Positions 1 through 64,000 of a stretch of 64,000 bases of DNA are shown one piece after another. The stretch comes from Clavaria fumosa. Taxonomy: Eukaryota; Basidiomycota; Agaricomycetes; Agaricales; Clavariaceae. Made by a program: the position numbers and the translations under genes. The notes below the pieces were generated by a model. The model was not told where the DNA came from. It was given only the letters and a program-made list of their open reading frames with translations, and did no database searches. Each line of letters starts with the position of its first letter. Position 1 is the first letter of the stretch. The DNA lies in the NCBI GenBank assembly GCA_951802425.1, contig OX637797.1, positions 1,364,001 through 1,428,000 on the forward strand. The letters run 5' to 3'.

Positions 1-78
1 CTCAACTTATTTCACTTGAAACTTTATATCAAACCTAGCCACAGCTCAGCTGCAGCTACCAGCCATGGAAACATCAAC

Positions 79-138
79 AGCCATAGCCATAGCTGACCAC
101 CAGCTAGGCTACAGCTACAATCAGCTATGGCTATGGCT
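79..138. repeat. 18-bp inverted repeat (hairpin) in low-complexity AGCT-rich DNA
   Basis: Bases 79-96 are the exact reverse complement of 121-138 (core GCCATAGCCATAGC against GCTATGGCTATGGC), with a 24-base loop. The surrounding 1-170 is rich in CAGCT and AGCTA words and has no credible ORF. It lies just outside the left target duplication of the hAT-like element. Function is unknown; it may be the edge of another small transposon. Confidence 0.6.
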
Positions 139-219
139 ATTAGTCAGCTACTAGTCATAGCTGTGGCAACACTAGTTAGGCATCTGCACGAATATGGGTA
201 ATCTGTGCGGATCATGGAT

Positions 220-257
220 ATGAGTACAGATACCAAATTTGGTATCCATGTACTCAT
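220..257. repeat. Imperfect palindrome at the gypsy insertion point
   Basis: ATGAGTACA ... GATACC AAATTT GGTATC ... TGTACTCAT reads as an inverted repeat centred on AAATTT, inside the hAT-like element. The chromovirus inserted exactly at its right end (target CTCAT). Confidence 0.7.
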
Positions 258-885
258 TGTCATGGTCGATCCTAAATCTGGAGCTCAAAGGTCACGGTGA
301 GGTCGTGACAAGGTCACGAGGGTCACGTGGGTAGCTGACATAAAGGCTCAACAAGGAGGTAGAAAGAGGTGATTTCTGGAGAATATCAAAGTCTAGGGAA
401 TACATGCCAAGTGTCTACTCATATATATACTGGAGTCCAAGACCATAGGAATGATATCAGTACAAGGTAGTAAGAGAAGACATACAACGGAAGCGACGGT
501 AGGGAGGAAATGAAAGTTTCTGGGCAATGATCGCGAAGTCGTTATGGTCCCAAGAAGGGAAGTGTCGGTCAGCAGGGAAACGGGATAGCAGTATAAGGGC
601 GCCAGGGGAACAGGAAGTCGTTGTGGGAAAGAGGTGGGGATGCCAAGGGGACGGGATAGCGGTATAGGCGGGACACAGGAGAGTACAAGGTTGTGTTAGG
701 GATGGTCATTTGATGGGCAATGTCAAGTGTCAGCCTGTTGACAGGGTGATGGCATCCTGCTTGATGTGCCATCACATATTTGGGCTGTACTGTCAGTGGT
801 GGTCACGTGAGTTCTCGTGACTTACTGATCATGTGACAGGTCACGTGTCCGCGACCTTTGCAGGTCACGTGATGTCGCCGCGACA
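258..885 (-). repeat. 3' LTR of element 1
   Basis: 628 bp, TGTCATGG...CGCGACA on the plus strand. It aligns end to end with 5893-6520. About 35 substitutions separate the two, nearly all at CpG positions (see findings). It is the downstream LTR because the element reads on the minus strand. Confidence 0.95.
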
Positions 886-898
886 TATTCCCCTTCCT
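886..898 (-). other. Polypurine tract of element 1
   Basis: On the minus strand AGGAAGGGGAATA lies directly against the 3' LTR, where plus-strand DNA synthesis would be primed. The pol stop codon (TAG, 897-899) overlaps it. Confidence 0.75.
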
Positions 899-3800
899 AA
901 GATTTGTTCTCCTGAACAAACTCCGCAACGGCCTCCTTCGTGCATGTGAGGTTCTCCAGGGGTTCCCAGGTATTCTCCTCGGGTGGGTAGCCAGTCCAGC
1001 TCACCAGGTACTGGACCTTCCCTCTCCTCTTTCTCTTGGCTAGGACTCGTTCGACATCATACTGCTCGCCTCCCTCTATGAGTTCAGGCAGTGGTCGGAC
1101 AGAAGACGGGTCTCCTCAGAAGGGCTTGAGCAAGGTCTCATTGAAGACCGGGTGGATTCGCCAGCTTGGGGGAAGGGTAAGGCGGTAAGCCGAGGTTCCT
1201 ACCTTCTCTTCCACAGGGAAGGGACTGACGAACTTAGGCCCAAGCTTCTTGGAGGGGAGTTTGAGGGGAAGGTTCCATGAATCTAAATACACCAGGCCAC
1301 CTTTCCTATAGATCTCCGGTTCTCACGAATGGTCGTCATAGGTTGCGGAGTCAGTTGCTTGTCCCTTCCGCAAGACATCCCGGAGGCAGTCACGGGCAGC
1401 AGAAATTCGTGCAAGGAACTCGTCGGCAGCAGGTATATCAAAGCTGGTGGGGAAATCGGGGATCGGGACAGGGTCGAAACCATGGAGAGCCGAAAAGGGA
1501 GTGATGTCTGAGTTGCGAATGGGTCGCGAGTTGAGAGCGAACTGGGCGAGGGGGAGTACGGCGGCCCAGTCGGCCTGGTCTTCCTTGGTCAGTGCATGAA
1601 GGACTACTTTCACTTCCTGGTTGGCCCTCTCCACTTGTCCGTCTGTTTGCGGGTGGTAGGCAGTGGAGGCGGCAGATCTGATGCCTAACTTATCATAGAC
1701 CTCGCGCATGAACTTGGAAATAAACTGGCCCCCTCGATCAGACACTACCTTCTCCAGAAGCCCGTAGTAGGCATAGATCTTCTTGAGGAGAATCGAGGCT
1801 GCTCCCTCTGACGTGAGTTCCTGAACAGTCGGGGCAAGGACAATTGTCTTGGTCAAGTAATCTTTGATGACCAAAATCATGTCGTAACCAGCAGATTCCG
1901 AGACAGGGCCGATCAAGTCCCAACCAATGACTTGCCAAGGTCGCAAGGGGATTGGGAGAGGGTGGAGGGGAGCCGGCTTTCGTCCACATCGGGGTTTGAT
2001 CCTCAGGCAGACATCGCAGGCGATAACGTAGGCATGGGTGTCCTTCTTAAGTGTGGGCCAGTACCAGTACTTTGCGACCGCAACCTGGGTTTTGGAGATC
2101 CCCGGGTGTATGGTAGTTCGAGCTGAGTGGTGGAGGTTGAGGATGTCCTTTACGAGTGATGCCGGGACCCAGAGCTTCTTGTGTACCCAAAAGTACCCTT
2201 CCTTATCCTTCTCTGCTTCTTCTGGAGGGGTCTCCAGGGCCTGTTCAATCCTCAACTTCTCTGTTAGAGACAGGGTTTCATTGACCTGGAAGAAGTGGTC
2301 CGGTAACAGGACTTGGGTGGGGCGGGGAGGTTGGTCGTCGTAGTCGGGGTGTCGGGAAAGAGCATCAGCGGCGGCGTTCGACTTTCCAGAGCGAGGAACG
2401 ATCTTGAAACGGAAGAGGGACAGGAACTGTCTCCATTGGTTCTGGCATCCATTGAGTGGGTTTGGCTTCCAGAAATACGAAAGGTTCTTGTGGTCCGTAT
2501 GGACCTCGAAGTCCTGGCCGAGGAGGTAGTGTTGCCACTCCTCAAGTGCTCTTACCACTGCGAGGAGTTCCAGGTCATAGACATCGTAATTTAGTTGGGC
2601 GTCCTGGAGCTTCGTCGATAGGCAGTCCACCATTCTCCACACTCCGTCCTGTTGCTGGTACAGGATAGCCAAGGTCGCGATCTCGCTGGCGTCCGTCTCA
2701 ATCTTCCACGGCATTCCATCCTGTGGGATCACAACCTGGACCGAATTCCGGATTGCATCCTGGATGTCGTAGAACGACTTTAGCATGGCATCCGTTAATT
2801 TAAATTCACCTTTGCCGGTGCAGGCATGGAGTGGGGCGGCAATTTTGGCATAGTTTGGAATGTATCATCAATAGTAACTTCCGAGGGCCATGTACCTACA
2901 CGCATCCTTGGCAGATTTCGGAATTGGCCAGTTGTCGATTGCTGAGCACCTCTTCTTGCTTTTCTCGATGGTCCCCTGCCAGATCTTGTTTCTGAGGAAA
3001 GTCACCTCCGTTCGCTCGAACTCGCACTTCACAGGGTTGACGGTCAGATGGTTTTCTTGAAGAACCTGGAAAACATGCGCAGCAAGGTCACGGAGTTCCT
3101 TGCGGGTATCAGAGCAGATGAGGATGTCATCAATATAAACGAAGACCTGGCCAGTGGCCACCAGATCCTTCAGGATGCTGTCCATGAAACCCTGAAAGAT
3201 TGCGGGTGCATTAGTCACTCCGAAAGGCATGACTTGACAGAGGAATTGGCCATATTCGCATATGAACACCAACAGCTTCTCACTCTCCTTCGATGCCCGG
3301 ATGTTGTTGAACCCGATCTGGATATCAATTTTCGAGTAGTACCGGAACTTCTGCAGGCGATTGTAGATGTTCCAGATGAGAGGGAGAGGGTAGGCGTTCT
3401 TGACCATGACTTCATTTAGCTCTTTGTAGTCGACCACAGGCCGGAGCTTGTCTCCTTCGTTCTTGAAAAAGAGAGGGCTAGCCCAGGGCGACTGACCTGG
3501 ATAAATTTGTCCAGTCATGAGGTTCTCGTCTAACCACTTCCGGAGCTCTGCGTGGTAGGCCTTGGGCATTGGGTAAATCTGGGACTGGTATGGATGGGCG
3601 CCCTCCTCTAGCTGGATGTCAATGTCGACTCTGGGATGGTGCGGGGGTAAAACATTATAAAACTCTTCTCCGAATACTCGTGGAAAGAGAGTCGGCCAGT
3701 CGGGGGAGTCATTCACGATGACACGGACTGCAGCACTGCAAGGAAGGTCGCAGCAATGTTGGAACTCGAGGGAGCGAGTTCACCAGTCAATAGTGGGATT

Positions 3801-4247
3801 GTGCTTCCGGAGCCAATCATCGCCTAGAACAAGGTCGAAGTCAGGATAGTCGCCCAGATAACACTTGATAATCTCACAGTGTCCAAGACCAAATTCGACC
3901 GCGACCTTGGTGAGATGCGTGATGGGTCCTCGCAAGTTTGGGGTACCATCTGCATTCCTCATAATCATCGGGGATGGGAGTCGCTCCATGGGGAAACAGT
4001 TTCGATTGGCGAAACTGTGGTCCATGACTGAGGTTGTACTGCCACTGTCGATAAGCACTTTCCCATGCACAGCTCTACTCGGGAATGCGGGGGGGGAGAT
4101 TCGAACTCTGAATTTGAGTTGGGCTGTTTCTTGGCGGCCCACTATCTTCATCATCCTTAGAAGCAGTTTGGGAGACGAGTCAGAGACTGGCATTGACGTC
4201 GTACTAGTACAGGGGGGGGACTTAGGCGGGGAAGCTGCTTCCTTCAT
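897..4247 (-). pseudogene. pol: Element 1 pol: protease, RT, RNase H, integrase, chromodomain
   Basis: A single reading frame of 1117 codons runs from ATG 4247 to TAG 897. In order it shows a retropepsin motif LIDSGST (about 4060), the RT catalytic motif YIDD (about 3135), RNase H (about 2500-2750), the integrase HHCC zinc region and DDE core (about 1650-2150, with SDRGGQF), and a chromodomain ending in [14 protein letters not shown] (about 950-1010). The frame is interrupted by TGA at 3780-3782, a tandem TGA TGA at 2865-2870, and TGA at 1323-1325 and 1116-1118. The tandem stop falls where gypsy RTs have YYRR, so two CGA arginine codons probably became TGA. There are no TAA or TAG stops and no frameshift. 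It is non-functional as it stands. Confidence 0.9.
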
Positions 4248-5741
4248 TCCTCGCCTGCGGGAAAATCTGCCTTCGCCTCTTTCAACACCCCAAGTTCCTT
4301 ATCCTTCACCTTGATGGTGTCGCAAAGCTGGGCCACCAGGGCCTCAAGCTCATTGGTGGTCGTGGTCGAGGTGTCGTTGGCCTGGACGTTGATCCGGGGA
4401 ACTCGGGGGGGTTTGCGAGGGAGCGGGCAGTTTCGCGCGAGGTGACCGGGCTGCTGACAATTGTAGCAATTGCCGCGCGACAGGATCTGGTCGACCTGCA
4501 TCGCATTCGGGTCATGTTGGGGGGGCGCAGAAGGTCGCAGGGCCGGGCGATCGGGTGGTTTGGCGTAGACAATCTGCCGGGCGGGGCGCATGGTGTCGCG
4601 ACGTTCGAGCATCAAGTCGATGGCAAGGGCCTTCCTCTTCCAGGCAGAATAGTTGGGCAGAAGGGCGGCAGCAGCATAGATGTGATCGGTAATGTTGTAG
4701 TTGAGGGCGGGCTCGAGGAGGTCTCCATGAGTTTGCTCGGAGAGTTTGGCCTTTGCGATCAGCTGGTCGAACTCTGTCAGGAAACTCTTTTACTGGGCGT
4801 TTACCTTGCTTAAGCTTCCCAAGCTTAAGGTAGGCGTTCTCCTTCTCTACTAGGTCCGAAAACTCGGCATCCATGCTTCCTCTAAAGACAGCCCAGGTGG
4901 GGCATGAAGCGGGGGTCGCAACTATCTTCTCGACCATGGAGTTGGCCCAATCTCCGGCATAACCTCCATGCATCTGGTTTAGGGCAAACAGAATTCATTT
5001 TAGGTCCGTGTTGAACCTCTCTGGCTCAGTGAGGAAGAAAACATTGAGCTGCCAGACGAAGGTCCAGTAGGCAACGCTACTCCCATCGAAGGGGGTGATA
5101 GTGAATCCACTAGACATCGTATCCGTGGAGTTCCATTGAGTCGGAGGTGAAGGAGACGGAGGAGACAGAGGAGGGGGAGAGGGAGTCTGAGGTGATGGGG
5201 GATCGAGTCGAATGGGGAGGGCAAGGTTCGTGGGTGGTGGTGAGGGTGCTCTGCTGGCCAAGGGTGTCCTGAAGACTTCTTCGGATATCTGAAGCAGGCC
5301 AAGGCCAGGCACTAGGATATGCTCAGGGGCGTCGGTCTGAACCGAGGTGGTGGTGTAGGTAAGGGGTCATGGGGTAGGAGCGGGCAAGGGTGTTCTCGGC
5401 AGGGACTCGATGTTTTCGATGTCCTCAATCGTCAGGCCTTCGGTGGCCTGGCGAAATATTTCTTGGTTAAGGGCGGTGGTAAGTAGCACAGGAAATTCTC
5501 TGGGGAAGTAGCCTGGGTGGAGCTTCTGCTCACGGATCTCTCTCGAGGACCAAGGTCCGGGTTTGATGAACTGTCGCTCGACTGAGCGATAAACGGTGCT
5601 CCGCGGTGGTCGTCTGTCCAGGGAGTTGCAGTGGGTGATGGGTACCGGTGTACGGCGATCGATGTAGCAAAGGGCGAAAAAGCGGTGTTGCTTCTGTCTG
5701 TCTGTGAGACCTAGGGGTTCTGGCAAGTTCTTTTTTCTCAA
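4244..5741 (-). pseudogene. gag: Element 1 gag
   Basis: The gag region contains a proline-rich N-terminal stretch, a capsid-like segment and a zinc knuckle CYNCQQPGHLARNC (C-x2-C-x4-H-x4-C) near 4440-4480. It ends at TGA 4244-4246, overlapping the pol ATG. It is broken by TGA at 5367-5369 and 4995-4997 and by a one-base frameshift near 4780, where the EFPDRV frame continues correctly only one frame over. No in-frame ATG is visible upstream of the TTG at 5741, so the true start is uncertain or lost. Confidence 0.8.
4262..4268 (-). promoter_or_regulatory. Candidate -1 frameshift heptamer (decayed) at the gag-pol junction
   Basis: On the minus strand the gag codons GCA GAT TTT give AGATTTT, 16 bases before the gag TGA. 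Pol is in the -1 frame and is open from this point. The two other gypsy elements in the window have GGATTTT here. GCA would be GCG before a CpG-type G to A change, restoring GGATTTT. Confidence 0.5.
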
Positions 5742-5878
5742 TGTTTGAGAATCCAGTTTGGCGAATAGTGAGGGTCGCGGCTTTCCAGGTACATTAGGAG
5801 GGCCGGGCAGGATTGGTTGGAGTTGGTCGTCAATGTCGGGACGTCGCGGACATCAAGTTGGGACGAGGGACAGGGTTG

Positions 5879-5891
5879 AGACTTTGATATT
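5879..5891 (-). other. Self-priming primer binding site of element 1
   Basis: Immediately inside the 5' LTR, after one T, the minus strand reads AATATCAAAGTCT. Its exact 13-base complement AGACTTTGATATT lies in the LTR at 6029-6017 (minus strand), about 27 bases downstream of a TATATATA box. This is the geometry of Tf1/sushi elements, whose own mRNA 5' end primes minus-strand synthesis. It is not a TGG-type tRNA site. Confidence 0.8.
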
Positions 5892-5892
5892 A

Positions 5893-6520
5893 TGTCACGG
5901 TCAATCCTAAATCTGGAGCTCAAAGGTCGCGGTGAGGTCACGACAAGGTCGCGAGGGTCACGTGGGTAGCTGACATAAAGGCTCAACAAGGAGGTAGAAA
6001 GAGGTGATTTCTGGAGAATATCAAAGTCTAGGGAATACATGCCAAGTGTCTACTCATATATATACTGGAGTCCAAGACCATAGGAACGATATCAGTACAA
6101 GGTAGTAAGAGAAGACATACAATGGAAGTGACGGTAGGGAGGAAATGAAAGTATCCGGGCAACGATCGCGAAGTTGTTATGGTCCCAAGAAGGGAAGCGT
6201 TGGTCGGCAGGGAAACGGGATAGCGGTATAAGGGCACCAGGGGAACAGGAAGTCATCGTGGGAAAGAGGTGGGGATGCCAAGGGGACAGGATAGCGGTAT
6301 AGGCGGGATGCGGGAGAGTACAAGGTCGCGTTAGGGATGGTCGTTTGATGGGCGATGTCAAGTGTCAGCCCGTTGACAGGGTGATGGCATCCCGCTTGAT
6401 GTGCCATCACATATTTGGGCCATACTGTCAGTGGTGGTCACGTGAGTTCTCGTGACTTACTGATCATGTGACAGGTCACGTGTCCGCGACCTTTTCGGGT
6501 CACGTGATGTCGCCACAACA
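5893..6520 (-). repeat. 5' LTR of element 1
   Basis: 628 bp, TGTCACGG...CACAACA on the plus strand, partner of 258-885, followed by the target duplication CTCAT. Confidence 0.95.
6017..6063 (-). promoter_or_regulatory. LTR promoter and predicted transcript start of element 1
   Basis: The TATATATA box at 6056-6063 precedes the sequence AGACTTTGATATT (6029-6017) on the minus strand by about 27 bases. The start is therefore predicted near 6029, which places the self-priming sequence at the RNA 5' end. The start is inferred, not measured. Confidence 0.65.
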
Positions 6521-6684
6521 CTCATGTACAAAATCCATGGATCTGTGGATTCAGCAGAGGCAGGCTCTTGCTGAGCCACATGCACAGTCACCTCTCTGCT
6601 CAGTTGACTCATGCTCTGTTGTGTCTTGGGTATTGGAGTAAGCTTAACCTTGTCAGGAATGAAGATCTGAATGCAGCAGTGAAG

Positions 6685-6776
6685 ATGCCTGATGTTGTGG
6701 ATGGTGAGGATTTCTTAGGGGACAGGTGGAATGCCTGATGTTGTGGATGGTGAGGATTTCTTAGGGGACAGGTGGA
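6685..6776. repeat. 46-bp tandem duplication inside the hAT-like element
   Basis: Bases 6685-6730 and 6731-6776 are a direct tandem repeat (starting ATGCCTGATGTTGTGG), followed by a few bases of a third copy (ATGCCT). It is noncoding. Confidence 0.85.
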
Positions 6777-6971
6777 ATGCCTTGTAGCACAATTTGAAGT
6801 AGATCCATGGGTAAATCATGAGTAAATCCATGTGAAATCCATACTCATGGATTGTGGATCTGTGGGAATGGATCCAGACCCATGGATACATGAGTATGGA
6901 TTTTTTTGAGTACAAGTACAGATATGCCCAAAAGTATCCATGGATTACCCATGCAGATCCCTAACACTAGT

Positions 6972-8700
6972 GGGTGCTAAATGCCAGGTGCCTAAGGGTA
7001 ATAATTATGTAAGGAAAATTGTTTATCCTTACACTTCATGATAAACTCTTTCCATGCCAGTGTCCTGGTTGCCCTAGTCTTGAGACACTGCTCTCCTTTG
7101 GTATTTGCCCATTCCCTTACAAAACTGTCTCTCATCAAACTCAGTGTGTACAAAATTTTTGCCAGGTCTTTAGGGTAGTATGCCCATTTTCTAGGATCTG
7201 GATGTGATACCTCATTGAAACTTGAATTTGTTGACTATTGTTTGTTCTTTGACATAGGGAATTTCTAGAGAACAGAAACCAGAACTGAATCCTCAGACCA
7301 AATACACCTTGCACACTGCATCCAGAACATTACATAGTATATAGATTACACAGTATATAGGTTCTACTAGTGTTCACCACAGCAGGACAGCCATGTCTCC
7401 AAGACCTTGCTCCTCTTTTTTTAAATGTCATGTTCCTCACCTATGAGCCATGTGTGTAGTTGAAGGAGTAACCCCTGATCCAATCATCTCCCTGAATGTT
7501 TGCTAGTGCCTCAGGGAGGCACTGAGATCCTGCTGGTCCAGGAGGGAGAGAGGAGGGTATCCCTCCTTGATGTGCATGGAGGACAGAGATGAGATTGTAC
7601 TCCTGGAGCATGGTGAGTCTTAAATGACTATCCCTGACTCTCAGGGTACAGTCAGCAACAGCATGGCATGGGTTAACTGCTAGTGTTACTTATAATGAAA
7701 ATTTTCACTGACACCACACTTTCCATTCATTCTATATCTTATTACTTACTATTACCCTTATTATTAAAGAGATAAAGAGATCCTTGCATTTCATATGGTC
7801 CACTTTGGCTTGGCTTGCATTCTTTGGCATCCTTTGTCTTAGTTCGACCCTGTTTGCACTTACTTACTTTCTCCATCGTGTCGATGGCATTGAGCTCACA
7901 CATGCCGTTTTCTCACATTGGTCAGTTGTATACCGCATTGCCTCGCATATGTAACAGTTCAGATGCCAGAGTACGCTTACCATCTGATGAGACAAGAGTA
8001 ACTAACCACTTTCCACGAACTTTTAGTATAACGTGTACTTACATACTACCTCAAAATCCTGTTTCAAATAGCCGGAGCGAAGGCGAACCTTGTTATAATG
8101 CCTGCCTCCCTGCGTCTGTGATACTAAGAGACAGTCACGTGCTTTATGCTCCTTTTGCAGAATTTCTCAACTGCTTCCACGCGCCATACGCGTTGTATGG
8201 CCATAGAGTCATTCCACAGAAGCGCCATCTACTTCAGTCGTTATGGCGGCTATTCGCTCACAGCCTCATATTCCGAGTCGAGGGCTACACGTTCATCACG
8301 CATTTCGCCGCAGGTCGATGAGCGCTCGAAGCCTACTGAAAAGTGATGCCTTTTGGACGTGTATAATGGTTACATGCTGGTTCATTTGCATCCCATGACG
8401 ACATGAGGCGGCACTCTTGGGGCAACACCACAACGTGGTCAGGGTAACGTGTGATCCACCCGAGTACAACCACTTAGACCTTGGGACCCCACCACATTTC
8501 AATAGCTGCGGCTGATGTGGCTTCTGGCCGACGGGCTGCTTATCCTGTCTTATTTCGGGTGGCAAGTAACATCTCTTTCCCTACGTGCCAGCCCAACCGT
8601 CGCATCGCTTTCCTTTCCCAACACGCGATTCACCCTTCCATTCCTTTAAAATCGTTCACGCACTCGTTGTCCTCGCCCAAGTTCCGTCCGGCCACATTTC
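6972..8700. other. Gene-poor stretch, no supported gene
   Basis: Only short overlapping ORFs occur here, including a 168-codon one at 7815-8321 with no recognisable domain. AT-rich simple sequence occurs around 7700-7780. I see no convincing gene, RNA or complete transposon. Confidence 0.5.
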
Positions 8701-8710
8701 TTAACGAGTC

Positions 8711-9760
8711 ATGCCGCGGGACCCCCGACTTGCTCCTCCTATGCGACGTGACTTGAGCTACCGAAAGCCTGTGCCCGAATACGTCCCTTCGCCCGCCATT
8801 TCCCCGGTGCTGCCTACGAGTGGGCTACCGGTGTCGAGCACTGCAGAAAGACCACCTGTCAGTGTCACCCTCTCCACTTATAGGTGCGCGTGATTGAGCC
8901 ACCTACGATATTAGCTGCCGCGTGATTGGCGTGAACTCATCCGAGGGGCACAAGTAGACACAGGAGCCGCTGATTTAGTTCTGACTGCAGAGGTTGGTTT
9001 CGAAGATGCTAGGCAGTCATTCGTTATGCGCGATGTGAGGCACAGCGAGCTGGCCTCGTCTATTACTCTGGTGCGTGCACATTTCGTTTCTGTCTGCCCA
9101 GGTTGCTTGGTTTATATTCTCGCCGCAAACTCGTCCCTCTTCTAAAGCACGAATTGCCATTCTCTCACTTCCGACGCGGAGCACCAGACCACTGGGATGA
9201 GTCCGGTTATTCTTTAGGTTCTACTCCGTTGAGTCAGAGTCCTCGAAGGGCACACAGGCGGACATTGCCACAGGTCATAGTATTGTCTGCCAAACGCACG
9301 CACACATCGATTAACTTTTCTACTCCAGGTTTACCGACCGCCGACGCCTCCTTTGCCAACACATTACAAAAGACGCCGTGCAAATTCAAGTGGGGCTCCC
9401 CTCTCGAATCCAGCTATCGTTGGCCATATGGTGTGTCTCCAACTTCCCATCCACCAACCCCGCTTAGGTACCTCCGCTCACACGGCGCGACATTGGCCAG
9501 GTTTATCCGGACCGCCCGTCTGCGGTTCTCCTTCAAGAGAGTCACGCGGACCCGATGTCGATGGCAATCCGACCACCAAGTCCTACTACGCCTACAGAAG
9601 AGTCAATGCGAAAAAATTCCTTCAAGGCGTCTGACACGAAGTCATCATTCACTCTGTCAAAAAATCATTCTGAACATTGGTTCTATGTTTCTGCACTTCC
9701 TTTACGGCAGAACCGTGGTTCTGCTTGCGGCGATACCCTTACAGGATGCGCGCTGAATCT
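8711..9760 (+). other. Unrecognised coding-like relic
   Basis: Short plus-strand segments look protein-like: a proline/serine-rich stretch from ATG 8711, an SR-rich segment near 9180-9330, and a PPSPTTPTEESMRKNS-type segment near 9570-9620. They lie in different frames with stops between them. They could be exons of an unrecognised low-complexity protein or remains of a dead gene, and no domain is visible. A TATA-like CTATAAATA follows at about 9973. Confidence 0.25.
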
Positions 9761-10290
9761 GCGCTGCGTGTTCGGCTCATTGTGGGAGATATGCCGCAAT
9801 TGGGGACGATTAGTACTTATAAGGTTGGGGTGTGTTTGTCACGGCCAGGAGCCGTTGATGGGCGAGGTGTGAACATGAGGGTCTTGCCAGGGCGCGCAAA
9901 AGCTCGTATTGCATGTATTGCACGCTGGATTCCATTGACCGGTTTGTATCAACCGCGTCTCCTAAGCTCGCCTCTATAAATAATCCATGTCAAACGTAAC
10001 CAGATTTGGCCGCGGTGCCATCCTTCACAGGTTTTGAGATCTTGAGAGGGCAAGACCTTCTAAACCTTTCGGCATGGTGACACTTTGAGAGAAGGCCCTT
10101 CCTTACGATCTCTCATGGACAACTCAAGCGAGCGAGTCCGTCGCAGACACCTTTCCAAGGCTTCACTTTCGAGAGCCCTGGCACCCTCACTTCCGAATTT
10201 GCTATCGGGAGCCTTTTCCTGTCTAAACCAATCACCCTGCAGGAATTCCGAGACCAGGGAAAAGAAGCGAGGGAGCAGCGATTCTGGGCC

Positions 10291-11385
10291 TGAATGGGAG
10301 GTCTACGTGGACGCTAAGGAAGCTGGAACGCAGCTGTCTCATCGCTTTCCGACGCAGGAATACTGGACCTTCGATCAGAGTTGTGGACCATATTTCACGA
10401 TCTCGACGGAAATGGCTGCCTCGATGTCAAGAAGCTTGTACTAGCCTTGGGCAAGGCCGGTGAGTGGCGTTCACGTTGCGGGATGCGTTGTTGCGGTTCT
10501 TTCACAGGCATCGCCCTCGCTCCGTCTAAGCTGTCTGATTTGATGGCGTTCCTAACGTCATCGCCAGATTCGCATTTGTCAGCCTTCGTGAATTTCGCGA
10601 TTTACTCCTCTTTCTCCCTCGAAAGGCATCAATGAAAGAAATCTACAACGCATGCCAAGGAAGGTCAGGTGATGTTTTCGTTGAATGCTGCAAAAGGCGA
10701 TGTCAAACTCGGTATCGATCACCCTGAGAACGCAGGATACACGCTTGGAAGGGCCCGACTCACGTTTAAATCACAATCCACGTAATGTCCACGAGCATGA
10801 TAATGCTGAAGCAGGAGAGCATCGTGACTGGTTTGAGGGCAATACCGCACTTAATTGTCTTGCGGAGGGCATAGCAAGGTGCTGGCGAGTCGCCCTTGTG
10901 GTTTCACGTAATTACAAGAAGTCACATTTATTATTTCAGATTCACAAACCTGCACAGCTCCGTGCGATCGTGTCACGATTTTTCTTATAACCGTCCAAGA
11001 TGTTGCTTGTTGCACGAGTGCCCAAACCTGGTTTATCAGGTCTCTCAGGGCTATCAGGGTTTCGGCTGTGCGGCAGGGGGCTTCTTCGCATGTTGGGTTG
11101 GGAACGGGCTCTCCGTTGCCAAAATCTTTCCCGAATCAGCAATCAAATTTGTTTCGTACGAGTTCTTTGTCGGTTATCCACTTGTGCCTACTCGTTGCTT
11201 TCGAGACAGAAACGCTTCTTCGCCAAGCACTGGGATGGAGTACAGGATACTAGGGATGTCAGCAGTATAAGCCGTTTCCTCTCTAGCGGTATTGGTGGCA
11301 CAGCTAGTCAACTCAGCGAGTGACAGCCTCACGAGATCCCCGAATGAGACTGACTGTAGGCATCTATCCGGTAGAAACACTCAGC
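10291..11385 (+). pseudogene. Calcium-binding mitochondrial carrier (SCaMC/Sal1 type), decayed
   Basis: Successive fragments in shifting frames match the expected order of an EF-hand mitochondrial carrier. They are WEVYVDAKE (10297), the EF-hand FHDLDGNGCLDVKKL (10393), KLSDLMAFLTSSP after a GT-AG intron, EFRDLLLFLPRKAS (10590), the first carrier repeat TCTAPCDRVTIFLI (about 10955), NGLSVAKIFPESAIKFVSYE (about 11105), and ISRFLSSGIGGTASQLS followed by IYPVETL (to 11385). Introns cannot account for all frame changes: for instance, reading is lost between DSHLSAF and EFRD. The last carrier repeat is missing. Intact relatives bind Ca2+ and exchange ATP-Mg for phosphate across the inner mitochondrial membrane. 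This copy looks dead. Confidence 0.65.
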
Positions 11386-11979
11386 CGTCGAGAAGTGAAA
11401 CCAGCGAGGTTGAAGCATGACTCCCAGGCTCAACCGATGAGCGCTGAGCACCGAGGGTCAGAAACAGGCTTTGGCGAAAGCCGTCGGACTTACCTGGAAC
11501 CTTCGGGGCGTGTGAGCCCATTACCGTAGTCTCCGTTGGATATTTAAATGCGCCTATCCGTATGCTTTCCTCCCTCTTTCGAATACCGCCTTTTCTTCTC
11601 CTTCCTCTTCTGTCTGCCTTTCCTTCTTTAGTACTAGATACATTGTCCCTTCATTATAAAAGGCTCTACTCACTCATGTCTCTTTATTTCCTATTCACCA
11701 CTGCCCTATATGTGGTAGTACATAGTCTGGTAGCATCACAACTGACCCTCCCATTGACTTGCATCATTTGGGAGGTATGAACACCTTTTCTCACTACAAT
11801 AGTTGTACCATACTAATCAGACTCTGTAGTCTGAACATTCATTAGAATGAGACTTGTTTGCAGGACCTAACCACTCACTGTGCCATGTCACTCACTACAT
11901 CAAGTTGAACCATCAAGACTTCTCACTCTCTAAACTGGATCATCTTCCAAGAGTGTTGAGCTAGAATGCACATCACATG

Positions 11980-12063
11980 TACAACTGCGTCTTTGTCTTA
12001 GCCACATGTGGTGGTATATAAATGCTGATTCAAAAAAACAAAAAAAAACAAAAAAAGAAGAAA
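11980..12063 (+). mobile_element. 5'-truncated LINE-like 3' tail with poly(A)
   Basis: An 84-bp insertion ends in ATAAATGCTGATTC plus an A-rich tail. It is flanked by a 12-bp direct repeat GCACATCACATG (11968-11979 and 12064-12075). The same 3' sequence with an A-tail recurs at 45512-45711 (minus) and ends near 62245 (plus), each with a different 5' extent. Variable 5' truncation with direct repeats is typical of target-primed LINEs. No coding part is present, so the family cannot be named. Confidence 0.7.
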
Positions 12064-12197
12064 GCACATCACATGAGTGTGTTCACGTGATTGTAGTAAA
12101 TTACTAAATAAGGTAGGTGCACGTGATTGTGAGACGGAGAGGTGTTGGCCAGCTGTAACTTTACAGTTTCCTATTGCCGGATCAGACACATTTACCG

Positions 12198-13097
12198 ATG
12201 GTCTTTGTCTTTGCGCCGTTGGGTGGCAAGGATCCCTCGTCAGCAAGGAAAGTGCACATGCGACGCCTTTACGATTTATTGCACCTGTGCATCCAGCGGA
12301 ACGACATCACCAGAGCCAGGCACGCGTGGTCCATTCTCGCGCGATGCAAGGAAATTGATTGGAAAGCCATGTGGAACATCGTTGTTCACCTTCTCAACCG
12401 TGGCCACGCTCAACCACAACACTGCAGTGAAGAGAGTGTCGAGTACTTGCGTGCCATGATGGTTGCGCACCCATCTGAGGTGGAACGACCTTCGTTTGCG
12501 TTCTAGGTCCATCACTCAGGTAGAGATGAACACACACAGCGCGAATCTATCCTCAAAGAACTCGTTTTGCGCCTCACGCTCTCTGGAAAATATCAGCTGG
12601 CCTTAGAAGAGTTGGAGCTGTAGGTGTCTTCACTTCGTGGTGGGTTCGTTCATATATAAATGGACCTATTCGCAGGTACCTCCCCTCCTTCCCGTACCAA
12701 GACAGCCCAGTTCTTCAGCTCTACGCAGGCATGATAATACTGTATCTGGCCCAACACTCCTCAGACGCGGACAATGAATCTGGTACAATCAAACCTTTAC
12801 GTCCTATGCATCTAGGTCTCATACAGGTTTGGGTTAAGCAATCTGGCGATCATTTGACCCCTGCCTATTGCGACAAGCCCAGGCATACCTTGAGCGCGCC
12901 AAAGTTTTAGACCCAGAGGATGTCCACGCGCCGACGTATTTGAGCAAGGTACTCCCCTAAACGCATCTTTACAACAGACTTATGTTCCACAGATACAAGC
13001 ATTGGCACTGGACGAACCACAATCGAATCATGATTCGAGAGATGGCAGCATGTTGGAAGATAATAAACCTCACCGCATAAAACGTACAAAATTTTAA
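12198..13097 (+). CDS. RRN11: RNA polymerase I initiation factor Rrn11-like protein
   Basis: In yeast Rrn11 is part of the core factor that loads RNA polymerase I at rDNA promoters. Here the predicted protein is about 232 aa. It has RRLYDLLHLCIQRNDITRAR near the N-terminus, then KELVLRLTLSGKYQLALEEL, LYLPSFPYQDSPVLQLYAG and AYLERAKVLDPED, a TPR-like pattern shared with Rrn11 relatives. Proposed exons: 12198-12461, 12507-12619, 12676-12826, 12883-12948 and 12993-13097. The first intron (45 bases, GTTGCG..TCTAG) is the least certain; without it a TAG at 12504 would end the protein. It ends 31 bases from the end of RIX1 (tail to tail). The start is the first in-frame ATG, and an extra upstream exon is possible. 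Family naming is moderate. Confidence 0.65.
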
Positions 13098-13128
13098 GAG
13101 ATATTGTGCGGATTAAGACCATCAGATC

Positions 13129-15537
13129 CTATTCTGAATCTGAATTCATATCAATTGTAGGTAATTTATTTTCCCCCCGTTCATCGTCATCCATCGGGAA
13201 TTCTTGTTGCAACGGTATGTTGTGTGATGTCGAATTCGACCTTGTGACCGAATGGAGTCTCTCATCCATGGGTAGGCCTGCTGTGTTTTGCTTTGTGGCC
13301 TGGGGCTCTTGGTGCTCCTCCGGAAGGAATAGCGATGGTGGTCCCAGCAGTGGATGAGTTCGAGCAATCGGAGGTAGCCGCGGATGGATGAAGAGATCGA
13401 CAGTTGACATATCCTGGTTCTTTTTGTCAGTGTTCTGCTTGGTGATGTGCGACAAATATAAAAGCTTACATTTTCGCAGTTTGCGATGACCAGACCCAGG
13501 CTCCTGCTAAGTGGCCCAGAACTTAGCAACTCTGTGCAAAGTTCTCTTGTTTTTCGAATCAACAGCCCGCTTATACGTGAGTCGGCACAAAGAGAAGAAG
13601 CGGGGACTCGAGGAAGGAATACTAGAAGAAACGCAAGAACCTGAGAAAGCACCAATTGCATGGAGGCAGGCATGTGTGGATTTGCCAGAACGGGAGACAG
13701 CGCTAGAAGTCGAAAGCCGCATGGGTCATGCACGCCACACGCCATATAGAATGAGGGGCTCCACCATCAAAAACTGCGAGCACATATTCCGCCTCCTCAC
13801 TAGCCAGCAGCACTCCACCGACATTGAAAATTTCCCCCGCATCATATTCACGCGCAAGTTTCCTTCCCTTTTTGCTCACCGTTGCTATTTCTGTCCCTGG
13901 TTTAGGGGCTGATGGCCGTGTAAGGAGAGGGGAGAGCGCGCCTAAGAGCGCTTTAGCGAGTCGATCGAGGACAAGAGTGGAATGGAGAGGGTGAGTCTCG
14001 TTCAGCAAAATGGTTACAGCGCGGAGCAATGGCAGACGGTGTGCTCTGGATGGAGAGAATGGTCAATCGCATCATCACGAAGGGCAAGGAAGGGGCACTC
14101 GCGCCGGCGTTGCTTGCTCCAGATGATAAGTGATAATTCCTACAAAGCGAGGGGCTATGGGTGATAGATGACGTTTCATTCTGTGGAATCCGATTAGGCG
14201 AAGGGACAGGAAGTAATGGGGCTGGAGTCACCGCTGCGCAATACTTGAGAGCAGGGCACTACCAAGTTCCCAGATACGTGAGGTGACGGCCGCCTCCATG
14301 GCACGAGCCCTGGTGTCCACATGGCCTTCTACCTACATCAGCTGAATTAGAATGAAACGCATCCTGACGGGTGCACGAACAGCAAAGTCATCATTTGTGC
14401 AACATATGAGTGCTGCCGTTAGCTCAACCAGAGCACCCAGTGGGATCTGAACAGGCCGTGATATTTGTGTGCTATAGCGAAGAGCATGAACTGGGCAGAG
14501 TCGCATACATATTTGAAACCAGACCGTACCTGAGGAGGTCGGAGAGAACGGCTTCACATGCCGTTAGGCGATCGAAATGGAGTGGCAAATTTGGATCGGA
14601 ATCCTGTGAGGTTGAAGGTTTGTTGTCCTTGGATACATATCCTAGAAAGGATAAATAATTATAGCAATGCTGAATACGGCATTAGTGAGACCGCACCTTC
14701 AACCTTGGAAGTAGTTCTGAGAGCCGCAAAAGCACTCCAAGCGCATTCGATGATCTCATCAACCATCCTCCGCCACAGACTTGCTGAGCTTACTTTGCCG
14801 CCCGTAAGGTGTAGCGTGGCATATAGGCGGGAGGCTGTTTGTAAGAGTGTGTGCTCGGTTGGAATCGGTGACGACCCATTGAGAAATTGTCGGGCAAGTG
14901 CAGATAAAGTCGGATAGAAAGGACGATGTAATGTAGGATATAAAGGTACGAGACTTGCAAGTGTTGATAGTGAAAGTATCTGAAGCAGCCTTCATACATG
15001 ATATAACTGTATTAAAATATGGACACAACCTTTATTTCCATATTGTCATGTCTTTCAACGAGAGCAATCAAGGCCGTCACGAATTTGGGTATGTTTGGCG
15101 TTGCAACCTGCCGTTGGAACTCAGAGTTATCTGTTGTGGAGAAGAGTATATGGCCCGATAGGCGCAACGCTGCGCAAACTATTGGAGGCGGTTCGTTTTG
15201 CTGGGAAATTTATTTCAGATGATGGCAAAGCAGTGACGCAGGCACATACCGAAAGCAATGGTAGGGTTAAGCCGAGCCAGTCCTGGGAGGAATGGATCAT
15301 TACAGACTTCGATAGTGAGCTGGTCTCATGAGCAACACAGAGGCCTGCCCATCGCGCGCCCGAAATTTTGGAGTGCAGTAGTGAATTAACTCGTAAAATC
15401 CACCGTTGCAAATGAGGGGAAGGGCAGAAGCATTGAGGAGAAAGTATAGTGAGCGCATAGCCAACGTTCTCTACAGCCGTTTCATCCGAGGCTAACTGAA
15501 CTTGCAGCAACGCCTTGAGCAAATCCACCGGGTCCAT
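13129..15537 (-). CDS. RIX1: Pre-rRNA-processing protein Rix1
   Basis: Rix1 (Rix1/Ipi1/Ipi3 complex, PELP1 in animals) acts in the nucleus on pre-60S particles and ITS2 processing. The N-terminal domain is clear: WILRVNSLLHSKISGARWAG and SSLSKSVMIHSSQDWLG (residues about 45-90). Ten exons give one open frame of 656 codons: 15537-15250, 15200-15030, 14979-14697, 14641-14530, 14471-14381, 14332-14232, 14180-14079, 14045-13741, 13702-13470 and 13413-13129. Introns of 33 (14046-14078) and 38 bases (13703-13740) are unusually short but restore the frame precisely. The C-terminus is acidic and Ser-rich. The gene is divergent from SEC10 with 93 bases between the ATGs. Exon 5 to 8 boundaries are less certain than the rest. 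Confidence 0.85.
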
Positions 15538-15630
15538 CGCAGTGCTGTTGCTCGCGTCGAACTTTTTTTTTGGGAAAACGATCGGTCGACCCTCAACAAA
15601 CCATAACAAGCGCTCTTCGACCGGACAGTT
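15538..15630. promoter_or_regulatory. Bidirectional promoter region RIX1 / SEC10
   Basis: Only 93 bases separate the start codons of the divergent genes, so both 5' regions must overlap here. It contains a T-rich run (about 15563-15570). No TATA box is obvious. Confidence 0.6.
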
Positions 15631-18600
15631 ATGACGCCTCCGCCTGGCGTGACGGCGGACATTGATCAACACCTAGAGCTCAATGCTTTTGAGGGGAAAT
15701 TTGACCTTACCAGGTTCGTTGGAACGATATCTGAGAAGCTCATTGCCCAATCCAAAGCAGAGGCTGGTCGTGAGTGATTGACCCTTCTGTCTCCAGCACG
15801 TTGAAGTATAACGCAGATCTTCAAGCTTTTAATCCCAAGCCATTTATACGCACATTTGAAGCGGCAGTGGACAAGTTGCTTGTTATCCGCAAAGATGTGC
15901 AGACAAAGACAGAGCAGATGGAGAAAGGTGTCCGTGTGGCTGAGAGGGAATACTCTAAGAAGATGGCAGATTTAAATCGTGGGTTTGAGGTAGGAGATTA
16001 GCGATGATGGTTTTACTGTCTCTGAGAACCTGAAATTTAGGTAGTCGGCCAATCTTTTAGTGGCATGGAAAGCAGGATGAATGAAGTTAGTAGAACCGCC
16101 ATACGCATCGGCAAGTCGCCTCTGTGTCTAGGAGATGTCTGCTTATTTCATTAGATCAGGCGAACAACTTGAGACAGTCCACATTGAACGTCAGAGAGCT
16201 CAAGCGGCGTATGACATTTTTGATTACTATAACCAGTTCTCACGGGGGGATAACTCACGCCTGGATGCTCTCAAAAGAGAAGGCAGGGAAGGACGACGAC
16301 AGGTTGCTATTATTCTAAGACGGCTTAACACGGTCGCGAAGGAAGTGGATTTACCTTCTGCAGATAAAGTATTATTCCCTTCTCATGTCCGGGTCTTCTC
16401 ATTCGACATCCCTGCGCAGACTCGCGAAAGCATTGAAAAGTATTGCGAAAGATTCGAAAAGGACATGCTTTATCTGTTCGACCGATGCTATCGGAAAGGA
16501 GATCCCAAGATGATGCATGTAAGTTTCCGAGACATCTTTCAACGTTTGTGCTAATTGCTTTTCTTTTGTAATTGCGTACAGCACTGTGCGCAGACATTAC
16601 TCGAATTCAATGGAGGAGCATCTTGCGTCCAGGTGTATGTCAACCAACATGATTTTTTCATCAATCGTGTTAGTGAAAAGGGACAGGCGGATGACTCGCA
16701 GTTGTATGTCGCGACGAGTATATTTTTACACTTGCAAATTAAATTTCTAATTTTACAGGTGGAAAGCTTTACCTGATCCTGATGCGGGCCCGCCCAAATC
16801 CGAGACTGGTCTTATGGACTTATTCTCCGAAATAAGGTCCACTGTGGAACAAGAGGCACAAATCGTCAAATTCGTGTTCCCCAATCCAGCTTTTGTGATG
16901 CAAGTATTCTTCCAGCGGGTTTTTGCGCAATCCGTGTGTATCTACCAGTTGATACTTGAAAGTCGTCTTTGATGACTCTTGCGCAGATCCAACAATACAT
17001 AGAGCAGTTGCTAAACCGAGGTTCCACCATCAGTGATCTCGCGTACCTTCGCATGTTGCAACTCATCCACGTCCAGCTCTTTCACTTGATCGAAGATCTA
17101 AAAGCCTACGAGCTCCCACCTATTCCAGCCCGTTCTTCGGACGTTATAGATATCAGACGCACCGTAACAGCTGGTATGTCGTCGTCCACTACGGCTATGA
17201 GCACCATGCTAGAATCGGCGATGGAGGAACTCTTCGTGCCGTATACCGAAGGGCAGAAATATCTTGAACGCGAGAGCCGAAGCCTAGGTGCTCTATATTC
17301 GGGGTTGCTCGCGAATTTCACCAGATATCACGTGTGTCAAATCTTCATGGCAAAGCAGAAGCAGCGTCTAACCAGATGAATCAAGGAACGGACACACAAA
17401 GGAAAAGGCTCCATCCTCGACAGGATGGTGAATCAACTGAGTGCTGCAGCATCCACCACCTCAACAGGTGGCACTTCGACGACTTCCGCACAAGCTGCCG
17501 CTGCCTTTATGAGATTTGGCGGTATTTCCACCGACCGGACGCAAGAGAAGCCGGAAGATATAATTCGTGAAGAGGATGGGGTCCTGAGCATAGACATCGC
17601 GGAGAAAATGCTGAAATGGCATGCGGAAGCTACAGGAAGATGCGTAGAACTGAGTCCTTCAAACGACGTGTGCGTCTCTTCCGCTTTGTCTTTCCTTGGA
17701 TACATGGACTCACGACGGCTTTTCTCGCAGTCCGAAACATACTTTCGCTCTACTCAAAGTTCTTGCCGCCGCCATTGGCAATGGCTACGTAGAAGCCGCC
17801 CTAGATACGTGCGTGGTTATGATACAAATAATATATTCCCCACTTACTCCCTTTCGCAGTGCTCAATCCCGCCTCGATGCCTCTGACACAAAATCCGAGC
17901 CGAATTTGCAGCCACTTTCAATGCTTCGACTAGTTGATCTCATTTGCCACTTATGGCAGCAATACGTCAACACAGCTCTGTTGCCATTGGCGAGTTCATC
18001 GGTCACAATCCGTAGAGAGATGGTTGTCTTCAACAGTCAGACCATAAGCCGCATTGAAGGAGTGGTAAATGCTCTCACGCAGCGTATCACTGATTGTATG
18101 GGCTCTCCTTCCCTTGCCCTCAATCTCCGGATCATCACTGACACTATTACCCAGCGATATGTACATGGCTGACTGCACAGCTTGCGAAGCAGAAGAAGAC
18201 CGACTTCAAGCCGCGCAACGATGACTTGTCGTTCGCACGAGTTAACACGGAACCCTGTGTAGCATGTTGTGAAACGCTCGAGAAGGTCAGGGATGCTGCC
18301 AAGGCAAATCTCAGTGGAAAGAATCTAGAAGTATTCTTAATGGAGATTGGGGTCTCTTTCCATGCGTCCGTCCTCACGTCCACCGCAGGCCCTGCAACTA
18401 ATTGAATATTTTGTAGGTTGCTATTAGAGCATCTCAAGAAATTTCCCGTCAGCGCCACTGGCGGTCTAATGCTCGCCAAGTATGCCTATTGAGAGATTTA
18501 GTTTATGCCTCTGCTGAAGCTATACGTTTTCTACCAGGGATCTGAAGTCCTACCAGGATACGATCGGGACGTTCGGTATCCCAACGCTTAATGATCGTTT

Positions 18601-18931
18601 CGAATTCATTCGCCAGCTGGGCAATGTTTTCCTCGTCCGACCTGAAATCCTCAAATCATACATCACGGAAAATTATCTGGGAAGGGTGAACTCCACGCTG
18701 CTCAAGCCTTACCTCACACAGCGCAGCGACTGGCCCTCTATCGAGAAAGGGTTCAATGACGCCGTCGGTGTCGCAGACGATGGTGCTGCGGGTGATAGTT
18801 GGGGTCTAGGAGACCGCCTGGGGATGGGTAGACTCAGTGCGATGATGAAGGAGCTGGAGGGATTGAAACTGGGAGAGAGCATCCCGGTACCTGCACTACC
18901 TGCAAGCCTTGGATTTGGGAGTACATTATGA
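15631..18931 (+). CDS. SEC10: Exocyst complex component Sec10
   Basis: Sec10 is a subunit of the exocyst, which tethers secretory vesicles to the plasma membrane. The product is 865 aa, the usual length. Strong family segments are KPFIRTFEAAVDKLLVIRKD, HIERQRAQAAYDIFDYYNQF, FNGGASCVQVYVNQHDFF, ELFVPYTEGQKYLERESR, LASSSVTIRREMVVFN and LLLEHLKKFPVSATGGLML. Exons: 15631-15769, 15817-15989, 16041-16110, 16160-16368, 16420-16518, 16582-16703, 16759-16933, 16987-17331, 17386-17669, 17731-17808, 17860-18095, 18155-18365, 18417-18479 and 18538-18931; all phases agree. The intron at 16111-16159 begins GCAAGT (GC-AG type). The 51-base intron at 16369-16419 has no stop and is in frame, so unspliced RNA would still be readable there. 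Complete and apparently functional. Confidence 0.95.
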
Positions 18932-18989
18932 TCGTAATTGTGTAGTAATCTATCCAACAACTATGTATCCGGCGTCGTTGGCTTATAAA

Positions 18990-20203
18990 TTATTCACCCT
19001 TGAAAACGGGTTGTCTCTTCTCCATAAATGCTTGTAGAGCTTCCACGCGATCCTTGCTCGTTAATAGAGTCTCGTAAGAAGCCCGCTCAAGATCAAGTCC
19101 TATACACATTACATAAATGACTATGAGTGGAGCGACGGCAAAAGGTTGTCACCGGATTCGAGGGGCAGGTCTTGTGCCCTGGTAATCACTTGTTTCGCAG
19201 CGCGAAGAGCCAAAGGAGCTACGATACAGAATGATCAACAGTGTTACATCGTAAACGGCTGCCTGACCATTGCTTGACATGACTTGCGCTAATTCCAATG
19301 CGCGGTCGAAAGCGCTCACGCCTTCGTCAGATACGTAGTCGACGAGACCTGCACTACGTGTGTTACCGCTAAAATGAAGGCCATACGCACAAGAGGATCT
19401 CACCCCATTCCAGAGCTTCAGCGGCAGTTAGCATGCGCGCAGTATAGATAAGGTCCTTTGCCTTTGAAAGACCTAAAATTCGGACGGCTCGCTGTGTGCC
19501 TCCCGCGCCAGGAATGATTCCAAGACTGGTTTCCGGAAGACCTATTTTTGTGACGGGGTGGCCTAAACAAAATGTATTCGTCAAAGCAAGATCATTCAGA
19601 GAGACCGAGTCAGACCGACGACGCGCAGATCGCATGCAAGACTCATCTCTAAGCCCCCGCCGAGCGCTGGACCATCGATGGCAGCGATGCTTGGCATGGG
19701 TAGGCTCTCCAACTTGTTAAACGCGCTGCGGAGATCGAAGAGGAACCTGGAGACCTGTGCTTGGCTCATAGTGCGTCGTTCTGCCAAGTCAGCCCCAGCA
19801 CAGAAGGCACCAGCGCTCGTTGACCGTAATATGAGTACACGGACACTGGGAATAAGTAGTCTTTCAAGACGGAGCTACGCCTAGATACACCCGTACCGCG
19901 CACCTGCGGTCGAATTGGACGTTGTCCAGACATTCATGCAAGTCCTGTGCATGAGGGTCAGTCAAACTGAGCCACTGGCGCGCACTCGTCGTTGGAAATG
20001 CTCGCCTCAAGAAGCTTAACGGAGATTGCGTTCCTACTTTGGGGTCGATTGAGGGCCAAGCAGGTGATTCCCGGATGTGCGTCGAGGGGTTCCAAGAACG
20101 CTTGTCTCATTGTGCTTGTCGTGATTCGGCGTGGGCGTCCAGCGCAGAGCAGCTTCAACATCCAGGCCCGCCGAGCAGTCATCACGGTTCTGGTGAAGGA
20201 CAT
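18990..20203 (-). CDS. Enoyl-CoA hydratase family, methylglutaconyl-CoA hydratase (AUH) type
   Basis: A crotonase-fold enzyme, probably mitochondrial, likely acting in leucine breakdown (3-methylglutaconyl-CoA hydratase). The N-terminus (MSFTRTVMTARRAWMLKLL) is basic and amphipathic like a presequence. Diagnostic segments are FCAGADLAERRTMS, AIDGPALGGGLEMSLACDLR (oxyanion hole and active-site loop), KIGLPETSLGIIPGAGGTQR (with the catalytic Glu region) and the C-terminal FMEKRQPVFKGE. At least seven exons are needed. The first donor is uncertain: either a GC-AG intron after LLE, or a very short GT-AG intron later. Substrate assignment is by family resemblance only. Confidence 0.85.
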
Positions 20204-20598
20204 TAAACCTTATAGATCCGAACCCCACAGTTGGTCGAGACTGAAAGTAGTAGCGATTCACCCTGATGATCGCTGTTAGGCTTTATGAATGCCAACATTG
20301 GAAGGACCCAGCTTAGGCTCTAGAACAGCACACGCGGTAAGTTCATATCTTCTTTCCTCGCACCTGCCATTGATGTATCAGGGTGCTCCACTCGAAATTA
20401 TTTACTCTGGTATGTTCTGAAAGCTTTACATTGTTGCCCCCTCCCGAATTGTTACGGCAGCCATACATACAAGTAACTATGGTTGTTTACTGAAACGAAG
20501 AGTCTGATATACATTTATTGTCGCGATTCGACCCGTTATTTCAGATCAGAACCGAACCGTAGACTGATGAAGCAACCATGCCTAGGCTCGGAACACCC
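20204..20598. other. Intergenic, nothing recognised
   Basis: About 395 bases between the upstream region of the hydratase gene and the 3' end of BNA6. No ORF or repeat of note. Confidence 0.5.
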
Positions 20599-21795
20599 TC
20601 AATCTCTCGGCATCTGGATTTTCAGACTGTAGTCGACGTGACGCACTCCTTGATGCACTGCACTCGAACTCAGGATGTCTATCTCTGATTGATGGACCGG
20701 TCAGTGTTGTAAAAAGAATAAAGGTTGCGGCAAAGAACGAAGAGGATATCGGTGGAATGAAGGATTACCATTGACAGCTCTTTCACGCAAATTCGCTTCC
20801 GTGATGTTGCCACTCGTCTCAAGGAGAAAGGAGCGCCTCCCGGACCACCTTTGCTTTAGTCGGCGTGCGAGGACAACCAGTTCGCTGCCGCCGACGTTGT
20901 CCAGCATGACGATGTCCGCACCAGCAGCTATCGCTTCGTCGGCTTCTGCTTCTGAGCTCACTTCCACGTCAAGCAACTGAGTGAAACCGCCGACGGCACG
21001 AGCCCGCTGTATAGCATGGGTAATCGAGCCTGCGGGAGGGAACGGTCAGTGCAGGAACTGGTTCTGCGGAGTACTTTAGTCACCAGACAGCGAGATATGA
21101 TTGTCTTTGAGCATGATCATGCCCGAAAGGTCGTGACGATGAGGATCGATGCCACCCACGATCATTGCATATTTCTCGACGAGCCGGAAGCCTAGACATT
21201 CCAGCGATTGAGCAACCATTATCTCGACCGTTCTAAGAACTCAGGTTCTGGGAAACACACACCAGGGGTAGTTTTTCTTGTGCCGGCAATGACGCCGTTG
21301 TATCCATATCCCCTGGCAAGGTCCTTGATTTCCTTTGACCTTTTGAGGAATATCAGGAGCGCAGAAAACAGCTTCTGACGACAAACTTAGTTGCGATCCC
21401 GCTGCACCGCGCAAGCACATTTAATGCGACACGCTCGCCTAAGAGGACGTGTCGCGCCTTTCCGCGCACGGTCGCAATGTGTTTGATGGGCAGGAATATC
21501 TCGCCCTCTGTCATATGCCAGACTACTCTGGAGGGACAGCGACAGGTCCGTCTTCGATATGACGGTGCAGGACATCGCTTGTGCATACTTACTCGCATCC
21601 GAGGTACGAGAACACCTCAGTGAAGAAAGGTGATCCAGCCAAGATCGCAGGTTGCTCTCCTTTGCCGAAGAGAAAGGCTGTATGCTGATCCTCGCCGACG
21701 ACATAGCCTCCGTAGTCAAAGGATGGCGCGTCTTCGGTGAGCCATGTGGCGACTTGCGATTTCCAGCTGGGTGGGAGGAGATGATCGTACGACAT
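20599..21795 (-). CDS. BNA6: Quinolinate phosphoribosyltransferase (nicotinate-nucleotide pyrophosphorylase, carboxylating)
   Basis: The enzyme makes nicotinate mononucleotide from quinolinate and PRPP in de novo NAD synthesis (cytosol). Family landmarks are [33 protein letters not shown] (substrate-binding helix), [15 protein letters not shown] (QPRT signature), [25 protein letters not shown] and the C-terminal [15 protein letters not shown]. The start is ATG 21795 ([11 protein letters not shown]). The gene is split by several short introns; the first donor is GTAAGT at about 21592. The last intron lies just before [12 protein letters not shown]. Complete. Confidence 0.92.
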
Positions 21796-22171
21796 TGGAG
21801 CAGCGGGGCTTGTAGAGAGCCAGAAAACATTTGTTCTATTTCAGCGTCGGTACTAAATTCACGCGATTACATACTTTGGGCCGGCTAATCCGCTACATAG
21901 ATCTGTTTGAACGGCCCATATCATTGACTTTGAGTAATCGTAGACAGGTAAAGAATGGAAGTCAGTCAAAGGGTATGTCGAACCTACAACCGACGAGTCA
22001 GAGATGTGAAAGGAAAGGCAGCTGTTGCAATGCTCGAGGGGTTGTATCATCCCCTCCGTGACACACATATATAGTTTGATAAAGTAGATACGTACGGGAT
22101 TGAAGCGTTAAAAGGCAGAGAGTGAAAGGCTATCGATCAAGAGGTATTATGAGTCGCCAGCGCGAAAACAA
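21796..22171. other. Intergenic, nothing recognised
   Basis: 376 bases upstream of BNA6 and downstream of the mucin-like gene. No supported feature. Confidence 0.5.
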
Positions 22172-23455
22172 TCAGCGGGCAACCGACGCCCCGTAGAAAG
22201 AATCGATCGATTGTTGGTATGAGTCCCGCATAGCGGGGTCGCTATACGCGGAGGGAGGAGCGTTGCTCCCTTGTTGAATAATGGCAGCGCTGGGCTGCCC
22301 TTGCGTCGTATGTCCAGCGGCAGCCTGTCCCTGATCGACATCGTACACAGCCTGACCAGGAAGACCGTAGGCCACCTGGGTATTGTATAGTTCCCCGGGA
22401 TCGGCATATGCTGTATCAGGTGGGTATCCATAATCATGTGCTATATAAGATGGGCCTTGTTCCGCGTAGTCATCCATTGGTTGGGTTGAAGCATAGGCGT
22501 TAGGATTGGCAGGCGGTATAGGCCCACTCCCGAAATGGATTTGCCGATCTGGATATGCGTCCATCGCAGCCTGAGTGGTGACGTTGAGGGTGCTGACGTT
22601 GTCGTCCAGCGGAGGTTCCCGGTACTTCTCAAAGAAGTCATCGTAGTCGTTCATCCTCTTGCGGCGCCGCATGAAGTATGTCACGGCTACAAAGATGAGC
22701 CCGACACCGACTAGGCCAACTATACTGAAGACACCCGCCACGGCCCCTTTGTTACTAAGGAAACTAAAACGCCAAGGTCAGACGCGATCTAAACGAGGTA
22801 TAATGAAACATACCTGGAGGAGCCTGGAGCATTCGGGGCGTCAGTAGGAGTATTGTTAGCTCTTAAATCAGTTGCAGTCGCTGTCACGACGATGACAGTC
22901 CGGGAGGAGGCACGAGTGGTAGGAGTAAACGCAGGCACGAAAGGCGTGGCGGCAATGCTGGCGGTGGAGGATGATGAACTGAATGTGACGAGTGAGCAAC
23001 AAATGGTTGTCTCTTAACTGACATACGCACGTGGTGCTCGTGGTTGGGCTTGTGGTTGAGCTTGTGGTTGAGGTTGGACTTGTACTAGAAGTTGTGCTCA
23101 CGAGCGTGTCCGTTGTCGATGCGGTACTCGTGCTTGCACTTGAAGCGACCGTAGTTGTCGAGGATGAGGTCGTGACGGGTGTAATCGAAGACGTCACGGA
23201 CGGACTAGTGGCAGTTGTAGTGGTAGTAGTGGAAGTTGTAGCTTCAGTGGTGGTGGTAGGAGGAGGAGCGCGCGGAGAGTTGAGCGCAGAGGAGGTCGTT
23301 GAATGTGGCAAAAAAACAACGTCAGGAAGACCCCTTCGGAAGCGAAGACTGGGGCCAGGCGAGGCAGTGGAGGTCAGAATGATGTTAAAAGACAGACAAA
23401 GAAGGACGAATGACGAAAGGAGCATGGCAATAGTGCGGCTGGTCACGGCAGGCAT
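22172..23455 (-). CDS. Ser/Thr-rich single-pass membrane protein (signalling-mucin or wall-sensor like)
   Basis: Predicted type I membrane protein. It has a signal peptide from ATG 23455 (MPAVTSRTIAMLLSSFVLLC), a long extracellular Thr/Ser-rich domain of TTT, STT and SST runs (heavily O-glycosylatable), one membrane helix (VFSIVGLVGVGLIFVAVTYF) followed by the stop-transfer MRRRKR, and a Tyr/Gly/Pro/Gln-rich cytoplasmic tail ending at 22172. Exons are about 23455-23028, 22979-22814 and 22763-22172. The architecture resembles fungal cell-wall stress sensors and signalling mucins (Mid2/Wsc/Msb2 style), but there is no WSC cysteine domain, so the exact family is not assigned. Confidence 0.75.
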
Positions 23456-23653
23456 TTTTACAGCGTCGGCGCAAGAAACGCGACCGTCGACGTCGAGTCG
23501 AGAGCTCGACAAGCCAGAGGACGGGAGGACGGGAGGACGGAAGCGATGAAGGAAGGAACGGAAGGACAGAAGAGTCTGAGAGTGTGAGGATGCGAAACGA
23601 ACTGTTGCTGGCAACGGGTTTACATTACGTAACCAGACGCTGACATGCCAGTA

Positions 23654-24801
23654 TTATGTACCTACGAACGGCTTCAAGCCTACCCAGGCCGCGTACGGAA
23701 TTTCTATCATTCCTCCAAGTCTCCAAATCTTCCACCCGGCATGGAGCCACTTTTCGAGGAACTCCCGCAAGACATCTGCTGATCTCAGTTCGACGATCAC
23801 TAACACAGGAGCACTGCCCGCCACATGCTCCATCGTAGAAAGCAGTGAAGGGAAAAGAAACGGGTTGTAAATACAGTCTACGACCAGTATGAGGTCGTAG
23901 GAGTCTGCGGGTTCAGGTAAGGGGAAGACTCGGTGCCGGGTAGTACCATTTGAGGAATGTAAGAGGGTCCAATCGAGTGCAGCAACTGTGACGTTTGATG
24001 CGCGGGCTTTTCCATTATTAGTCAAGTTTAGCGCAAGGTTCTTGTGTATAAGCGGGACAAGGTCTGGAACGTCCGTCACCGTGTACAGTCGCACAAGAGG
24101 GGACAGCGCGATGCTCAGGAAGCCCGTGCCAGCCCTACAAACCGTCGGTCGAATGAATATTATCAAAAGGCATGATCGTGAGGAAGGGAACGGACCCCAG
24201 TTCCAGGACATGCGCTTCCTGGAAATTTGATGCGACGAACAACGAATCTGAACACTGAGAAGGACACCGTTTCAGGACGAGCCGAGCAAATTCTGCGCTA
24301 GTCACGTAAGGAGCGTTAGCATAGAGGTTGCGAAGGACCAAGATTGATCTATTCACCTTGCCTTCCAGAGCACGCTTCCAGTGTCCCCCCTCCTTGTACG
24401 CAAAGCAGTTTTATCTTGGGCCAGTATCACCTCCACTGACTTGGACAATGTATGAACTTCCCGCCGCTTCTTTGCTTTAGCTTTTTTAGAGTGGACGGTA
24501 CACTTTGCGTTGAGCGAAGGCAATTCGAGCGTAAGTGCGAGTGTATCTACACGAGAATCGACGTGACCGAGACCGTGGAGTTCATACGGACAAGTAATTG
24601 AGTAATTTTGTAGGCTGGTGTATAGCAAGAAGATCTAGACCAAGAAAATGTTTGGGGTGTCTCGGGACGGTGAATGGTCATGCGAGCTTGTACCTCTTCA
24701 TCAGCGTCAATCACCGCCTCCGAAATTTGTGATAACTGGAATAGTCCTAACGAGCCTCTCGCATAAGTCGGGATGATGGAGGTGTCCATTCTCTGGGCCA
24801 T
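23654..24801 (-). CDS. Lysine methyltransferase-like protein (Methyltransf_16 / METTL21 family)
   Basis: A Rossmann-fold SAM-dependent methyltransferase. The SAM-binding motif is split by an intron (HVLELG, then GTGFLSIALSPLVRLYTVTD). The family's catalytic-pocket motif appears as VVDCIYNPFLFPSLL, and GSVLWKA precedes the core. The start is ATG 24801 (MAQRMDTSIIPTYARGSL) and the stop is TAA 23654. At least four exons. Relatives modify translation elongation factors or chaperones; the substrate here cannot be told from sequence. Confidence 0.8.
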
Positions 24802-25654
24802 GGCTTACCGATGATTGGCGGTTGCTACTTCATCACGTGCACTTTTTTTGCATTTACATGTACGTGACGTGAGCTGCTATTTGTTGTACGGGGTGGAGAT
24901 ATGCGGGAATAGTATACAGTAAGATCTTCTAGTGCGGCTGCTGTTCAGGTCTAGGGCCACGTGCACTCTGCTGAGCCCCTGACAACTCCCATCTCGCGCT
25001 TTCCAACGAGCAGAGTTGGCGCCCTCACTTCTGTTGTACGCTGACTCATGAGAATGCGGTGGCTGGAAGGAGTTGCGTCTGTCCCTGCTTGATTGAAGGG
25101 CATGTCGGTGATCCGGCAATATAGTACCTGTACATGTGAGTTAGACCTTGTATCAAGTCTGCCGCGTGTCCGTCAGTGCCGTTGTTCTTCACTCTTTCTA
25201 AGTACATCGTGCAAGCTGAGTCTTCTAAGCGTACGAAGCAACAAAGCTTTAGATGTTTCAAAACCTCGAAACCACCCCGACGGCATGCACGATCAGCGGG
25301 TCACACAGCCTGGGAATCGAGCCATGATATCGGGAGTTTTCGTGCTCGAGTGTTGATTGATCTGCTCCGCTGCAATGTATCGACAAGAATGGGCATTGTT
25401 TGATGCAATGGCCGTGTTTTTGCCATCTGACTTTTGGCGCATCATTTGTGTCTCAAGACCTAGATCCCTGGGCTGATGCAAAGGTATGATTATCTTATGA
25501 CTTATTCACAGTCGTGATATCGGATCGTTTCCCATCAGGTGTGGCCACATCAAGAGACTTACCTGAAGGGCCAAATAATGCTTCTGCGACATCACGCCTG
25601 TTCCTTGGCGTATAAATACGGGATCTGTTGCCCATCGCGCCTTTAGTGGCCATC
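24802..25654. other. Intergenic region between divergent genes
   Basis: About 850 bases between the methyltransferase start and the DUF6534 start. Only short, overlapping, domain-less ORFs. A T-rich tract sits at 24841-24860. No supported gene. Confidence 0.5.
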
Positions 25655-27664
25655 ATGTTTGTCACCCGCGCTGCAGCAGCGGCTCCTGCTGTTCCAATTC
25701 CGAAGCTCGATGGCTCTGTCGGAGTGGATTTCATCGCTCTCATCATGATCGCTGTGTAAGTCTTCTCTTCTACTGCCACGCAGAATATCAATGAACCGAC
25801 GCACCTCGATCGTTCAGGCTGTTTGGCGTCACCAATGTGCAGGCTTTTCTTTACTTCTCGATGGCCCAGAAGGATAGGACCATACTCCGATATACTGTCA
25901 GTATATTTACAATTCTCTTCGAAAGATTTGACTTACCATGTTAGAAATTCATAGATCGGCTTCTTATGGTGAGGTCGAAACGCTTCACTTCGTTGACCCG
26001 CTATCCTTAACATGATCTTCAGGATACTAGATGCCTTTCACCTTGCCATCTTGACTCACCGGATGTACTTCACAGTGGTCTCGCATTTTGGCGACATCGC
26101 CACTCTGCTGCCTCCGTATTTCGGGATAGTATCCGATTGGCAAGTTGACCTACTGGGAATTCCTGTTGATCCGCTCTCAAGCGACATTCCTTGTTTTCTT
26201 TAGGAGTTTTTCAGTAAGCTGCATATCCTTTTACCCTTTAGCAATACATAAATCAGATTTCCTTGGCATAGCTATGGTGTATCACCTCTGTGAGTATCCT
26301 GAATCCTTACTCGTGCGGCCCAAGTCAACGTTTTGCTCGTCAAACTTTTATGTTCCAGGTCGTTAGCGATACCCTTGTCAGAATGTCAGTCACATTTATA
26401 ACGTCTCTAAACGGCCGCTCACAGACCTTTGAAGTGTGTTCGCTTCGAGGACATACAGATGTGAGTATTGCATCGCACCAGCGTTATTGACCAATCTCAA
26501 CTACGCATTACAGTCAGCAAGGGTAACAAAGTCTTGCTCGCTGCACTCGTATGCTTTCATTTCCCTATTGTTCTTGCGCTAGCCGATCGTAATCCCTATA
26601 GATAATCAGCATCGTGGTTGTGCTTGGTGTGTTTCTTTCGATTCCTTGCTAAGCATCTTTCTAACGTGTGATGTCTAGCTTTCGGAATCGGTCCGCCATA
26701 TCGTTCATGATACTCTAAAATGGTCTAACAGTTTAGATCAGCATTTCCTATTGACTCAGTGTAATTATTGTCCTGCTCTCTTTTCTTAATCACGACCTAC
26801 GGCTGAGGGGCAAATGGCATTAGGCTTAAAATCGCTGCAGCAGTCAAGCTTCTCGAGGCCGGCAAACCTTTCACTATTCCTAGATACTCTGTGCGCCATT
26901 GAGGTTCTTCAGAGCTCATCTCGACTCGCTGACTATGTCCAAAGTGGAGTCTCTTAGGGTATCTCATAACGATCGTGCTCTCCGACGGTTTAATTTCAAT
27001 CTCACTGTGCGTCCTACTTTGGAGAAGCCGCACTGGAATCAAGAAGTTAGGCGCTCCGATATACTTTCCTGTGTCAATGCATTGATAAATGGATTTGCAT
27101 ACAGAACGGATTCAACCTTGCGAGTGCTAATGCTGTACAGCATCAACACAGGGCTGCTCACAAGCTTCTTCGCGACAATGGCGTTCCTCCTTGTAACGAT
27201 TCCTCGTCGCTGCTTTGAGATGCCCTTGCACTTACATCCTCCGTTTTGAAGTTCGTTACCTTGTGGCCTTACAGCTACGCTTATGCCTTCTTCTACGCAT
27301 TGTTGCCTAAGTGTGCGTACGGCACTGCAACCTCTGTTTCAAAGACGATTAAACGATGCTTCTGCAGTGTACTTCAATGCCCTGTTGGCGAACTTAAATG
27401 CGCGACACGGCCTACACAGCCAGAACGCCACCGCTCTTTCATTTTCTCTTGGAAGCTCGAGCCGAGATATGGCTTTCAGAAAAGGCCAGTCCTCCGCTTC
27501 AGACCTCGGCAAGCGGGCAGACCCAAACCAGGTCCGTAGAAGTAGCCTTGCACGTTACTCGAGCTGAATCCACGTGCGGTTCTGCACTCCAGATTACAAT
27601 TAACGTTGAGACGGTCATCGAAGGCAATATGGGTTCCAACGCCAGTTGGGAGCCCAGAATTTAG
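25655..27664 (+). CDS. DUF6534-type multi-pass membrane protein
   Basis: Members of this Agaricomycete-expanded family are integral membrane proteins of unknown function. Recognisable parts are LDGSVGVDFIALIMIAV, then LFGVTNVQAFLYFSMAQKD, WILDAFHLAILTHRMYFTV, VSKGNKVLLAAL, VLMLYSINTGLLTSFFATM and VYFNALLANLNARHGL. The start is ATG 25655, and exon ends are clear at 25755, 25818-25896, 25955-25968 (a 14-base microexon) and 26023 onward. A final exon gives the C-terminus ending WEPRI at 27664. The part between about 26150 and 26500 is hard to splice convincingly, so a defect there is possible. Confidence 0.65.
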
Positions 27665-28156
27665 GTGGTCAAGGGTCAGCGGAAGCTATTGATGCAAGCA
27701 CCGTCGTTTTATTTATACGTATTTGACTTGGTCCTGTAAAGTTGTCGAATGGATACTTCAATGTCCTCTATCTGCAGTACCATGCAACTCCATAGTTGAG
27801 AGTATTTATTGAGACTTGACATCTGTTTCTGGACAAAGAGGGGTGATAGAGGGTTGGTGCCCTAGTCTTAAAGTTGCAGCAATCTGGCTGATCATGACAT
27901 GTACAAAGGTGTGGCAAGAAGTTTTTTGGAGAATACTTCTAAATATATATATATATATTTTTTCAGATACAAGTGTGAATTTACATTTGTTCATTCACTG
28001 TGTTCTAAATAATTTTTTCACCAGTGACAACACTGCACAATTGTGGACAAGCAAACTCATCTGGCTGAAACAAATTCATTAGCATCTATACTACAATTTA
28101 ACATTGATCAGGTGACACAAGACAAAAGCATGTGATACAAAGACAAACTGCAAACC
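27665..28156. other. AT-rich intergenic region
   Basis: About 490 bases with an (AT)n run near 27941-27960. It ends in the target site AAACC (28152-28156) of element 2. No gene is seen. Confidence 0.5.
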
Positions 28157-28459
28157 TGTCAGACTTAGTCTCACGGTTCACACAACTTAACATAAGGTCG
28201 ATGATGACGATACTAACATAAGGGGAAAAGGGTACAAGTAAGAAAACGACGGGTATATATAGCGAACAGTTCGGGAGTTGCCGGCATTCCCACGCTCGGA
28301 CCCCGTGCGTCACGTGATGCGTCCAGGCCCGGATCACGTGATTTCCCATTATGTAATCCACCACCCATTTAGGTCACGTGACTCGTCCGCAAACTTCCCG
28401 CAACTCTTTTGCAATCCTTCCTTGGCCTTTTCGACCTGCTTATGTAAGCGATCCTGACA
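28157..28459 (-). repeat. 3' LTR of element 2
   Basis: 303 bp, TGTCAGAC...CCTGACA. It differs from 41088-41391 mostly at CpG positions (for example CACGG/CACAG, GTGCGTC/GTGCATC, GTCCGC/GTCTGC). Confidence 0.93.
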
Positions 28460-28470
28460 TCACCCCCCTC

Positions 28471-29101
28471 TTAAGGCTGGGCGTCTCGACCTGCCAACTT
28501 CACCTTGTCAGGGTATTGCTGGAAGAAGTCCCAGAGCAACAGTGCAACGTTAGTGAGGTTGCAACGAGGTTCCCAGGTGTTCTCCTCTGCAGGGTATCCT
28601 AACCACTTCACCAAATACTTCACTCCCCATCCAACCTTCTTGGCATCAAGAATTTCCTCCACCTCATACTCCAAGTGGTCGTCGTCAATTGTGGGGGGTG
28701 GGGGTGGAGGCAAGTTCTGGGAAGGGAAAGAGGGAGCAATATATGGGGTGAGTAGCAACTCATTGAAAACCTGGTGAATGCGCCATGCTTGGGGGAGCTT
28801 GAGTTGGTATGCTGCTGGTCCAACCTTCTCTTCGATAGTGAAGGGTCCAGCCCGCTTGTTGTCAAGCTTCTTAGATGGTCGATCCATTTTCAGGTTCCGG
28901 GTATCCAGCCAGACTAAGTCCCCCTTTGAGTATTCACGACTCGGGCGCTTTCCTTTATCATAGCTAGCCTTCATCGCATCTGCCACCTTCCCCATTGCAT
29001 CCCTGGCTGCTCTTCAGGATTCCGTGAGCTTGGCCATCCACTTGTCTGCTGCAGGGTTCACTTCAGAAGGCGGCCGGATACCACCATTCCAAGGGTGCCG
29101 G
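28471..29101 (-). pseudogene. pol: Element 2 pol, C-terminal part (integrase tail and chromodomain)
   Basis: Reading from the element 3 junction at 29101 down to the stop at 28471: the SREYSKGDLVWLDTRNL integrase C-terminal domain, WRIHQVFNELLLTPY, and a chromodomain VKYLVKWLGYPAEENTWEP. A TGA near 29010 interrupts it (TES-stop-RAARDAMGK). Across the element 3 insertion the frame is continuous with the protease fragment (…DGKIR then HPWNGG…), which indicates an older in-frame internal deletion. Confidence 0.85.
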
Positions 29102-30019
29102 TGTAAGGACCATATGCGATCTAAACACGGAAACATGACAGATACCGACTATCCGGATGTTTTGCGATCCAAAGAAATTACGTGCGATACGAACCGATAA
29201 CGATCCGACACCGTCCGATAACGACCGATAGTATCCGATACATGTCCGATGTCGGACACTTCGGTCTTCAATCCCCCGTGACGATCACAGCCCACCGCTC
29301 TCACACACCGCCCACGCCTCTCTATTTCACCTCTCCAGCACGGTCAGCGCTCGACATACACACTATTCCATTCCCATTCCTTTATTTCATATACCATGCT
29401 GTAAATTTCATATTATGATCCCTTTCAACCATTCAATCGTTTAAACGTTTCAAACCCTTTGCAGTACCTTGTCCATTGTTCTTAGTACCCCTTTGCTGTA
29501 CCAGCCCCACTTTCCTTCAGTTTATGAGCGGTCCGGACATTTGCTAGTTATCGGACATTTCATTCCTCCGAGCTACTCATTTCCCTTGTGATATAACTCC
29601 TTCATGTAACCCTTCACGCGACATGGCGCTGTTCCATGTGTTTTCCGGACATTTCCGTACATTCCAATTTGCTGTACTTACAGAACTGTACTTAAGTACA
29701 CTCCGGACCTCTCTGAAATACAGCTTTCTGAACCCCTTCTCTCTGTTAGAAACCTCACCTAAGCTCACCCGTCGTCGCAACCTTCGATCCGCTGGCCTCC
29801 GTCGTTGCCGGCCCTTCGTCTTATCGCACCATCCTTATCGGATTTTATCGGACACATAGCAGAATATCCCGGACACCGTATATTTCTATTTCTCACACAT
29901 TTTGAATTCATACTCCACATCCTCAAGGGTGTTTGGTGAATCTCTAACGCCTTACAGGAACCCCTGAAGGACTTGACTGTAATCAAGCAGTTGCAGCAAG
30001 AACCGTAATACCCACTACA
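29102..30019 (+). repeat. 5' LTR of element 3
   Basis: 918 bp from TGTAAGGACC to CCCACTACA. Identical by eye to the 3' LTR apart from a T-run length difference (CAGCTTTCTG against CAGCTTTTCTG). Confidence 0.95.
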
Positions 30020-30023
30020 ATTC

Positions 30024-30041
30024 TGGAGCCCACCGCGAGGG
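30024..30041 (+). other. Probable tRNA primer binding site of element 3
   Basis: Four bases after the 5' LTR the sequence reads TGGAGCCCACCGCG, beginning with the TGG that pairs with a tRNA CCA end. I could not assign the tRNA. This contrasts with the self-priming sites of elements 1 and 2. Confidence 0.55.
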
Positions 30042-30408
30042 GTTCAACAAGACGTCTTCACTACCACCCTCAAGGATTCCCAGAGGCTCATCCGCTCCTC
30101 AGCCTCGACGCTCCGAACGCCTGAGAAGTCGAAACCCGAATCCGATCACAGAACCACCGCCCTCCGAACCCCCCGGAGAAGTAATTGAAACTTCCCACCT
30201 TCTTCCATCGGACATTCCCAGTATCTCATCCATTGTCTACTCCCACACGAGTTTCACCACTCCGGATCCCTCACTACCACAGACCTTCGAACAACCACAC
30301 TCACCACTTACACCACTTCCCCTTGAACCAGACATCCTTCATTTCCCGCCCGAAACACCTCAGAATTCACCAGACGAAGTTCACTCACCGCCCCACGCAC
30401 CAATACAA

Positions 30409-32406
30409 ATGGCCAACCAACCGAGATATCCGCTCCGTGGCGCCCACGGGGCCCCTGCCTTTGACGGAGTACCGACACACCTCAACCGGTACTTCGAGGA
30501 CATCGACATCGTGCTCACCGGCGTCAACCCGGACGTTCCAGAACCCGATTTAATTCGGTACGCCAAGCACTATCTCGACACCGATACGTGTCTCCTCTGG
30601 GAGACTCTTTCACCTGACCCGGACCCGGTATGGACGTGGGATACCTTCAAAGCGGCCGTCCGACGACTTTATCCAGGATCTGATGGAGGTCGCTTATTTT
30701 CCGTCGCCGACCTGGACCGTTTCATATCGGACTCGGCCCAAAAGGGAGTTTACACGCGCGCAGAACACGGAGAATACTATCGGGACTTTCTCCGGATCAC
30801 CTCGCACTTGATCACATCACAGCGTATGTCCACAAATGACAGGAACCGACTTTACATCCTCGGATTTGGGGATCATACAAGGCGTCGGATCGAAAGCCGA
30901 CTCGCTATCATACTACCAAACCACCATCCGGAGGATCCTTACCCCATGAATGAAGTACATGGTGCAGCCGAATTTCTTCTCTCCTCGACGTCCCCCCACT
31001 CTGCGACAACCGATCAACTTTCCGGACCCGTCCATCTCGCATCTTCAGCCCCCGGGAGAGAAACGAAACCGGTAGTCAAGAAGGAAGAATTTGATATGTC
31101 CGCAGCCTGGGCAACATTCGCTTCCACAATGGCTCGCCTGGAATCGATTTTGACAGCCCAATCTCTCGAACCGGCAAGACACTCCGCTCCCCGGACAACG
31201 AACTCTCCCGCAGGCCGGACGTGTAATTTCTGTTCGGAAATAGGTCATTTTGTTAGTGCCTGTCCGAAGGCCCTCGAATACATTAAGTCCGGCAAATGTA
31301 TACGGAACACAGAAGGCAGGATTTGTCTCCCCTCCGGACGATATTTGCCAGGCACTATCTCAGGGAACAACCTATCCGAGCGCTTCGACAAGTACTACGC
31401 TACATACCAATCCCAGAACACGCAACCGGCGACAACCGCGGTATTTGAAGCACAGCCGATCGGACAATCCGCTCACCCCCCGGACATGGAAGACGATTCG
31501 GACGAGGAAGATGACGAGAATACCGTGTTGGAAAACATGGTCCGCACCTTTGCAAACGATGTCGCGAAGAAAGTAGACAAGGGCAAAAGGAAAGCACCCA
31601 CACCCAGGAATACCGATCCTCAGCCATCTAGGTTATCGCCCCCACCCGCCGTTGTTATTACGCCGCCTCAGGTCACTCGTCCATCAAAGCCGGAGAAAAT
31701 CGAACGACCCGACGTCCAGTACCATTACCAAGCTCCGATCGAAAATCCGGTAACCGTTCAACAAGTATTCGATCGCGCACTCGACATGCCAGTCCGCGTC
31801 ACACCTCGCGAACTACTCGCCATTTCCGGAGACATCCGCAAAAAGATGAAGGATGTGGTTACCGCTCGTCGCGTTCCGGTCACCGCGTCCGTCGTACAGG
31901 ATACGCTCTATACAAACATTACGGTCCCGGACACCTCCGATCTTGTTGTCGCCGTCGACGCTGCTCCGCTCCGCATCGTAGAAGGGATATTGGACAACCG
32001 GATCGCCGCGGAGTGCCTGCTCGACCAAGGCAGCTCAATCGTGGCAATGCGAAGAGACGTTTGGGAGAAACTCGGCAACCCACTACACTCCGAGAACGTT
32101 ATTCACATGGAATCCTCTCATGGCACCATCGCTCCGACCCTCGGACTCATCAAGAATTTCCCCCTACAGATCGGTCCGTGCACATTCCATGTTCAAATGC
32201 AAGTAGCAGACACGTTGCCCTGCAAGGTTCTTGTCGGACGACCGTTTTTCATGTTAACCGGTTCCCAAACGATTGACCATCCCCACGGGGCCCAGGACCT
32301 TATTCTCAACGATCCAAACACCGGAGAAAGAATCATAGTGCCAACGAAGGAGCGAATCCCGATCCGCAAATCCTTGAAGAACAAGAAACCGCATCCGGAT
32401 TTTTGA
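30409..32406 (+). CDS. gag: Element 3 gag and retropepsin-like protease
   Basis: 665 aa, uninterrupted. It has a capsid-like N-terminal half, a CCHC zinc knuckle CNFCSEIGHFVSAC (about residues 270-283) that binds RNA, a charged linker, and a C-terminal retropepsin-like domain with LLDQGSSIVAM where typical retroviral proteases have D-T/S-G, followed by VLVGRPFFML. The first ATG is 30409, although the frame is open upstream into the leader without another ATG. Ends at TGA 32404-32406, overlapping pol in the -1 frame. Confidence 0.9.
   Translation: MANQPRYPLRGAHGAPAFDGVPTHLNRYFEDIDIVLTGVNPDVPEPDLIRYAKHYLDTDTCLLWETLSPDPDPVWTWDTFKAAVRRLYPGSDGGRLFSVADLDRFISDSAQKGVYTRAEHGEYYRDFLRITSHLITSQRMSTNDRNRLYILGFGDHTRRRIESRLAIILPNHHPEDPYPMNEVHGAAEFLLSSTSPHSATTDQLSGPVHLASSAPGRETKPVVKKEEFDMSAAWATFASTMARLESILTAQSLEPARHSAPRTTNSPAGRTCNFCSEIGHFVSACPKALEYIKSGKCIRNTEGRICLPSGRYLPGTISGNNLSERFDKYYATYQSQNTQPATTAVFEAQPIGQSAHPPDMEDDSDEEDDENTVLENMVRTFANDVAKKVDKGKRKAPTPRNTDPQPSRLSPPPAVVITPPQVTRPSKPEKIERPDVQYHYQAPIENPVTVQQVFDRALDMPVRVTPRELLAISGDIRKKMKDVVTARRVPVTASVVQDTLYTNITVPDTSDLVVAVDAAPLRIVEGILDNRIAAECLLDQGSSIVAMRRDVWEKLGNPLHSENVIHMESSHGTIAPTLGLIKNFPLQIGPCTFHVQMQVADTLPCKVLVGRPFFMLTGSQTIDHPHGAQDLILNDPNTGERIIVPTKERIPIRKSLKNKKPHPDF
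32397..32403 (+). promoter_or_regulatory. Candidate -1 frameshift heptamer GGATTTT
   Basis: The gag frame reads CCG GAT TTT TGA, so the heptamer is G-GAT-TTT with the stop codon directly after. Slipping one base back gives GGA TTT TTG AGA, which is the pol frame. GGAUUUU is an accepted slippery heptamer (dianthoviruses use it). Function here is inferred. Confidence 0.7.
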
Positions 32407-35400
32407 GAGCTGGAGCCTCGAATGTCCGCAAACCAACGGACTTACCTCCGATCAATGTGGACACGGAAGCTATACCCAGATACGAGACTCCAGCCATTTT
32501 TCCTACTTCCGTTCACGTTCCCTTATCGTTTTCCCTTATAAACCCAGTCTCTCTCGACCCCTTCCCCTGTATCAGTATCTCGGACGTTTCTCTCGATTCC
32601 GCTGATTCCCCAGTCGCTATCGGACGTGAACCGTCGCGTCCAAATGTTGCAACCCCCTTGTACAACAAAACCCCCGAAATAAATTCCCTGTCTACGGACG
32701 CCGTTCTTCCAGTTTACTTGGGAAAGAAATATAAGAAAGTCGCGAATCGCGTCAATCCGATCAAAGCGACAGTACCCAAAGAATTCCGGATTGTCCGACG
32801 CCGACACCCGGACCCCCTAGCCGATATGCCAACTCTTCCGACCCATCCCCCCGATTTCACCCCCGGTCTTCGATACACTCAAAACCGGAAAGACACGCAC
32901 AACGCCAACCCCACCGGATTCTTATGGCCGGAGGAAGAAAAACTCGTTCACCATCTTATTAAAGCCCAGGAAGACGCCTTCGCTTGGAAAGAGACCGAAA
33001 AAGGACGATTCGACGCAAAATACTTCGATCCGATTATTATCCCGACAGTCGAACATATCCCTTGGATCTTCAAAAATATACCGATTCCCCCCGGTATTTA
33101 CGACGAAGTTCTCAAAGTAATCCGGGAAAAGATCGCAGCTGGCGTTTATGAAGAATCCAACTCTTCTTATCGGTCCCAGTGGTTTTGCGTGTTAAAGAAA
33201 GACGGAAAGTCTCTCCGACTCGTGCACAACCTCCAGCCGCTTAACAAAATCACTATCGGCGATTCCGCGGTCCCCCCGATAATGGAGGTTTTTGCGGAAT
33301 CATTCGCCGGACGCGGATGTTACGGATCACTCGACCTTTTCGTCTCCTTCGATCAGCGGTCTCTGGACGAACGAAGCCGAGACCTCACCACGTTTCAAAC
33401 CCCTCTCGGAGCAAAACGGCTCACCTGCGTCCCCATGGGATACACCAACGCGACGCAGATTATGCATGGAGACGTCACGCATGTTCTACAAGATGAAATT
33501 CCGCACGTAACCATCCCATTCGTAGACGATGTAGCGATCAAGGGCCCGGAAACCCGATACGAGCTTCCGGACGGCACCTACGAGACGATCCCTGAGAATC
33601 CGCAAATACGACGATTTGTTTGGGAGCATTTAAATAACGTCAACCGGGTGCTCCAACGAATCAAGAAAGTCGGAGGAACCTTTAACGGCAAGAAAACGAC
33701 AATTTGCGTTCCCGAAGCAGTCGTTACCGGACATACGTGCACATACGAAGGACGAGTTCCGGATGCCTCCAACGTTCAGAATATCCGGGACTGGCCTCCT
33801 TGCAAAACCCTGACCGATGTCCGATCATTTTTAGGGGTTTGCGGACTACTCCGGATATTCATTAAAAACTACGCCGTACTTGCCCGACCTCTTGTCAGTC
33901 TAACTCGCAAGGACGTGCCATTCAGATTCGAAAAAGAAGAACAAAACTCGATGGACCGACTCAAACACGCGATTCTGAACTCATCCGCCATCCGACCAAT
34001 CGACTACCACTCCGGACAACCCGTAATTCTCGCCGTCGACTCATCAAATATCGCCGTTGGTTTCGCACTCTTCCAAATTGGAGAAGATGGAATACGATAT
34101 CCCTCCCGCTTTGGCTCCATTACCTGGAACGAACGCGAGGCCCGATACTCACAAGCAAAAATCGAATTATACGGACTCTTCCGCGCACTTCGGTCGTACC
34201 GGATTTACCTTATAGGCCTTCCGAAATTTACTGTCGAAATGGACGCGAAGTTCATTAAGGGTATGCTAAACAATCCGGACATTCAACCCAACGCTGCCAT
34301 GAATCGATGGATTGCCGGTATACTACTCTTCGATTTCGATCTTGTTCATATTCCCGCAGATAAGCACACCGGAGCCGACGGACTATCACGCCGACGTGCC
34401 GCAGATGGTGAAGAAGATACCGAGTCTGAAGATCACGAAGAATGGATCGATCGGAGCTACGTATTCGCCATGGAACACATGAATCGAGCACCGGACGCTT
34501 CCTACACATCCGAGACACGACTCGCCGGCATCACCCATACTCGCTTCAAAGTTTACACAGGATCGACGCTACTCAATTCGACGGTACCACCCGAGGAATC
34601 ACCGACCCCGAACGAATCTTCCGCCGTCCTTATACCCCGATCCGATGCAGCAAACAAAAGAGAAGAACAGATTCGCAAAATTGAATCTTTCCTTCGAAAC
34701 CCGATCCGTCCCTCCGGCATTGACGCAAACCAGTTCCGACGACTGGTCCGCTCCGCATCCGAGTTCTTCATCCTAGATGACAAATTATGGCGTCGCCGAC
34801 CTAACGGATACCACCAAGTAGTACCTCCGGACCACAAACGTCTCGCAATTATCACAGAGGCACACGATTCACTCGGCCACAAAGGCGTTTACGTTATCCG
34901 GACACGTATTCTAAATCGGTTCTGGTGGCCGGTGCTGGATCAAGACGTAAAATGGTTTGTCAAAACTTGTCACCAATGCCAAACTCGGCAAATCCGGAAG
35001 ATCTTCATTCCACCGACGGTCGCTACACCGGCCGGTCTTTTCCGTCGAGCGCACATTGATACTATGTTCCTACCAAGAGCCCGCGGTTTCCGACTTCTCG
35101 TCCACGCCCGATGCTCATTATCCGCATATCCGGAAGCAAGACCGCTACGAAACGAGACCGCCCGACTTCTCGGAACCTTCATATTCGAAGATATACTATG
35201 CCGATGGGGAGCAGTAGAAGAGATTATCACGGATAACGGAGCCCCATTTATCAAAGCCCTCGATTTCCTTAAGAAACGGTACGGAATCCATCACATCCGT
35301 ATATCCGGATACAACTCCCGCGCTAACGGCGTCATCGAACGTGCCCATCGATCGGTCCGTGAGTCGTTAATCAAAGCAGCAGATGGAGACGATTCGAAAT

Positions 35401-36140
35401 GGCCGGACGTTTTACCCTCAGTCATTTGGGCAGAACGAACCACGATCCAACGGTCCACCGGCCACTCCCCATTTTACATCGCACATGGCGTCGAACCGCT
35501 TTTCCCCTTCGACATATCCGAAGCAACATATTTAATTCCGACCGCCGACGCCCCGATGACCACTCCGGAACTGATAGCCCTTCGTGCCCGCCAACTGCAA
35601 AAACGAGAAGAAGATCTAGCAACAATCGCCGATAAAGTGCTCGCTGCCCGCAAACAATCCGTCAAGCAGTTCATCGACGCACACCGGAAGTCTATTATCG
35701 ACTACGACTTCCAACCCGGATCGTTGGTATTGATCCGCAATTCGGCCGTTGAAATGGAATTAAATCGAAAAACAAAACCGCGATTCTTCGGACCGATGAT
35801 CGTCGTTCGCCGAACACAATATGGCGCCTATATTCTCTCGGAACTCGACGGCGCCGTTTCCAAAATCCACTACGCAGCTTTCCGCATCATTCCCTACTAT
35901 CCGAGGTCGCAAACATCGATTCCGGTCACTTCTATCATCGACCAAACGACGGAGATAAACGAGGACATCTCTCCCTATCAAATACACGAGGCGTCACCCA
36001 ACTCTATCGACAGAGAAGATGAGCAAAACCAAGCGGCTGACCTATCCGATGAATCCGATAATGAAACCACCGACGACGACACTGCAGAAACTCGTCCGCA
36101 ACGCTCCGGAGCAACCCGGAACCTTCGGCCTCGCCATTAA
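32403..36140 (+). CDS. pol: Element 3 pol: RT, RNase H, integrase
   Basis: About 1245 codons, uninterrupted, expressed presumably by -1 frameshift from gag (no ATG at its beginning). RT: CVLKKDGKSLRLVHNLQPLN, CVPMGYTNATQIMHG and the catalytic IPFVDDVAIKG (FVDD in place of YxDD). RNase H starts near VDSSNIAVGFALFQIG. Integrase: HHCC (HDSLGHKGVYVIR…CHQC) and the DDE core HIDTMFLP, ITDNGAPFIKAL and NSRANGVIERAHRSVRESL. The C-terminus is acidic, with no chromodomain. Intact catalytic residues suggest it could be functional. Confidence 0.92.
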   Translation: MRAGASNVRKPTDLPPINVDTEAIPRYETPAIFPTSVHVPLSFSLINPVSLDPFPCISISDVSLDSADSPVAIGREPSRPNVATPLYNKTPEINSLSTDAVLPVYLGKKYKKVANRVNPIKATVPKEFRIVRRRHPDPLADMPTLPTHPPDFTPGLRYTQNRKDTHNANPTGFLWPEEEKLVHHLIKAQEDAFAWKETEKGRFDAKYFDPIIIPTVEHIPWIFKNIPIPPGIYDEVLKVIREKIAAGVYEESNSSYRSQWFCVLKKDGKSLRLVHNLQPLNKITIGDSAVPPIMEVFAESFAGRGCYGSLDLFVSFDQRSLDERSRDLTTFQTPLGAKRLTCVPMGYTNATQIMHGDVTHVLQDEIPHVTIPFVDDVAIKGPETRYELPDGTYETIPENPQIRRFVWEHLNNVNRVLQRIKKVGGTFNGKKTTICVPEAVVTGHTCTYEGRVPDASNVQNIRDWPPCKTLTDVRSFLGVCGLLRIFIKNYAVLARPLVSLTRKDVPFRFEKEEQNSMDRLKHAILNSSAIRPIDYHSGQPVILAVDSSNIAVGFALFQIGEDGIRYPSRFGSITWNEREARYSQAKIELYGLFRALRSYRIYLIGLPKFTVEMDAKFIKGMLNNPDIQPNAAMNRWIAGILLFDFDLVHIPADKHTGADGLSRRRAADGEEDTESEDHEEWIDRSYVFAMEHMNRAPDASYTSETRLAGITHTRFKVYTGSTLLNSTVPPEESPTPNESSAVLIPRSDAANKREEQIRKIESFLRNPIRPSGIDANQFRRLVRSASEFFILDDKLWRRRPNGYHQVVPPDHKRLAIITEAHDSLGHKGVYVIRTRILNRFWWPVLDQDVKWFVKTCHQCQTRQIRKIFIPPTVATPAGLFRRAHIDTMFLPRARGFRLLVHARCSLSAYPEARPLRNETARLLGTFIFEDILCRWGAVEEIITDNGAPFIKALDFLKKRYGIHHIRISGYNSRANGVIERAHRSVRESLIKAADGDDSKWPDVLPSVIWAERTTIQRSTGHSPFYIAHGVEPLFPFDISEATYLIPTADAPMTTPELIALRARQLQKREEDLATIADKVLAARKQSVKQFIDAHRKSIIDYDFQPGSLVLIRNSAVEMELNRKTKPRFFGPMIVVRRTQYGAYILSELDGAVSKIHYAAFRIIPYYPRSQTSIPVTSIIDQTTEINEDISPYQIHEASPNSIDREDEQNQAADLSDESDNETTDDDTAETRPQRSGATRNLRPRH

Positions 36141-36198
36141 GTATTTTTTCTCCATCATATCCTTCATTTTTCTATACTTCACATTGATTCACACCTTC

Positions 36199-36226
36199 AA
36201 AAAAAAAAAAAAAAAAAAAAAAAAAT
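36199..36226 (+). repeat. 28-base A homopolymer downstream of pol
   Basis: A pure A run begins about 60 bases after the pol stop, marking the boundary between pol and the accessory region. It may be a relic of a captured polyadenylated sequence or a transcript-end signal. Homopolymer length is prone to sequencing error. Confidence 0.8.
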
Positions 36227-36367
36227 CGAAATTTCGGACAAGTCCAAACTTTATACCCGACGTTCTTTCAACCATTTTCTCACATTCTCACATTCCTCAC
36301 TTATCCCACACGACATACCATACCAAATAGAAAAAGAAAAACATATATAAAAACAAAAACAAAATAT

Positions 36368-37907
36368 TTACTTAGAGGACGACTCGCCAAGGAGGAGCAT
36401 CCGGAGCAGCTCCGCTCCGGCCTTCACCTGGTCCGCCCCCCTCTCCATCATCTCCAGCGCCCTATCGAGCGCCTCCCTCCCGGACACCCCTCGCGCCACC
36501 TCCCGCTCCTTACCCTTCCGACTTGGTCCCGCCTCCGCCTTCTTCTTCTTTGCCGGCGGCTCCTCCACCAGCTCCACACTGGTATCCTCCTCAATCTCGT
36601 CCTCCTCCTCCGGCGTCGTCTCCTCGCGAACCGGTACCCGCGTCGCACCTCGCCTCGGCCTCTTACTTCCGCTCGCTCCCGCCGCCTTCGGACCTGTTCC
36701 GATACGTTAGCAAATGCGGACCCGATACCTTCTCGACATACCTTCCGTTCCGGACACCGCCGCTCTCTCTGTTTTCGCTCCTGAAACACACCTATCATTT
36801 GTCTCATCATGAAAAATAAAAAGAATACCACTTACCTCGCACAGCCGACAGACTGCACGATACCTTATACGTCCGGCACCACCGGCACGCTATCCCCTCC
36901 ACTCCGTAGCACGCCCGCCACTTCCGGGTGCACTCCTTGCACCCCGGAACGTGCTCCTAATCATTATATCAGACGTCGAAAAAGCCTCACATATCTTAAT
37001 TAACCACTCACCTTATCTCCAGGCTGCCGCGCAGCCCGGGACTCTATGTCGCTCTTCGCCCCGCCTCTCCTCCCTCGCCCTCGCTCCGCTGCCTTCCGCC
37101 TCGCGATCTCCACCCACACCGGAGTCGCCATCGTCCCGGTGCACGAACATCGGCTCCTCCACCGACTGCTCGCCTCCCCCGGCCACCGCACTCACCGCCG
37201 CCGCCTCGATAACACCGACGGGCGTCACCCCGTCGGTTCCCCACACGGTCCGATGACCGTCCGGATCCTCCCCTGCCGCCACCTCGTCCACACGCAGCTC
37301 TCCGGCGTCCGGTGATATCGTCGTCGTTGTTACCGCCGCTGCACCGGACTCCGCCGCTCCCGTCGTCGTCGTTGTTGCCGCTGCCGCCGCCTCGCCCTCG
37401 TCGTCGCTGTCACTTACGACAATTAAGCGCGCCCGGGCAAGGCGCGCCCTCTTCTCGGCAGCCCTCGCCGCCTCCGCCCGCCTCTCCTCCGCCTCCGCCT
37501 CTGCTGCGGCCCGCTCAGTAGCCGCCCTCTCCTCGCTCGTGCGCTGTTTCTCGGCCTCGACCTCCTCCCGCCTTCTCGTCCGCTCAGCGGACCACTCGTC
37601 CCCGCGGAGCTTCCGCCACTTCTTGAGCCTTCGCGCGACCCGGACGAGTCCCTCGTCCACCTCCACGTCGTCGTCGATCGCTGCCACATATCCGGCAAGA
37701 AAATCGTCCTAAAAACGTTGTCAGTGCGATACAAAAAAGTACGAAAGATTCTCGTTCACGCACCGCGTCACCCGCATACGTCCCCACCCACTCCGCGCAC
37801 TCTCCATCCTGCCCCCGATCCGGCAACTCCTCGCCCGGCGCCATGGCCTGCGCCTCGGTCATCGCCTGGACTGCGTTTCGAAAGATTGAAGAATCGAAGT
37901 TTTCCAT
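36368..37907 (-). CDS. Antisense accessory gene of element 3: Zn2Cys6-like nuclear protein
   Basis: Six exons give one open frame of 412 aa: 37907-37764, 37708-37196, 37107-37012, 36956-36836, 36780-36742 and 36693-36368. Introns are 55, 88, 55, 55 and 48 bases; all are GT-AG and frame-consistent. The 88-base intron is the least certain but is needed to keep the frame. In order: an N-terminal ECAEWVGTYAGDA region, a Glu/Arg/Ala-rich likely coiled coil (residues about 75-140), an acidic low-complexity linker, a cysteine cluster at residues 257, 260, 267, 275, 278 and 285 (C-x2-C-x6-C-x7-C-x2-C-x6-C, the GAL4 binuclear zinc spacing), an acidic stretch, a PPAKKKK basic NLS-like run and a C-terminal helix. 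It lies wholly between pol and the 3' LTR and reads opposite to the element. A role in DNA binding or in regulating the element is inference. Confidence 0.75.
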
Positions 37908-38057
37908 TGTCGGAGAGTTGACGTGTTGCTGTCGCTCGAGAAAACACAAGGGTGTGTTTGGACCTATGTGCACCCACACGACGCGTACTTCACGATCAAC
38001 AAACCGTTATTTGGCCTTGTTTGGTTGCAACCGAGGGCGGTTGCATTTTCAGCCCCC

Positions 38058-38064
38058 GGGAGAA
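38058..38064 (+). other. Short polypurine tract of element 3
   Basis: GGGAGAA directly precedes the 3' LTR TGTAAGG, the expected position for plus-strand priming. The tract is short. Confidence 0.5.
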
Positions 38065-38983
38065 TGTAAGGACCATATGCGATCTAAACACGGAAACATG
38101 ACAGATACCGACTATCCGGATGTTTTGCGATCCAAAGAAATTACGTGCGATACGAACCGATAACGATCCGACACCGTCCGATAACGACCGATAGTATCCG
38201 ATACATGTCCGATGTCGGACACTTCGGTCTTCAATCCCCCGTGACGATCACAGCCCACCGCTCTCACACACCGCCCACGCCTCTCTATTTCACCTCTCCA
38301 GCACGGTCAGCGCTCGACATACACACTATTCCATTCCCATTCCTTTATTTCATATACCATGCTGTAAATTTCATATTATGATCCCTTTCAACCATTCAAT
38401 CGTTTAAACGTTTCAAACCCTTTGCAGTACCTTGTCCATTGTTCTTAGTACCCCTTTGCTGTACCAGCCCCACTTTCCTTCAGTTTATGAGCGGTCCGGA
38501 CATTTGCTAGTTATCGGACATTTCATTCCTCCGAGCTACTCATTTCCCTTGTGATATAACTCCTTCATGTAACCCTTCACGCGACATGGCGCTGTTCCAT
38601 GTGTTTTCCGGACATTTCCGTACATTCCAATTTGCTGTACTTACAGAACTGTACTTAAGTACACTCCGGACCTCTCTGAAATACAGCTTTTCTGAACCCC
38701 TTCTCTCTGTTAGAAACCTCACCTAAGCTCACCCGTCGTCGCAACCTTCGATCCGCTGGCCTCCGTCGTTGCCGGCCCTTCGTCTTATCGCACCATCCTT
38801 ATCGGATTTTATCGGACACATAGCAGAATATCCCGGACACCGTATATTTCTATTTCTCACACATTTTGAATTCATACTCCACATCCTCAAGGGTGTTTGG
38901 TGAATCTCTAACGCCTTACAGGAACCCCTGAAGGACTTGACTGTAATCAAGCAGTTGCAGCAAGAACCGTAATACCCACTACA
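38065..38983 (+). repeat. 3' LTR of element 3
   Basis: 919 bp, partner of 29102-30019, followed by the CCGG target repeat and the resumed element 2 sequence. Confidence 0.95.
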
Positions 38984-39457
38984 CCGGATCTTACCATCTC
39001 TGTTCTGTGTTCCATCCACATTATACATGGTGATTGGATTCAGCAAGGGAGATGGTTCCAATCCCACTTTTTTCGCCCACTCCAAGTCCATAAAGCAGTT
39101 GGTGCAGCCTGAGTCGACAAGGGCTTTCGTAGTTGCCCCTTTGCCAGTGCTGAGAGCCTCCAGGTGCACCTGGATGGAGAGCTCTCGGGGCATACGCAAT
39201 AGGGTGTCCTTCAGCACCTCTACAAGGTGCTTTGTTGGCTCCACTTGGTTGCTAGTCCCCTTTTCTCTTTTCGGTATTTCACTTTTAGTGGTTTCCGTTT
39301 CCGCTTCGTCCTTCACCTCAGCCCCAATCCGGGTGTGTCTCCGCTGCAAGATAGTGTATTTTGGGATACTAGCTGCAGGTACAGGGATGGGAGGGGGGCT
39401 GGGATATCTACTCCTGAGACTCCAGTTCGGACTCACTGGGCCTTGTCTCCAAAATCC
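38984..39457 (-). pseudogene. pol: Element 2 pol, N-terminal part (protease)
   Basis: The -1 frame relative to gag, entered at the GGATTTT heptamer (39457-39451 on the minus strand). It contains a linker and a retropepsin domain with KALVDSGCTNCFMDLEWA. It is cut at 38984 by element 3. No ATG lies at its beginning (GTG at 39436), which supports frameshift expression. Confidence 0.85.
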
Positions 39458-40434
39458 GGCTCCTCAACAGGAGCCCTTTTCTCTCTCTCAAGCAAATCCA
39501 GGCGGTCTCGGAGCAGTGCGATCTCGTTCTCATAGTCCTCTGCACTACATGCCTGGCTTTCCATGGCGCAGACCTGTGGCCTCGGGATCTGCGGACGTGT
39601 GTCCTGGAGCTGGCAATCTCTCACCATGTGACCAGCTTGGCCACATCGGAAGCAGGTGCGCAACACTCCAGGGGCACGGGCACGATCCACCACCATGGCA
39701 TCACCAACATTGGTGGGACGCGGCATGGTGGGAGGGGCAGGGGTGCGGGCCAGAGGCTGGGCCAGGAAGGGACGGGGGGCTGGGGTGAAGTGGGTTTGTT
39801 GAGGGAGGGGGCGGCTGGTTGCAGGCAGAGCAGGATGCACAGAGTTCTGTTGTGTGATGACTCCATCGAGGCGACGCTGCTGAGCATCTAGCTTTTCGGC
39901 AAGTGCCTTCCACTGCACATAGGTCTCTGGCATTGGCGAAACACCATAGACCTTTCCCACTAGCCTCCTGCTCAGATTTGACTCCAGCCAATGGACCAGG
40001 ATGTCCGAATCGGCCACTTCTGTCATCCCCGCTCTTCGGAACATCGTTTCGAACTTTGCGAAGAACTCAGGTGCTGTCATGACACCCTGTTTCAACCTTG
40101 CAATGTCTGCGAGGGCAGTCGCATGGTCGTTTGGGTCATCGAACGCTCGCTTCATCTCTTCCACAAATTCTGCCCAGGTTCCAACCTCGTTGTTACCCAG
40201 GATTTCCTCTCCCTTCACATTTGCCCATTCTGCGGCAAACCCCTTGCCAGTAATTTTGCTGAGGGTGTAGAGGACCTTTGCCAGGTCTGTGGCATAGATT
40301 ATCAGATTTGCCATAAACAGGAGGCGGAGCGACCGGAGGAATGTACAGAAATTTCTTTTTTGCCCATCGAATGGGGCGATGACTAAATCCAGCCTTGTGG
40401 CATGGACTTCAGGTGGGGCGACGTGGTCAGCCAT
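39433..40434 (-). CDS. gag: Element 2 gag
   Basis: About 333 aa, uninterrupted, from ATG 40434. It has a capsid domain with WAEFVEEMKRAFDDPNDHATA and LARLKQG-like features (ADIARLKQGVMTAPEFFAKF), as in Tf1/sushi-type gag proteins, and a CCHC knuckle CFRCGQAGHMVRDC near the C-terminus. It ends at TGA 39433. It is the only intact frame of element 2 and could in principle still make particles for the deleted element. Confidence 0.88.
   Translation of the reverse strand: MADHVAPPEVHATRLDLVIAPFDGQKRNFCTFLRSLRLLFMANLIIYATDLAKVLYTLSKITGKGFAAEWANVKGEEILGNNEVGTWAEFVEEMKRAFDDPNDHATALADIARLKQGVMTAPEFFAKFETMFRRAGMTEVADSDILVHWLESNLSRRLVGKVYGVSPMPETYVQWKALAEKLDAQQRRLDGVITQQNSVHPALPATSRPLPQQTHFTPAPRPFLAQPLARTPAPPTMPRPTNVGDAMVVDRARAPGVLRTCFRCGQAGHMVRDCQLQDTRPQIPRPQVCAMESQACSAEDYENEIALLRDRLDLLEREKRAPVEEPDFGDKAQ
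39451..39457 (-). promoter_or_regulatory. Candidate -1 frameshift heptamer GGATTTT in element 2
   Basis: Minus-strand gag codons CCG GAT TTT GGA, i.e. G-GAT-TTT, 16 bases before the gag TGA (39433-39435). The -1 frame from here is open into the protease. Confidence 0.7.
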
Positions 40435-41075
40435 CACAGACCCTGGTGGTGGTGATGGGGTTTTGGGGACGTCAGTAACAGGGGAATCGGGGGGGAGCTG
40501 GGCTCGACCCGGTCTCGGACACAGACGCTGTAAATAGAATTCCAGGCCTTGGGCACTCAGGATTTCTTCGATCTCTTAGCAGTCCTGTCCTCTCAGGCTG
40601 CTCTCTATGTATCTAGGTACTTATAGAACTCTTATTCTATAAAACTTGTTGCTAGCGTGGGGCCTGAATGGTGTCCCAGGTGGTCACTCCACAACTCCTA
40701 GTGAGTTGCCCGTGTGCCCTTCTGACAATGGTCACAGAGCAAGGGCCCTGTCCACTGGACCAGGAAACTACAGAAAAACTATGTATAGGGCCTTTCCGTG
40801 CCCTGTACACTACACGATTCACTGGTACGTAGCTGTAAAGCAAAGTTCTGGGCCTTTGGCACTCGGTGTCTCTTGGGGAGGGTCACAGTAGACTTCCTCC
40901 GGGTCTGGTCACATGTATCTACACACAGTAAAAATTTCACACGGTTCTGTTGCACACCGTGGGCAGGGTAAAGAGAAAGAGGATGAGGGGGATAAGCTGT
41001 CACAGAGTGTGACAGTTTGAGATAGGGGTCCAGGCTAGCTGGGTTAGGACACGGGGCTAGGGCGGACAGGGGTTG
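40435..41075 (-). other. Element 2 untranslated leader
   Basis: About 640 bases between the primer binding site and the gag ATG with no long ORF on the coding strand. It may hold packaging signals; nothing specific is recognised. Confidence 0.5.
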
Positions 41076-41087
41076 ATGTTAGTATTG
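41076..41087 (-). other. Self-priming primer binding site of element 2
   Basis: The minus strand reads CAATACTAACAT directly inside the 5' LTR. Its exact 12-base complement ATGTTAGTATTG lies in the LTR at 41150-41139 (minus strand), about 35 bases downstream of TATATATA (41185-41192). Same logic as element 1. Confidence 0.7.
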
Positions 41088-41391
41088 TGTCAGACTTAGT
41101 CTCACAGTTCACACAACTTAACATAAGGTCGATGATGACAATACTAACATAAGGGGAAAAGGGTACAAGTAAGAAAACGACGGGTATATATAGCGAATGG
41201 TTCGGGAGTTGCCGGCGTTCCCACGCTCGGACCCCGTGCATCACGTGATGCGTCCAGGCCCGGATCACGTGATTTTCCCATTATGTAATCCACCACCCGT
41301 TCGGGTCACGTGACTCGTCTGCAAACTTCCCGCAACTCTTTTGCAATCCTTCCTTGGCCTTTTCGACCTGCTTATGTAAGCGATCCTGACA
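41088..41391 (-). repeat. 5' LTR of element 2
   Basis: 304 bp, followed by the target duplication AAACC (41392-41396). It contains the TATATATA promoter box on the minus strand. Confidence 0.93.
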
Positions 41392-41396
41392 AAACC

Positions 41397-41898
41397 TCAA
41401 ATCAGCCACTGTTATCACACAGAGGCAGGGCCCCCTGAGCATAGCAAGGGTGGGAGGATCCAGATGACTGTACATAGCATATGGTCAACTGCAAATTTGC
41501 CCAGCCATAGCATAGTACAGGTTAACTGCTAGTTGTTTTACATTTTATCATAGTCTATGTAAACCTTGCAGTTGATACTGCAGCATATAACATAAACTCA
41601 ATTACCCACTTACATGCTGCCAGTGATTAAGCAGTGCTGAGCACAGTAGGAAAAAAACAAAAACAAAAAAAAAGCACACTGGCATCCTTTTTTAGATAGT
41701 GATTATCTATGCATTTTCTGTGGCTCGCTCCGATGCTGAGCGCTGATTTGCTGCCATGCTGAGGTGTGACCAGGTATTTAGTGCATGAAATGAGACCTAT
41801 ATAACAAGTCAGATACATCCGCCATCTACAGTACAAATCTCAACCGTCGCGAAACAATTGACATACAACACTTGATAAATCAAAAACACTACTAGAGG
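41397..41898. other. Intergenic, nothing recognised
   Basis: About 500 bases between element 2 and the end of the Zn2Cys6 gene. An A-rich stretch (41650-41673) and a TTAACTGCTAGT word shared with about 7675 hint at old repeat debris. Confidence 0.4.
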
Positions 41899-44800
41899 TC
41901 ACTGAGGAACCGTCCGAACGGGGATTTGGTTAACAAGCATCTCCCAATAATCCCAGTCCGAACCGTCTAATCCAGTCAGAAGAGAGGAGTCAAACGGCAG
42001 CACCGCAGTCGGGTTCATAGCCCAGAATTGTGAATCGTTTCCGGGAGATGCGCTCCAATTAGACGAATCAACCCCACTCGTACCATCGAAGGCACCGCTG
42101 CTCATGCTATTGCACCAGTGGTCTAGCAGCGATTGCGCCGGGCTCTCGTCATCCATACTTGGACTTCTAGACGCCATCGGAGACGGTACGACCTTTTCTC
42201 CGCTGGATGAAGACTGGCGGCGGTGAAATGGAGAGGCCATAGCGATGCTGGGCGTTGCGTACGACTGTGAGGGTGACGACTTAAGCGCACTAAGTGTTGT
42301 CGTTGGAGATGGAAAGGTGGTGCGCGAGGGTGACTTCGGCTGCGATGACCTTGGAAGTTTCTGCAAAGACAGCAACAAGTGGGCATCGGTGGGACGACCA
42401 TCTTCGTGTGACAAGGAGGGCAGTGTTGAGTCCTTAACTTGAGACTTAGGATCCTTAGCTTGACCTGAGCGCAATTTCAGCGCCCTCGCTTCTACCTGAG
42501 ATGCCTTCGCTTTCAAAAATTCGATAATCTTGAGCTCCCGGCCAGTGGTCTTGTCCATATCATGCAAATCTTGATGCTCCGTCATAAATGAATCTAAGAT
42601 GGCATGCATGGCGGGTGCATCTCGACCATTCGGCTCGATAACAAGATATATCCCGCTAATCATGGCAGTCTGGAATTCTCGATATGCGTTACTGAGAGAT
42701 TCCCGCCGCTCCTGCGGCATGACAGGTCGAAAAGCTTGACGAACTTCGAAGTCCTTGATTGCAGATTCGAAACATGCGGCCCGCGAGCGGAGATAGCGAT
42801 CTGAGTTGAGACGGCGCAGGAGATATGGGCGATGGAGAGAAATACGAACAAAGAGGATCTCCGTTATCAACAGAAATCGATGCACAGGAATATACGTGAA
42901 AGTGGCATCAAGGGACGTGTCCGGCTCCAGAGCGAAGTGCGGTGGAAGTTGGGTGACGAATCTGAGGAGTTCATCGTCCAAAGCGACAACTTCCGAATAC
43001 TGGCTTGGAGTGCGGACTTGCTGGAAATGGTGTACCATACGCCCTATAATGGATGCTAGAGAATGTCGGAGGATAACAAACGTCATGGGTGTTGGAAGAG
43101 AGAGGGGAGGGACATTGCGAATTTGAGCTAACGAGAAATCGTTGTCAACATTCGAAGGGGGTTTCGTCGAGGTATACTCGTCCTGAATAGCGTTTGGCCT
43201 CCCAAGGACAAGAGCATAAGATCGATCGGCGTGATATACATATGCCCTAACACTCTGGTGTGAGGCTCTCAATATTCTGAGCCTACTGTAATGAATAATT
43301 ACCATATGCGTCGTCTGTATTCCACTTGAGCAGGATCCATTCCCTAGACATGATTCCAATCAAGCACATCCCGCACGATCAATTTGAGCTGGCGTACCAT
43401 GTCAGCCCCATCTCGATGGAGCCCAAGAGCCTGCGCTGTTCGTACAGCGGCGCCAAGCTGACTCCAACATTCTGTAATCCGCCTATCAAACGTAAGAAAC
43501 CTAGCAGACTTTGGATATTTCAGACCGCCGGAGATTGTAGAAGAGGAGGTTGGATCACCAGAAGCCGAGTGAGGACGGCATCCAACGATTCGGGTTGTAT
43601 TGCGACGGCGATTAGTAGACCCCGCCGGGCTGGGGGAATTGTTAGGTAGGCGGCAGACCTTCGCACTGTACGACTCACAACACCAATAATACCGCCCAGA
43701 AGTCAACCTGCGAGTCTTGGCGTTGCCCCCAATCTTATCTGGTGCAAGTCTGACTGCAATAGCCAACACAACGAAAAGAAGGGGCAGAAAGCGAACGTCA
43801 TCAGGATTTAGTTTTACCCCGTTCTCGCGCAATGAGGCATATGAGGCTCGAAAATCACGTTCCGATACAGGATATCGCGTCCAATTTCTATAATTTAATT
43901 TCAGCAATGGGCTGCAGACAGTGATTGATGGAATTGAACCCACATGGATGTAAAATAATAGTTGATAAGTAGATCCATGAATCTCTCCGGAGGTAACTCT
44001 TGCAAAAGTTCAGGAATAGATTCATGCGAAACGCCACATTCCTGCATCAAGGATTTGAGATTATCGTCTGTTGGCAGGCCCAGGTCCAAACCCGATGCAC
44101 TATCGTCTCGACCTTGAGATAAACCCAGGATCACATTGGCTGCATCGGTTTGAGAGGACTGTACTGAATGCTTTTTCCGATGGCCCCCTTCCTGATTGGG
44201 ATTCGGGCTGACTACATGCTCCAGCTGTGTCATGTCCGCTTCAACGAGTTGAACGATAAAGAATATTACTTTACTTACCTGCTCAAGCACAGGAACTGGA
44301 TCTACGCTCCCGGAAACACTGGTCCCATACCACTTTCCTGCCTGAAAAGACCCACCACCCGCATCTTGGTCGTCGGAACGAGACCGGTCACCGTCATCCG
44401 CACCCAGAGATTCCGAGCGACGGTGGCGTGATGAATCAGTTGTATCAACAAAGAGAGGGGGAGGCGTATTTGGGGCGCAATACTGGGGAAGCGCTGTTTC
44501 TATGATGTGTTCCAGACGGGCAAGGCGTACACTTATATCCTGGTCTGTTTTCCCGGGTGTATATGCCTTGCACAATTCTGGTACTTTGCGGGCGATGCAC
44601 TTGCGGTCGTCTCAGGAGAAAAGATTCTGGCAAGAACGCAGTATAAAATACGAACATGGGAACAGGGAATCTGGCGATCGCACTACAAGGAAAGTTAACG
44701 CAGAGACGTGCCCTCAGGAAATGGGCAACTTGCCTTCTGCTTGCGCCGATGACATTCTCCGCACGAGAAACTAGGTGACGATAAGACCGCGCCATCGTGT

Positions 44801-45090
44801 GCCGCGTTAATGTGAGCTTACCTGACGCGAGTGCGCTGTTTCTTGTTGAGAGTCAACCCGTTGTGAACAAGGTCGTCTTCTTCAGACTTCCTACGCTTGC
44901 CACTCGTCGATGTTGGGGGAGTGGTGGATTTCACCATGCAATCTGAACGATAAGATGGCAGCGAGAAAACAAGAGTAGGTTCGCCTCGTGTCTGAATTGC
45001 AACTCGAAGTTGGATCAAAGCAGTAGCATGCAGGGGTTCCGCTTCCCCTTCAAGCGCGTATCCTGTGACTTCTTGTAAGGTAGACCACAT
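41899..45090 (-). CDS. Fungal Zn2Cys6 transcription factor (Fungal_trans domain)
   Basis: Ten exons: 45090-44822, 44770-44734, 44682-44656, 44599-44279, 44224-43944, 43887-43679, 43629-43559, 43508-43398, 43343-43303 and 43246-41899 (904 aa). The zinc cluster starts SFSCGECHRRKQKCDRQIPC and has C-x2-C-x6-C-x5-C-x2-C-x8-C spacing, built from four exons. It is followed by a linker and heptad helix (RLARLEHIIETALP). The Fungal_trans regulatory domain includes ARFLTFDRRITECWSQLGAA and YHADRSYALVLGRPNAIQDEY. The C-terminus is Ser-rich. The intron 44683-44733 starts GCAAGT (GC-AG). The next in-frame Met (44937, MVKSTTPPTS) may be the real start, since ATG 45090 lies on the arm of a palindrome. Divergent from MED17. 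Target genes are unknown. Confidence 0.88.
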
Positions 45091-45746
45091 TCACAAACAG
45101 TTACATCACGTGATGAAACTGATTTATGCGTGACAAACGATGTATTTCACTCAGCATATGCTCTCACAGCAATTTAATTAAAATAATGTCTCAGAGGTCG
45201 ATAGGCAATTGTCTTGTACACAATCCCATGTCATTATAATTCCAGATTTTAACAAATTGAAAGACAAGTAGCATTTGCAAGGCTTGGGTGTGCATAAAGA
45301 GTGACAGGTGCGTGACAAAGCTCCTAAACGCACATTCAAAAATGCTACTCGTCCTTCAATTTGTTGAAATCTGGAATTATAATGACATGGGATTGTGTAC
45401 AAGACAATTGCCTATCGACCTCTGAAGCAATATTTAAATTGCTGTGAGAGCATATGCTGAGTGAAATACATCGTTTGTCACGCATAAATCAGTTTCATCA
45501 CGTGATGTAACTTTTTTTTTTTTTTTTTTTTTTTTTTGAATCAGCATTTATATACCGCCACATGTGGCTAAGACAAAGACGCGGTTGTACATGAGGTACT
45601 TATTTTGGGTGATGTTCGGGGTGTGATGATTAAGGAGGTGGGTGGTGTATGTATTGTAGGTAGCTTTGCTGTGGTCTAGTGTGGGTCGGGTGGCTCCGTT
45701 GGTTGTGAAGCCACGTGATGTAACTGTTTGTGAATGCCTACCTTAC
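45075..45746. repeat. Long palindrome between the Zn2Cys6 gene and MED17
   Basis: The left arm 45075-45276 is inverted and repeated as 45340-45511 plus 45725-45746, with a loop of about 63 bases. The arms match closely (for example TCAGAGGTCGATAGGCAATT and its complement). The outer ends reach the starts of both neighbouring genes: GTTTGTGAATG followed by CTACCTTAC occurs on both sides in mirror image. A LINE-like insertion interrupts the right arm. It could be a MITE with long terminal inverted repeats or an inverted duplication of a promoter. Confidence 0.85.
45512..45711 (-). mobile_element. 5'-truncated LINE-like insertion in the palindrome
   Basis: A 200-bp insert reading on the minus strand and ending in ATAAATGCTGATTC plus a run of about 26 A. 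It is flanked by a 13-bp direct repeat CACGTGATGTAAC (45499-45511 and 45712-45724). It shares its 3' end with the copies at 11980-12063 and near 62245. No coding sequence. Confidence 0.85.
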
Positions 45747-45859
45747 GTTTACAGCCCTTGGAATACTTCACTCAATTGGTCTTGCGGAAGCCGCTGGTAT
45801 TACCGCACAACCCCAAGCGCCTATCGACAATCTCAGAGTCGTCGCACCATGGATGGTGA
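45734..45859 (+). CDS. Upstream ORF overlapping the MED17 start
   Basis: The ATG at 45734, on the palindrome arm, opens a 41-codon frame that ends at TGA 45857-45859, overlapping the MED17 ATG (45849) in another frame. If the transcript includes it, it would be expected to reduce MED17 translation. Whether the transcript starts upstream is unknown. Confidence 0.35.
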   Translation: MPTLRLQPLEYFTQLVLRKPLVLPHNPKRLSTISESSHHGW

Positions 45860-48090
45860 CTTGTCATGGAAGGGACTCAGGCTATCTCTCGAGAGACTCT
45901 ACAAGGACGATAGTGGAGAGCCTATTCCCGCGCTATTTGACATAACTCCAGATGGTGAGCATGTCTACGAACCGTGCGTACAAAGGTGTAGTATGCTAGG
46001 CATTCAGCTTATCTCTTTAACTAGTAAGCACGACCCTTCCAAGCGGCTGGGAGAGAGATTGCGGAGAATTTTTTCGGAACGCGGTGTGGATTTCTTCGAA
46101 GGAGACGCTGTCCAGCGCCTGATAGAGGGTACTGCATCTGCGCAGACGGAAGAGGTTTACCCAACACAAGATAAAATTGTCGTCTCTGATATGCAGGAAA
46201 TTTTTTCGCATAACATGACTCCCGAAGGGCTGTTCAAGATGCGAATGGAGATCCTCCCGCAGCTTTAGTGAGCATCCTTGTTAATGTCAGGTGTTTTGGA
46301 TTGACATCGCTAGTGTGGCGCTTGGAGAGATGTCGCATGCCAAGGATTTATTAACTCTGCTTCTCTCCTCTACAAGCGCGTCAGCGTCCCAGCTGCACGC
46401 CGAAACGTCTGCCCAATCTTCTGGCACGGCCACTTTGACAGCAACAATTGTGACGAAACCTCCCCCTATTCCCTCGGTCCAGGCATTCAATAGGCAGCTA
46501 GTCATTGGTAGCAAGGATGAATCGCTGCGTAAAGCGTCAGACCTTTTCAGAAGCGCAGCCAATACAGTGGAGCGCGGCCGCATCCGAGGCGAAACGTATT
46601 GGGCCGATGCGCTCCGAATGCGCAGAGCAAATTGGGGCCTCATTCCCGCGCCTCTCCCTTTTGGCTCTGCCACAGGCAAAGGTGCAGATAAAACATCAAA
46701 AGACTTTCTTGTCTCTTTTGGTTTGGAGGAATGTCAGTATCTGCTCCGCGGCCGTTTGTCGACGCTGACGAGATTCACTTCAGCGCCCGCAACTTTCCGA
46801 CGGCGTGCTGTTGGGCATATACCGACGCTGGATCTTTTACCTGATGCTGAACCATTGGTGTTTCCCTTACGCCAGCGTACTCGGCTTCGAGTATCCTTTA
46901 AGACGTCAGGTTCCGACGGTGATCGTACTGTTACCCGACACAATCTCATCGATGCTGCGAAGGACGGTACTCTCGATGGGTGTTTGCGTTCCGCTCAGCA
47001 GGAAGTCGTCGAGCAAGAGATATTCTCCATCCTTGTGCGAGAAGCTCCCAATTTACTCACAGCCACAGCCCGCGTGTCAGAAAGACTCATCGTCGTCGAA
47101 GTGGTTCAGAACATAGAGTTAATATTCGAACTCGTGTGTTATCTTGTCTTCCCTTCCCGCCTTAATTTCTCAAGCCGGTCAAGGTCGACAGCTCAGCCAC
47201 CGAGGCGTCAGCGCAAGTCTTTCACGAGCTTCCGTGGAAATGTGACTTGATATATGCAGCGCTGCACGTCCTTTTGCTGCGTCTTCATGTCTATTATAAG
47301 GAACAACGGCTCGGCGCCACTGGCATCGCCCAAATGCCAGCTGCATTCCCAGTCCAGGCCCCACCCGTCCTACAACCGATCATCGATTTCCTGCAATACG
47401 AAGTCTTTTGCAAGCGCGTGAAGGCGGAACTGGAACGAGCTGTGGCCGCTCTCACCAAGGCCGGCATCCACGCTAATTTGAGAATTTCGCCTGTGGGAGA
47501 GAGCGGTCATCAACTCGCAATGTTGCTCAGCGAACGCCAAAGACGGAGGACGACTGGGGAGGCTGTTGTAAGAATCGACAAACGGTGCGACACTAACTGT
47601 CTATCTGCACTTTGACTTAGAGTAGGACGCAGATTCACCATTCGTTTGACTTTTGCATCCCCTTCGACGCTGACGGCTCACCTTTCACAAGCGACCCTGG
47701 CCATTCCCTCCATACCACAGCTGTGCCAGTTGCTGTCCAACGAAATAGAACGTTACCTCCTACGGAGATTATGCGAGCTAGGCAGTAAGCTATGCGAAGG
47801 AGTCAAGGGAACATGGTTTGTTGACGAGGTGAAAGGCAGGAGTGTCGGTCGATGGGAAGGCTGCGTATTGTGAGCTAACCCTTCAAGAGTCACGTGTCTT
47901 GACAATTTACCACTTTTAAAGAAATTTGCAGGTGCAATGTGCTCACGATTTTGACATAAATTGTACGGCGCTCCGCTTGATTCAGGACCTGGAACACGCG
48001 GAGAGTTTACATCACGGCTATACACCACAAGACGACATTTCTCTGTTGGTATGGGCAGAAGGGACCATCAGAGAATCATTAGTATCATGA
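45849..48090 (+). CDS. MED17: Mediator complex subunit 17 (Srb4)
   Basis: MED17 is a core subunit of the Mediator head module, which links activators to RNA polymerase II. 671 aa from six exons: 45849-45973, 46025-46267, 46314-47133, 47175-47584, 47621-47869 and 47922-48090; phases agree throughout. Landmarks are WKGLRLSLERLYKDDSGEPI, ALGEMSHAKDLLTLLLSS, YWADALRMRRANWGLIPAPL and FASPSTLTAHLSQATLAIPS. The introns are short: 51, 46, 41, 36 and 52 bases. The 36-base one (47585-47620) is required to avoid a TGA and keeps RIDKR in the coding sequence. Converges on RPL5 with 96 bases between stops. Confidence 0.9.
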
Positions 48091-48186
48091 ATTCTGAGGT
48101 AGATCAAGCCCCTTGAAATACATATGTGAGCGGAAGGCAAGGCAGATGTATTGGACAGGCAATGAGCATTGAGGGATAACAACCGT

Positions 48187-49318
48187 CTACTCCTCTTCCA
48201 TAGCAGCATCGGCACCTTCTTGGAATTTCTTGATCTTGGCCTCAATCGCTTGTTTCCTTTGCGCTCCAGTAAGACGATGTGTCTTGTATTTCAACGACTC
48301 TGCTCGCCAGTCTTTTGTCTTCTCAGTTGCTTTGAAGGTAGGATCTGCTCGGATTGCAGCATGTGCCTTTCTGTAAATCTCTTCAATCTGATCGGATCCT
48401 ATGTCGTCGGCGAGATAAGTTGAAAATTGCTTTTTGAATCTGCGATTTAGCAAGGTTAGGAGGGCAAATATAGATATAACATTGAGACACACCGCTCTTC
48501 ATCTTCCTCCTCTAGGCTCTGCATATATTCTGCCACATGGCCTCCGAAAATATACTTTTTCAGCACCTCGGCGTCGAGCGTTTTATTCTCTGAATCGTAT
48601 CCCGGAAAGCGCTTATCGGAATGGGGAATATACATCCCGCCATCGCTGGCGCCTTTGAGGGCAGCGAACAGACGCGAACCGGTCGTCGTTCGTCTCAAGC
48701 CGACGTCCAGATAAGCCTTGAAAGGGCGTGGGGCGTCATCGCCCTCAATGGTTTCGGTGAGCGAAATTGTGCCGTCTGGTTCCGTGACACCTTCGTACTT
48801 GTCGGCGAGGCCAAGTTTCGAAAGGGCACGGCGGGCTGCAAGAAGTCCTGTCGCGTATGCTGGGAAGAAGGGGAGAAGTGAATTTGCGATACGAGGAACA
48901 CAAGTCGGAAAGGTACCAGAGCTCCAGTTCGTCAGGCCATGTTTGATTCCGTATCTCGGCAATTCCTTTGAGCGAGCAGCACATAAGATGTAGTCACCTT
49001 GCAGGCGAGCGTACACGATTTGGACGATGATATCCTTGTTCGTGAAGCGAACAACTAGGCGGTATTTTTGCGCATTGCTAGATACGAAGCGGGTCAACAT
49101 AATTGGAGGTAGCGAGAATGATAGGCACTACTATTTATTTTTTGCCTGTGTGATGAGTCGTTTTCGTGCATAGTCTAGATATCAAGATGCAGCGAATGAG
49201 AACATGAAATGCGAGCTGCGGAAAACTAACAGTCTGTTTTGCCTTCCCTTCGCCGGCGATATTTCACCTGGAACCTTGAATAGTAGGCGTCGGTCTTGAC
49301 CTTTTTTACGAACGGCAT
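48187..49318 (-). CDS. RPL5: 60S ribosomal protein L5 (uL18)
   Basis: Binds 5S rRNA in the central protuberance of the 60S subunit. 303 aa, the normal length, from five exons: 49318-49231, 49174-49132, 49077-48917, 48859-48493 and 48439-48187. Hallmarks are [94 protein letters not shown] and the lysine-rich C-terminus. The start ATG is followed by [16 protein letters not shown], matching the family. Complete. The many introns near the 5' end are typical of basidiomycete ribosomal protein genes. Confidence 0.96.
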
Positions 49319-49622
49319 CTGGGGAGCAGAGGGCACCAACATTCAGCGTGAGATTCATCCGAATTGAGAGGAGAGCATCCATCAATTGGAACGATTCAGC
49401 GTGATACGACAAAGCTGAAGCGCGGCTTCCTGCCGTAGATGGTGCAAAATGACACAAGAAAAATAATACTTACTGCGATGGTGAGGACGTGCGACGACGA
49501 CAGCGGTATATAGTACGGCGATACTCGTGCTCAGCGCTGGTCACGTGTTTCGTTTTTCTGTACCGCAATTACGTTTTCGTTTGAATCACACCGCCACCAA
49601 GGTCTCTTCAACCGCAACCACC

Positions 49623-50409
49623 ATGAATGCGTACCCAGTGCCAAACCACTACGGACAAAAACACGACGTCAATCCGTATCATCAACCTTATCTCGGTCCT
49701 TACAGCGTTTCAGGTGCCTCAAGCTCGGCTCACACTGCGCCCGTTCCTGCTAATGCCTACGAATACGATGTCGGCATTCTCGCGCAGCAAAGCGTCTACG
49801 TGCCTGGCGCCATGATAGACAAGCGCGGTGGTTCAGGTGGCAAGCTCGCTAAAGGAGGAAAGCGTACTACAGTTCTTAGAAAGGGTGCGGGAAAAGTATG
49901 GGAGGATCAGACCTTACTGGAGTGGAATCCAGGTGCGGTCCGAATCGCTCGTCCACTCTCCTTGTCCTCAAGTGCCATATTTAGCCTGGTTCCGCCTGTT
50001 CGTGGGTGATCTCAGCAACGACGTTTCTGACGATGTGCTGGCAAATGCCTTCAACAAATACAGTTCCTTCCAGAAAGCTCGCGTTATTCGCGATCGTTTA
50101 AGTCAGAAAGTAAGCATTTTACCATATTGTTGGCCGCTGTTCTCATTCACTCGTTCAGGCAAAGTACGGGTTTGTCGCATTCTCGGACCCCGAAGATTTT
50201 CTGAAGGCGTGGAAAGAAATGGACGGTACGCATACACATGTCACTCATTCCCTTTCTAATGGAATGGAATTTCAGGCAAATATGTTGGTAACAGACCCGT
50301 CAAGCTGAAAAAAGCAGACACCACAGCCATTCGACCAGTGGAAATCGGACATCGGAAGGCTAGGCAGTTGGAGAAAGACCTGAAAAAGAATAGACATAAG
50401 CCTTACTGA
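49623..50409 (+). CDS. RRM protein, RBM42-like
   Basis: 211 aa from exons 49623-49932, 49985-50109, 50159-50225 and 50276-50409. A Tyr/Pro/Ser-rich N-terminal half and a GKVWEDQTLLEWNP segment precede one RNA-recognition motif with RNP2 RLFVGDL and RNP1 KYGFVAFSD. After it comes KYVGNRPVKLKKA and a basic C-terminal tail (RPVEIGHRKARQLEKDLKK). This layout matches RBM42 homologues, which associate with pre-mRNA and the spliceosome. Complete. It is divergent from RPL5. Confidence 0.85.
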
Positions 50410-50724
50410 AGCATCTGGTCAGGCGAGTGCGTAAAACAATATGTGGGTGCTGCGCCGGGCAGAGTTTGTTGTTTCACGCTATGACAGGCTCTCCCCTGCT
50501 CACCGGTAATTGTGCGCACGTCGTATGTATATTCGATGAAGACTTGGTGTGTTCTTCCCTTCCTTTTGATCAGGATCAGGCAAGAAATTATGTACCTCTG
50601 CCAACTCTACAATAGTTAGGTTAGACTTAGACAAATTAGGGGCGAGATTTGAACTCAGAGTCTGCTGTGTCGAGTCTTGCCGCTTGTCGCCTTGAATCTT
50701 TACCACACGATTCTCGCATTTAAC
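50410..50724. other. Intergenic, nothing recognised
   Basis: 315 bases between the RBM42-like stop and the CTNNBL1 start. No supported feature. Confidence 0.5.
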
Positions 50725-53165
50725 ATGGACATAGACAAGCTGTTCAAGGTACATCACATTCAACTTATATGACAGAGAACTCATGAACTGTCTTGAAGGC
50801 GCCGAAACTGCCCCTTGGGGCTGGTAAAAGAAAAATGCCAGAAAATCCCACCCCAGAAATGCTCAAGAGAATGAAGACGGATGCCACTCTAACGCAGGTT
50901 CCTTCTACTTTTCCGGCGAACGGCAAGTTACATCCCGTTACCGTCGAGGAGGAGCAGGACGAAGGCAACTTTGCGAATCGGGACTTCGCGCCAGGTGGAG
51001 ACGCGGATTATTTCGTGGAGGAGGACGAAGAAGGCCGGTTCTTTGGAGGCGGTCTCACGACCGAACAGAAAGAGATACTGAACATTTTCGAAGGTGCTGG
51101 CGGTTACGATGCACAGGAAGATGTGAGTCAATTTGTTCAGCTCACGGCGGGTCTAATCTTCGTGCTGAAGGCAGTCTTTGTTGTCATTGTCAGCTGGAGA
51201 CACTGTCGCTGAGTGGTATCAGGCGTTTACTGCTACGGTTCGAAAGGGCTGTAAACAAGAACCAGGATCAGCGGTCCAAATATCCAGACGACCCTTCAAA
51301 GTGACCGTCTCTGCAAATTTCTTGCCCTAGTTGATTAACGTGTCTGGCAGGTTCATCGACTCAGAGGCGGATTTGGATGCTGCAATCAAGTCGTTGCTGC
51401 CACTGGCGCAGTATCCTGTCCTTGCCTACCCAGAACTGGTCAAGTCTGGAAGCGCAACCCATCTCATCGGTCTCCTCGCCCACGAGAACGTCGATATTGT
51501 GATAGACGTGGTGGAAGTGGTGCACGAGCTTACTGATGAGGATGTTGGGAACGAGGGAGATGCTAATGACGAGGAAGAGAACACAGAGGCGCTGAAAATC
51601 TTGATCCAGGCGCTGGTGCGTCTCAGGAAGTGTACATTTCTTCGGACGTACCTGAGGACAAGAATAGCTGGATAACTCGGTTTTCGAGCTATTAGTTGAT
51701 AATCTGGGCAGGCTCAACGAAAAGGATGAGTCAGATAAACAAGGAATATTTCATGTATTAGGTGCGTAATTGTCGCATCGCGTTGGGATGCTATTTCCAA
51801 CGTCCAGACAGGTGTTTTCGATAATATTCTGGGTTTTGACCCAGGCTTAGCCACCCAGCTGGTCTCCAAGTCCTCCATCATGGAATGGTTATTGAAACGT
51901 ATTCAATCGAAGTCGCACGACGTAAACAGGAGTTATGCCGCAGAATTGCTGTCAATATTGCTCCAGGACAATCAGGCAAATAGGCTGGTCTTCGGGAATC
52001 ATGATGGCACTGAAGTTCTCCTGACGGTTGCCTCGGTGTGTTGTCAATCATCCCACTGTGAATATGCCCGGTATGACGGTCCCTATCGTGGGTAGAATTA
52101 TCGACGACGTGATCCCGTAGATGCTGATGAAACTGAATTCATGGAGAATGTCTTCGACACCTTGTGTTCTGCGTTGAACGAGCCTGCTAACAAAACTTTA
52201 TTCCTCAAAAGCGAAGGTGTTGAACTCATGATCCTGATGATGAAGTCGGTTTTAGGACTCTCATTCCAGGTTTCTGACTGACCATCAATCAGAGAGAAGT
52301 TACAATCTCGTGCACGAGCTATCAAGGCTCTCGACTATGCAATGTCAGGAACGAGTGGTACCGCCGTTTGCGAGTCCTTTGTCGAAGCTCTTGGTTTGAA
52401 GACATTGTTCTCAGCCTTTATGGGAAAGGTGCAGACGTTCCGCCTAACTCCAATGGCCATTGCCTCATACCTAGTCCGCAGTCCCAGCAAGGAGCCAAGA
52501 AGAGGAAATCAACGGCGCCATCAGAAGACATCCCTCATCTCCTTGGCATGATGTCGTCTCTCTTCTCCAATCTTGCCTCAGATTCGTCAGCGCGTATCCG
52601 ACTACTGGCAAAATTTGTGGAGGCAAATTACGAGAAGGTGGACAAGTTGCTCGAGATACGGGAAAACGCCTCCGCACGATTGAGGGTGGTAGACCAAGAG
52701 ATTGAAACTGAAAAACAGGTCCCCACAATTTTCTTGTGTTTGTGCATTATAAAAATTGACTGCCGCCTCAGAGTCTTGCAGCAGAGGAGTTAGAGGAGGT
52801 AGCAATCGGGGAGGACATCTGGTACCTCCGACGGTTGGATGGCGGGCTGTTCACGCTTCAGATTGTTGACTATATCCTCGCGTGGGTTACCATGGAGGAT
52901 GACGGGGCAAGTATATCCCATACATCATGTCTCATTAGTCTGATGAACGATTCCTCAGGTCAAAGCACATTTGGTGCAGATGCTGAACAGGAATAACAAA
53001 AGGCTGGCAGACGTTGTCACGACGCTTCGAGTGTATCACGACAATATCAGTGGGGAAGAAAGCGGTGCGGAGTTTTTGGAGGATGGTTCTATAAAAAAAA
53101 GAGAGCACGCTATGTCAAAGCGGGAGATATTGCAAGCTCTGATATCATATCTGGAGGGTTGCTGA
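50725..53165 (+). CDS. CTNNBL1: Beta-catenin-like protein 1 (spliceosome-associated armadillo protein)
   Basis: CTNNBL1 is a nuclear armadillo-repeat protein of the Prp19-related spliceosome. Exon 1 encodes only MDIDKLFK (50725-50748), followed by APKLPLGAGKRKMPENP with a KRMK NLS-like run. The family core is present: KFIDSEADLDAAIKSLLPLA, YPELVKSGSATHLIGLLAHE, VDIVIDVVEVVHELTDEDV, GFDPGLATQLVSKSSIMEWL, FGNHDGTEVLL, RAIKALDYAMSG, EDIPHLLGMMSSLFSNL and VAHLVQ-like VKAHLVQMLNRNNKRLADV. It has about ten exons and ends at TGA 53163-53165. The unusual boundary at about 52240-52287 (MMKS then KLQSRARAIK) is chosen to fit the family. It converges on UTP15 with 54 bases between stops. Confidence 0.9.
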
Positions 53166-53219
53166 GTGTCGTTCGAGAATTTTTAATATAAGTATTCGGC
53201 TTTTTGGAAGGAGATTCGC

Positions 53220-55033
53220 TCACCTAAATGTCGCTAAAACTGCTGACGCAAAAAGCATGTCCAATGCGCCTTTTGTTTTTAGCAATTCCTTCTGGAAGTG
53301 CAGCTCCGCGGTTACTTTCTTGCTTAATCGAATAACGAGACTATCAATGAGTGGAGATTGGCCGAGGACTGGTGTGTACATTTCTGCTCGAAGTTATGAA
53401 ATGAGAAATTGAAGATAAAGGAGAGCACGAACCAATGACAACGATAGCGATATCGCAGACCATCTCTCCAAAACGAGGGTCGGTAACGTGTTTTAGCAAC
53501 AATCGTAAAACTGGCTCAAGAAGGACGTCATCTCGGCCTGAAAGTGCGCTTCTTAATCCATCGCGGTGTATAAGTTCTTGTACCAATGAGAATGCAGTTC
53601 TCGGAGGAACATTCTATAAAAAGGCCAAGTCAGTGAAGCGGCGAGTGCACAACGATGAGCGGCGCAACCTTGCGCAACACCGAATCCAACGCAGCAGCAT
53701 ACTTGAAGCCTTTTAACAACTTGTCGTACTGTCTTAACCTCCTCCGTCGTCGACTTTCCACACGAAGTTCATTCATCGAGCTTAGAGTCTTGCTCTTTGA
53801 TTTTCCTTTGCTTTTGACCCTACCTTGTCCGATGTTTTGAAGACTCGTACTGAGGAAGGATTCAAATGCACCCGATTTAAGGGTCGACGCGGAGAGCGCT
53901 ATATCGTTCAGTGCTTGCGCCTCCGACATCTTTGGCTGGCGACGTCGCACGGAGAGTGTTCCATCAGACATACCAGCTGCAATGTGGGTTTCGTCCGGCT
54001 ACGACAAGACACGAATCAAGACATTTGTGGCCAGTGTGAGATGGTATGAAACGGAACGCACGGAGATGGCTAGAGAGAGGATCGGGGCAGGATATCGCAT
54101 CGTGTGTATCACTTTGAATGTGCTCACTTCGTATACCTTAACCATATGGTCCAGAGAGCCAGTGAGAACTCGCCCAGCGTTGGCGTCAAGGGCCAACGCT
54201 GTGACGGTTTTTTGATGGTTAGAGACAGCCCGTATGCATCTACCACCGGCAGCAATATCCCACACGCGTAGGATAGGGCCTGCCGATGCCAGGGCCAAAG
54301 TCCCGGAGGGAAGCATGAGAACTTGTTCCACGGGTGAGCCACTGCCGGATCTGCTTGCCCCTGCGCCTCGCATGACCATCTCACACTTTCCCGTCCGAAC
54401 ATCAAAGAGTCGGATTGTACAGTCATATGAGCCGGTTAGAATCAAGTTGGGGTTAGAAGTGACAATCTGCCCCGAGCGAACGTAATCTTTGTGGGAGGTG
54501 AAGGTATGTATGATTGACTGAGAGGGAATGTCCCATAGCTTCACGGTTGTGTCATCGGAGCAGGAGAGAACTTGGGTCGGAATGCTCGCGGAGAACTTGA
54601 CAACATGAACCGGTTGCTTGTGTGAATCAAGTGTACGTAGAATGGCGCGTGAATTGATGTCAAATAGCTATGTTGAAGGCTGAGATGATGGATGAAAATC
54701 AGCTGGAAATATAGATTTTACCTGGACCAACCCGCTATCATCTCCTGCTACAACCAATTTGCCATCTCCACGGATGCAACCGCTGCGGGCCACGTCTTTA
54801 AACCTGGAGATAGTTTTTATTACTTTTTGCGTGCGAGGTGCGTAGATTTGAACTCGTGTCGCGGCGGTCACCGCGTAACGATGTGGTTTCGACGGAGCGA
54901 AATGGATGGACGTGATCGGAGCGTATTCTTTCACGAAGACCGGATGCTTGAATTGCCTCCAATATCTGGATTCAGGGTTGTGTTTTGCAGAGGGACGAGC
55001 ATGCCTCTTGATGATGACTGGCTGGTATTCCAT
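53220..55033 (-). CDS. UTP15: U3 snoRNP-associated protein Utp15 (WD40)
   Basis: Utp15 belongs to the t-UTP/UtpA part of the SSU processome and also promotes rDNA transcription. The start is ATG 55033 (MEYQPVIIKRHARPS). The N-terminal half is a WD40 propeller: FKHPVFVKEYAPITSIHFAP, VQIYAPRTQKVIKTISRFKD, DDTTVKLWDIPSQSIIHTF, LILTGSYDCTIRLFDVRTG and HQKTVTALALDANAGRVLTG. Then AAGMSDGTLSVRRRQPK and the UTP15 C-terminal domain (RLRQYDKLLKGFKYAAALD, LVQELIHRDGLRSALSGRD, RLSKKVTAELHFQKELLKTK). It is interrupted by several short introns. Complete. Confidence 0.92.
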
Positions 55034-55200
55034 TGCTCTTGGTCACCCGTGTTCCTATGTTTGGCACTTAGGAGGAAAAAATTACCACGTGACCGGCACA
55101 CTCTTCGTCCTCCATCGTGTCTGAGCTTCCGTCCCAGACTCCAGGATTCGCTCAGTTCAATTTGCCTCCAACTCTCCTTTTCATTTCGTGCTGTTGTGCA

Positions 55201-56035
55201 ATGTTACTGTACAAGGATGTGCTCAGCGGGGATGAAATGTTCTCCGATGCGTTCCCCATGTGCTTCTTTGTCTTTCCTTTGTTCATACACAGTTACATAA
55301 CTTATCGGTTTGTCATCCACAGTAAAGTTGTTGACCACATCGTTTATGAGGTCGATTGCACAATGATTACGGTCAAGCAGGGCGTCGATGTCGACATCGG
55401 GGCAAATCCATCTGCAGAGGAGCAGGAAGATGACGCCTTAGTGGAAGGCGCAGTGCAGGTCAACAACGTTGTGCACTCATTCCGGCTTGAGACAACGCCT
55501 TTCGATAAGAAGTCGTACTTGACATATCTCAAAGTTAGCACCAACAGCTTCTCATATCTTCAAGATGTGATTGATCCATCTTGTGAAGGGATACATGAAG
55601 CAAGTCAAAATGCGACTGGAGGAAGAAGTGAAGGCATTGGACGACGCGAAGAACACTGAGAAGGCCGAAATGAAGAAGAAAGATCTAGCTGTCTTTGAAG
55701 CGAAAGCGCAGGTCTACGCCAAAAAAATCATCGCCAACTTCAAGGATTTCGAATTTGTAAAGTCTCCCTTTGGTTCTCTTCGTTTCTCACCTAAATTGGA
55801 TCACAGTATACTGGGTCTTCTCAGAATCCCGAAGGCATGGTCGCTCTGCTCAATTACCGTGTAAGCTTCTTGTCTTTATCCCGGTCTCCTGTTCCTTACC
55901 ATGATCTGACGGCTCCAGGAGGATGGCATTACTCGTAAGTCTTTGTCGCAGCAATATCCGGCCTGTAAAGATTGCTTATCTACATCAGCGTATCTTACAT
56001 TCTGGATCCATGGTCTCGAAGAGCAAAAGTTGTAG
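55201..56035 (+). CDS. TMA19: Translationally controlled tumour protein homologue (TCTP)
   Basis: A small, abundant, ribosome-associated, conserved protein. It starts MLLYKDVLSGDEMFSDA at 55201. A first intron begins GTTCCC and ends CCACAG before KVVDHIVYEVDCTMI. Then VNNVVHSFRLETTPFDKKSY, GYMKQVKMRLEEEVKALDD, YTGSSQNPEGMVALLNYRED and the C-terminus LTFWIHGLEEQKL at TAG 56033-56035. Six exons, about 167 aa, the usual size. It is divergent from UTP15. Confidence 0.93.
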
Positions 56036-56198
56036 CCGTGTATTTTATCCAGACCCATGATAGGATCGTTGCGCTTACGCATGTTACTAAATTCGACAGA
56101 CGACTAAGATCCGATCTACTGCATCTCCCTGGTCGTTAGATATAACGGAACCGCATCAAGATGACTGTGTTGTCGTGACCTATCAACCACTGTACCGC

Positions 56199-57967
56199 TC
56201 AGAGCTCATCATGCTTCTCCTGTGCGAGAACCGTCTGTTGTTCTGATTCAGTTTCGAACGTCACCAGTGAATTCTTGGCATGCTCCTCGACGAAGGCTAC
56301 TAGACTTTCCAAGGATCGATCGCCGTCATAATCTAGGAACACCCGTGATCCCGCGGGTTTGAATTTCAGAGTAGGGAAACCGGCAATGCGGAATGGAACA
56401 GAGGGCGGTAGGTCGTTTTCTTGCGCTTCCATTTTCGCGCTGTCGACTGGATCAGTAACGTTAAATGACCACGGGCGAATGTAGTTTACATAATAAGCCG
56501 GTCCTTGACACCAGCGAACTTATCACCGAGAGTGTCCCAAGTCGGCTTCAGGCGCTTGCAGTGACCACACCTTGGGGTTCCATTAATTTTCCAATTCGAG
56601 AAGCAGGTGCAAAGAAGAAAGTGCTCACCATGTAGCATAAAATTCAATAAAAACATCTTTGGCATCATCGTACACGATTTCCTCGAACTGCTTGCCAACA
56701 AGGTGGAAAACGTTATCGTCTTGTTTTTCAGGGATGGGTTCGCTCTTGAGTTGAGGTTGCAGCTCTCCAGCCAAGAATTGATCAACAAAGTCGGACACGG
56801 CATCGGCTGTGATCTCGGCGCTCTGGTCGAATGGATATTTGAGTTGTCGAGCAAGGTCTTGGATGACAAAACCTGGGAATTTGGGTTCAAGATTCAAGGA
56901 TTTGGCGTGGTCACCGAACTTGACGCCGTCGATCCAGACGAAATTTACTTTGCCTTTGTGTTTGACAGCGATGGGCTTGAGGGATGCGGTATAGGCATCA
57001 TTTTGTGCGTTGGAAGGGTCGACAAAGAGATATGCAAGGGGTCTGCCGCTCTGGGCATACATCACATAATTGTCGGCATTGACCTCACCCAGGATCGGCA
57101 TTGCTAGCTCCTTCAGCCATTCCTCGATCTCCTTGGTGTTGGCGGCGTGAACGGGGTATGGATAGAAGCTCACAGGCTCATCAAAGCTTCTATAAACAAC
57201 GATCGAAGGGGGTTCGACTCCAGCGGCTGCGATAGCTTCCTCGTCGGTCGACATGCCGAAGAGAAAATCGTCGCGATGTTTCTCAGCGGCGTGGACAAAC
57301 TCAGGGGCGGGAGAATCTGTTGTCGAAGAGACATAGGCAATGACGACCAGTCTATCAGCTCCTTTAAACTCTTCGTGATTCACAGTGGTTATGTCTGCCA
57401 CAGCGGGCAGGGATTGCCTTCAAGATTGACTGATGAGCGAAGTAAGGACAAAAGACGGCAAAGAAAATTCAATCACTTGATCATATAGGCGATAATCCCG
57501 TCCGCCTTTCTAGGCCCTGTGTAGTCGATAGGGGTTCCATTGCGAAAGAGCTTGAGAGTTCTGGTATACTGAAATGAAAACCTGCGAGTCTGATGAAGAC
57601 ATGACGGCTACTCACGGGTAGCCTTGAATGCCCTGCGCCTGACAGAAATCTGCTTCGTCTACACAGTCCACTTTAGCGAGCTTGATGTCGTGGTCTTTGA
57701 GAGCGGTAGCTGCCTCCTCGTAATGCGGAGCGAGTGCTTTACAATGGCCACACCTAACGTAGACAGTTAGAGAGAGAGTACAATACGAGCTAAGGTCTTG
57801 GATGCGAACCATGGAGCGAAGAACTCGACCAGGATGAGGGGCTCTGGGTCAACTGCAGAGTGGAAAGTGGAGGCGGTGAGGCTGATGACATCTGACGGGT
57901 CGGCAGAAACGAGAGACATAAGTCTCAAGGCCGACAGAACCCGAGAGAAGATAGACGAGAGACGCAT
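56199..57967 (-). CDS. PDI1: Protein disulfide isomerase, ER lumen
   Basis: Catalyses disulfide formation and exchange in the ER. It begins with a signal peptide (MRLSSIFSRVLSALRLMSLV, then SADPSDVISLT). Domain a has FFAPWCGHCK, domains b and b' span LFGMSTDEEA to FVIQDLARQLKYPFD, domain a' has FYATWCGHCK, and the protein ends in the retrieval signal HDEL. In both active sites an intron splits the Trp codon as TG|G just before CGHCK (introns ending near 57754 and 56577). It has at least seven exons and is about 500 aa. Complete. Confidence 0.93.
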
Positions 57968-58206
57968 TGGAGCTCCTTGTTAGGAATGAAAGAGATCCAA
58001 GTCGTTGGCTACGAACAAAATGGAGAAAACCCCTACACTTATTGATATTGCATACGTGTCAGCTGCTTACAAATACTATTTTGATACGTGGGCGGGCCTT
58101 TGGCCAACGGTAGTTGGGTAGACATTATCAACTCTATTAGGTTCGTTTCACAGTACTAGGTTCGTTTCACAGTAAAGTACGCTCGACTATGCATAATCAT
58201 AGCCCA

Positions 58207-59108
58207 TCACCGTACATGCAGAACGGATGTATCAAAGTCACTTCCACGCTTCCTGCCTCCGTTATACGTCCTGGGCTGGTCCGTGAACGGCCGTGGCGGG
58301 GGAAAATCTGTCACAGGAAACATAAACCTTCCGGCGCGAGGAGGGGGTGAATGGACTGAAGAAATAAGACATATTAGCGATGAAAAGATCATGACATGAC
58401 GCTTACTGGAGGAACGTCCGGATACTCCATTCAGTCGTGATGTAGAAGCAGATTTCGTATGAGCACTTGCGAGACTTGAGCGTGGTCGAGGAATGTAGGG
58501 AGAAGTGGAAACAGAATCGGACCGGTCAGCGGCACTGGAAGAGGGGCGGGGAGGAGCTGGAGGAGTAGGTCTAGCAGGCGAGTTCTGCAAAGCCGCAGGG
58601 CGTGGGGGCATGGGGGGAGCGAGTTTTCGCGTTTCGAAACTCAGAGACGCGGAATCTCCTTGACTTGACTGATCTCTCGGACGATTGTGTGACAACGGTG
58701 GTACCGGGGCTGGTGGCGTCAGTAATCTGGACGGGGCAGGAGGTGGAGAAGGGGCTGATGACGAAGTATTGGTGGAATTTTTCCTGGGAACTGGTGGTGG
58801 TTTAGGAGAAGCGAATGTTCGTTGCCCAACTAAAAAAATCCATCAATACGAGTGTCTCGACCACTGAGAAACGGCCATTTACGAGGCTTGAGCGTAGGCT
58901 TTCCACCAGCTAGAAGCCCTCCGAGCTGCGGAGCGCTTGCAGCAGCCGCTGTGTTAGCAGGGGAGCTGGCAGGCCCGCTTCTTCGCACTACTCCGACTCC
59001 ACCTGTAGCTGGTTTGACTTCAATAGCGGGAGCGCTGCGGTCATTCGTCTCGGATTTCTTGAGTCGCTTTCCGGCTTGAATCTGCTTCAGTAGCTCATTA
59101 CTCGCCAT
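58207..59108 (-). CDS. WIP/verprolin-like WH2 actin-regulatory protein
   Basis: Begins MASNELLKQIQAGKRLKKSE at ATG 59108, a WH2 actin-binding motif with the LKK(S)ET core. The middle is strongly Pro/Ser-rich with PPPVPRK, PPMPPRP and TPPAPPRP motifs (SH3 or profilin ligands). The C-terminus GRFMFPVTDFPPPRPF resembles the WASP-binding end of WIP/Vrp1. Three or four exons. These proteins link actin to the WASP/Arp2/3 machinery at endocytic patches. It is shorter (about 260 aa) than many verprolins. Confidence 0.82.
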
Positions 59109-59247
59109 CGTGGTCAAAAGGAGGGAGAGCTGTGAGGCACAGCCACTGTGTCTATGCAACCATGTTTCAAAATATTACATTGTACATCCGGGACTCCTCT
59201 TCTTGTTTAACGAGGTGGTTATTCAACAGTCATTTTGCTAAGCTCTT

Positions 59248-61593
59248 TCAACCGCGATAGGAAACAGCAGCCCCACTCATTTCGGGTATAGTGTACGTAA
59301 ACTTGGACGGTGACCAGAGAGAGGCAGAAGGTGGAGGCCTGGGTCCTGTCATCGAGCCTCTAAAGAGGCTAGGTCGCGAGAGAGGAGGTGAAACAAGACC
59401 AGTCACGATTGGCGATGCGGTCGCATATTCTGATAACCTGAGAGTTGTCGAGCCGAACGTCGGCCTCCTCGTGAGCGGCACATCGTTTGAATATTCCTCC
59501 AACTCCATTGGCTGCGAAGGTGTGCGGTTCTTCTGCTCACCATTCGCGTCGAAGAGCTCTCGCGGCATCGACGCCCAGGAAGACCTGCGCCGGGACCGTG
59601 TCGAGCTGGTCGGAGTGGGCCTCGAAGAAGATGTATTGGTACGAGGAGGATTCTTCTTGGCCAGCGCGGTCCTTGCCCTATATAACGAAATGATGTCGGA
59701 GTGGTCTCCATCCGGGCTGGTTACACCTGTCGGAGTGACAGATTGATCCGTTTCTTGGGCGCGGCCGGATGTGGGCCGGGAAGCTTTCGTTGCAGGGCCT
59801 GCGAACCAAACTGACGGCTCGTTGTCATGAAATCGTGCAGGTATATGGAGAGGCGGAATAAAATTGGTGGATCTCCTGAGCTCATCCTTCGTTGTTGGTT
59901 CGGCTGGCCATAACCCGTCAAGGGTCAAGATCTCCGCGTGATCCCGCGAAGAAGCCAAGTTGGTATATTTGGCGACATGAACGACCGCACCCGTGATGCT
60001 CCTAACAGCAGCTGAATCAAATGAGATAGTGCTTTGAGCAGTGAGCGTGCGCCGAAAGCCGCGTGTCGTCCCGGATTGGGTCCAGTCCTCTATTGCTCTG
60101 TTGCTTTCTCCAGTAGCGTCTGATGTAGCGGCGATGGGGAAGTTGAGGTGGTTGCTTTCCTGAGTGATATTCGATGTGGTAGCAACGGGGAAATTGAGGA
60201 AGTTTTCGCCCTCGGGGATGGAAAGTTGAGGTATGTGTCCGAGGCTTTCCTGCGATTGAGATATACGTTCAAAGTTTTCATGCGGTGGAAGAGAAATATT
60301 ATCTCTCGTAGAGTGTCGCGATATCGGTCCAGACGAGTTAGGCGGTATGGAATGGAGTGATTGTTCATCCGAAACAGCTGGCCGATGGCTGAATGCAACT
60401 GTAATTGCTTTTAGAAACAACTTTGCAAGTAGGGGATCATGATACTGACAGAGCACAATGAGGGCGCCAAGACTAAATGGGATGAACTGGGCCAACACAT
60501 TGATCCACGCTAAAACAGGTGCGACGGTTAACAGATCGAGGATTAATAGAGACACTCCTTTCAAGAATCTCGGATCTCTTAAGCAGGCCACTCGATGACG
60601 GAAAGAAAGAAAGGGCGGCGAAAGTACTGAGAGCGTCCGGAGTATGACGTAGAATTCTAGACAGATGTCGAATATTGAGAGAGCGAGAGAGACTCCTGCA
60701 GAACTAGTTGGGGAAAACGTCAGAGCGTGGCGGAGCTGGATGCCGATGGCTGACTTGCATTCTACGATAACAAAGGGCTCTTCCGAATTGGTAGATAGGA
60801 CTGATTCTATGATCAGAGAGGCCTAGAATGAAATACGGCGGCGCTCACCTCGTAACACCAATGCTGACGGCATTGGTAGCAAAACTGAGTGCTATAAAGG
60901 AATGATGAGGCGGTGGACGAGCGATTTGGCAATTACTGACCAGCAGCAATGAGGATAGCGAACCACCCCACAATTGTTTCCCACCGCGCGACACCGAGAT
61001 TCCTGAGTTCCAGTATGAGAATGCCGATTCCCACCAGTCGGAAAACTTGCGCCGCCATACCACCCCATGCTACCACGAATGCTAAAGGGTGGTTCAGTCG
61101 CCGTGAAGCAATCAAGGGATCAAAAGGCGAACCACAAGCTGTAGCGCCTTCCCTTGAATCAAAAGTGAGAAGCGAAAGTACGTTGGCCAGACTAGCAAAC
61201 GCAGAACACAGGGACAGTGTAAACACAAGAGTGTCGTATCCGGAGTTGCGTGACAGAGAACTCGTTGAACTAGTCTTCTCCGAATGTGGGCCTGGAAACG
61301 ATTCTACATCATTGTGAGGCGCTGACTGTAATAAACGTTCCCTGAAGAAGGTGCGGATGACGCGGAAAGCAGTTTTTGGTAAGGAGGATGAGTACATGAC
61401 GCTCAAGCTGGCCATGAAGAGCCAACCAAGAAAGAATGCCGCGATTTGAGGGCTGGAAAGATATAAGCATAGCTCGAAGCAGTGTATGACGGCGCACTCA
61501 CAAATCTGGATGTATGAGGAATTCTTGAATTGTCGGTGGAACTGCCGTCAAGGTATTCCATCCCTGCTCTGGCGCACCATCCAAGAGAGACAT
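59248..61593 (-). CDS. Multi-pass membrane protein of unknown function
   Basis: Starts MSLLDGAPEQGWNTLTAVPP at ATG 61593. It has several hydrophobic helices in its first half (IAAFFLGWLFMASLSVMY, TLVFTLSLCSAFASLANVL, LAFVVAWGGMAAQVFRLVGI, VSIGVTR region, VSLLILDLLTVAPVLAWINV, FIPFSLGALIVLC), then a long hydrophilic Ser/Thr/Pro-rich tail of about 370 residues ending at 59248. Introns lie near 60592-60935 and 61416-61500. The shape (six or more helices plus a long cytoplasmic tail) suggests a transporter- or receptor-like fungal protein, but I recognise no family. Confidence 0.7.
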
Positions 61594-62089
61594 GCCTCGA
61601 ACGAAACCCTACCAGCAGGTTCCGTAAAAGAGCCCAGCTCTAGAGAAATTGCAAGGATAAAGGTGGCAAGTTTCTCGCCAGCGTCGCGCACATTCAATGG
61701 TGTCGGGCGGAGACAGAGAGTCGACAACGCTCAGGCGTGTCTGTCGCCATCAGCGCAGCTTACCAACCGTTGAGCCATATGAGTATGGATACGATCACAA
61801 CTGCCTTCCACGCGAACATCTGACCTTATTCGCCCTGTTTGGCAACCACGTGATGGGAGTCAAGGAACCTTTGCTCCCTTGTCTTTTGCTGTCAAAGTTG
61901 GATCCATGGGATGGAGTTGGGGAGGAGTCTGCATAATTGTAATTGGATTGAGTAGCATGATTGGTGATGGTAAGAGGGCTTCATGTGTGAGTTTCCAGTG
62001 TTCTTCCAGGTCTTTGGTGGTGATGGGGATGTTATCAATACCTTGCCAGTAGCTAGTTGCTTTTGCAACACATACTGTGGTTCATTTTC

Positions 62090-62245
62090 AATTTAGAACT
62101 GCATCCTATTCACCAGACCCACACTAGATTAAAGCAATTATACCTACAAAACAGATTTAACACGCTTCTCTTCCCAATATACCTCTTTACTTCATGTCTT
62201 TGTCCCAGCCATATGTTGTGGTACACAAATGCTGATTCACAAAAA
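62090..62245 (+). mobile_element. LINE-like 3' tail, third copy
   Basis: ACCCACACTAGA (about 62120) and the end ATGTTGTGGTACACAAATGCTGATTC followed by CACAAAAA match the 45512-45711 copy. The 5' boundary is not resolved and may extend as far left as 61856. The copy is more diverged than the others. Confidence 0.55.
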
Positions 62246-62322
62246 GCATATCACGTGACGTGAATTGAAACCCCGCCGATCACTCAAGGTCAAACGCGCA
62301 ATGTAGACAAATCACCCCAACC

Positions 62323-64000
62323 ATGTTCACTATGAATACTCCGTCACCCTTCGTCACCGTGGTGGAGCTCAATTCTCGTGCGGCAAGGGTTGCGGATCCC
62401 AGCGTTGGTGCGTCTTGCTTTGCTCGCCTCGATGCTCATCGTTTACCCCTGCATTGATAGATCTCCAAACGAAACACATATTAGCTGGGGAGATTCGCGA
62501 GACGATAGATGCTCTTACAGATACGGAGTGTATTCAGGTGCTGCCTCACTTGATCCCAACTGTTCTTGAAATTTTGCGCTCCGGAGAACCCTCGTTTCAG
62601 AAGGACTCTCTTGAGTGCCAATTTCGTCGGATCCTGGTCGAAATTCTCCATCGCCTTCCGTATCATGAGGTCGTGCGCCCTCATGTGAATTCTATCACGT
62701 CTGGAATGCTTTCGATTCTACGACATGACAACGAAGAAAATGGCGTCACCTGTTGCAAAGCCATTACAGACCTTGTCCGCTCTTTCAAGGTTTCGCCTCC
62801 AGATTTGATAAACGACTTCTTCCCGATTTTCCAGGAACTCCTGCGAAACATGAGAGGATTAGTCGAGGAAGTATTGTCCGATGATTCCCCCCTGTTGGAT
62901 CCAAACGTCTTTCTTCCTAGTATCCGCAGCTTCAAAGTCTTATCTGAGATGACCATTTTGAATGTCACTGTTGTGCAGGGAAATCGACCCCTTGTCAGCT
63001 CTGCGTTACAGGCCTCGATTGCTCCGAGTTTCGACGTTTTGCTCCTGGAGTCACCCTCGCAACGCAAGGCCCGAGAAGCCTATGAAGCTACAGGAGGTAT
63101 CTGGTCGGGTGTTTCTCCGGCAGTAAGAAATCAGCAAGCTTATACAGATCTCATTATGTGTCAAATACGGGTTAGTATTCCGAGATTTACTACGATAAAC
63201 CGTGATATTGAGTTCTGTGTAGATGGTTTCCTTGCTTTTCTGGGCTATACGTGGGCTGGGAGAACAATATGACTCTTACGGGGAAAGGCTCCTCCTACCT
63301 GCTGTGCGCCTGCTCCAAGATTGTCCCGCTAATGCAATTGTTGCTCGCAAGGTGTGTGTGTCCCAAACCTGCATATTCGATACGCCTTTTTTGCTCAAAG
63401 TCGGAGAAGGATTTGTGGGTAGTCCTTCAAATGATGATACGCCATCTTCTTCCTAGTCCTTCCCGCCGCGTCATCATGAGCCAAATCGACAAGCTGTTGG
63501 ACGACAATGTCCTAGTGGGCACTTCTACATCAAGGGACTCCCTGCGGTCCGTCTGCAAATCAACTATTCAATTACCTTCCTCATATTGTGACGTTAGGGT
63601 GATCCCGTATATGACAGTCGGGGACTGCATTAATCTTGGACGGCAGGAATTGACTGCATCTCAAATCACGCGGATAATTCATCTCTACTCGATCCACTTA
63701 CATAATTCATCCTTTCCTTCCGTCCTCATGCCCATGTGCGCCAAAGTATTCTTCGTCCTGATCGAGGTTCTTCTCGCCAAAGAGACATCGCAAAACGCCG
63801 CCAGAATACTCACCGCTATGCTGGAGACGTGTGTTGATAAGCTGGAGTCAATGATCGTTATGCAAGATGAAGTAGCAGCAAGAATTGAGAAGCTGAAGAA
63901 AGGGGAACATGCAAGGGATGTGATTGATACGATCTTTATAGAGACAGAAAAGCCGGTCGGCGCCGCCGCCTATGCACTGGAGAGACCAGACGAATTTTTC
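62323..64000 (+). CDS. TRA1: Tra1 (SAGA/NuA4 PIKK-like scaffold), 5' part, runs off the window
   Basis: Tra1/TRRAP is the very large activator-binding scaffold of the SAGA and NuA4 acetyltransferase complexes. Only the N-terminal HEAT-repeat region is here. Exon 1 (ATG 62323, ELNSRAARVADPSV) joins DLQTKHILAGEIRETIDALT after a short intron at 62409. Next come LPHLIPTVLEILRSGEPSFQ, LVEILHRLPYHEVVRPHV and DNEENGVTCCKAITDLVRSF. Then, after introns near 63170 and 63352, come LLFWAIRGLGEQYD, MSQIDKLLDDNVLVGTSTS and YMTVGDCINLGRQELTASQI. The frame is open to base 64000. Confidence 0.9.

Follow-up and report, generated by a model that had tools for sequence, protein, structure and literature searches.

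A gypsy retrotransposon in the window (the whole 64-kb stretch of DNA analysed here) carries, on the strand opposite to gag and pol, a gene with four introns and a conserved six-cysteine domain. It is near certain that this gene is real and constitutes an antisense, spliced and selected part of the element. The LTRs of the same element contain a row of CGG triplets in helical phase. The best explanation, to which we would give an even chance, is that the gene encodes a nuclear regulator that acts on the LTRs of its own element.

The element occupies positions 29102-38983 of the window, which belongs to an assembly of 48.8 Mb in 17 contigs. The host is presumably a fungus, to judge by the 16 PF00172 domains of its genome and by introns of 50 nt. 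The LTR pair of the element, its target-site duplication and the order of RT, RNase H and integrase in pol identify it as a Ty3/gypsy LTR retrotransposon with the following parts:

29098..29101: target-site duplication CCGG, left
29102..30019, plus strand: 5′ LTR, 918 nt, from LTR comparison
29983..32406, plus strand: gag ORF, stop to stop, with a CCHC-like knuckle, a DUF4100-like part and an aspartic-protease-like end
32277..36140, plus strand: pol ORF, stop to stop, with RT, RNase H and integrase matches
38065..38983, plus strand: 3′ LTR, 919 nt, from LTR comparison
38984..38987: target-site duplication CCGG, right

The domain matches of the gag ORF fall below the Pfam cut-off. In pol, RVT_1 scores 27.9 bits against a cut-off of 29.6, and RNase H and Integrase_H2C2 exceed theirs. 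The 5′ and 3′ LTRs show 0 substitutions and a single 1-nt length difference, and the element is therefore very young.

The antisense gene runs from 37907 to 36368 on the minus strand, between pol and the 3′ LTR, in five exons separated by four introns. The model consists of splice sites projected over 41 copies, the 40 fetched copies having been selected by their match to the C-terminus of the gene:

37764..37907, minus strand: exon 1, 144 nt, ATG at 37907
37709..37763, minus strand: intron 1, GT-AG (in 35 of 41 copies)
37012..37708, minus strand: exon 2, with a charged helix-like stretch, an SDSDDE run and a private frame-breaking deletion
36957..37011, minus strand: intron 2, GT-AG (in 38 of 41 copies)
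36836..36956, minus strand: exon 3, 121 nt, with the whole six-cysteine domain (Cys codons 36941-36855)
36781..36835, minus strand: intron 3, GT-AG (in 38 of 41 copies)
36742..36780, minus strand: exon 4, 39 nt
36694..36741, minus strand: intron 4, GT-AG (in 39 of 41 copies)
36368..36693, minus strand: exon 5, 326 nt, with basic NLS-like runs, an acidic run, a conserved helix-like C-terminus and the stop

Across the 41 copies the exons measure 144, about 700, 121, 39 and about 330 nt, and the exact lengths of exons 1, 3 and 4 (144, 121 and 39 nt) are kept in 38, 39 and 39 copies, respectively. Intron lengths drift among copies while the introns themselves persist. Their survival through retrotransposition is as expected if reverse transcription takes sense RNA only. 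Thirteen of the 41 copies have all four introns and a reading frame that stays open to at most 8 residues short of the projected end. Random stop codons in sibling copies had been named beforehand as an argument against the gene; all eight near-identical siblings (L001-L008) are open and encode proteins of 419-445 aa. Exon 2 of L002 and L007 measures 693 and 630 nt, differing from 708 nt by multiples of three. A hydrophobic-acidic IVVSDSDDE run is retained in exon 2 (37012-37708, minus strand) in many copies, and we take it to resemble SUMO-interacting motifs.

The copy in the window is itself broken: 11 nt of exon 2 that are present in all of L001-L008 are missing from it, and its frame therefore meets a stop, at residue 280 under the four conserved introns. 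The deletion junction has a single match in the 48.8-Mb assembly, which is the window itself. The first-pass annotation of this DNA was right about position, strand, start (37907), stop (36368) and GT-AG introns, about the placement between pol (ORF end 36140) and the 3′ LTR (38065-38983), about the exact spacing C-x2-C-x6-C-x7-C-x2-C-x6-C within exon 3, and in stating that an antisense gene keeps its introns. Its intact copy with six exons and an uninterrupted 412-aa protein gives way to five exons, four introns and the short deletion in exon 2. The 412-aa reading requires one added 88-nt intron, of which two were enumerated; the one at 37195-37108 has the better donor (GTGAGT) of the two and was probably the one chosen. 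This added intron bypasses the exon 2 deletion. The six-exon model was rejected since siblings read exon 2 straight into exon 3, with no extra intron.

Purifying selection acts on the exons. Calculated over 13 named copies (11 for exon 2), pooled pN/pS in the gene frame is 0.32 for exon 1, 0.39 for exon 2 and 0.31 for exons 3-5, compared with 1.14-1.75 in four of the five other frames and 0.41-0.47 in the mirror frame. Comparing dN/dS across copies, a check that had been proposed with the original gene prediction, also gave low values in the gene frame. Pairwise values against L005 range from 0.12 to 0.43 in exon 1 (26 copies), from 0.16 to 0.32 in exons 3-5 (23 copies) and from 0.24 to 0.68 in exon 2 (20 copies), the top value being that of L021, which is apparently frame-shifted. 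For diverged copies pN/pS is 0.24 in pol and 0.17 in gag, figures that exclude L001-L008, L011 and matches outside 60-97% identity. Because many copies have decayed, the selection values are a blend of constrained and free evolution. Divergence among subfamilies is old, with dS about 0.4-1.2.

The gene travels with the element throughout the genome. A search with the pol end gave 146 matches, all merged to 142 loci (best 150 of 154 candidates scored). Another with exon 5 gave 146 matches and 139 loci, with seven small secondary fragments left out (best 150 of 151 scored). Among the matches listed, and as lower bounds, exon 5 lies within 6 kb downstream of the pol end at 134 of the 142 pol loci, always antisense (134/134) and in 130 loci at 350-900 nt from pol; likewise, 134 of the 139 exon-5 loci adjoin a pol end. 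Homologues antisense after pol, which the first-pass annotation had recommended seeking in other copies, are thus the rule. Of the eight pol loci without exon 5, L041 and L042 belong to a related lineage, three are short fragments and three fall into neither group. A pol end is missing at five of the 139 exon-5 loci, and L002, the one inspected, proved to be an element whose pol match is truncated. Antisense position between pol and the 3′ LTR, presence in most copies and a conserved protein together place the gene among the antisense accessory ORFs (aORFs) of LTR retrotransposons.

Neither the six-cysteine motif nor the CGG row was found in L041 and L042, which are related gypsy elements with a pol end 44% identical. 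An unrelated 85-aa antisense ORF is present in them about 50 nt after pol (1889-1635, minus strand), with 23 matches genome-wide and no notable hit in Pfam. Accessory ORFs on the antisense strand may be a layout that recurs in this genome.

Searching a protein database (best 8000 candidates scored) returned first four and then six relatives, all of them open frames corresponding to exon 2 on short contigs from ENA or JGI. The most distant one, P0008, shares 39% identity with P0003. In five of the six, the sequence ends in RQPGDK-V-S a little beyond the exon 2 donor, at the place seen in the window too, and the remaining one terminates before this point. These shared ends suggest that the gene and its second intron predate this species. 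In viral contigs, 67 stretches match a pattern and none encodes a relative.

These data bear on the proposal, made in the first-pass annotation, that a host regulator was recently captured by the element and serves the host. Zinc-cluster proteins are common in fungi, and the genome has 16 PF00172 domains, located away from the matches to the element gene. Against capture, exon-5 homologues track the element (134 of 139 adjoin a pol end among the matches listed), subfamily divergence is old, and genome searches with exon 5 and exon 3 brought up no host donor. The matches away from pol, assessed collectively and not one by one, look like element copies or fragments. There is no positive evidence for capture, which we consider very improbable, and the part of the proposal that holds is that of an accessory gene belonging to the element, with a plausible nuclear, DNA-binding role. 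We would put equally little trust in the idea that the antisense RNA, and not the protein, matters, with the element controlled through double-stranded RNA. That antisense transcripts of retroelements can contribute to silencing is suggested in the available part of PMC7264820, but selection acts here on codons (pN/pS 0.31-0.39 in the gene frame) and both introns and exon phases are kept.

The GAL4-type spacing of the six cysteines is conserved in 38 of 39 copies, L001 being without the third Cys, and Lys12 is kept in all 39. Basic residues lie between Cys 2 and 3, and the Cys 3-4 loop showed no proline. The PF00172 (Zn_clus) profile gives 11.2 bits with exon 3 of the window, below its gathering cut-off of 21, and matches 17 of 18 exon-3 peptides at E ≤ 10 (best 0.0023). 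At E ≤ 1, there was no match to Fungal_trans in one whole sibling protein, to Pfam in the 161-aa C-terminus or to NCBIfam in three exon-3 peptides. A PDB sequence search with an 80-aa piece gave no match at E ≤ 10, and a PDB profile search gave one weak match, Zygote arrest protein 1 (E 0.27). The predicted structure model of the six-cysteine protein is of poor quality. By eye, a charged, helix-like stretch precedes the domain and basic runs follow it, much as first annotated. The protein is similar to fungal Zn2Cys6 proteins (PF00172) in Cys spacing, in the basic stretch between Cys 2 and 3 and in its CGG-type candidate sites. It differs from them in its sub-cut-off Pfam score, in a helix-like region located before the domain rather than after it, in having no Fungal_trans match and in being retrotransposon-borne. 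Overall, a nuclear and DNA-binding role is likely.

Well-studied Zn2Cys6 proteins typically recognise paired CGG triplets, and Pho7 was footprinted on TCGGACATTCAA, according to the available part of PMC5559640. The LTRs contain candidate sites of this type:

29194..29248, minus strand: row in the 5′ LTR equivalent to that in the 3′ LTR (chain top 29248 seen, low end from the 8963-nt LTR offset)
38157..38211, minus strand: six CGG in one orientation at 10-11 bp steps, ATCGG-type candidate sites, 3′ LTR
38514..38522, plus strand: TCGGACATT, as in the Pho7 footprint, 3′ LTR

The row, mostly TATCGG with steps of 10, 10, 10, 11 and 11 bp, lies 250-310 nt upstream of the antisense ATG and 92-146 nt from the outer edge of U3. 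No chain of six CGG arose in 1000 dinucleotide shuffles (0/1000), and chains of at least five CGG on either strand of the 64-kb window are confined to the two LTRs. TATCGGA occurs 5 times in the LTR (shuffle mean 0.16, maximum 3) and [TC]CGGACA 7 times (shuffle mean 0.26, maximum 3). Plain CGG is mildly over shuffles (38 vs 25.4) and is denser in the element interior.

CGG spacings pooled over 27 copies peak at 10, 21, 31, 41 and 52 bp, near a 10.4-bp period. This pool is without L001-L008, L016, L019, L025 and L032, with short or missing flank or exon 1, and without L024 and L039, both poor in sites. Fifteen copies, picked after their sites were seen, were subjected to shuffle tests: the observed number of 10/11-bp CGG pairs was reached by at most 4 of 1000 shuffles in 14 of them (139 of 1000 in L023), and the stricter measure of chain length by at most 10 of 1000 in 11 (all except L023, L029, L036 and L038). 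Few or no sites are left in L024, L027, L030, L031, L033, L034 and L039, and the row is also present in many diverged relatives. Genome-wide, the ATCGG triple pattern occurs 380 times, vs 19 for the reversed control. Among the 100 of these 380 array places that were listed, 90 have an element locus no more than 12.5 kb away; once places are merged, the figure is 47 of 57. Three other array places were fetched, and two of them, L044 (in pieces) and L045, are LTR-like sequences of the same kind; L043 is not. L043 has at about 1367 a ATCGGAGT-type row outside the element family, upstream of a gag-looking ORF, and near-identical sequences are found at C1:780330, C1:3487357 and C3:573179. A bacterial-type promoter and terminator scan gave no match and is uninformative for this element.

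We propose that a promoter, presumed to lie within the 3′ LTR, would drive an antisense transcript towards pol. Splicing of this transcript would join the five exons into a message for a protein of about 420-460 aa, with a predicted GAL4-type six-cysteine domain that is preceded by a long charged helix-like region and followed by NLS-like basic runs. The protein would then enter the nucleus and bind the ATCGG-type half-sites that recur with every helical turn in the two LTRs. It would probably do so as a multimer lined up on a single face of the double helix. Once bound, it could set gag-pol transcription from the 5′ LTR and transcription of its own gene from the 3′ LTR. We lean slightly towards activation rather than repression, because the distance of the row from the outer edge of U3 (92-146 nt) is like that of an upstream activating site. 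Action of the protein on the row in its own LTRs is the best single explanation, with chances that are about balanced. More tentatively, and with chances somewhat short of that balance, the element may encode an intron-bearing antisense zinc-cluster transcription factor that multimerises on phased sites of its own LTRs. This would be a self-contained circuit, with protein and row kept together across subfamilies, and convergent with deltaretroviral antisense regulators.

Other readings of the protein and the row can be weighed against this one. The phased row could be a degenerate 10-nt tandem repeat without binding function, and gene and row would then be unrelated. TRF gives periods of 10 and 20 at 38156-38203 and several copies are without the row, but the phase is common to subfamilies that differ in array length and spacer sequence and is kept even in L038 and L040, in which exon 5 shows 67 and 63% identity, respectively; we regard this reading as unlikely. 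A protein that serves the life cycle of the element by binding nucleic acid or chromatin (pre-integration complex import, integration targeting or particle function), with no transcriptional regulation, is rather unlikely. Its basic NLS-like runs and charged helix would suit such roles, which are suggested for antisense aORFs in the available part of PMC7264820. However, the phased LTR sites would be left unexplained, and a particle protein would presumably be made more simply from sense RNA. Distinctly unlikely, in our opinion, is a six-cysteine module that binds zinc for protein-protein contacts, with the LTR row answering to a host factor. The sub-cut-off Pfam score, the poor structure model, the PDB profile match to Zygote arrest protein 1 (E 0.27) and the lack of a visible proline in the Cys 3-4 loop agree with it, whereas the GAL4-type spacing, the basic residues that separate Cys 2 from Cys 3, and PF00172 as the family matched by most members (17/18), argue against it.

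According to the available part of PMC7264820, Grande, RIRE2, Retand, PvRetro13 and the fungal Boty have additional ORFs in antisense between pol and the 3′ LTR. The same part calls the function of the plant and Boty antisense accessory genes unknown, reports that the Grande product is nuclear and that a promoter upstream of gene23 drives its transcription, and names an SMC domain in PvRetro13 and a transposase 28 domain in Retand; it describes no clear similarity of aORF-3R products to other proteins. Compared by description only, the present gene is like the plant aORF-3R genes in place, orientation, presence in most copies and conservation, and it differs from them in its six-cysteine zinc-cluster-like domain, its four conserved introns and its candidate LTR sites. 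In Botrytis cinerea, Zhao et al. are said to have described in 2011 an additional antisense gene of Boty-like elements, brtn. Likened by title and mention only, brtn is also an additional antisense gene in a fungal gypsy element, but one that belongs to an ascomycete. In HTLV-1, the antisense gene HBZ is spliced and expressed from the 3′ LTR, and its product is nuclear and of transcription-factor class (PMC10186651, available part). The present gene has a similar layout, antisense and spliced, and may work similarly, although HBZ is a retroviral bZIP protein; the analogy is one of layout and no homology is claimed. Antisense accessory genes in this position are therefore already known from plants and Botrytis Boty. 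No description of a spliced zinc-cluster antisense gene in a fungal LTR element was found in the open-licence literature, a scope that mostly leaves out subscription journals, and such a form has possibly been published. If the protein binds the row, this would be a fungal retrotransposon with its own dedicated transcription factor. The element offers a recognisable candidate domain plus a concrete candidate target in its LTRs, its intron structure would make antisense expression directly measurable, and its many young and old copies allow comparison.

The young element is apparently nested in another one, as flanking repeats at 28157-28464 and 41088-41396 are 95-96% identical. A minus-strand Ty3_capsid/gag ORF at 39436-40575 of the window is part of this apparent outer element. 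A second LTR-like pair (258-557 and 5893-6192 of the window, 96% identity) encloses minus-strand ORFs for RT, RNase H and integrase (1326-3779). Nested inverted repeats of 86-101 nt, 93-98% complementary, are found at 45095-45516, and one arm region matches 11976-12056 as reverse complement. Part of a host gene for Mediator subunit 17 (Med17) is located at 46285-47247 on the plus strand.
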